NCBI GenBank assembly: GCA_025934025.1
Contig: JAICYU010000008.1
Coordinates: 1 to 39,473 of the forward strand
Source of the DNA: Terriglobales bacterium
GTDB taxonomy: Bacteria; Acidobacteriota; Terriglobia; Terriglobales; Acidobacteriaceae
Length of the DNA: 39,473 nt
Reading direction: 5' to 3'
Shown: in pieces, positions 1 to 39,473 of the stretch
Position numbering within the stretch: position 1 is the first letter of the stretch
How the letters are laid out: the number at the start of each line of letters is the position of its first letter
Made by a program: the position numbers and the translations under genes
The notes under the pieces: model-generated
The model's input: only the letters and a program-made list of their open reading frames with translations
What the model was told of the DNA's origin: nothing
Database searches by the model: none

Positions 1-426
1 CACCGGAGGGCCAAAGGTCCGGCAGGTCATGGGACGGAACTGGTACAAATCGCATGTTCCCGCGGCAGGATCGAGTGCCGGGCAGGGCTCGTCGTTCGCG
101 AAGTCGACGAACCGGCGCTCTGCTTCTTCATCGTCCGCCAGTGAACCTGTTTTAGGATTGCCGGGAAAGTCTCTGGCTAGCCGCCCCGCTGACTCTCTGG
201 CGCGCTGCTGCACGCGTCGCGCGCGTTGCGGGTCGCGCTGTTCGAGAAGCTTCATTCCGTGCTGAAGACGCGCGGCATCGAGCTGATTTATTGGGAACGG
301 CCCAATGCAGCATTGAGTACATCCTGGGCGACACGCCAGCCAATCTCCACTTCGAGCGGCGGCATCGGCGAGGGCAGCGTCAACAATCTGCACCAGCTTC
401 CGGTCGCCTTGCGGATAACGCCCCAT
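1..426 (-). CDS. YkgJ-family cysteine cluster (putative Zn/Fe-binding) protein, C-terminus cut off by window start
   Basis: Hand translation of the minus strand from ATG at 424-426 is open to base 1 (142 codons): MGRYPQGDRKLVQIVDAALADAAARSGDWLACRPGCTQCCIGPFPINQLDAARL...FANDEPCPALDPAAGTCDLYQFRPMTCRTFGPPV. CxxCC plus CPxLD..C.LY..RP..CR.FG is the YkgJ-type pattern. Absent from the ORF track because it has no stop inside the window. Confidence 0.85.
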   Translation of the reverse strand, partial: MGRYPQGDRKLVQIVDAALADAAARSGDWLACRPGCTQCCIGPFPINQLDAARLQHGMKLLEQRDPQRARRVQQRARESAGRLARDFPGNPKTGSLADDEEAERRFVDFANDEPCPALDPAAGTCDLYQFRPMTCRTFGPPV

Positions 427-454
427 CACTCAACCATACTCTTGAGTTTGGGCA

Positions 455-481
455 AAAAAGAAGCGGGGCAGCCCGCCCCGC
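455..481 (-). terminator. Rho-independent terminator for the 503..979 gene
   Basis: Minus strand GCGGGGC-GGGCT-GCCCCGC (7-bp stem, 463-469/475-481) followed by TTCTTTTTTG; sits just downstream of the minus-strand stop at 503. Confidence 0.75.
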
Positions 482-502
482 CTTGCAAATTACTCCGGAA
501 CG

Positions 503-979
503 CTAGCTGCTTTTGTCGGATTTCGTTTCGCCGGACTGCTTGCTCTTTTTCATCATCGTGAGCTTGTCAATGGTGATGGAGTGGTTGGCTTCGTCGAGCT
601 TCGCTCTCACCTTCACATGATGGCCTTCATGCCCTTTTACGGCGTCAGGATTGGCAATGTCCCAGCTCTGTTTGTCTTTATCGTTGACGAACACAACCTT
701 GCCATTGTCTTCCTTCACCCAGCCGGTCAGGCGCATGTCCTTACCCTTGGCGGCCGCTTTCGCTTCCTTCTTTTCGGCTTTCTCTTCTTTCTTCTCAGTC
801 TTCGGGTTTTGCTCGTCTGCCTGAGTTGCCTGGGCTGAGTTATCTGTTTGGGCCGTGCTGGATTGCGCCGCGCTGGGCGCGGTGCTGGATTGCGAGGCGT
901 TCGGGTCGCTGGACTGCGCCATCAACGCCATTGAACCGGTGAATAGAAACGCAAATGCAAATGTCAGGAATCGCTTCAT
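503..979 (-). CDS. Secreted K/E/A-rich hypothetical protein with C-terminal small beta domain
   Basis: Signal peptide MKRFLTFAFAFLFTGSMALMAQ; low-complexity S/Q/A then K/E linker; conserved-looking LTGWVKEDNGKVVFVNDKDKQSWDIANPDAVKGHEGHHVKVRAKLD. GGAGAAAG lies upstream of ATG at 979, so the track start at 1036 is probably too long. Confidence 0.7.
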   Translation of the reverse strand: MKRFLTFAFAFLFTGSMALMAQSSDPNASQSSTAPSAAQSSTAQTDNSAQATQADEQNPKTEKKEEKAEKKEAKAAAKGKDMRLTGWVKEDNGKVVFVNDKDKQSWDIANPDAVKGHEGHHVKVRAKLDEANHSITIDKLTMMKKSKQSGETKSDKSS

Positions 980-1058
980 TACTTTCTCCATGCTGTTGAG
1001 ATGAGACGAAGGGGACGCTGAAGTTATTGGATGCATAGCCGAAGCTCCGCAGCAGAGA

Positions 1059-1598
1059 TCAGGCCTTCATTTTGTGCGCGAATTTCTGCTGAAATTTTTT
1101 GACTTTAGGCGCAACTATGATCTGGCAATAGGGTTGTTGCGGGTTATTGGCGAAGTATTCCTGATGGTAGTCTTCGGCTAGGTAAAACTCCGTGGCCGGT
1201 TCGATGGCCGTAACAATGGACGCATCCCAAATGTGCTCGCGATTCAGCCGGGCGATGGTTTCCTCGGCCGTGCGCCGCTGTTCTTCAGCGTTGTAGAAGA
1301 TCACCGAGCGGTATTGCGTTCCAATGTCGTTGCCCTGGCGGTTGAGTGATGTGGGATCGTGGATGCTGAAAAAGACCTCCAGCAGTTCCCCGAATGAAAG
1401 TTTCTCAGGATCAAAGCTGACGCGCACCACCTCGGCGTGTCCGGTTGCGCCGCCGCATACTTCGCGATAGGCGGGGTGTTTGACGCTTCCGCCCATGTAG
1501 CCCGATTCGATGGAATGCACGCCTTCGAGACGGTCAAAAACGGCCTCAAGGCACCAAAAGCATCCGCCACCCAGGACTGCTGTTTGCTTTTCTGCCAT
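1059..1598 (-). CDS. msrA: Peptide-methionine (S)-S-oxide reductase
   Basis: GGCFWCLEAVFDRLEGV, GYMGG, YREVCGGATGHAEVVRVSFDP, QYRSVIFYN and YHQEYF are MsrA hallmarks. Start chosen at MAEKQ with GGGAGTT upstream. Confidence 0.96.
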   Translation of the reverse strand: MAEKQTAVLGGGCFWCLEAVFDRLEGVHSIESGYMGGSVKHPAYREVCGGATGHAEVVRVSFDPEKLSFGELLEVFFSIHDPTSLNRQGNDIGTQYRSVIFYNAEEQRRTAEETIARLNREHIWDASIVTAIEPATEFYLAEDYHQEYFANNPQQPYCQIIVAPKVKKFQQKFAHKMKA

Positions 1599-1697
1599 AA
1601 CTCCCAATTAGATGTTTGCGGCGCAGATTGGTTCCAACAGCCGCTTTCAAAAGCAGTTCTGACAACTCTAAGAAGCAGATCAGCTTCTCATATTGGC

Positions 1698-2609
1698 ATG
1701 AATCCGAAAACTCTGCTGATTCGCACTCTTATTAATAAGCTCGTTCGAGGGACCGCTGGATTCCTCGTTCTGTTGCTTGCGGTTGCCGCCTTTTTCTCGC
1801 CTCAAGCTTTGTACGCGCAGATCACGATTGCCCAGATCAGCGACGCACATATTGGAGAGCAGCATTCGCCTCATTCCAAGGAGAACCTGAAACGCGCCGT
1901 TGACATGATTAATCGCCGCCATCCTGACGCGGTCATCCTGAGCGGTGACATCGGGGAAGGCCCTGACAATTGGCAGATTGCAAAGCAGATTCTGAAAGGG
2001 CTGAATGCGCCGCTCTATATCGCTCCCGGCAATCACGACGTTCATTCCCATGATGTGGACCGTTATCGCAGCGTCTTCGGAAAGGATTACTACCGGTTCC
2101 AGGTGAAGGGGGTCACGTTTCTGGTGATTGATTCCCAGCTTCTGGGAAACTTCGACAATTTCGAAGCGCACTCGCCCCAGCCTTTGCCTCCGGAAACAGA
2201 AGAGGAATCACGAAAGATGCTGGACTGGCTGAAGAACCAGAAGAAAGGAGGCGATGGCGACCGTGATGCCGATGATCGCGGTGGAAAAGGACACGGAATT
2301 GTTATTGGGATTCAGCATATTCCGGATTTCCGTGACGGCAATTTTCCTCCTGATACCAAGCCCTATTGGGTCGTGAACGATCCTTACCGCAGCCATGAGA
2401 TGGACATCCTGCACAAACTCGGATTGCGGCACATGTTGGTGGGTCACTGGCACAACAGCCGCGTCTTTGAGCACGATGGGATTACCTGGCACGTAGCTCC
2501 CGCAACCAGTTGGCTGCCTTGGGGTGGGGAATTGGGTTTTGCCATGCACACCATCAGCAAAGATGGCGATGTAAAAACAGAATTCGTGCCGCTGGGAACG
2601 CAGCCCTGA
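1698..2609 (+). CDS. Secreted/exported metallophosphoesterase (calcineurin-like)
   Basis: Motifs ISDAHIG, LSGDIGEG, APGNHDVHS, IGIQHIP, LVGHWHNS; N-terminal signal/TM MNPKTLLIRTLINKLVRGTAGFLVLLLAVAAFFSPQALYAQ. The track start (1437) overlaps msrA antisense and was trimmed to ATG 1698. Confidence 0.9.
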   Translation: MNPKTLLIRTLINKLVRGTAGFLVLLLAVAAFFSPQALYAQITIAQISDAHIGEQHSPHSKENLKRAVDMINRRHPDAVILSGDIGEGPDNWQIAKQILKGLNAPLYIAPGNHDVHSHDVDRYRSVFGKDYYRFQVKGVTFLVIDSQLLGNFDNFEAHSPQPLPPETEEESRKMLDWLKNQKKGGDGDRDADDRGGKGHGIVIGIQHIPDFRDGNFPPDTKPYWVVNDPYRSHEMDILHKLGLRHMLVGHWHNSRVFEHDGITWHVAPATSWLPWGGELGFAMHTISKDGDVKTEFVPLGTQP

Positions 2610-2637
2610 ATCTGCTGATTGGGGTGGCGCAGTACTC

Positions 2638-3627
2638 CTAACGGTGGGCTCGCGCTGTCGTTTGTGTCGTCAACACATCGCGAAATTTAAATGCATTTGC
2701 CACGTTGGGATATGCCTCTCCGCCAAGCTCCACGTAAGGATAGATAAAGTAATTCAATGCCGGCCCGTGTTGCCGGGGACTCAACGTGATGTCCCGGCCC
2801 ACGGTGAACTGAATCCGGTTGGCGTCATTAGCACCGAAGAAATATTCCTTTTTCGCCTGGTGCCGCCACGCTTCAGATATATCAACCGGAAACCAGCCGC
2901 GTCGCAGGACGTAGAACTCGGCCCAGCAGTGGTAACCCGCAATTTCTGAGTCGCCGGTATTTTCCGGCAACGGGAAGCCGATCTCAAATTTTGCGGGAAT
3001 ACCCTGTGAACGCGCCATGGAAATAAAAACGGAGTGGAAATCCGTGCAGTTGCCATGTTTGGCATCGCACGCCCAGAGCGCGTCACCGCGACCCCATCCT
3101 GTTCCGGTCTTGTCATAGCGCATGGTGCTGAAGGTGTAATCGTAGAGAGCGCGCGCTCTCTCGATCTCCGACATTCCAGGCTTCACCTGTGCGCGTGCAA
3201 GCTCGGCCGGTTTACCAGTAATGGGAACGAGCCTGTCCGGCTGCAAGAACCGCTTCAGCTCTTTTTCAGTCGGCTGGCGATCGTCCCTTATGGAAGCCAG
3301 ATGTTCGAGCCTCATCACGTCGTACTTCACAGTGAAATGGTATTCCGTCTTTGTGGCGTGCTCCGCGTGAGCATAGAACATTCGATTGCCGTATTCCTGC
3401 TCTTTGGTCTGCCGAACCGGCAGGTCGGAAATAACGGATACCTCCTTCACCTGCTGGAACGGGCCAGAGTGGGCCATTGGGAACCATACATCCAGAGGTT
3501 TGCCAGGTTCGTTGATTCTTACAGTGAAGGAATACTCGAAAACAAAATGGCGCGATTTTTCGCTTTGAGCGATGCCAGGCAGAACACAAAGCAACACAAG
3601 AGACGCAGCGGCAAACTTCTGCAGCAT
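2638..3627 (-). CDS. Secreted transglutaminase-like superfamily protein
   Basis: Signal peptide MLQKFAAASLVLLCVLPGIAQS; core GNCTDFHSVFISMARSQGIPAKFEIGFPLP...GYHCWAEFYVLRRGWFPVDISEA (Cys-His-Asp triad layout). RBS GAAAGGAAAG upstream. Confidence 0.88.
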   Translation of the reverse strand: MLQKFAAASLVLLCVLPGIAQSEKSRHFVFEYSFTVRINEPGKPLDVWFPMAHSGPFQQVKEVSVISDLPVRQTKEQEYGNRMFYAHAEHATKTEYHFTVKYDVMRLEHLASIRDDRQPTEKELKRFLQPDRLVPITGKPAELARAQVKPGMSEIERARALYDYTFSTMRYDKTGTGWGRGDALWACDAKHGNCTDFHSVFISMARSQGIPAKFEIGFPLPENTGDSEIAGYHCWAEFYVLRRGWFPVDISEAWRHQAKKEYFFGANDANRIQFTVGRDITLSPRQHGPALNYFIYPYVELGGEAYPNVANAFKFRDVLTTQTTARAHR

Positions 3628-3656
3628 GATGACTTTCCTTTCGGCTTGGGTGAAAT

Positions 3657-3704
3657 CTTGACAGTGAGAAACGCCGGACCGGAGTTTTGGGCGTTACCGT
3701 CAAG
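3657..3704. repeat. Interrupted inverted repeat in the 5' leader of the transglutaminase-like gene
   Basis: CTTGAC(agtgag)AACGCC ... GGCGTT(acc)GTCAAG: two 6-bp paired blocks separated by unequal internal loops. Confidence 0.5.
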
Positions 3705-3802
3705 TAAAGCCGTGGGAGGGGCTGATCATGCCGAGATGATTTTATGGAATGCCGAAAGAACGTTCAAGTGGCGGGCCCGGCGAACGTGATGTAAACGCCC
3801 GG

Positions 3803-4168
3803 CTAAGGCAGAAGCTTGCTGAGTTTCTCGAGCGCTTCTTTGAGCTCCTGCGCGCCGGGAAAATGCTTGATGGAAGCGCCCGTTTCGGAAGCCAGTTGCA
3901 ACGCCATCTTTGTAGTGACTTTGATCCGTTCCTGGATCAGCATGGAGGCGAGGCCGCGCTCGTCGCCTTCCAACCACTTCTGCACCTGCCAACTCGTGGT
4001 GCGGGCGCGATTTACCGCGTGACGAAAATCGGCAAGCACCCGGGGGTCCACAAGTCCGGCTTTCAAAAGCCCTTCCAGCCGATCCAGCTCTCCTGTCACG
4101 CGTGTTACCTGGCTGGTTATCTGCTGCTTGAAAGCGTCATCTGCCTCTTTAATTCCTGTGTTGTTCAA
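3803..4168 (-). CDS. Conserved-looking hypothetical helical protein
   Basis: 121-aa ORF with regular helical composition (MNNTGIKEADDAFKQQITSQVTRVTGELDRLEGLLKAGLVDPRVLADFRHAVNRARTTSWQVQKWLEG...); in a tandem minus-strand arrangement; no better competing ORF. Confidence 0.65.
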   Translation of the reverse strand: MNNTGIKEADDAFKQQITSQVTRVTGELDRLEGLLKAGLVDPRVLADFRHAVNRARTTSWQVQKWLEGDERGLASMLIQERIKVTTKMALQLASETGASIKHFPGAQELKEALEKLSKLLP

Positions 4169-4338
4169 TCCTTGTTACCCCGGCTTTCTGCGCGACCCGG
4201 AAAATTACGGGACCTGTTGTACCTAAGGTACTACGACCTCTGGTTTTGAAAAAGATAACATCGGTAACCGGCGGTGGGCAAAACTGGTTCCGGAATTCTC
4301 TCCTAAGAATCTTCTAGGAGTGTGCGAGGGTCCATACC

Positions 4339-5277
4339 GTGATTCGCAAGTCTCAGGGCATCAAACAAATGATGCGCTGGAGACGCCGATTCACGTTTGC
4401 CGGACTGAAGAACGCGCTGTGGCGCACCGCTCTGGACGTGCCGCGGAAGCACACCTTCCAGATGGCCGCCGCAATGGCGTACTACTTCGTGCTCTCGATC
4501 TTTCCCGCGCTGGTTCTGCTGTCCGCGATCGTTTCCTACTTCCCCGTGGAGAATCTCTTTGATCAGGTAATCTCGCTGATGAGCGGATTCGTTCCTGCCG
4601 ATAGCATGCGCGTGGTGGAGCACATTCTGTCGCAGGTGGTCACTCCCAACCGTGGCAAGCTTCTCTCCTTTGGACTTCTCGGAGCGATCTGGGCGGCATC
4701 CGGAGGATTCGCTTCCACCATTGAGGCGCTCGATGTCGCGTATGAAGTCCGCGAAGGCCGCCCCTTTTGGGTAACGCGACCTCTAGCCGTTGGACTTACT
4801 TTCCTGGTAGGAATTCTCATGCTGCTGGTTCTCGCCGTGATGATTCTCGGGCCGCAGTTTGCTGATACGCTCTCGCAACACCGCCACCTCTCCAACGCTT
4901 TCATCGTGCTGTGGCCATATATTCACTGGACTGTTTCCTTTGGTTTTACCGTACTTGCCGTGGAGTTCCTCTACTTCATCGCTCCCAATGTGAAACAGCG
5001 CTTCGGCGGCTCACTGCCGGGGGCCGTGCTTTCCGTGGTGGCTTGGGTCGGCCTCTCTTACGGATTGGGAGTCTACTTCCGCAGGTTTGCGCACCTCAAC
5101 CGGACGTATGGAGCGATGGGCGCTGTGATTGCGCTGATGATTTGGGCCTATTGGAACAGCTTTATTCTGTTGCTGGGCGCGGAACTGAACTGCCAGCTCG
5201 CTAAGGAAACTGCACGAGGAAAAATCGTGGAGGATCAAGGCAGGAGAGACGCAGGCGAAGTGGACCTGGCGGCCTGA
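4339..5277 (+). CDS. YihY/virulence factor BrkB family membrane protein
   Basis: HTFQMAAAMAYYFVLSIFPALVLLSAIVSYFP, GSLPGAVLSVVAWVGLSYGLGVYFRRFAHLNRTYGAMGAVIALMIWAYWNSFILLLGAELN is characteristic. GTG start with GAGGG upstream. Confidence 0.92.
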   Translation: MIRKSQGIKQMMRWRRRFTFAGLKNALWRTALDVPRKHTFQMAAAMAYYFVLSIFPALVLLSAIVSYFPVENLFDQVISLMSGFVPADSMRVVEHILSQVVTPNRGKLLSFGLLGAIWAASGGFASTIEALDVAYEVREGRPFWVTRPLAVGLTFLVGILMLLVLAVMILGPQFADTLSQHRHLSNAFIVLWPYIHWTVSFGFTVLAVEFLYFIAPNVKQRFGGSLPGAVLSVVAWVGLSYGLGVYFRRFAHLNRTYGAMGAVIALMIWAYWNSFILLLGAELNCQLAKETARGKIVEDQGRRDAGEVDLAA

Positions 5278-5326
5278 ATCGAATTGCGCCGGTTACAAAA
5301 GTGGAAGTGCTTCAGTCGAGGATCTC

Positions 5327-5332
5327 TATAAT
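5327..5332 (+). promoter_or_regulatory. Candidate -10 box (TATAAT) giving a leaderless or near-leaderless transcript of the 5339 ORF
   Basis: Sequence gatctcTATAATtaagttATG; no Shine-Dalgarno in between; no convincing -35 seen. Confidence 0.35.
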
Positions 5333-5338
5333 TAAGTT

Positions 5339-5596
5339 ATGGCGCGAGGTTGGGAATCCAAGTCCATTGAATCGCAGATAGAGAGCGCCGCCGAAAACCC
5401 ATCGAGTTCGAGCGGCCACCAGGCACTTTCCAATGAACAACAGGAGCGCCGCCGGCAACGGCAGCAGCTCCTTCTGTCGCAATCCTACATCCGCCAGCAA
5501 ATTGCGGCAGCGCGCAACGAACGTTATCGCGAATCGCTGCGCCAGGCTCTAGCTGAAATCGAAAAGAAGCTGGCAGCTTTGCAGCCGGAGAAATAA
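5339..5596 (+). CDS. Small charged hypothetical protein (85 aa)
   Basis: ORF with helical Q/R/E-rich composition; a perfect TATAAT lies 6 nt upstream of the ATG. Confidence 0.6.
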   Translation: MARGWESKSIESQIESAAENPSSSSGHQALSNEQQERRRQRQQLLLSQSYIRQQIAAARNERYRESLRQALAEIEKKLAALQPEK

Positions 5597-5601
5597 AACG
5601 T

Positions 5602-5751
5602 TCACACCGCGGCGCGGCGCCCGGTGATCAACTCGATCACCAGCACGACAAGTGCGAGCACCAGAATCAGGTGAATCAGGCTTCCAGCGATATGAAATCC
5701 CCAGCCCAGTAACCAGAGCAACAGCAGAATCGCAAAAATCGTCCACAACAT
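5602..5751 (-). CDS. Small membrane protein, lmo0937-family-like (49 aa)
   Basis: Hand translation: MLWTIFAILLLLWLLGWGFHIAGSLIHLILVLALVVLVIELITGRRAAV*. Two hydrophobic segments with the W..G..H..G.LIH..LV.A pattern. Below the track length cut-off. Confidence 0.85.
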   Translation of the reverse strand: MLWTIFAILLLLWLLGWGFHIAGSLIHLILVLALVVLVIELITGRRAAV

Positions 5752-5949
5752 GCGCGTTCTCCCTATTGCGCATGTTGGATGCCGTGTATCTCACGCAAGT
5801 TGACCTGCTCCACTCCGCATTCCGCGCCAGTGTCTCTGCTGGAATTGCGCGTCCGTGGCAGGGCATAAGAGCAACAAAGGCGCGCATGCAGCCAATCTAA
5901 GCTTTGTAGTTCATTCGGAACGCGCGCGGAGAGGCCAGGACCTGCAGAG

Positions 5950-8900
5950 ATGACTGTCTCGTGGTATCGCATCACTACCCTTTTTTGTGTGTTGTCAGTT
6001 CTGCCGTTTCTTGCTGGCTGTTCTCTTTTCAGCGGTGGCAGCGGAGCCGGCACAAAAGCGCAGCCTTCGCCGACTCCCAATCCGGAAGCAGCGGAACAAG
6101 GCTCCATTTCCTATGAGGGACAACGCGTCGCGTCGGTTGAGATCGCGGGCAAACCAGACGCAAATCTGCGCGAGTTAAAGCCCTTGATAACTCAGCCCAT
6201 CAACAATCCTTACTCGCAGGAGAAAGTGGATGCAACCATCTCGGCATTGAAGAAAGCGGGAGCATCGGACGATATTGACGTAAACATCACGCCTGAAGCA
6301 AACGGACTTGGACTACAGTTCGTCCTTCAGCCCGCGTACTACTTTGGCATTTTCCAATTTCCCAAAGCAGTCAACCATTTTTCTTACACGCGATTGCTCC
6401 AGGCCTCCAACTATCCGCGCCAGGAGCCGTATTCGCCAGGACGCGTGCAGGAAGCGGAATCGAACCTGCTGGACTTCTTTCATCAAACCGGCTACTTCCG
6501 CGCCACGATCGAGCCGGAGCTCCAGACCGACGCCAGGAACCGCATTGTGAACGTCACGTTTGACATCAAACTGCGCAAGCGCGCCAAGTTCGGCACCATC
6601 CTCATCACCGGCATCCCCAAGTCGCAGACGCAGCGACTGGCGGACAGCCTCACCGGATTTCGCGCCCGCCTGAAGGGCGCTTACTTGAAACCGGGCAAGA
6701 CGTATTCACTCAAGCGCCTGCAAAACGCCATTACCTATCTGCAGGGCCAGTTGGGGAAGCAGCATTATCTCGAAGGCAGCGTACGCATGGTTTCCGCCAA
6801 GTACGATCCCGCCACCAATCGCGCCGATGTCACGCTGCACGTGGTGCAGGGGCCGAAAGTTGAAATCAAGATTGCCGGCGCGCATGTCTGGGGACGCACC
6901 CAGAAGAAGCTGATCCCCATGTATCAGGAGAACACCGTGGATTCTGACCTGGTGCATGAAGGCGCTCAGGATTTGACATCGTACTTCCAATCGAAAGGTT
7001 TTTTTGACGTGAAAGTGGATAGCAAAATCACCCAGCAGCCCAACGGGATCAACATCCTTTATCAGGTTACGAAAGGCAAGCGGGGAAAGGTAGCGGAGCT
7101 CGAATACCATGGCAACGATCATTTCTCTGACAAACAATTGGAGTCGCACGTAGCCCTCTCGGAAGCCAAATGGTGGCTGCCCTTCTTCTCTCACGGGAAA
7201 TTCAGTGATCAGTTGGTGCAGAAGAGCGCGAAGAATCTGGAAGGCCTGTATCAGAGCGCGGGCTACAGCCAGGTGAGCGTGACGCCGCAGGTGAAGAACC
7301 AGAACGGCAAACTGACCGTGGTGTTTGAGGTGGACGAAGGCCAGCGTGACATCGTCGAGTCATTGCAACTGGAGGGAAACAAATCATTTTCTGAAGAAGA
7401 GCTTGCGCCCAAGGGGCTGAACCTGGAGCCGGGCAAACCGTATTCGCAGGACCTGCTCAACCGTGATCGCGACCGCATTGTTGCTACCTATCTCGATCAC
7501 GGCTTTCTCACCATGGCATTCCGGGCAAGGGTGAATCAGCCGAAAAACGATCCTCACCAGATCCAAGTGATTTACAGCATTGATGAAGGGCCTCAGGTGT
7601 ATACCACATCGCTGGCGCAGTTGGGAGCGCCCGATACCCGGCCAGAGATCGTCGCCCGCAACGCCAACATCAAAGTGGGAAAGCCGCTGAGCGAAACCAC
7701 GCTCCTTCAGGGCGAGAGCAATCTCTATACCCTTGGCATCTTCGATTGGACCAGCGTAGATACTCGCGCGCCCATCACCGACCAGTCGGAAGCCGATGTG
7801 CTCGTCAAAATGCATGAGGCCAAGAAGAACACGATTACCTACGGTGTGGGATTCGAAGTCACCAACCGCGGCGGCAGCATTCCCAGCGGCACCGTCGCCC
7901 TTCCCGGGCTCCCTCCCGTCGGCTTGCCGGAGAACTTCAAAACCAGCCAGCAGACGTTCTGGGGCCCACGCGGGTCCATTCAATACCGGCGAAACAACTT
8001 CCGCGGACGCGCAGAAGCCGTTACGATCGGCGGATTCGCCGGCCGGCTTGACCAGCGCGCCGACGCAAGCTGGGTAAATCCGAATTTCTGGAACGGTGGC
8101 TGGGCTTCAACCGTGACGCTCTCGGGAGAGCGGAACAGTGAAAATCCGATCTTTACTTCTCAGCTCTCCACTGGCGGTATTCAGTTTCAGCATTACCTCG
8201 ACTCCAAGAAGACGAAATCTGTTTACGTGCGCTATAACCTGAGCCACACCAAGCTGAGCAATCTGCTGGTCCCACAACTGGTGCTGCCACAGGACCAGAA
8301 CGTGCGGCTCTCGACGATCTCCGGCTCTTACAGCCGCGATACTCGAGATAACGTTCTTGATGCGCATAAAGGCATTTACCAGAGCTTCGAAATCGGATTG
8401 AATCCAAGCGCTCTGGGCTCCAACACCAACTTTGCGCGCTTTCTCGGACAGGTGGCTTACTACAAGCCGGTGTTCGGGAATGGGACAGTCTGGGCCAACA
8501 GCATCCGCTTAGGATTGGAACAGGCATTCGCCGGCGCACATATCCCGCTGAGTGAAAGCTTCTTTTCCGGCGGTGGCAGCACGCTGCGTGGCTTCCCATT
8601 GAATGGCGCGGGACCGCAACGGTTGGTGCCGGTGTGCGGCAACCCTGCTGATCCCAGCACCTGCGCACAGATCAGTGTTCCTGTGGGCGGACCCCAACTG
8701 TTGATCCTTAATTCCGAACTTCGCTTTCCCCTGGGACTCATGAAGAACCTTGGCGGCGCGGCCTTTTACGATGGAGGGAACATCTTCAGCAAAGTCGGTC
8801 TTGGCAGCTTTACTTCTGATTACACCAACAGCGTTGGCTTGGGGCTGCGGTACTCGACTCCGGTGGGGCCGGTGCGCATTGATATTGGACATTTGGTTAA

Positions 8901-8958
8901 TAACATTCCGGGCGTGAAATCCACTCAACTGTTCATCACACTCGGCCAGGCATTTTGA
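5950..8958 (+). CDS. Omp85-family outer membrane assembly protein (TamA/TamL/BamA-like) with lipoprotein signal and multiple POTRA domains
   Basis: SPII-like N-terminus MTVSWYRITTLFCVLSVLPFLAGC; about seven POTRA-like repeats; C-terminal barrel with GGGSTLRGFPLNG (RGF motif) and terminal Phe (LFITLGQAF). Confidence 0.92.
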   Translation: MTVSWYRITTLFCVLSVLPFLAGCSLFSGGSGAGTKAQPSPTPNPEAAEQGSISYEGQRVASVEIAGKPDANLRELKPLITQPINNPYSQEKVDATISALKKAGASDDIDVNITPEANGLGLQFVLQPAYYFGIFQFPKAVNHFSYTRLLQASNYPRQEPYSPGRVQEAESNLLDFFHQTGYFRATIEPELQTDARNRIVNVTFDIKLRKRAKFGTILITGIPKSQTQRLADSLTGFRARLKGAYLKPGKTYSLKRLQNAITYLQGQLGKQHYLEGSVRMVSAKYDPATNRADVTLHVVQGPKVEIKIAGAHVWGRTQKKLIPMYQENTVDSDLVHEGAQDLTSYFQSKGFFDVKVDSKITQQPNGINILYQVTKGKRGKVAELEYHGNDHFSDKQLESHVALSEAKWWLPFFSHGKFSDQLVQKSAKNLEGLYQSAGYSQVSVTPQVKNQNGKLTVVFEVDEGQRDIVESLQLEGNKSFSEEELAPKGLNLEPGKPYSQDLLNRDRDRIVATYLDHGFLTMAFRARVNQPKNDPHQIQVIYSIDEGPQVYTTSLAQLGAPDTRPEIVARNANIKVGKPLSETTLLQGESNLYTLGIFDWTSVDTRAPITDQSEADVLVKMHEAKKNTITYGVGFEVTNRGGSIPSGTVALPGLPPVGLPENFKTSQQTFWGPRGSIQYRRNNFRGRAEAVTIGGFAGRLDQRADASWVNPNFWNGGWASTVTLSGERNSENPIFTSQLSTGGIQFQHYLDSKKTKSVYVRYNLSHTKLSNLLVPQLVLPQDQNVRLSTISGSYSRDTRDNVLDAHKGIYQSFEIGLNPSALGSNTNFARFLGQVAYYKPVFGNGTVWANSIRLGLEQAFAGAHIPLSESFFSGGGSTLRGFPLNGAGPQRLVPVCGNPADPSTCAQISVPVGGPQLLILNSELRFPLGLMKNLGGAAFYDGGNIFSKVGLGSFTSDYTNSVGLGLRYSTPVGPVRIDIGHLVNNIPGVKSTQLFITLGQAF

Positions 8959-8971
8959 ATCGGGGACAAAC

Positions 8972-11900
8972 GTGAATTGGAGAAAAATCATCCTTTGGGG
9001 TGCGGTGGCGGTTGTGGTGCTGGTGGTGCTTGCCGTGGGAACGGTCTTTCTGTTGTTGAAGAACAGCTCTGGTTTTCGGCACTATTTACTCGCAAAAGTT
9101 GAAACTAGCCTGGACGAATCCACCGGCGCGCGCTTCGCGATTAGCGATTTCGTCATGCATCTCTCGCCTTTGTCCCTGGATCTGTACTCCATTGTTGTTC
9201 ACGGTACTGAGCCGGCCGGAGCACCGCCGCTGATGCAGGCCGATCATCTTGGGATCGGAATCACGATTGATTCTCTTCTTCAGCGCAAATGGCATTTCCG
9301 TGACATCGTGCTCGACCATCCTGTGGGGTACCTGCTGGTGGATCAGGCAGGGGAGAGCAATCTGCCCAGGCCGCAGAAGCAATCGAGCGGAAGCAAGACG
9401 AATGCCTTCGATCTGGGCATCCGGCATCTGCTACTCGATCGCGGAGAGATCTATTACAACAATCAGAAATCACCGCTGGAAGCTGATCTTCACGATTTGA
9501 AGATCACCGGAGGATTCAATCCCACGCAGACGCGCTACCAAGGCCACATCAGCTACGACAATGGTCATCTGCGCTACGGAAAATATGCGCCGGTCATGCA
9601 CAGCCTGGACTCAAGCTTCAGCGCAACTCCCCAGCAATTTGCTCTGGAACGAGCGCAGCTCTCAACGGAACAAGCGCACATCACTCTGAATGCCACCATC
9701 GAGGACTACAGCGGCGCAACTAGCAGTCCCAAGCTGCAAGGTAACTATGACGCGTCGCTGGTCACCCAGGAGTTCGCGCAGATCATGAAGAATTCGCAAA
9801 TTCCTCTGGGCACGATTCACCTGACCGGATTCCTGCGCTATCAGAACCACCCTGGCCGGCCAGCGCTCGAAAATGCGTCCCTGTGGGGGATGGTGAGCAG
9901 CCCTGAGCTGCAGGTAAGAACAAAAAGTTTGCAGACAAGCGTGCGCGATTTTGGCGCGAAATACCGGCTGGATAACGGCAACGCCGAAATCGAAAATCTG
10001 CGGGCGCAGTTATTAGGCGGAAGCCTGGAAGGGCGCGCGACTGTTCACGATCTCACAGGTGCGGGCCAAGGTCGCCTGGAAGCGACGCTCAAGGATGTTT
10101 CCCTAACTGTTCTGCAGGGTGCGTCAAAGACAAATTCTTTGCGCCATGCGCATTTGGCCGGAACCATCAGCGCCGATGCTGAAGCTTCGTGGGCCAAGTC
10201 GCTCAAGGACCTTGTGGCTCACGCGAACGCAACCATACGAGCTTCGGTGGGCCAGAACCCGGTGACGCCGCTTGATGGAGTGATCCATGCGGATTATCTC
10301 GGCGCCAAGCAGCAGGTGGCGTTGCACCAGAGCTACATTCGCACGCCGCAGACCTCGATCAATCTCGACGGCAAGGTCAGTCAGCTCTCGCAGTTGCAGA
10401 TTCTGGTGCAGACGCGCGACCTGCACGAATTGGAGTTGCTGGCGAGGAATTTCCGATCGTCTTCCGGGCAGCCGGCGCAGGAATTGGGACTGTATGGATC
10501 AGGGTCGCTGAACGCTTCTATCAGCGGGTCACTTACAAATCCGCAAATCAAAGGGCAGTTAGCCGCCAGCAATCTGCGCGTGAAAGGAAGCGCGTGGAAA
10601 AGCTTGCGGGCTAACATCAGTGCCAATCCTTCGCAGGCGCACATTAGCAATGGCGAGCTGCTGGCGACGCGCGGCCGCTTTGATTTCAATGTTCAGGCAG
10701 GGCTGAGCCATTGGGCTTACAAACCTTCAAACCCCATCAACGTGAGCCTTTCTGCGTCACAGCTCTCACTGGCAGATCTCGAGCGGCTGGCCAACAAGAC
10801 ATATCCAGTTACTGGAACGCTTTCGCTCAACGTCGCTGTGCATGGCTCGCAGCTTAACCCTATGGGGCAGGGCAATCTAACGGTTGCCAATGCCCGACTG
10901 GGAAACGAGCCGATACAGAACATCACTGTGAAATTTCAGGGAAACGGCAATGCCGTCAACGCCAATCTGTTAGTGCAGTTGCCTGCTGGACAAGCCAAAG
11001 CCTTACTGATGTATCTGCCCCGGACCGAGGGCTATCAGCTTCAGCTTACCGCTGACAACATCCGTCTGGAAAAATTGCAAACTGTGAAAGCAAAGAATCT
11101 TCAAATTGCGGGAACGCTAAGTCTGGATGCAAATGGGCGTGGCACTTTTAAAGATCCCGAACTGACCGCCAGCTTGAGCATCCCGCAGTTGCAGGTCCGG
11201 CAGCAGACGATTCAAGGAATCAATTTCAATACGACGGTGCGCAATCACGCTGCCAATTTCACGCTGAATTCCGCGGTCGCCCAGACTTATATCAAAGGAC
11301 AGGGAACTGTGGGGCTCAATGCTCCGCACATGGCCGACGTCCATCTTGACACCGGACGCATTCAGTTTGAGCCTCTTCTCGCGCTTTATGCGCCGGCGTC
11401 GGCGCAAGACGTGAGCGGCCAGACCGAGCTGCACATGAGCATTCGCGGACCTCTGGCCGACGAGAAACGTGTGGAGGCGCACCTTGAGATTCCGGTTCTG
11501 AATGCGCAATACAAGCAGCTTCAGCTAGGCGCGGTGAAGCCGATTCGTCTGGACTACCAGAACGGCACCGCCGTGCTTCAGCCGACAACAATTCGTGGAA
11601 CTGATACCGACGTCAACTTGCAGGCCAGCGTTCCCGTGACCAGCCCCAAGGCTGCGTCGTTCCTGGTGCAGGGCACCGTGGATTTGCAGATCGCGCAACT
11701 GGTGCGCCCCGATCTGCAAAGCACCGGACAGCTCCAGTTCGATATTGACTCCCGCCGTTATGCCGCCGGTTCCAACCTGAACGGGCAGATGCGAATCGTA
11801 AATGCAAACCTGCACACGGCCAGTGCGCCGATCGGATTGGACAATGCTAACGGCGTAATCACCGTAACCAGCAGCCGCTTGGAAATCAGCAGCTTTCAGG

Positions 11901-12913
11901 GAAAAGTTGGCGGAGGGACGATCACCGCGCGCGGAGGCATGGCGTACCGGCCTAAACCGCAGTTTGATCTCGCGCTGGCAGGGACGAATGTTCGCTTGCG
12001 ATATCCCGAAGGTTTGCGTTCTGAGTTGGGAATGAATCTGGCGTTGACGGGCAACATGCAGTCTTCCTTGCTGAACGGGCAGGTCCAAATCGAGCGAGTT
12101 TCGTTCACTCCTGACTTTGATTTAACCAGCTTCATCGGCCAGTTTGGGGCGGGTGAGTCGGCGCCTGCACCATCCGCCGGCTTTATGCAAAACCTGAAAC
12201 TTAATGTTGCGGTGCAGTCCACTTCGCAGATGAATCTGGTGAGTAATCAAGTGAGCATCCACGGAACGGCCAACGTACGCGTAGCAGGAACTGCGGCAGA
12301 TCCTGTGATCCTGGGACGAGCTACGTTGACCGGCGGAGATTTGTTTTTCGGCGGGAACCGCTACGTGGTACAGCAGGGAACGATTGACTTCCTGAATCCG
12401 GTGCGCACCGAGCCAGTGGTCAACCTTCAAGTCCAGACCACGATTGATCAATACAACATCGCGATGAATGTGGAAGGTCCCGTAGAGAGGCTGCACACGA
12501 CTTATACTTCCGACCCGGCACTTCCACCTGTGGACATCATCAATCTGATTGCATTCGGCAAGACCACAGAAAACCCAAGCACGACGCAGCCGGGACAATT
12601 AGGCGCGCAATCGCTGTTGGCGCAAGGACTGAGCAGCGCTGTGAGTAGCCGCGTGCAGAAGTTCGCTGGGCTCTCGCATTTTTCTATTGATCCACAGTTG
12701 GGAGCCACGAACAACCAGAATCCCGGGGCGCGGGTGGCCATCCAGCAGCGCGTCACCAGCAATCTCTATGTGACGTTTGCTACGGATGTTACGTCCACGC
12801 AGCGGCAGGCAATCCAAGTCGAATACCAGTTGAACCCGCGATGGTCATTGACCGGAGTGCGCGACCAGAACGGCGGTTTCGGCGGGGATGTGCGATATAA
12901 GAAAAGCTTCTAG
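8972..12913 (+). CDS. tamB: Translocation and assembly module TamB-like protein (AsmA-like/DUF490 C-terminus)
   Basis: N-terminal TM anchor, long beta-repeat AsmA/TamB-type body, C-terminus ...DPALPPVDIINLIAFGKTTE...QYQLNPRWSLTGVRDQNGGFGGDVRYKKSF; starts 13 bp after the Omp85 gene. Confidence 0.93.
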   Translation: MNWRKIILWGAVAVVVLVVLAVGTVFLLLKNSSGFRHYLLAKVETSLDESTGARFAISDFVMHLSPLSLDLYSIVVHGTEPAGAPPLMQADHLGIGITIDSLLQRKWHFRDIVLDHPVGYLLVDQAGESNLPRPQKQSSGSKTNAFDLGIRHLLLDRGEIYYNNQKSPLEADLHDLKITGGFNPTQTRYQGHISYDNGHLRYGKYAPVMHSLDSSFSATPQQFALERAQLSTEQAHITLNATIEDYSGATSSPKLQGNYDASLVTQEFAQIMKNSQIPLGTIHLTGFLRYQNHPGRPALENASLWGMVSSPELQVRTKSLQTSVRDFGAKYRLDNGNAEIENLRAQLLGGSLEGRATVHDLTGAGQGRLEATLKDVSLTVLQGASKTNSLRHAHLAGTISADAEASWAKSLKDLVAHANATIRASVGQNPVTPLDGVIHADYLGAKQQVALHQSYIRTPQTSINLDGKVSQLSQLQILVQTRDLHELELLARNFRSSSGQPAQELGLYGSGSLNASISGSLTNPQIKGQLAASNLRVKGSAWKSLRANISANPSQAHISNGELLATRGRFDFNVQAGLSHWAYKPSNPINVSLSASQLSLADLERLANKTYPVTGTLSLNVAVHGSQLNPMGQGNLTVANARLGNEPIQNITVKFQGNGNAVNANLLVQLPAGQAKALLMYLPRTEGYQLQLTADNIRLEKLQTVKAKNLQIAGTLSLDANGRGTFKDPELTASLSIPQLQVRQQTIQGINFNTTVRNHAANFTLNSAVAQTYIKGQGTVGLNAPHMADVHLDTGRIQFEPLLALYAPASAQDVSGQTELHMSIRGPLADEKRVEAHLEIPVLNAQYKQLQLGAVKPIRLDYQNGTAVLQPTTIRGTDTDVNLQASVPVTSPKAASFLVQGTVDLQIAQLVRPDLQSTGQLQFDIDSRRYAAGSNLNGQMRIVNANLHTASAPIGLDNANGVITVTSSRLEISSFQGKVGGGTITARGGMAYRPKPQFDLALAGTNVRLRYPEGLRSELGMNLALTGNMQSSLLNGQVQIERVSFTPDFDLTSFIGQFGAGESAPAPSAGFMQNLKLNVAVQSTSQMNLVSNQVSIHGTANVRVAGTAADPVILGRATLTGGDLFFGGNRYVVQQGTIDFLNPVRTEPVVNLQVQTTIDQYNIAMNVEGPVERLHTTYTSDPALPPVDIINLIAFGKTTENPSTTQPGQLGAQSLLAQGLSSAVSSRVQKFAGLSHFSIDPQLGATNNQNPGARVAIQQRVTSNLYVTFATDVTSTQRQAIQVEYQLNPRWSLTGVRDQNGGFGGDVRYKKSF

Positions 12914-12960
12914 ACCTGGCGGCGTTGCACGCAAGCACCCTGCGTGAGACGATTCCAGCA

Positions 12961-14397
12961 ATGTCCCAGACAGAAGCACCCAACCTTATCCTGCAGACCG
13001 ACAGTTATAAATTTACCCACTGGAAGCAGTATCCACCGGGAACGGAACATGTTTATAGCTATCTGGAGTCACGCGGCGGGATGTTTGGCCAGACGGTTTT
13101 CTTCGGGCTCCAATACTATCTGCTGCGCTATCTTCGCGGCAGCGTTGTAACGGAGGACAACATGGTCGAGGCAGAGCGCTTTGTGGAGCAGCACCTTGGC
13201 CCCGGGATGTTCAATGCGGAAGGATGGATGCACATTGTCCGCCAGCACGGCGGGCGGTTGCCGGTGGTGATTAATGCGGTGGATGAAGGCAGCATTGTTG
13301 ATGTTCATAACGTCTTAATGACCATCGAAAACACTGATCCGAAGTGCTACTGGTTGACGAACTATCTCGAGACCCTGCTGCTGAAGGTCTGGTATCCGAT
13401 TACCGTTGCGACTCTCTCCCGTGCCATTCGGCAGGTGATTCTGACGGCACTGGAGCGCTCCGGTGATCCTTCTTTGATTGACTTCAAGCTGCATGATTTT
13501 GGCTATCGCGGCGTTTCGAGCGAAGAGACTGCCGGCATCGGTGGGGCGGCGCACCTGATCAACTTCAAGGGAACAGACACAGTCGCCGGAATTCGCGTGC
13601 TGCAGAACTACTACAAATCGGCGGAGATGGAAGGCTTCAGCGTGCCAGCGGCCGAGCACTCAACCATTACATCCTGGGGGCGCGAGAACGAAGCGCTGGC
13701 CTATGAGAACATGCTTCGGCAGTTTCCCGCGGGAATTGTCGCAGTGGTGAGCGATTCTTACGACGTTTACGACGCCTGTGCGAAGATCTGGGGCGAAGCT
13801 CTGCGGGACAAAGTCCTTGAGCGCGAGGGAACCCTGGTAGTGAGACCGGATTCCGGCAACCCACGGGAAACGGTGCTGAAGGTCCTGGAGATCCTGGGCG
13901 AGAAGTTTGGCTACGAGACAAACAAGAAAGGCTATCGCGTGCTGAATCCAAAGGTGCGAGTGATTCAGGGCGATGCGGTGAACTACTGGACCATCCAGGA
14001 CATGCTGACGGCCATGAACCGCGCGGGATGGTCGGCGGACAACATCAGTTTCGGCATGGGAGGAGCGCTGCTGCAACAGTTGAATCGCGACACCCAGCGG
14101 TTCGCGTTCAAGACGTCGAGCGTTGTGGTCAACGGCGAGGAGCGCGACGTTTTCAAAGATCCGATTGAAGGCCATGAGAAGCTTTCCAAGCGCGGTCGGC
14201 TGGCGTTGCACTACCGTGACGGCGCATGGTCCACAGTGCGCGCATCGCGAACAGCGCAAGATGCCGAAGACCGTTTGAAACCGGTGTTCCGGGATGGCGA
14301 GATGCTGGTGACGCACCGCTTGCCCGATGTGCGGAAAAGAGCAAACCGTTTTTCTGACGCGATCCGATTTGCAGCGCAGCGGTGGAGTGAGACGTAG
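12961..14397 (+). CDS. Nicotinamide phosphoribosyltransferase (NAMPT/NadV type)
   Basis: LQTDSYKFTHWKQYPPGTEHVYSYLESRGG, HDFGYRGVSSEETAGIGGAAHLINFKGTDTVAGI, VPAAEHSTITSWG, VVRPDSGNPRETVLKVLEILGEKFG match the NAMPT family very closely. Start set to ATG 12961. Confidence 0.95.
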   Translation: MSQTEAPNLILQTDSYKFTHWKQYPPGTEHVYSYLESRGGMFGQTVFFGLQYYLLRYLRGSVVTEDNMVEAERFVEQHLGPGMFNAEGWMHIVRQHGGRLPVVINAVDEGSIVDVHNVLMTIENTDPKCYWLTNYLETLLLKVWYPITVATLSRAIRQVILTALERSGDPSLIDFKLHDFGYRGVSSEETAGIGGAAHLINFKGTDTVAGIRVLQNYYKSAEMEGFSVPAAEHSTITSWGRENEALAYENMLRQFPAGIVAVVSDSYDVYDACAKIWGEALRDKVLEREGTLVVRPDSGNPRETVLKVLEILGEKFGYETNKKGYRVLNPKVRVIQGDAVNYWTIQDMLTAMNRAGWSADNISFGMGGALLQQLNRDTQRFAFKTSSVVVNGEERDVFKDPIEGHEKLSKRGRLALHYRDGAWSTVRASRTAQDAEDRLKPVFRDGEMLVTHRLPDVRKRANRFSDAIRFAAQRWSET

Positions 14398-14561
14398 TCC
14401 TACTGAGGTGGAGAAAGGTTCGTGGATCTGTGTGGGTCACGACGGGGAATCGATCGCCTGCCAGGCGGATTTTGGATGGAAGGGCGTTCACCTTCGACTC
14501 TTGTGCCGCTTATCTAGCAGCAACTTCCGCTAACTTTGCGGGTTCCTGTGTGTGACAATCA

Positions 14562-14579
14562 GCAACTCTCGAAAGTTGC
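14562..14579. repeat. Short perfect inverted repeat upstream of the 14611 gene
   Basis: GCAACT-CTCGAA-AGTTGC. Confidence 0.4.
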
Positions 14580-14610
14580 GATTCGAAGCGGAACGGAGGA
14601 GACAAACACA

Positions 14611-15009
14611 ATGTTGAAGAAGGGAGTTTTTGCTGTGGTTGCGGTGGCGTTGTTGACCTTTGCCGCGCCGGCAGCCCATGCCGAACGGTGGAACTATCTG
14701 GGTCAGGCGCACGTGGACGGCGTGCGGGACCATGACAATATTGAAATCGGCCGGGCCGCGGGGCGCTACCGCGCGCTGCAGATTCGCGTGGTCAACGCGC
14801 CCATTGATTTTGATCGGGTGGTGGTGCATTACGGCAACGGACAGTTTGAGGTGCTGAGTGTGCGGCAAAAAATCTGCGCGGGCGCCAGCACCCGGGCCAT
14901 CGCTCTGGCCGGCGATTCGCGTGGTTACAAGCATGGAACTCTGGTACGGCAAGGCCCGTCTTCGTTCGGGAAGGCCGCAGGTGAACGTTTTCGGGTTGCG
15001 GTAAAGTAA
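14611..15009 (+). CDS. Secreted hypothetical protein
   Basis: MLKKGVFAVVAVALLTFAAPAAHAERWNYLGQAHVDGVRDHDNIEIGRAAGRYRALQIRVVNAPIDFDRVVVHYGNGQFEVL...; RBS GGAGGAGA upstream of ATG 14611. Followed by a terminator. Confidence 0.8.
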   Translation: MLKKGVFAVVAVALLTFAAPAAHAERWNYLGQAHVDGVRDHDNIEIGRAAGRYRALQIRVVNAPIDFDRVVVHYGNGQFEVLSVRQKICAGASTRAIALAGDSRGYKHGTLVRQGPSSFGKAAGERFRVAVK

Positions 15010-15026
15010 ATCAAAAGGCTGCGATG

Positions 15027-15047
15027 GGCGCGGACCTCCGCGCCTTT
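15027..15047 (+). terminator. Rho-independent terminator-like hairpin
   Basis: GGCGCGG-ACCT-CCGCGCC then TTTCCGGTTTT, 18 bp after the stop at 15009. Confidence 0.65.
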
Positions 15048-15170
15048 CCGGTTTTGCTTACGATTTTGCCGAAGTGCTCAAAAAATGGAAGATAATCCGG
15101 GGCGAATAATTTCTCGATCCTGCTGTCGTTTTTTCCTTCTGCTACACGTCGTACTGGCGAGGAGAACAGT

Positions 15171-15740
15171 ATGCCAACTCTGGTTGCAACCGATCTCGAC
15201 GAAGCCCGCAAATATTACGCCGTAACCCGCAAACGCATTTTGGAAGTCACAGCCAGTCTGAATGATGAGCAATTCAGATTTAAACCTGAAGCCGGTCGCT
15301 GGTCCATTGCAGAAATCCTGGAGCACATGGTGATCGTTCACGGAGTGATTTTTAGCCGTTTTCTGGAGCAACTTGAGCAAGGGCCCGCTCCGGCCCCGGA
15401 TCGTGATCCCCTCGTGGTGGATGCGCTGGTTGTGGAAAAGATTCCAGACCGCTCCATCAAAGTCAAAGCTCCCGATGTCATTGAGCCAACGGGTAAGATT
15501 GGGCCCGCTGATTCCCTGACCGCAATTTTCAGCAGCCACGAACGTCTTGAGCGCTTTCTTGAATCCACCCCCGGCCTACGCGAACACCTTCTGGACGCAC
15601 CTCCGTTGCGGATCATGACCGAAGGCGCCTATAACACAATGGACGGCTATCAGTGGGCTTTGGCCGCCGTCGCGCATGATGAACGCCACGTCCGGCAGAT
15701 ACTCGAACTGAAGGAGCACCCAGGCTGGCCAGCCTTCTAG
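15171..15740 (+). CDS. DinB-family protein
   Basis: RKRILEVTASLNDEQFRFKPEAGRWSIAEILEHMVIVHG...VAHDERHVRQILEL: the DinB helical bundle His pattern. Confidence 0.85.
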   Translation: MPTLVATDLDEARKYYAVTRKRILEVTASLNDEQFRFKPEAGRWSIAEILEHMVIVHGVIFSRFLEQLEQGPAPAPDRDPLVVDALVVEKIPDRSIKVKAPDVIEPTGKIGPADSLTAIFSSHERLERFLESTPGLREHLLDAPPLRIMTEGAYNTMDGYQWALAAVAHDERHVRQILELKEHPGWPAF

Positions 15741-15893
15741 AGTTGCAACAAACGGGGATTTTCGAGGCCGTACAGAAAACGAGGTGCTGGAAAAGAATGC
15801 AAGAGATCCGGCGCCGATTCGCAGTTTGGATTCTTTGGCAATTTAGGTTCTGGCAGTGTCCTTTTTGAATCCAACTAAATCAGAGCAGCCGCA

Positions 15894-17324
15894 GTGACAC
15901 GCCTTGAAATTCCCCAATCCGATGCCATCGTGGTTGGTTCCGGCCCGAACGGGCTTGCGGCGGCGATCCGGCTTGCCCAGGCTGGACGAAAAGTAAGTGT
16001 GCTTGAAGCGGCTGACACTCCGGGAGGAGGCGCACGCTCGGCTGAGCTTACAATTCCTGGTTTTGTCCATGACGTCTGCGCCTCAGTGTTTCCAATGGCA
16101 GTGTGCTCACCCTACCTCAGTACGCTGCCCCTTCAAGAATATGGATTGGAATGGATATTTCCAGAGATACCGCTCGCACATCCATTCGACGACGATAGCG
16201 CCGCAGTTATGTTTCATTCGGTCCGCGAAACCGCGAATGGACTCGGAGCGGACGGCCCTGAATATGAGGCCCTGATCGGGCAGATGGTCCCTTCGGCAGA
16301 GGACCTATTTGCTTCGATCCTGGCGCCGCTTCAGTTGCCGAAGCATCCTTTACTTTTAGCCAGCTTTGGGCTGAAAGCGTTTCGCTCTGCCCGCACCGTG
16401 TCCCGCGCCTATTTCCGTACAGAACGTGCCCGAGCCCTGTTCGGCGGGATTGCCGGCCACGCCATGCTGCCCTTGGAAATGCTTACCAGCGCTGCTCCCG
16501 CGTTGGCGCTGGCGGTAGCCGCTCATGCCGAAGGATGGCCGTTCGCCAAATGCGGATCACAGAACCTGACGCGATCTCTGGTCTCACTGCTGCGCTCGAT
16601 GGGTGGGGACATTATCACCGGGTTTGAAGTGCAGTCGCTAAACCAACTGCCGCAGGCAGACGCGGTGCTTTTGGATGTGACTCCGCGACAGCTTCTGCGG
16701 ATCGCGGGAGACCGACTGCCGCACGGGTATCGAAGGAAGCTCGAGGGATATAAGTACGGTATGGGTGTCTTCAAGATGGATTGGGCGCTCAGCCAGCCGA
16801 TTCCGTGGCGCTCGCCGGAATGCCGGCAGGCGGGCACGCTGCACCTTGGCGGAACTTTGGATCAGATCAGCCTGTCAGAACGCGAGGCCTGGCAGGGAAG
16901 AGTGGCTGACAAGCCATTCATCATATTGGCGCAGGCCACTGTGGCCGACCCCAGCCGCGCACCGGCGGGAGGACACACAGCGTGGGGGTATTGCCATGTT
17001 CCCAACGGATTCACCGGGAGCATGGTGGAACAGATCGAAAATCAGATTGAGCGGTTTGCGCCCGGCTTTCGCGACTGCGTTCTGGCCCGCTCAGTGATGG
17101 CGCCGGAGGACTTTGAGCGTCACAACCCGAATCTGGTGGGCGGTGACATTGCAGGGGGCGCTGCGATTCCCAGCCAATTATTTTTTCGCCCCACGGCCGG
17201 CATGTACCGTGTCCCCGCTCCGGGGATTTTCCTTTGTTCTTCGTCAACGCCCCCGGGTCCGGGCGTTCACGGAATGTGTGGGTACTTCGCCGCTGAAGCC
17301 GCTTTGTCCAGTGCGCTGTCCTAA
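15894..17324 (+). CDS. NAD(P)/FAD-dependent oxidoreductase, phytoene dehydrogenase (CrtI)-like
   Basis: DAIVVGSGPNGLAAAIRLAQAGRKVSVLEAADTPGGGARSAELTIPGFVHDVCASVFP; C-terminal PAPGIFLCSSSTPPGPGVHGMCGYFAA. Confidence 0.9.
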   Translation: MTRLEIPQSDAIVVGSGPNGLAAAIRLAQAGRKVSVLEAADTPGGGARSAELTIPGFVHDVCASVFPMAVCSPYLSTLPLQEYGLEWIFPEIPLAHPFDDDSAAVMFHSVRETANGLGADGPEYEALIGQMVPSAEDLFASILAPLQLPKHPLLLASFGLKAFRSARTVSRAYFRTERARALFGGIAGHAMLPLEMLTSAAPALALAVAAHAEGWPFAKCGSQNLTRSLVSLLRSMGGDIITGFEVQSLNQLPQADAVLLDVTPRQLLRIAGDRLPHGYRRKLEGYKYGMGVFKMDWALSQPIPWRSPECRQAGTLHLGGTLDQISLSEREAWQGRVADKPFIILAQATVADPSRAPAGGHTAWGYCHVPNGFTGSMVEQIENQIERFAPGFRDCVLARSVMAPEDFERHNPNLVGGDIAGGAAIPSQLFFRPTAGMYRVPAPGIFLCSSSTPPGPGVHGMCGYFAAEAALSSALS

Positions 17325-17489
17325 GGCGCTACACCTATATCAGAAAGGGATAAGAGCAGCACTGAACTTTTAGGAAACTTTTTTGTTCCGGACTGCTGCT
17401 CCACGATGTCTAAGAGAGTACAAAGTAAGCTGGCCGGTACGAAAGCAGAATAATGACGAAGCGCACGCGAGCGCTATCCAGGAGCAGGA

Positions 17490-18800
17490 ATGACTGCGGG
17501 GTTGGGCAAGATTAGTTCGAGATTTTCTCTAGCCGGCGTTGGTTTGCTGTGGCTGTGCATTGGATGCGGAGGTGGAGGCGCGAACGCCGGTCTGCCGGGA
17601 GGCGGAGGAGGGACCCCTTCTCCTACACCCACACCTACCCCCATTCCTACTTCCGCTATCGTCGAGCTCAGGGTGGCTGATTCCGTGGTGCCGCCAGGTG
17701 GAATTTATCAGTACCAACTGCTGCTGACCGAACCCAAGCCCATTGGCAATGGCAGCACGCGTCCAGGAGTTCCCGCCGGTCCCCGAGGCCCGGTGCGTGG
17801 GCTGGCGCTGCAAGCTCCGCGCGGGGTGGCAATCAATGATGCGTCAGGCCAGGCTTCGGGTGTCGCGGTTGTCGCACCTGACGGAACCATCACTGTGAAG
17901 CTGACCTCGCCCAATATCACGCTGGGAACGGACGTAAGTTACCCGCTGTTCACAATGACGATGCCGGTGAATGCGACGGCTACGCCGGGACAGGTTTTTC
18001 CGGTGACTCTGGATGGAGCAAACTCGTTTTTTCTGGATTCCGCCGGAAAGCAGTACACCCAGACGATCACGAATGGAACGCTCACCATCGGCGGCGTCGG
18101 CGATCAATCTATTACTGACGTGATCCCCGGAGGCGGGCTGCTGCCCGACCGCACCCTGGTCAGGGTTTTGGGAGTGGGATTCACGCCCAACACGCGCATC
18201 ACAATCGAAGGGACGAATATCTTTTTCCCTGATGACACTGTCTTTGTCAATTCCGGGGAAATTGATGTCAAGCTCTGCAACGGAACCGTAGATCCTGCAG
18301 CCACCGCATGCCCGAATACCGGAGCGAGCTTCCAACTGGATGGCGAGCGCGTCCGCGCAATCAACAAAGACAACAATAAGGTGATTGAATACTTTTCCTA
18401 CATGCGGACCGCGGATGCTCCGGGTACATCCGGAAACAATCTTGTTGCGGAAGTTCATCCTATGTTCTCGCGCCAGAGCTTCAGCGGGGCAACGCTGCCT
18501 TACTTCACTGACGCAACGCATTTCACCGGGTTAGCATTGCAGAATCCGGGTGCGGTGGATTCCACCGTGCTGCTCGAAATGTTGAATGCAAACAATGTGG
18601 CGCTGGAATCCACCACGATCGTCTTGCCCGCAGGAACCAAGATCGTGCGAGACATAAGAGATTGGTTCACCATCCCATTTGGGTCACAGGAAGTCACGGT
18701 CCGCGCTATGGTGACGACCGGACCTGCGCTACAGATGCTGGGACTATCCGGCGATTCGGCCGCTGGAACGGTTACGCCTGTAGTCCCCACGCCGCAGTAG
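17490..18800 (+). CDS. Predicted lipoprotein with cohesin/IPT-like beta domains
   Basis: SPII-like MTAGLGKISSRFSLAGVGLLWLCIGC, then Gly-rich and (PT)n linker, then beta-rich repeats. Confidence 0.75.
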   Translation: MTAGLGKISSRFSLAGVGLLWLCIGCGGGGANAGLPGGGGGTPSPTPTPTPIPTSAIVELRVADSVVPPGGIYQYQLLLTEPKPIGNGSTRPGVPAGPRGPVRGLALQAPRGVAINDASGQASGVAVVAPDGTITVKLTSPNITLGTDVSYPLFTMTMPVNATATPGQVFPVTLDGANSFFLDSAGKQYTQTITNGTLTIGGVGDQSITDVIPGGGLLPDRTLVRVLGVGFTPNTRITIEGTNIFFPDDTVFVNSGEIDVKLCNGTVDPAATACPNTGASFQLDGERVRAINKDNNKVIEYFSYMRTADAPGTSGNNLVAEVHPMFSRQSFSGATLPYFTDATHFTGLALQNPGAVDSTVLLEMLNANNVALESTTIVLPAGTKIVRDIRDWFTIPFGSQEVTVRAMVTTGPALQMLGLSGDSAAGTVTPVVPTPQ

Positions 18801-18822
18801 TCCGCTTCTGTTCGAATAAAGC

Positions 18823-18847
18823 AAAGCGGCCCTGCCGGGGCCGCTTT
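18823..18847. terminator. Strong bidirectional terminator between convergent genes
   Basis: AAAGCGGCCC-TGCCG-GGGCCGCTTT: perfect 10-bp stem with A-tract/T-tract on both sides, between the stops at 18800 (+) and 18870 (-). Confidence 0.9.
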
Positions 18848-18869
18848 TGGATATTTGCGAGCTTCCAAT

Positions 18870-19550
18870 CTAATTTCTTGGCGGAGTAGAAGTGCTTGGC
18901 GGATTGTTGGAAGTTGGTGGAGTGTTGGTTGTCGGAGTTGTGCTGGTTGGGGAAGGAGGCAAGTTGCTCGCCGGAGTACAAGGAGTCGTTGTTGTCCCAG
19001 TGGTTCCCACAGTTCCGCCGCTAGGATTCGTAGTGCCGGCCGTGGTGGAAGGCGAAGTCTGAGTTCCCATTCCGGTGGTTGAAGTTGTACCGCTGCCCGC
19101 GGTTGAACTGGTGGTAGTGCCCACGCCAGTAGTGCTGCCCGACGTGCTGCATGGCCCCGCAATCGTTCCTGCTGTGCCTGTGCTGCCAGTTGTGGCTCCT
19201 GCGGTTCCCGTTGTTGGCGATGTTGTGCTAGTGCCCATGGCGCCGCTGGCTGAAGGTGTGGTTGTCGTGCTCTGAGACGGCATTGTCGTTGTGGTTTGAG
19301 ATGGCGTTGTCGTTGTTGTGCTTTGGGACGGTGTGGTGGTTGTGGTCTGCGATCCGGTCACGCTGGGCGATCCGGGCGTGACAGTGGGTGTCCCCTGAGT
19401 AGCGCTGGGATTGCCGCTGGTTGTGGTCGTGGCGCCTGCTGCGGTGCCAGTTTGTGTTCCTGATGAGGTCGTGCCTGTGGTCCCCGTCTGTGCTGCAGCC
19501 ACTCCCATAGCCAAAGCAAATGCAAATCCTGTGAACAAGCTCTTGCGCAT
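18870..19550 (-). CDS. Secreted Thr/Ser/Gly/Pro-rich low-complexity protein
   Basis: Signal peptide MRKSLFTGFAFALAMGVAAAQ then TTTTPSQ-type repeats through to the C-terminus. Confidence 0.65.
   Translation of the reverse strand: MRKSLFTGFAFALAMGVAAAQTGTTGTTSSGTQTGTAAGATTTTSGNPSATQGTPTVTPGSPSVTGSQTTTTTPSQSTTTTTPSQTTTTMPSQSTTTTPSASGAMGTSTTSPTTGTAGATTGSTGTAGTIAGPCSTSGSTTGVGTTTSSTAGSGTTSTTGMGTQTSPSTTAGTTNPSGGTVGTTGTTTTPCTPASNLPPSPTSTTPTTNTPPTSNNPPSTSTPPRN
19255..19350 (-). repeat. Imperfect tandem coding repeat, about 24-30 bp units (TTTTPSQ)
   Basis: Encodes TTTTPSQSTTTTTPSQTTTTMPSQSTTTTPS; repeated gttgtcgttgtg/gagacgg-type units. Confidence 0.65.
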
Positions 19551-19826
19551 GCGTCCTCCACGCGTCTTTTCGACTCAGAAAGTTGCTCTTGAAGTTATAT
19601 GATGCGCTGTCGCTTTCAGTGAGATGGCGGGGTGGCAAGCCAAGGAGAACCGAGCACCGCGATGATGCCGGCCAGCGATGATGCCTGCTACGAAGGTCAA
19701 TTTTCTGGGTTTACCGTAAAATAGCGGGGTCTCCACTGTAAGTTGCTGCTGGTTCCTGTATTCTCGACTGCGCGCCAACGTGCCCTGTGTGGCGATGTTG
19801 GAACCGGGAGACGAATTGAGAGTTCG

Positions 19827-22598
19827 ATGGGAGCGATTTTGAATTCGGTGAAATCTTTCATCCGTCTAATACATCTTTTGTCCACGACGAGTTTGTTATG
19901 TGTTCTTGTGCTCACGCAAGTCTCCATGGCCCAGCAGCAAGCCGATCAGCAAAATGATCAGCAACAGAATGATCAGGAACAGGGCCAGTCTTCCGGTGAA
20001 CTTTCGGCCGACGAGATCATCCAGATTCTCCAGGAAAATCCTGACGTGCTGGCAGATGCGAAGGCCGAGATCGCCAGCCAGCTTCAGGACCGTGGCTACC
20101 CGATCACAGAGAAAGACATAACGGACGAAAAGCTGTTTAGTCAGATTCGCTCCGATGACCGGGTCCGGAAAGTAATGAGCGATGAGCTTCAAAGGCGTGG
20201 CTTTGGCGCGTCTCAGGAGTCCGAGCAACAACAGACGACGGCTCCCGCGCGTCCGCGAAACAATGCTGGACAGCGGACACCCGCGGCGGGAACAGCAAGG
20301 AACGGAAATGCCGGCCGGAATGCTCCTTCCGCAGCTTCCGGGCAAAGTACGGGTACAAACCAAACGCAAAGTCAGTACCCATTGCGCGATCTGCCGGCTA
20401 TGCGCGATCTCTACACTCAGGCGCTGAGTCCTCAGGTCGCCATTGAACGCTTCGGCGCGGCGTTGTTCCGCAACAGCGTGGCAACACTCGCCAACGGCCC
20501 GCAGCGGGCGCAGCTCGATATTCCCGTTGGTCCTGATTACGTGATCGGCCCCGGTGATCAGCTCGTGGTCGAGTACTGGGGACGGACCACGCAACGGCTG
20601 CAGCTCACCGTGGATCGGGAAGGTCGGGTGCTGTTGCCTGAAGCAGGCGGAGTGATCGTCGCAGGGCGCACCCTGGCCGACGCTCAGCAGGTCATCGAAA
20701 AATTGCTGGCGCGGCAGTTCCGAGACATTACGGTAGACGTGAGTCTGGGCAAGCTGCGGACGGTCCGGGTTTATGTCGTCGGTGATGTCAAGAATCCAGG
20801 AGCATATGACATCAGTTCACTTTCGACAGCCTTGAGCGCGCTGATTGTCGCCGGAGGGCCTACCGACGCGGGATCGTACCGCACTGTAAATCATTACCGC
20901 GGAAGAAAGCTGCTGGAAGAAGTTGATCTCTATGAGCTGATGCTCAAGGGAGTCACCTCTGGCGAGATCCACTTGGAATCTGGTGACAGCATTCAGGTGC
21001 CCACAACAGGCCCTCAAGTAACGGTTGAAGGTTCAGTACGGCGTCCCGCAATCTACGAGCTGCGCAACGAGAAAACGCTCGACCAGGTGCTGGACTTGGC
21101 GGGTGGCATTCCAGTTACCGGCGAACTCGACAATGTGAAAGTGGAAAGGATTGCCGCGCACGAGCGCAAGGAGATGCTGAACATCAACTTGCCTCAGTCC
21201 GGCGACGATACCGTGCGCCAGGCTTTCACACGCGTGGAGATCAAAGATGGCGACACTGTTACGGTGGCCCCCATCCTGCCGTACACCAATCAAGCGGTTT
21301 ATCTTCAGGGTCACGTGTTTCGTCCGGGGAAATATCCTTATAAGGAAGGCCTGAAAGTTACGGACCTGATCGGTTCCTATAACGACCTTCTTCCTGAACC
21401 GGCTGACCGTGCTGAAATCATCCGGCTGCACCCGCCAGACTACAATCCCGCGGTGATCGCATTCGATCTTCGAAGCGTGCTGGAGAAGCACGAGACCGCT
21501 CCCACTCTCCAGCCCTTCGACACGATTAGAGTCTATGGACGCTACGATGCCGATGCGCCCAAGGTCTCGATTTTTGGCCAGGTGCTGCGCCCCGGCGAAT
21601 ATCCGCTTTCTGACGGCATGACTGCGGCACAACTGGTGCGGCTTGCCGGCGGTTTCACGCGCAGCGCCTTTCGCGATCAGGCGGACCTTTCCAGTTACCA
21701 GATTGTCAACGGCGAGAAGGTGGATCTGGATCATCGTCCAGTGCCAATCGGGCGCGCGCTCACCGGAGAAGCTGATACTGACGTGTTGCTGAAGCCGGGT
21801 GATGTTCTTACGATCAGCCAGATCGGCGGATGGGAAGATATCGGAGGAGCAGTCGGCGTCTCAGGACAGGTGCTCCATCCGGGCCGATATGGAATTCAAA
21901 GCGGCGAGCGGCTCAGCTCTGTCCTGCAGCGCGCTGGAGGGTTCAGTCCGGAAGCTTATCCTTACGGCGCAATTCTTGAGCGTGCCCAGGTCCGGGAGTT
22001 TTCTGCCAGAACCCGCGATGATCTGATCGCGCGCCTGCAAGGCGGAAATTCCACAACTCGTACCACGCCGGGTAGTCTCGTGCCCACCACCGCCAGCACC
22101 GGCGCCTCATCGCAGAATAAGCAGCTTTTGGATCGCCTGAAGCAAATCCAGCCGAGCGGAAGAATGGTGATCCACATCAGCGGCGACATGGCAAAATGGG
22201 AAAAGACCGCCGCGAACATTGAACTGCGCCCGGGCGATACGCTCTTCATTCCCAAGCGCCCGAATTTTGTTATGGTCGCCGGCCAGGTTTACAGCCCGCT
22301 GGCAATTACTTACAGCAAAGGCAAACGCGCAAGCTGGTATCTAAATCAGGCTGGCGGCCCGACCACTCTCGCCGACAAGAAGAATATATTCGTCATCCGA
22401 GCGAATGGCACGGTGATCGGCCGGGGCTCCAATCAATGGTGGTCCGGCAGCATGATGAGCGCCGTGCTGCAGCCTGGAGACACCATCTACGTTCCTGACA
22501 AAGTCAGTGGAGGAAATGCCATCTTCCGCAACATTGGCCAGACCGTTCAACTTCTCTCGGGCGCGGCTGTGGCTGTCAGCGTCATCAGGACTTTCTAA
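19827..22598 (+). CDS. Polysaccharide export protein (Wza-like) with Poly_export and multiple SLBB domains
   Basis: DYVIGPGDQLVVEYWGRTTQRLQLTVDREGRVLLPEAGGVIVAGRTL (Poly_export) followed by about six SLBB-like segments (e.g. VYVVGDVKNPGAYDI, SIFGQVLRPGEYPL, GVSGQVLHPGRYGI). ATG 19827 gives a signal peptide ending SMAQQ. Confidence 0.93.
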   Translation: MGAILNSVKSFIRLIHLLSTTSLLCVLVLTQVSMAQQQADQQNDQQQNDQEQGQSSGELSADEIIQILQENPDVLADAKAEIASQLQDRGYPITEKDITDEKLFSQIRSDDRVRKVMSDELQRRGFGASQESEQQQTTAPARPRNNAGQRTPAAGTARNGNAGRNAPSAASGQSTGTNQTQSQYPLRDLPAMRDLYTQALSPQVAIERFGAALFRNSVATLANGPQRAQLDIPVGPDYVIGPGDQLVVEYWGRTTQRLQLTVDREGRVLLPEAGGVIVAGRTLADAQQVIEKLLARQFRDITVDVSLGKLRTVRVYVVGDVKNPGAYDISSLSTALSALIVAGGPTDAGSYRTVNHYRGRKLLEEVDLYELMLKGVTSGEIHLESGDSIQVPTTGPQVTVEGSVRRPAIYELRNEKTLDQVLDLAGGIPVTGELDNVKVERIAAHERKEMLNINLPQSGDDTVRQAFTRVEIKDGDTVTVAPILPYTNQAVYLQGHVFRPGKYPYKEGLKVTDLIGSYNDLLPEPADRAEIIRLHPPDYNPAVIAFDLRSVLEKHETAPTLQPFDTIRVYGRYDADAPKVSIFGQVLRPGEYPLSDGMTAAQLVRLAGGFTRSAFRDQADLSSYQIVNGEKVDLDHRPVPIGRALTGEADTDVLLKPGDVLTISQIGGWEDIGGAVGVSGQVLHPGRYGIQSGERLSSVLQRAGGFSPEAYPYGAILERAQVREFSARTRDDLIARLQGGNSTTRTTPGSLVPTTASTGASSQNKQLLDRLKQIQPSGRMVIHISGDMAKWEKTAANIELRPGDTLFIPKRPNFVMVAGQVYSPLAITYSKGKRASWYLNQAGGPTTLADKKNIFVIRANGTVIGRGSNQWWSGSMMSAVLQPGDTIYVPDKVSGGNAIFRNIGQTVQLLSGAAVAVSVIRTF

Positions 22599-22608
22599 GG
22601 AGAATTCG

Positions 22609-25074
22609 TTGCTCAAAAGGCCACAGCGGCAACTTCTGATCGCGGCCCTTGTTCTCTGGCTTTGGGCACCCGGCTTGTACAGCCAGGTAACGCCAGACGT
22701 TGCTTCTCAAAAGCCTATGCCGGAAGCAAACAACGAGCATCTGGCCAGCGCAGCGCCCACTACATTCGCTGCTAACGTTCTTCGCGACCAGAAGCAAATC
22801 TGGACGGCGCCGTTCAAAGCCAGAATCGAAGACCTGAACTGGCTGGTGCCGGTGGCCGGAGTGACTGCTGGACTCATCAACGCGGATGCAGAGTTGTCAT
22901 CCCGCATTGACACCGCCGGAACTTTCGCGCGCCATGCGAGCACTATCTCGAATGGCGGCGTGGCTTTGGCCGTGGGAGGCGCAGGCAGCCTTTATTTGCT
23001 CGGAAAACTAAGGACTGACGACCATCAACGGGAAGCAGGCATCGTGGGCGTGGAAGCGGCTACCGATAGTCTGATCGTGACGGAAGCTCTCAAGATCGTC
23101 AGCCTGCGCCAGCGCCCTACGGACGGTGCGGGCCAAGGTTTGTTTTTTGAGAACGGTTCCATCCTCAACTCCTCTTTTCCTTCGGCGCACTCCATGGTGG
23201 CATGGTCGGTCGCCAGCGCTATTTCACATGAATATCCCGGATTGTTTACTCAGGGATTTACTTATACGGCAGCTACGGCTGTGAGCCTGGCCCGCGTATA
23301 TGGCAAGCAGCACTTTCCCAGCGATGTTTTCGTTGGGGCTGTGGCGGGATGGCTGATTGGACGTCAGGTATATTCATCGCATCACGACCTTAATCTTACC
23401 GGCGGTGGCGGCTGGGGAACGTTCGACCATGATAATGCTTCGCCTGAGACTTCAGTCCGTCCCGTCTCTTTCTCGCCGTACGTTCCCATGGATAGCTGGG
23501 TGTATGGCGCATTTGATCGCCTTGCAGCCCTGGGAGCCACGCAGACCGGCTTCGCCAGTCTCAGACCTTGGACACGTCAGGAATGTGCTCGGCTGATCGA
23601 AGAGGCGCAGAGTGCGGTGGATGAAACCTCCGGCGACGAATCATCACGGCTGCTTGCAGCTCTCGAAAGGGAGTTCGCGAAGGAACTGCAGGGCGGAGAC
23701 GCGGAATACATCGGGATTGACTCTCTCTATGCTCGGACCCTTTCGACGTCCGGGCCGGCACTCACTGACGATTATCATTTCGGCCGAACCGTAGTAAACG
23801 ATTTTGGAAGGCCTTACGAGCGCGGAACCAATGCAGTAGCGGGGATCTCCGGCAGCGGCTCCTCAGGACCTCTGGGATTTTATATTCGCGGAGAATATGA
23901 GCATGCTCCTTCTGCTGCGGCAGTTCCTCAGGCAGTGCAGGATGCGATCCAGGTGGCAGATGAGAAGCCGCCGGCGCCGGCGCTTGCAACGCCGGAATTC
24001 GATCAGTTCCGATTGCTTGATGGATACGTGAGCCTCAATCTGAAAGGATGGCAGGCTTCATTCGGAAAACAGAACCTCTGGCTCGGCCCCACTCAGGATC
24101 CAATGTTATGGAGCACCAATGCGGAACCGGTTTACATGTTCCGCGTGGACCAGACGGTTCCCAAGAAACTGCCCAGCCTGCTAAAGCTCCTTGGTCCTTA
24201 CCGGATTGAGCTTTGGGAGGCCAAGCTGGCAGGCCATCATTTTATCGCTACTCAAAGCTCCCTTGGAACCGTTGTCACCCTGGGACGAAGTTTGGCGCGC
24301 CAGCCAATGGTCAATGGCTTCAAGGTGAACTTCAAGCCGACGCCCAATTTCGATTTCGGAGTCGGCGCTACCGGGCTGTGGGGCGGGCCTGATTTTCCCA
24401 TCACCTTAGGTGCGTTCCGGCATGCAGCTCTGTCCACTACGAATGCGGTTGGACGCGGACATGATCCCGGGGACCGGCGCTCCAGCTTCGACTTCAGCTA
24501 TCGGATTCCCAAACTGCGCGACCTGCTTACGTTGTATGAAGATTCAATGGTCGAAGATGAGATCTCGCCCATCGGATACCCGCGTCGCGCTGCGCATGAT
24601 GCCGGAATTTACCTGAGCCGGCTGCCCAAGCTGCCGCATATGGATTTTCGCGCCGAGGGAGCGTATACCAATCTCCCCGGTCTGTTTGAGCCCGCGGGCG
24701 GTGGCTTCTTTTATTGGAACGTCCGCTACCTCGATGGATACACCGTGAGAGGCAATATCATTGGTGACGCGACCGTAGGCAGACAGGGCATTGCATTGCG
24801 CGCGGAAACAACGTACTGGGCTGCGGCGGATAAGACCGTCAAGCTGGGCTATCGCAGCAATATCGCCGATGCCATGTTTCTCCAGGGCGGTAACCTGCGG
24901 GATATTTATGCGCGGTCCGACTGGAGCTTGAACCCAAACGTTCTGCTCTCCAGTTTTCTGCAGTACGAGTACTGGAATTTTCCGCTGCTCAGTGCGGGAG
25001 AGAAACAGAACAACTTTACTGCCGCTTTTCAGATTACGTGGCAGCCACACTGGCGAGTGAGGCATGGAAGCTAG
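22609..25074 (+). CDS. PAP2-type phosphatase domain fused to capsule-assembly Wzi-like outer membrane beta-barrel
   Basis: PAP2 motifs KIVSLRQRP, SSFPSAHS, SLARVYGKQHFPSD; C-terminal half is a beta-barrel with Wzi-like WLGPTQDPML, AYTNLPG and FQITWQPHWRV. TTG start with AAGGAG upstream and a signal peptide (LLIAALVLWLWAPGLYSQ). Confidence 0.85.
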   Translation: MLKRPQRQLLIAALVLWLWAPGLYSQVTPDVASQKPMPEANNEHLASAAPTTFAANVLRDQKQIWTAPFKARIEDLNWLVPVAGVTAGLINADAELSSRIDTAGTFARHASTISNGGVALAVGGAGSLYLLGKLRTDDHQREAGIVGVEAATDSLIVTEALKIVSLRQRPTDGAGQGLFFENGSILNSSFPSAHSMVAWSVASAISHEYPGLFTQGFTYTAATAVSLARVYGKQHFPSDVFVGAVAGWLIGRQVYSSHHDLNLTGGGGWGTFDHDNASPETSVRPVSFSPYVPMDSWVYGAFDRLAALGATQTGFASLRPWTRQECARLIEEAQSAVDETSGDESSRLLAALEREFAKELQGGDAEYIGIDSLYARTLSTSGPALTDDYHFGRTVVNDFGRPYERGTNAVAGISGSGSSGPLGFYIRGEYEHAPSAAAVPQAVQDAIQVADEKPPAPALATPEFDQFRLLDGYVSLNLKGWQASFGKQNLWLGPTQDPMLWSTNAEPVYMFRVDQTVPKKLPSLLKLLGPYRIELWEAKLAGHHFIATQSSLGTVVTLGRSLARQPMVNGFKVNFKPTPNFDFGVGATGLWGGPDFPITLGAFRHAALSTTNAVGRGHDPGDRRSSFDFSYRIPKLRDLLTLYEDSMVEDEISPIGYPRRAAHDAGIYLSRLPKLPHMDFRAEGAYTNLPGLFEPAGGGFFYWNVRYLDGYTVRGNIIGDATVGRQGIALRAETTYWAAADKTVKLGYRSNIADAMFLQGGNLRDIYARSDWSLNPNVLLSSFLQYEYWNFPLLSAGEKQNNFTAAFQITWQPHWRVRHGS

Positions 25075-26368
25075 CGGTCGCGCCGTTCCCATCTTCGAAC
25101 CTGCAGGCCCGCAGATGCGACCGCCTCAGCGGGAGAAGGTCAGCCGCATCTGGCTGCTGTGGACGCACCGGCAACTGCTATGGTCCGTGAGTTGGAAAGC
25201 TGCGCTCCTGACTTCAGCCTTCTCTCTTCTGTTGCCCACACATTATCAATCAACCGTAAAAGTCGCTCCCGGTGATAGCTCTCGCCAGACTATGGCTGCT
25301 CTCGGCAACATTGCAGGTTCTACCGGCTCATTCGGGTTGGGGCTTGATGCCGCGGCACTGTTAGGCATGAAGACGCCCGGAGCATTCTATGTTGAGATCT
25401 TGAAAAGCCAGCGTACTCAGGATCGTCTGATTGATCGTTTTGATCTGCGCCGCCATTACTGGAAATTCAAAGCATTTTCGCCCCGCGGCTACTATGAAAC
25501 GCGGAAAAAGCTTGCGGAATTTACCGACATTGAAGAGGACAAGAAGAGCGGCGTCATCAGCGTTAGTGTCAAAGACTACGATCCCGTTGCGGCTTCGCGT
25601 GTGGCGAACGCTTACATAGAAGAACTCAACCGCCTGTCGTCCGACCTGGACACGTCAGAAGCTCACCGGGAAAGAATTTTTCTTGAAGGACGGTTGGGCC
25701 AGGCCAGGAAAGATCTGGACCAGGCCTCTACGGAACTGAGCCGTTTCTCCAGCAGGAATACCATTACTGATCCCACGAGCCAGGGAAAGGCGATGGTGGA
25801 ATCGGCCGCCAGAATCCAGGGAGAACTTGTTGCCGCTGAAACGGAGCTGCGAGGATTACAGCAGATCTATTCTGACAGCAACGTTCGCGTCAGAACTCTT
25901 GCTGCGCGTATCAATGAACTCCGGCAACAGCTCAAACTGCTCAGCGGCAGTGATCCTCTCGCTGCCGAAAAGGATGGCGCTGATTTTACCGAGCATCCTT
26001 CCTTTCGCAAGCTCCCTGCGCTCAGCTATCAATACATGAATCTTTATCGGCAGGCCAAAGTGCAGGAATCGGTCTACGAGTTCCTGACGCAGCAATATGA
26101 GATGGCCCGGATCCAGGAAGCGCGCGAATTGCCCACCGTCCGGGTGGTGGATCCCGCAATGCCGCCGGAGAGGAAGTCCGGTCCTTATCGCAGCCTCATC
26201 GTGATTTCCAGTGTGATCTGCGCATTTTTTCTGGCTTGTTTCTGGATATTGGGAAGAAATGCTTGGGAAGAAATTCCGCTGGACGATCCACGGCGTGCTG
26301 TGGTTGCAGAAGCACGAAAATCTTTGAAGCGCACATTCTTCCGCAATCGAGTGAGGAGCAATGTCTAG
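25064..26368 (+). CDS. Wzz/GumC-type chain-length determinant (polysaccharide co-polymerase) without kinase domain
   Basis: N-terminal TM, PGAFYVEILKSQRTQDRLIDRFDL, coiled-coil middle, PTVRVVDPAMPPERKSGPYRSLIVISSVICAFFLACFWI C-terminal TM. Overlaps the preceding gene by 11 bp. Confidence 0.9.
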   Translation: MEASGRAVPIFEPAGPQMRPPQREKVSRIWLLWTHRQLLWSVSWKAALLTSAFSLLLPTHYQSTVKVAPGDSSRQTMAALGNIAGSTGSFGLGLDAAALLGMKTPGAFYVEILKSQRTQDRLIDRFDLRRHYWKFKAFSPRGYYETRKKLAEFTDIEEDKKSGVISVSVKDYDPVAASRVANAYIEELNRLSSDLDTSEAHRERIFLEGRLGQARKDLDQASTELSRFSSRNTITDPTSQGKAMVESAARIQGELVAAETELRGLQQIYSDSNVRVRTLAARINELRQQLKLLSGSDPLAAEKDGADFTEHPSFRKLPALSYQYMNLYRQAKVQESVYEFLTQQYEMARIQEARELPTVRVVDPAMPPERKSGPYRSLIVISSVICAFFLACFWILGRNAWEEIPLDDPRRAVVAEARKSLKRTFFRNRVRSNV

Positions 26369-26981
26369 CATCGGAGGGAGTTCGAGTTCGAGATCACGCT
26401 TGTATTTCGAGGAACTGGCGGCACTGGTTCCGGTATTGCCTTACGAAGCAATGGATCGAATCGTGGAGTTGATTGTGGGGGCATGCCGCGAAGAGCGCAC
26501 CATCTTCGTCTTCGGCAACGGAGGCAGCGCCGCATCGGCCTCCCACATGGTCTGCGACCTGAATAAGGGAGTAGCTCAATCTGCAGCAACTTCGCGCATC
26601 AAAGCCATGGCCCTCACCGATAACGTTCCGCTGCTTACCGCTTGGGCCAATGATTTGAGTTATGAGCATGTGTTCTCCGAGCAACTCAAGAATTTTGTCC
26701 AGCCGGGCGATGTTGTGCTGGCACTAAGCTGCACTGGGAATTCGCGAAATGTCCTGGCTGGGCTGAGAACGGCGCGCGACTTGGGCGCAACTGCGGCGGG
26801 GCTGGCCGGCTTTGAAGGCGGAGCCATGAAAGAGCTTTGCGACGTATGCGCGGTAGTGCCTTGCGAGAACATGCAAATTGTTGAGGATATGCACCAAGCC
26901 ATGCTGCACTCAATTTGCTGCTCCGTCGGCGAATGCCTTCGGGAACCAAGGCCCGCGTTCCGCTTAACTGCCGCGCGCTGA
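26361..26981 (+). CDS. SIS-domain sugar isomerase, phosphoheptose isomerase (GmhA)-like
   Basis: TIFVFGNGGSAASASHMVCDLNKG, NDLSYEHVFSEQLKNFVQPGDVVLALSCTGNSRNVL. Confidence 0.87.
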   Translation: MSSIGGSSSSRSRLYFEELAALVPVLPYEAMDRIVELIVGACREERTIFVFGNGGSAASASHMVCDLNKGVAQSAATSRIKAMALTDNVPLLTAWANDLSYEHVFSEQLKNFVQPGDVVLALSCTGNSRNVLAGLRTARDLGATAAGLAGFEGGAMKELCDVCAVVPCENMQIVEDMHQAMLHSICCSVGECLREPRPAFRLTAAR

Positions 26982-26992
26982 AAAGCTTTTGC

Positions 26993-28120
26993 ATGAAAAT
27001 CGCGTTCGATTTGCGCAGAATCGGAAATCCGGGAATCGGCCGCTATATGAAGGGTCTGGTCGAGTCAGTAGTTAGCTTCGCGCCTCAGCACAATTATTTG
27101 TTGATTTTGCCTGATGGGCCGAAGCAAGGCGTCTTCCCGGATCAGTTCGAAGTGCAGAAGATTGCCTCGCGCGCAAAGTGTTACTCCATCCGAGAGCAGG
27201 CGGAAATCCCATACCTTCTTTATCGCGAAAAGGTTGATCTGCTGCATTCACCTCACTTCAATCTGCCGCTGCTTTGTCCATGTCGAAGTGTGGTGACCAT
27301 TCACGATGTCATTTACCTAACCCGTTCGCAGGAACTGGCTTCCGTTACCGGCAGGCTCTATTACCGGGCAATGATTTCTGCCGCCATGCAGGCCGACAAA
27401 GTAATCACGGTTTCAGAGTTCTCAAAGCAAGACATTCTTGAGCATCTGAAAGTTGCTTCGGAAAAAGTCCAGGTGATTTATCCCGGAGTTGACTCCAGTT
27501 TCCGCACCCCCTCTGAAGATCGCATTCGCGAGGTGCGGCTCCGGTATGGGATAACCGGCGGCTACATTCTGTACACCGGAATATTTAAGCTGCGCAAAAA
27601 CCATGTCGGCCTGATTCACGCGTTTCGGCATTTTCTCGATTCCGGCGCTGGAGCACAACTAGTGATTGCAGGTCGCTGGGATGAATCTGTTGCGGAACTG
27701 CGGCGACTGGCCTGTGACCTGGGAGTGGGGGATAAAGTTGTGTTCACAGGTTTTGTGAGCGAGAGTGATCTTCCCGCGTTGTATTCCGGCGCGCGAGTCT
27801 ACGCCTGCCCTTCATTGTACGAAGGCTTTGGCTTTACTGTTCTTGAAGCGATGGCCTGCGGTGTCCCTGTCGTTTGTTCGCACGCAACGTCGCTGCCCGA
27901 GGTGGCTGGCGATGCCGCACTCTTTGCGGATTCTAGTTCTCCTCAGGAATTTGGGCGCGCGCTGGTTCAGGCATTTAGAGATGATTCACTGCGGGCGAGC
28001 CTGGTTGAACGCGGATTCAAGAATAGGCAGCGCTTTCAATGGAGTTGGACTGCCGAAAGAGTACTCGACGTTTACAGCTCAGTTCTGAACCAGCGGGTCG
28101 TGGGCGCAGCTCTCGCATGA
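26993..28120 (+). CDS. Glycosyltransferase, GT4 family (GT-B)
   Basis: MKIAFDLRRIGNPGIGRYMKGL, VDLLHSPHFNLP, VVTIHDVIYL, KVITVSEFSKQDIL, CPSLYEGFGFTVLEAMACGVPVVCSHATSLPEVAGDAALF. Confidence 0.94.
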   Translation: MKIAFDLRRIGNPGIGRYMKGLVESVVSFAPQHNYLLILPDGPKQGVFPDQFEVQKIASRAKCYSIREQAEIPYLLYREKVDLLHSPHFNLPLLCPCRSVVTIHDVIYLTRSQELASVTGRLYYRAMISAAMQADKVITVSEFSKQDILEHLKVASEKVQVIYPGVDSSFRTPSEDRIREVRLRYGITGGYILYTGIFKLRKNHVGLIHAFRHFLDSGAGAQLVIAGRWDESVAELRRLACDLGVGDKVVFTGFVSESDLPALYSGARVYACPSLYEGFGFTVLEAMACGVPVVCSHATSLPEVAGDAALFADSSSPQEFGRALVQAFRDDSLRASLVERGFKNRQRFQWSWTAERVLDVYSSVLNQRVVGAALA

Positions 28121-29592
28121 ATACGGCGTACATTTCGAGCACGGAAGCGCGGCCGCGCGCCGCGCTGGTGTGGACCGTGGCGATCACGGCGTCGGCTTCA
28201 GTGCTGTTGGCTGCCAATGTCCCAGCAGGCGTGGTTGTTCTTGCCTTCATGTTGTTGTTCTTTACCGCCTTCTTCCGCTTCGCTCCTTTGCTGTACCTGA
28301 TGATTTTCCTCATTCCGCTTGCCCCGATGGCCGAAGTTCATGGCGTCTCTGTGCATGATTTTGCTTCGCTCAGCCGGATTGTCCTGTTTGTCGGAGTGCT
28401 CGCAAGCCGCGTGGTGCGCGATGAACCGATTGTTTCCTGGCTGGTCGGGGGCAAGCTGGAAAAGTGGGGACTTGCACTTTTTAGTATTGCTGTGTTTTCT
28501 GCGGTCATTGCGCATCCGCTCGAATCAGGATCGGAGCGATCGCTATTTCGGCTCACGTCATACCTGCTCTTCTACTATTCATTTACCGGTTGGATCGCAT
28601 CTTCGGCCCAGCTCCGCAAATGCCTGGTTGCACTCTTCCTTTCGACACTGGTTGTTTGTGGCTTAGCATTTCAGCAGGTTGCGGTGAATGGATTGGGGAG
28701 CTGGTTTTTTCAGCTCTATTCCAACCAGGCGGAAATGGCGCCGCAATGGGTCGGCCGGGTCACATCTGTGTTTCTGGGAGTGAATTCTCTTGCCGCCCAT
28801 CTCAATATCATTCTGCCGCTGACGCTTGCTGTATTTGCCTGTGGTGTCATCGAAAGGCGACTCAGAACTCTGGCCGTGGTCTGCCTTTGCTTAGGCGTCA
28901 TCGTCCTGGTGCTAACGTTGAGCCGCGGGGCATTTCTGGCCTTCTTCGTGATGCTAGCGATTCTCTTAAAGACCGTTCTGCGCACACCGGGGGTGTGGCG
29001 GAAGGCGCTTGCAATCATTGCCGCTTCAGCAATCGCCGGATGTGCTCTCTCCTACTATGCGATCCATGCCGCGGGAGAAGGCTCAGATGGCTCACCTATG
29101 GACCGGTTCACTTCCGTGGATGAAGGAACCCTTATGCGTGGGTTCATCTATGCTTCCGCCTGGAGCATGTTCACAGCTTCTCCCCTGACGGGAATCGGCT
29201 ATGGGAACTTCCGCGCGCGCTTCAACTCATACATCGGCGATGGCCCCGACGACCGCTGGGACGTACACAGCCTCTACTTCAAATATCTGGCTGAAACAGG
29301 CATTCTAGGCCTGGTCATTTTTCTCGGCTTTGTCATCTGCGCGATTTGCCTGGCACGAAAGATCTGGCGAGACAGAGACGGCACATTTGAGCCGATGATC
29401 GCAGCCGCTATCCTCGGCGCCATCGCCACTGTTCTGGTACAGGGAACGGTGGAATCGCTTATCGAGAATCCTGAATTTGGCGGGTTGCTGTGGTTCATGT
29501 TCGCGTTGCTGGCCATCGTGCGCAATCTGAAACAGGTGCAGCCCGAGCGCGCACTCTCGGCAAAGGCCTTGGCCGCAGGAGCGCAGATGTGA
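28117..29592 (+). CDS. O-antigen ligase / polymerase (Wzy_C) family membrane protein
   Basis: Polytopic membrane protein with DVHSLYFKYLAETGILGLVIFLG ligase/polymerase signature; ATGA overlap with the upstream gene. Confidence 0.9.
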   Translation: MNTAYISSTEARPRAALVWTVAITASASVLLAANVPAGVVVLAFMLLFFTAFFRFAPLLYLMIFLIPLAPMAEVHGVSVHDFASLSRIVLFVGVLASRVVRDEPIVSWLVGGKLEKWGLALFSIAVFSAVIAHPLESGSERSLFRLTSYLLFYYSFTGWIASSAQLRKCLVALFLSTLVVCGLAFQQVAVNGLGSWFFQLYSNQAEMAPQWVGRVTSVFLGVNSLAAHLNIILPLTLAVFACGVIERRLRTLAVVCLCLGVIVLVLTLSRGAFLAFFVMLAILLKTVLRTPGVWRKALAIIAASAIAGCALSYYAIHAAGEGSDGSPMDRFTSVDEGTLMRGFIYASAWSMFTASPLTGIGYGNFRARFNSYIGDGPDDRWDVHSLYFKYLAETGILGLVIFLGFVICAICLARKIWRDRDGTFEPMIAAAILGAIATVLVQGTVESLIENPEFGGLLWFMFALLAIVRNLKQVQPERALSAKALAAGAQM

Positions 29593-30731
29593 CCACCAAA
29601 ATTGCGCTCGATTCCTGGGTGCTCTCAAGCCGCTTTCGCAATCATGGCATTTACGCCTACGCCAGATCTCTCTTCCGGGAATTCGCGCGCAAGCCCATTG
29701 AGCACGACCTGGAGTTTTGTCTTTTTACTTCGCCCGGAAATCACAACGACGCCAGCGAGCTTCCGCGCGGGCCAAATTTCCATCATTGGCCAACCCGATT
29801 GCTTCAACACAAGCATCTCTGGCGCTTGGCCGGAGCTTCCCGAAGTGCCAGAGCAGAAAAAGCCGATCTTCTTTTTGCCCCATCAGCGACTGTTCTGCCC
29901 AGTTCGGTTCCCATGGTCTGTACCATTCACGATACGACTCCTCTTCGGCAACCCTCTTCTCGCGCAACGGTTAATCTGATGCAGCGGATTTTCTTGCGGT
30001 CGGCCGCGGCGGCTTCGCGCGCCATCATCACCGTCTCGCAGTGCTCCAAGCGGGACCTGGTGGAACTCCTTCAAGTGCCGGAGAGCAGGATCGCTGTGAT
30101 TTATCCTGGCTATGACAAAGCCGCTTTCAATCCGATCCCCCCGGACAGCGTTGTTCTCGAAGGCTTGCTGATGAGGCTGCAGATCAGTCGTCCCTATATC
30201 CTTCATCATGGTGTCATTCAGCCGCGGAAGAACCTCATGCGACTTTTGCAAGCGTATCGCTTGCTGATGGCGGAGAACCGGCGCATGGAGTTTGATCTAG
30301 TTCTTGCAGGTCCGCTGGGCTGGGGATTTCAACCGGTACTCGAAGCCGTGCACCGGTCGAGCAGCCGTAGGCGGGTAGTTCTGACCGGCGCGCTCGAACA
30401 GCATGAGCTGGCAATGCTGGTGAAAGGCGCAGCTCTCGCCGTCATACCGTCTCTCTACGAAGGCTTCTGTCTTCCGCTCGTTGAAAGCATGGCCTGTGGA
30501 ACGCCCACCATCGCTGCCAATACTTCGTGTCTTCCGGAAGTCTCAGGTTCGGGCTTGCTTTATTTCGATCCTTTGTCAGTGGATGACATCACCGGCTGCA
30601 TGAAGCGAGTGCTTGATGATTCTCAGTTACGACGTGATCTTGCGCGGCGCGGCAAAGCATATGTTGCCCGCTATGACTGGCAACATTGCGCCGATGCGAC
30701 TCTGCAAGTGCTCAAGAGGGCGGCGGCATGA
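29589..30731 (+). CDS. Glycosyltransferase, GT4 family
   Basis: KIALDSWVLSSRFRNHGIYAYARSLF, CTIHDTTPL, IITVSQCSKRDLVELL, IPSLYEGFCLPLVESMACGTPTIAANTSCLPEVSG. GTG start overlapping the upstream TGA. Confidence 0.93.
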   Translation: MTTKIALDSWVLSSRFRNHGIYAYARSLFREFARKPIEHDLEFCLFTSPGNHNDASELPRGPNFHHWPTRLLQHKHLWRLAGASRSARAEKADLLFAPSATVLPSSVPMVCTIHDTTPLRQPSSRATVNLMQRIFLRSAAAASRAIITVSQCSKRDLVELLQVPESRIAVIYPGYDKAAFNPIPPDSVVLEGLLMRLQISRPYILHHGVIQPRKNLMRLLQAYRLLMAENRRMEFDLVLAGPLGWGFQPVLEAVHRSSSRRRVVLTGALEQHELAMLVKGAALAVIPSLYEGFCLPLVESMACGTPTIAANTSCLPEVSGSGLLYFDPLSVDDITGCMKRVLDDSQLRRDLARRGKAYVARYDWQHCADATLQVLKRAAA

Positions 30732-31417
30732 TGCGAACTGCAGCATTACAGCCGGCGCGCGTTGAGACCGCAGCTAATCAAGCATGGCATTGGCTCGCCG
30801 CGCGGTTCCGACAAAAGCGACGAGCCATGTTGCTCCATCTGTTTCCTCCGAACAGGTTCCCCAAAGTGATTGATGTTGGCGGCGCTTCCAAGGATTGGGA
30901 GGACGAGAATCGAGTGATCACAATCCTGAATCTCGTGCCCCAGCAATCCGGGCGACATCGTTTCATCGCCGGCGATGCCCGGCACATTGAGTGCGCCCAA
31001 GATGCTTTCGATTTTGCGTACTGCAATTCTGTCATCGAGCATGTCGGAACGTGGGAAGACCAGAAGATGGTCGCAGCGGAACTGCGCCGCATTGCCCCCG
31101 CGCTCTGGGTGCAGACGCCAAATCGCTGGTTCCCGGTGGAGGTGCATTATCTGACTCTGTTCCTGCACTGGTGGCCCCGATTACTGAGAAACCACTTCGT
31201 TGTGCGTTGGTTCACCGGCTGGGGTTGGCTGGTGCATCCCGATCGGGGTGAGGTGGAGCGCTACGCCGAAACAGTGCATTTGCTCTCCGCCCGCCAGATG
31301 AAGCATCTCTTCCCGGATTGCTGGCTCGTACGCGAGCGCTTTCTCGGGCTGAGCAAGTCGCTTATCTGCATTCGGGAGCAAAGGAGCATGCCCAGACGCG
31401 ATGAGGCGACCCGATAG
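30728..31417 (+). CDS. SAM-dependent class I methyltransferase
   Basis: PKVIDVGGASKDW, FDFAYCNSVIEHVGTWEDQKMVAAELRRIAPALWVQTPNRWFPVEVHY (Methyltransf_11-like). ATGA overlap with the upstream gene. Confidence 0.88.
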   Translation: MMRTAALQPARVETAANQAWHWLAARFRQKRRAMLLHLFPPNRFPKVIDVGGASKDWEDENRVITILNLVPQQSGRHRFIAGDARHIECAQDAFDFAYCNSVIEHVGTWEDQKMVAAELRRIAPALWVQTPNRWFPVEVHYLTLFLHWWPRLLRNHFVVRWFTGWGWLVHPDRGEVERYAETVHLLSARQMKHLFPDCWLVRERFLGLSKSLICIREQRSMPRRDEATR

Positions 31418-32560
31418 ATGCGCGCTAACGCTCCACGCCTTCCATTGCGGGTGGGATTCGATGCGCGCTGGTACAACAACTCGGGGGTCGGAACTTACGT
31501 GGCTGGACTGCTCGGTGCAATGAGCAAACTATCCGAAGTTGAACTCATGGTTTATGAGGACCCGGCCAATCCTGTTCCTGAGCTTGCTGCGAACTGTAGT
31601 CGCAAACCGGTTCGCTGCGGAAAGTACTCGTTGCGTGCGCAAATTGAGCTTGCCTCTCTCTGCCGCAAGGACCGGCTGCATCTATTCCACTCTCCTTTTT
31701 ATGTGGCGCCATTTTTCGCCTCCTGCCCTGTGGTCATCACCGTACACGATCTGATTCCTTTCTTGTTCCCGATCGCTCCCTGGGCGAAGCAGGCATTGGT
31801 GAGGTTTGGATATCAGGCAGCGGTGAAGAAGTCCGCCCACATCATTGCTATTTCGGCACACACGGCCCGCGATCTCCGCGAGGTTCTTCACCTCTCCGGC
31901 GAACACATTACGGTGGTTCACAATGCCGCGCGCCGCGATGTCTTCGGTCCAGAGAGGCAGCCAGACGAGTTGCGGTATTTGCAAGAGAAATATCAACTCC
32001 AGCCTCGCTACGTCGTAGTGGCAAGCGCTGGAAATTGGCAGACCAAGAATTTGCAAGCCGCTCTGGCCGCGTTGGATCTGGCCCGCCAGATCAGAGAGGA
32101 GACCTTCCAGATTGCGGTGTTTGGTCCGGAAGAAGGTCTGAATTCGATTCGGACTCGTCCAACGAATATCCATGCGCTCGGCTATATTCCTGTGCCAGAT
32201 CTCGCTATCCTCTTTCGCCATGCGCATGCCTTCGTTACACCATCTCTCTACGAGGGATTCGGTCTTCCTGCTCTCGAAGCAATGTGCTGCGGGTGTCCGG
32301 TAATTGCCTCAGATCAGGGAGCGTTGCCGGAGATCGTAGCCTATGGCGGGCAGGTGTTTGCGCCGGGCGACATTGCTGGTATGGCACGCGCCGTGGCCGA
32401 ACTGCTTTGCCGTCGGGATATGCTGGAGCGGTGGCGCAACTCCGGGCTGAAGCGGGCCGCGGATTTTTCCTGGGAGCGGGCTGCAAGAGAGACTCTCAGG
32501 GTTTATCATCGTGTCGTCTTTGGCGAACAGCCGGAAATGATGCTTGCTGCCGCCGATTGA
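31418..32560 (+). CDS. Glycosyltransferase, GT4 family
   Basis: LRVGFDARWYNNSGVGTYVAGLL, LHLFHSPFYVAPF, VVITVHDLIPFL, VTPSLYEGFGLPALEAMCCGCPVIASDQGALPEIV. Confidence 0.94.
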   Translation: MRANAPRLPLRVGFDARWYNNSGVGTYVAGLLGAMSKLSEVELMVYEDPANPVPELAANCSRKPVRCGKYSLRAQIELASLCRKDRLHLFHSPFYVAPFFASCPVVITVHDLIPFLFPIAPWAKQALVRFGYQAAVKKSAHIIAISAHTARDLREVLHLSGEHITVVHNAARRDVFGPERQPDELRYLQEKYQLQPRYVVVASAGNWQTKNLQAALAALDLARQIREETFQIAVFGPEEGLNSIRTRPTNIHALGYIPVPDLAILFRHAHAFVTPSLYEGFGLPALEAMCCGCPVIASDQGALPEIVAYGGQVFAPGDIAGMARAVAELLCRRDMLERWRNSGLKRAADFSWERAARETLRVYHRVVFGEQPEMMLAAAD

Positions 32561-32565
32561 TCCCC

Positions 32566-33240
32566 ATGCCGGCACCTGTTCCCATGCAGCTTCGGGCCCA
32601 CGATTCTCATTCAGATCTGGTCACGCCAAGACGATTAGAACCCATCCATCTCTTTCTGAAGCGCGCAATGGATGTCATCGGATCTATTTTTCTGCTTCTC
32701 CTTTCGTCGCCGCTCATTGGAATTTGTGGACTGCTGGTCAGGTTGCAGGACGGCGGACCAGCAATTCACCGCAGGCGCGTAATTGGAAAGGCGGGAGAAT
32801 TCGATGCGCTCAAGCTTCGTACCATGCGATCTGATGCCGATGAGGTGCTCGCACGTGATCCGCTGCTGCGAAAGCTTTTTGAAATCAACTTCAAATTGAA
32901 GGATGATCCGCGCATAACGCCTTTGGGGAGGCTTCTCCGCCGGACGAGCCTGGATGAGTTGCCTCAGCTCTGGAATGTTCTTAAGGGAGAAATGAGCCTG
33001 GTTGGACCACGAATGATCTCACCACAAGAGCTCGCACGCTACGGCGATGCAGCATGGATATTTGGTGCGCTTAAGCCGGGATTGACAGGGTACTGGCAGG
33101 TGGAAGGGCGCCATGGGGTCTCTTACGAGGAAAGGGTTGCGATGGATTGGTCGTACGTTGAGAACTGGTCTTTGCTGAACGATGTGAAGATCCTTTGTAA
33201 GACCCCATGGCGCGTGCTGCGGGGAATGGGAGCATTCTAA
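32566..33240 (+). CDS. Polyprenyl-phosphate sugar-1-phosphate transferase (bacterial sugar transferase), short form
   Basis: FLKRAMDVIGSIFLLLLSSPLIGICGLLVRLQDGGPAIHRRRVIGKAGEFDALKLRTMRSDAD, LGRLLRRTSLDELPQLWNVLKGEMSLVGPR, LKPGLTGYWQVEGR. Start trimmed from 32035 to ATG 32566. Confidence 0.94.
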   Translation: MPAPVPMQLRAHDSHSDLVTPRRLEPIHLFLKRAMDVIGSIFLLLLSSPLIGICGLLVRLQDGGPAIHRRRVIGKAGEFDALKLRTMRSDADEVLARDPLLRKLFEINFKLKDDPRITPLGRLLRRTSLDELPQLWNVLKGEMSLVGPRMISPQELARYGDAAWIFGALKPGLTGYWQVEGRHGVSYEERVAMDWSYVENWSLLNDVKILCKTPWRVLRGMGAF

Positions 33241-33264
33241 GCTCATTTCTAATCAGAGAATCCT

Positions 33265-33948
33265 ATGCTACGGGCAATCATCTTTGATCTCGACGGCGTG
33301 ATTGCGGACAGCCATCCTACGCATAAGCAGGCATGGAGCGAGCTGCTTAGTTCGTTGGGACAGAACATTTCGCCCGAACAGTTGGAATATGTCGTCGAAG
33401 GTCGCAAGCGGGATGAGATCCTGCGGCATTTTTTGGGCAAGTTGTCCAATGAGCAGATCAGGGAATATGGGCTGAAGAAGGATTCCTTGTTCATGAAGTA
33501 TTCGTCCGGTCTCCAGACGATTCCCGGAGTGCGCGAATTCATTGCGGAAGTCCATGCGTCGCGGACTGCTATGGCAGTCGCGAGTTCGGCCGGACCCAAG
33601 CGCGTTGAAGCCAACTTGCGCCAACTTGGAATCTCAGACTATTTCCCGGTTGTAATCACGGGCGACGATGTCATTAATGGCAAGCCCGACCCGGCGCTGT
33701 TCATCAAAGCAGCAGAAAGGCTGAACGTGTCTGCCGGGGAAACTCTGGTATGCGAAGACGCAGTCAACGGTGTTCAAGCGGCCAAAACCGCAGGCATGAA
33801 ATGTCTGGCAATTGCGTCCCCTGGGCGCGAAATGATGCTTAGCGCTGCTGGGGCCGACAAAGTTATTGGCGACTTTAGCAGGCTCTCTCTTCACGAGCTG
33901 CGCATGCTGTTTGAGTCTCCTGGACGATCGCATGCTGCCGCCCAGTGA
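33265..33948 (+). CDS. HAD-superfamily hydrolase, beta-phosphoglucomutase-like
   Basis: IIFDLDGVIADSHPTHKQAW, VASSAGPKRVEANL, GKPDPALFIKAAERL, CEDAVNGVQAAKTAGMKCLAI. Confidence 0.9.
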   Translation: MLRAIIFDLDGVIADSHPTHKQAWSELLSSLGQNISPEQLEYVVEGRKRDEILRHFLGKLSNEQIREYGLKKDSLFMKYSSGLQTIPGVREFIAEVHASRTAMAVASSAGPKRVEANLRQLGISDYFPVVITGDDVINGKPDPALFIKAAERLNVSAGETLVCEDAVNGVQAAKTAGMKCLAIASPGREMMLSAAGADKVIGDFSRLSLHELRMLFESPGRSHAAAQ

Positions 33949-33962
33949 CTTTGACTCAGGGC

Positions 33963-36038
33963 CTACCAGATGCGCACCCGAGCATCTGGTCCCAAATAGA
34001 GCGTTTCGCCCGGTTTCACCTTGAACGCGGGATACCACGCATCAATGTTACGTACCGTATCGGCACGATACTGCCCGGGCGCATGAGGATCAGTGAGCAA
34101 CTGACGGCGCAACGCGGCCTCCCGGGTCTTCGATCCCCAGTTCTGGCCAAAGGCGATGAAGAACTGTTGGTCTCCGGAAAAGCCATCCTGCTCCGGCGCG
34201 GCTCTGGCACCGAGAGCTGCATGGTAGCCATCGTATGCGGCGGAAATACCGGCGACATCGGCAATATTTTCACCGAGTGTTTGGCGGCCATTGATTGAAA
34301 GATCAGGAAACGGTCTGTAAGTATCGTATTGCGCAGCAAGCTGAGCGGTTGCGGCGTTGAAGTGTGCCAGATCAGCGGCAGTCCACCAGTTGCGCACGCG
34401 TCCTTGTGCATCAAAAGCAGCGCCTTCGCTATCGAAAGTATGGCTGATTTCATGGCCCATTACGGAACCGATTGCGCCGTAGTTCACCGCAGATGGAGCG
34501 TTGGGATCAAAAAACGGTGGTTGCAGAATGGCCGCCGGGAAGTTGAGCGCGTTCTGCAAAGGCAGATTGACGGCGTTTACAGTCTGGGGTGACATGGACC
34601 ATTCCTTGCGGTTCACCGGGCTGCCTAGCCGCTTCAACTGGCGATGATACTCGAAGAGATCGCCCCGCCAGAGGTTGCCGAAGAGATCGTCCGGCTTTAC
34701 CTCGTACCCGGAGTAGTCGTGCCAGCTTTCGGGATATCCCACGCCGACGTAAAGTGTGTTCAGCTTGGCCTGAGCCTCAGCTTTGGTGGAGGCTGCCATC
34801 CAGGAGAGCGCATCAATGCGCTTGCGGAATGCAGCAATGAGGTTTGCCACCAGAGCCTGGGCCTGAGCTTTGGCTTCAGGAGAAAAATAGCGATCAGCAT
34901 AGATTTTTCCCACCGCATCGCCGAGGTATTGATCCACCTGAGCAACACCTCTTTGCCAGCGGGGCCGCTGTTGCGGTGTTCCAAAAAGCTCCTTACCGAA
35001 AAAGGTAAATCTCTCGTCAGCAAACGCTTTGGGCAAGACGGCGGCGTTGTCTTCGGTCACGTGGTAGGCCAGCCAGTCTTTCCATGTTTCAAGCGGAACG
35101 GATTCCACCAGCGCTGCCTCAGCAGTAAACGCGCTCGGCTGCCAGACAATGAATTCGTCCTCATGTTCCAGACCGGCGGCTCTAAAGTATTGAGACCAAT
35201 CCAGCCCTGGCGCTTTGGCGGGGAAATCTGCTTTCTTCCACGGATTATTCGCCTTGTGGATGTCTTCACTATCGGCCAGGCTGATGTGCTTCTCAGCAAT
35301 TGAATGTTCGAGGCCGAGGATCTTCGTCGCCCGCGCGTCCGGATTGTCAAAGCCGGCGAGCTTCAGCATGGCGGCAATGTGCGCCTGATACTTCACTCGC
35401 AGCTCCTTCATATGGAGAGTGTTGGAGAGATAGTATTCGCGGTCGGGCAGCTCTAACCCGCCCTGCAGCAGATAAGCGGCGTAATGCTCTGAGTCATTGA
35501 ATCCCGGCGCTGTCCACAGGCCGAACAGATTCGGAGTGTGGAAATTTGTGTTGTTGAGCGCGTCTACATCAGCCCGTAGAGTTGCACCGAGCGCGCGGGC
35601 CAGTTCCTGCTTGTTATGAATGGATTGAATTGCTTCCAGATGTGGCTTCAACGGCGCTGTGCCGCGCGCTTCGATTGCCGCTTCGTCCATAAATGAATGG
35701 TAGAGATCTGCAATCTGCTGTTTTGGCCCGGAAGCTGGTTTTGACTTGGCGACATCTTCGATCACAGCCAGCGTGCGTTTGTTAGTGAGGTCGGCAAGTC
35801 TGCTGAAAACGCCTACCCCGGCGCGGTCGGGCGGAATTTCAGTCCGCTTAATCCAGTCGCCATTAGCGTAGTGGTAGAAATCATTTCCGGGGAGCACGGA
35901 AGTATCCATGTTCGCGACAACAATCCCGTGTGCGTCCGGGTTGGGCGCAGGCGCCGCGGACACGAGAGCTGCGGTAAGTCCCACCAGGACAAGAGCCAGA
36001 TTTTTTCCCGTAGAAAAGCACCTAATAAAAAGATTCAT
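33963..36038 (-). CDS. M13-family (neprilysin/PepO-like) metallopeptidase, secreted
   Basis: GSVMGHEISHTFDSEGAAFD (HExxH), GENIADVAGISAAY, C-terminal ADTVRNIDAWYPAFKVKPGETLYL. Signal peptide from MNLFIRCFSTGKNLALVLVGLTAALVSAAP (start 36038). Confidence 0.95.
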   Translation of the reverse strand: MNLFIRCFSTGKNLALVLVGLTAALVSAAPAPNPDAHGIVVANMDTSVLPGNDFYHYANGDWIKRTEIPPDRAGVGVFSRLADLTNKRTLAVIEDVAKSKPASGPKQQIADLYHSFMDEAAIEARGTAPLKPHLEAIQSIHNKQELARALGATLRADVDALNNTNFHTPNLFGLWTAPGFNDSEHYAAYLLQGGLELPDREYYLSNTLHMKELRVKYQAHIAAMLKLAGFDNPDARATKILGLEHSIAEKHISLADSEDIHKANNPWKKADFPAKAPGLDWSQYFRAAGLEHEDEFIVWQPSAFTAEAALVESVPLETWKDWLAYHVTEDNAAVLPKAFADERFTFFGKELFGTPQQRPRWQRGVAQVDQYLGDAVGKIYADRYFSPEAKAQAQALVANLIAAFRKRIDALSWMAASTKAEAQAKLNTLYVGVGYPESWHDYSGYEVKPDDLFGNLWRGDLFEYHRQLKRLGSPVNRKEWSMSPQTVNAVNLPLQNALNFPAAILQPPFFDPNAPSAVNYGAIGSVMGHEISHTFDSEGAAFDAQGRVRNWWTAADLAHFNAATAQLAAQYDTYRPFPDLSINGRQTLGENIADVAGISAAYDGYHAALGARAAPEQDGFSGDQQFFIAFGQNWGSKTREAALRRQLLTDPHAPGQYRADTVRNIDAWYPAFKVKPGETLYLGPDARVRIW

Positions 36039-36303
36039 GGTTGATTTGCTCCGCAGGGCACAGTTTTTGAGACGATGGAGAAAGAAAGAGGGTAGCATGA
36101 GCGAAATTGCTGATGCCAATCCCTCAGCCAGCAGCGAGTCTTGTCCGGCATTCAGTCAACCAGCTTGATTCCCCAGGAACAGCTTCTGAACCAGGACTAT
36201 CTCCGTAAACAGATACCGCAGAATGTAAGCGCTTCGCTCTGTGTACCCAGGTCTTGCTGTTTGCTACACTCGCCTGCATCGTGCCATCCATGGAGGACAA
36301 GCG

Positions 36304-38256
36304 ATGCCCTTGAGCCTGACCGACTGGGCCGTGGTCGCCGGATACCTGCTGATCAATCTGCTGATCGGCATCTACTATCGCCGGCGGGCAGGCGGAAATA
36401 CCGAGGAATTCTTCATTTCCGGCAGAGATGTTTCCTGGTGGCTGGCCGGAACCTCGATGGTAGCAACAACTTTTGCGGCCGATACTCCGCTTTTTGTCAG
36501 CGGTGTGATCGCTACCCAGGGAATCGCTGGAAACTGGATTTGGTGGAGTTCATGTCTCAGCGGAATGCTCACCGTATTCTTTTTTGCCCGTTATTGGCGG
36601 CGCGCTGAGGTCCTGACCGATGTGGAGCTGACGGAACTGCGCTATAGCGGCAAACCGGCGGCATTTCTTCGCGGATTTAAAGCGGTTTATCTCGGCCTCG
36701 CCATGAACTGCCTGGTCCTCGGGTGGGTGACCAACGCGATGGTGAGCATCATTACGGTTCTGCTCGGACCAATGATCGCCCAAGGCAAGGTTCTGCATCT
36801 CACGCTCGGGGGACATACCCTGCTGCACTACACGCTGGGCACTCCTGACCATACGGCGCTTCTCATCTGCATCCTCATCCTCGTTCCCTTTACGGGGATC
36901 TACACGTCAATTGGCGGACTGTGGGGCGTGCTGGTCACCGATCTGTTTCAGTTCATCTTGAAGATGACGATGGTGGTGGTCCTGGCCTGGGTTGCTGTAG
37001 TGAAAATCGGCGGAATGCAGGCGCTGAAGTTGCGTTTGCAGATCGTGGGCGAAGCAGCCCAGCACACGGGGAATCAAGTTTCAAATCCGCTGGCATTTTT
37101 CCCGGACTTCCACCTGGGCTGGGCTACGAGCGCGATCTGGACTCTGCCTATTCTGACTTTTTTTACTTACTTGGGAGTGCAGTGGTGGTCCGCCTGGTAT
37201 CCGGGAGCGGAGCCGGGCGGCGGCGGCTACGTTGCGCAGCGCATGTTCAGCGCGCGTGATGAGAAGAATTCACTCGGCGCAACGCTGTGGTTCAACATCG
37301 CCCATTACGCTCTGCGTCCCTGGCCCTGGATTATTACAGGATTAGTGGCTTTAGCGGTTTACTCGCCCGCGGGCGGTCTGCATCCCAGCGCCGCATTCCA
37401 TGCGAACCCGCAGCAGGGTTACGTGATGGTGCTGCGCGACTACCTTCCGCCGGCGCTGCGGGGCGTGATGATCGCGGCATTTCTGGCTGCATTCATGTCC
37501 ACTCTGGGCACGCAATTGAACTGGGGTGTCTCCTATTTGGTGAATGACTTGTACCGCCGCTTCATGGTGAAGCAAAAGAGCGAAAAACATTATGTTGCTA
37601 TGGGACGCTTGCTCACGATCGTGCTGGTGCTGATCAGCGGGTACGTCGCCGGACAACTCCATTCGATTGGCCAGGGATGGCAAATCGTCTTGAACCTCGG
37701 GATCGGCACAGGAGCGGTTTACATCCTGCGGTGGTACTGGTGGCGCATCAATGCATGGAGTGAGATTGTCGCCATGATCGTGGCGGCGCTGGTGACAGTT
37801 GTATTGAGCAAAGTGAGCTTTGCCGGGAACGATGCCGTTGTTTTTGCAAAGTCGTCCCTGGTAACCGCGTTGTGCACCACCATCGCATGGATTGCTGCGA
37901 CGTTCCTTACTCCGGCAGAACCGGACACAAAGTTGCTTGAGTTCTATCGTCGAACGCATCCCACGGTTTATGGCTGGCAGAGAATCGCCAGGCTGGCGCC
38001 GGAGCTTTCGGCGGTTCGAGACCTAAGCAGCAATGCATTTGACTGGCTCATGGGCTGCATTCTGGTCTACTGCACACTGTTTGGGATTGGAAAGCTCGTG
38101 TTTGGCGCATGGGTTTCTGGCGTTCTTCTGCTGATTACGGCAGCGATTGCCGGTTACCTGATATTCTGGGACCTCTCGCGCCGGGGTTGGGAAACCCTGT
38201 CCGGCGCCAATCAGCCGGTTGCGCGAGTTCATGCGGTAGCGGAGAAGCATAGCTAG
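36304..38256 (+). CDS. Sodium:solute symporter (SSS) family transporter
   Basis: LTDWAVVAGYLLINLLIGIYYRRRAGGNTEEFFISGRDVSWWLAGTSMVATTFAADTPLFVSGVIA; polytopic. Start set to ATG 36304. Confidence 0.92.
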   Translation: MPLSLTDWAVVAGYLLINLLIGIYYRRRAGGNTEEFFISGRDVSWWLAGTSMVATTFAADTPLFVSGVIATQGIAGNWIWWSSCLSGMLTVFFFARYWRRAEVLTDVELTELRYSGKPAAFLRGFKAVYLGLAMNCLVLGWVTNAMVSIITVLLGPMIAQGKVLHLTLGGHTLLHYTLGTPDHTALLICILILVPFTGIYTSIGGLWGVLVTDLFQFILKMTMVVVLAWVAVVKIGGMQALKLRLQIVGEAAQHTGNQVSNPLAFFPDFHLGWATSAIWTLPILTFFTYLGVQWWSAWYPGAEPGGGGYVAQRMFSARDEKNSLGATLWFNIAHYALRPWPWIITGLVALAVYSPAGGLHPSAAFHANPQQGYVMVLRDYLPPALRGVMIAAFLAAFMSTLGTQLNWGVSYLVNDLYRRFMVKQKSEKHYVAMGRLLTIVLVLISGYVAGQLHSIGQGWQIVLNLGIGTGAVYILRWYWWRINAWSEIVAMIVAALVTVVLSKVSFAGNDAVVFAKSSLVTALCTTIAWIAATFLTPAEPDTKLLEFYRRTHPTVYGWQRIARLAPELSAVRDLSSNAFDWLMGCILVYCTLFGIGKLVFGAWVSGVLLLITAAIAGYLIFWDLSRRGWETLSGANQPVARVHAVAEKHS

Positions 38257-38257
38257 A

Positions 38258-38836
38258 ATGCCATTCAAGATAGAATCGGCTCATTTGGGCGATGTGATTG
38301 TGCTCCAAACCGAAGCCTTTGGCGACGAGCGCGGGTTCTTCATGGAAGCCTTCCGGGCAGACAAGTTCCGGGAGCTTGGCCTGCCGACAGAGTTCGTGCA
38401 AGATAACCATTCCCGATCCAGCAAGGGCGTGCTGCGCGGTTTGCATTTTCAGTGGGATCCGCCCATGGGCAAGCTCATGCGGGTGACCAGCGGAGCGGCG
38501 TTCCTGGTAGCCGTGGACATTCGCAAAGGCTCTCCGACTGTGGGCCAGTGGTTTGGAACCGAGGTTTCCGCGGAGAATAAAAAACAGGTTTGGGCGCCCT
38601 ACGGGTTCGCACGCGGGTTTTGCGCGCTCACTGATGCCTGCGAAGTGCAGTATAAATGTACGGGTATTTACAATTCGAAAGCAGAAAGCGGCATTTATTT
38701 CGCTGATCCGCGAATCGGCATCAAGTGGCCCATCACACCGGAACATGCGGTCACTTCTGAGAAAGACCGAAAGGCTCAAAGCTTGGATCAATGGATGGCC
38801 TCACCACTCTCCAGCAACATAAGGTTTCAGCCTTAG
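38258..38836 (+). CDS. rfbC: dTDP-4-dehydrorhamnose 3,5-epimerase
   Basis: VIVLQTEAFGDERGFFMEAFRADKFRELGLPTEFVQDNHSRSSKGVLRGLHFQWDPPMGKLMRVTSGAAFLVAVDIRKGSPTVGQWFGTEVSAENKKQVWAPYGFARGFCAL. Confidence 0.95.
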   Translation: MPFKIESAHLGDVIVLQTEAFGDERGFFMEAFRADKFRELGLPTEFVQDNHSRSSKGVLRGLHFQWDPPMGKLMRVTSGAAFLVAVDIRKGSPTVGQWFGTEVSAENKKQVWAPYGFARGFCALTDACEVQYKCTGIYNSKAESGIYFADPRIGIKWPITPEHAVTSEKDRKAQSLDQWMASPLSSNIRFQP

Positions 38837-39018
38837 TGGTTCTCACCACGGGATTACATAGGTAACCTGTATATCTCTGATTAATAGGCAAGCACCACCT
38901 CCAAGATGTAGTTTTGCCTCAGTAACAAAGTGCCTCAGGCATAGGCGATAAGGCTTACCTTGCGGGAATTGCGACTCCGGTAATCTGTATCTGGGAATCT
39001 GTCCGTGTCGGGTCTTTC

Positions 39019-39028
39019 CGATTAATCG
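39019..39028. repeat. 10-bp perfect palindrome CGATTAATCG upstream of the second export gene
   Basis: tttcCGATTAATCGaaag, 13 nt before the GTG start at 39042. Confidence 0.4.
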
Positions 39029-39041
39029 AAAGAAGAAGGTT

Positions 39042-39473
39042 GTGCTTAAGACAGTAGCTTTCGTATTTTGCTGCGCGAGTCTTCCTGGTGTTCTGCTTGC
39101 GCAAGCAGACAAATCCGTTCCGCTGGATCATCCAGCCGGAGTGCAAATCACCAATATGCCCTCCGATGACTCGCGGACGTCCGGTCTTCCGCAGGATCGT
39201 TCTCAGAACCAATCTTCAACTGCGGACGAAGAACTGCGTACACGAGACCATAGCAGAAGCGAGCCTCCACGGACGTTTGAAAACAGATCGCATGACACCG
39301 AACCGGACATTGAGTTCCAGGATTTTGTTGCAAGTTCTTTGGGATATCGTCTGCCCATCTTCGGCCACGATCTCTTTCGCAATGCGCCATCTACTTTTGC
39401 TCCTCTGGACCGCGTTCCTGTAACGCCGGACTACCTGATCGGCCCTGGAGATGAGCTTCTCGTCCGGGGGTGG
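39042..39473 (+). CDS. Second polysaccharide export (SLBB/Poly_export) protein, N-terminal part; truncated by window end
   Basis: Hand translation from GTG 39042 is open to the last base (144 codons): MLKTVAFVFCCASLPGVLLAQADKSVPLDHPAGVQ...EFQDFVASSLGYRLPIFGHDLFRNAPSTFAPLDRVPVTPDYLIGPGDELLVRGW. Aligns by eye with RFGAALFRNSV...VPVGPDYVIGPGDQLVVEYW of the 19827 gene. AAGAAGG upstream. Not in the ORF track. Confidence 0.88.
   Translation, partial: MLKTVAFVFCCASLPGVLLAQADKSVPLDHPAGVQITNMPSDDSRTSGLPQDRSQNQSSTADEELRTRDHSRSEPPRTFENRSHDTEPDIEFQDFVASSLGYRLPIFGHDLFRNAPSTFAPLDRVPVTPDYLIGPGDELLVRGW

Follow-up and report, generated by a model that had tools for sequence, protein, structure and literature searches.

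The fusion gene and its export operon

The window, by which we mean the whole 39,473-nucleotide stretch of Terriglobales bacterium DNA that was analysed, carries an exopolysaccharide operon on its + strand. Between the export protein and the polysaccharide co-polymerase of this operon lies one gene that joins a PAP2 phosphatase domain to a Wzi-family outer-membrane barrel. The genes and start signals are as follows:

19743..22598, + strand: OPX (Wza-like) export protein with Poly_export and SLBB repeats (Pfam); sole PF02563 match found in its own genome
22597..22602, + strand: Shine-Dalgarno sequence AAGGAG, 6 nt 5' of the TTG start and overlapping the upstream OPX stop codon (sequence read)
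22609..25074, + strand: PAP2-Wzi fusion protein, 821 residues; TTG start, very probable, set by the Shine-Dalgarno site and the signal peptide
22609..22683, + strand: predicted Sec signal peptide with a basic n-region and a LLIAALVLWLWA core (sequence inspection)
25064..26368, + strand: polysaccharide co-polymerase (PCP; Wzz/GNVR, BexC/KpsE-like), its start overlapping the end of the fusion gene (profile matches)
26361..33240, + strand: rest of the exopolysaccharide operon, comprising a SIS-domain protein, GT4 glycosyltransferases, a Wzy_C polymerase/ligase, a methyltransferase and a WbaP-type initiating transferase (profile matches)

The reading frame is open on the + strand from a GTG codon at 22507 to 25074. 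The protein read from the TTG codon at 22609 begins LLKRPQRQLLIAALVLWLWAPGLYSQ, by inspection a typical signal peptide, and because AAGGAG stands at 22597-22602 and the signal peptide then opens the translation, this codon is very probably the true start, as the earlier note had called it. That note had also described a single ORF joining PAP2 to Wzi, and had proposed profile searches of both halves. Its description is correct: PF01569 (PAP2; residues 188-294, E 2.8e-19, with 69.6 bits where the cut-off is 27.2) and PF14052 (Caps_assemb_Wzi; residues 416-836, E 3.3e-82, 277 bits against 30.1) are both matched well above their Pfam gathering scores, and all three PAP2 motifs are found. The OPX gene upstream and the PCP gene downstream keep a conserved order. 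The architecture is signal peptide, PAP2 (PF01569) and Wzi (PF14052), in that order. A frameshift or assembly artefact is ruled out, because dozens of independent homologues carry the same fusion in a single frame. At one other locus (L136:6980-9473) the PAP2-Wzi gene is split into overlapping frames of 161 and 685 residues, both matching PAP2, possibly through a frameshift or sequencing error.

An OPX gene lies directly upstream of the fusion in the window and at L022, L024, L026, L028 and L029. At a further 20 loci, most of them in other genera, it is directly upstream in 18 and directly downstream in one, with a PCP gene following the fusion within a few genes in 16 of the 20. At L027 a Wzi barrel without PAP2 occupies the same slot beside OPX, and in one genus (g4) the OPX gene is, for several fusions, a few kilobases away and not adjacent. 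The OPX proteins beside these PAP2-Wzi and Wzi genes are unusually long, at about 800-1200 residues (window 19743-22598, L022, L024, L026-L029, L033, L114, L119, L120, L123 and L127). SLBB repeats are present in the five that were scanned with Pfam, and a hydrophobic, helix-like C-terminal tail in all those examined; no Pfam match to the Wza_C domain was found in the window OPX or in any of the five OPX proteins scanned.

Several other genes of the window may be mentioned here. The SIS-domain protein (26361-26981) is related to GmhA, a sedoheptulose-7-phosphate isomerase, at scores below the curated cut-offs, and might hint at heptose in the polymer. Just upstream of the operon is a 436-residue ORF without a Pfam match (17490-18800), and further upstream of the exopolysaccharide locus an Omp85/POTRA protein is followed directly by a TamB protein (5950-12913), forming an outer-membrane assembly pair.

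The PAP2 domain and the Wzi barrel

Within the fusion protein the following parts are distinguished, all on the + strand:

22756..23388, + strand: PAP2 phosphatase domain of seven helices, the first lying ahead of the PF01569 match (Pfam and AlphaFold2 model)
23092..23118, + strand: PAP2 motif C1, KIVSLRQRP (K in 45/48, R and P in 48/48 distinct fused homologues)
23179..23190, + strand: PAP2 motif C2, PSAH (S and H in 48/48, P in 47/48 distinct fused homologues)
23293..23325, + strand: PAP2 motif C3, RVYGKQHFPSD (R and H in 48/48, D in 47/48 distinct fused homologues)
23389..23496, + strand: PAP2-to-Wzi linker, in part modelled as disordered (model residues 266-279 have pLDDT below 50)
23497..23673, + strand: modelled periplasmic plug of three helices in the Wzi part (model residues 297-307, 323-336 and 344-355)
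23704..25041, + strand: modelled 18-stranded outer-membrane beta-barrel of the Wzi family (PF14052; AlphaFold2 model; Foldseek)

Counted from the ORF start at 22507, the motif residues are K196-x6-R203-P204, P225-S-A-H228 and R263-x5-H269-x3-D273. The catalytic residues are near-invariant in the 48 distinct fused PAP2 domains, with R, S, H, R and H present in all, whereas column identity averages 41% over the PAP2 alignment as a whole. The earlier note's idea would have suffered had these residues not been conserved in homologues, and the pattern that the alignment gives is most naturally read as that of an active phosphatase. The residue before R263 is Ala where Ser is usual; fused relatives show four different residues at this position, Ser most often. 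The C1 lysine is replaced (by S, N, R or Q) in a few fused homologues, a homologue with Q lying beyond the set of 48, and the C3 aspartate is replaced by Glu in one. Loss of the C1 lysine cannot be tied to a missing OPX neighbour, since the proteins at L102, L136 and L138 are without this lysine yet adjoin OPX.

The AlphaFold2 model was computed from 44 sequences of the family and its relatives and has a mean pLDDT of 85.9 at full length and 88.6 for the PAP2 part alone. It runs from a signal helix through a disordered stretch to seven PAP2 helices, and then through a low-confidence linker to three short helices and 18 strands. For the whole Wzi part the top PDB match by Foldseek is E. coli Wzi (2ynk; E 2.1e-16, target TM 0.81), far ahead of other porins, and by analogy with E. 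coli Wzi this part probably binds exported polymer at the cell surface.

Searches with the PAP2 part return both soluble and integral relatives. In a profile search of the PDB the best match is 9htz, a soluble class A acid phosphatase (E 3.4e-12), followed by the integral LpxE (1.5e-9); in the structure search the integral PAP2 proteins 5jki and 6ebu are closest (E about 2-3e-3), with soluble acid phosphatases only slightly behind, all of these matches being weak. A hydrophobic polytopic domain is expected to become trapped in the inner membrane. We therefore compared helix hydrophobicity as an apparent insertion energy averaged over the six best segments, using an approximate biological insertion scale, on which the 48 fused domains have a mean of 4.74 (SD 0.43), compared with 0.38, 1.65 and 0.95 for E. 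coli PgpB, YbjG and LpxT. None of the 48 has a segment below 2.3, whereas PgpB, YbjG and LpxT each have negative segments, and on this approximate scale the six hydrophobic membrane helices of integral PAP2-type Und-PP phosphatases were not found in the fused PAP2 domains. Stand-alone PAP2 relatives in Acidobacteriota are similarly polar, and close ones occur within Acidobacteriaceae. The score against the Und-PP-phosphatase equivalog SepP (NF047884, NCBIfam) is 27.1 bits, compared with a cut-off of 250, and no other such equivalog was matched.

Because its helices are far more polar than those of PgpB, YbjG and LpxT, the domain is probably soluble or only peripherally membrane-bound. The barrel ends and plug of Wzi are periplasmic by experiment (PMC3791409), and an N-terminal extension must therefore sit in the periplasm, below the outer membrane. 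Periplasmic location beneath the outer membrane is thus strongly implied, and the PAP2 domain is very probably both periplasmic and tethered to that membrane.

Distribution and history of the fusion

In about 70 of 200 sampled genomes of Acidobacteriaceae, the family to which the window belongs, a single alignment spans both domains, and more genomes have two separate matches in one long frame. No such fusion was found outside Acidobacteriaceae in a 297-genome sample of Acidobacteriota, and a search of plasmids gave just one match, to Wzi only. In other Acidobacteriota proteins, at L057:5595-7520 and L059:4868-6568, a PAP2 domain at the C-terminus is preceded by some 330-420 residues without a Pfam match. 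The earlier note had allowed that the fusion might prove a standard, well-characterised architecture. It is indeed widespread within Acidobacteriaceae, yet we found no description of the PAP2-Wzi fusion in the literature searched, which included few of the subscription papers.

The fused clusters match between the Wzi tree and the PAP2 tree. One fusion event inside a single genus is ruled out, since the fusion label has to change four times on the Wzi tree and twice on the PAP2 tree; these trees fit either an old fusion that was later lost in some lineages or more than one fusion. Many Wzi-like barrels in Acidobacteriaceae are without PAP2, and near the Wzi-only genes examined there was no stand-alone PAP2 of the fusion subfamily that could form a 'Rosetta stone' pair. 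Since such barrels have PAP2 neither fused nor nearby, not every system of this kind requires the phosphatase step.

The genome that contains the window has a second fusion (G000:C75:1036-3402, equivalent to L023:1048-3414), with 42% identity and the catalytic residues kept. This paralogue has no OPX gene near it; its neighbours on the two sides are a beta-propeller-like protein and a phosphoketolase. These two fusions account for the only PAP2 domains above the Pfam cut-off in the genome, which also carries one BacA-type Und-PP phosphatase, so that general Und-PP recycling does not need the fusion.

Proposed function and comparison with known systems

We propose that the gene product is an outer-membrane-anchored periplasmic phosphatase that forms part of the polysaccharide export machine. 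The plugged 18-stranded Wzi barrel would hold the exported polymer at the cell surface, while the PAP2 part, exported with the barrel, would fold as a periplasmic helix bundle and be suspended from the plug next to the OPX channel. In this position it may strip phosphate from what the chain carries, either the phosphorylated reducing end that release from Und-PP leaves behind or a carrier remnant, and so finish the polymer for passage or retention. That the PAP2 domain works with the OPX/PCP exporter is strongly inferred; the identity of its substrate as a phosphorylated polymer end is a tentative suggestion. Overall, a tethered phosphatase acting on phosphate carried with the exported polymer is the best explanation that we can offer, at a probability of roughly 0.4.

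What else might such a domain do? A dedicated Und-PP phosphatase, recycling the carrier lipid of the pathway, would have to reach the inner membrane from the outer-membrane barrel or act at the OPX-PCP contact. The operon, with its WbaP and Wzy_C proteins, is Und-P-dependent, the modelled PAP2 fold resembles LpxE and Bacillus subtilis PgpB, the PAP2 proteins YbjG, PgpB, LpxT and BcrC do recycle Und-PP in other bacteria (PMC12826051), and this genome holds no above-cut-off PAP2 domains other than its two Wzi-fused ones. Nevertheless, BacA is already at hand, the SepP score is far too low, none of the 48 homologues has a PAP2 helix as hydrophobic as those of the integral enzymes, and the linker is just 35-40 residues or so in length, which together make this role unlikely. 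The earlier note had imagined Und-PP dephosphorylation coupled to anchoring, and that coupling is weakened by the topology, by BacA and by the SepP result; its other idea, of a soluble periplasmic enzyme, fits better, to which can now be added a periplasmic Wzi N-terminus and helices too polar for the usual insertion into the inner membrane. Another candidate is a general periplasmic acid phosphatase, or an enzyme acting on outer-membrane lipid (lipid A or phospholipid) with the barrel as a mere anchor. The best PDB profile match is a class A non-specific acid phosphatase (PMC12356135), and the close stand-alone relatives in the family share the low-hydrophobicity profile; a position between OPX and PCP genes that is kept across many genera would, however, be unexpected for a scavenging enzyme, and we consider this reading improbable as well.

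Somewhat more doubtful is a role in processing chain ends for the Wzy-type pathway at the outer membrane, in which the PAP2 domain would hydrolyse a phosphorylated or lipid-diphosphate chain end or transfer the chain end to an outer-membrane acceptor. LpxT-type PAP2 enzymes are known to transfer phosphate. If such end-processing occurs, release of the polymer and its attachment to the surface would be one step in one protein. An inactive PAP2 part, serving as a spacer or as a carbohydrate- or phosphate-binding module, could accommodate the occasional replacements of the C1 lysine and C3 aspartate, but is very hard to square with five residues invariant in all 48 distinct homologues.

To our knowledge, the fate of the carrier-linked end of the polymer chain is open. 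How Wzy-type polysaccharides are retained on Gram-negative cells is likewise unsettled (PMC12220298). With an intact phosphatase joined to a presumed polymer-holding barrel, a link between the two becomes directly testable in one gene, through point mutants of the catalytic histidines. The system is also ecologically relevant, since members of the Acidobacteriaceae have been reported to secrete exopolysaccharide in soil (PMC5259719).

Each half of the protein has well-known counterparts. E. coli Wzi (2ynk, PF14052) shares the 18-stranded barrel, the three-helix periplasmic plug and a gene location beside Wza/Wzc-type export genes; in contrast to the fusion it has no enzymatic domain, and the two are only about 15% identical in structural alignment. 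The composite OPX/beta-barrel translocons of Myxococcus (EpsX, WzpX) similarly have an 18-stranded barrel encoded beside OPX, but EpsX has neither a periplasmic plug (PMC9601211) nor a PAP2 part, whereas the fusion barrel is plugged in our model. A composite translocon of this type would pair an unplugged barrel with an OPX that has no outer-membrane helix of its own; the OPX of the window gives no Pfam Wza_C match yet has the hydrophobic, helix-like tail, and the barrel may be either an exit pore or a plugged lectin. The PAP2 phosphatases LpxE and PgpB (PF01569) have the same three motifs and the same helix order, and differ in being hydrophobic inner-membrane proteins, while the PAP2 part of the fusion is polar, comes after a signal peptide and is attached to a barrel of the outer membrane. 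Class A non-specific acid phosphatases (PhoN, PhoC, M2-32) are the secreted, soluble version of the fold and supply the best PDB profile match, but these are free enzymes, neither fused to barrels nor tied to export operons.

The fusion appears to be a case in which an enzyme fold that is normally membrane-embedded has become sufficiently polar for export together with an outer-membrane protein. Comparable arrangements have been described for Lipocone proteins, whose lipid-head-group-acting domains are fused to outer-membrane barrels and are proposed to act on lipid-linked polysaccharides, in a study that also notes soluble versions of PAP2 (PMC12419801). In YfiM-DUF2279 and YfiM-Griddle (PMC12419801) the enzyme fold is unrelated to PAP2, and their function is likewise a proposal, but the combination of a lipid-head-group-type enzyme with an outer-membrane barrel, and its proposed action at the outer membrane, make these proteins the nearest conceptual parallel to PAP2-Wzi.
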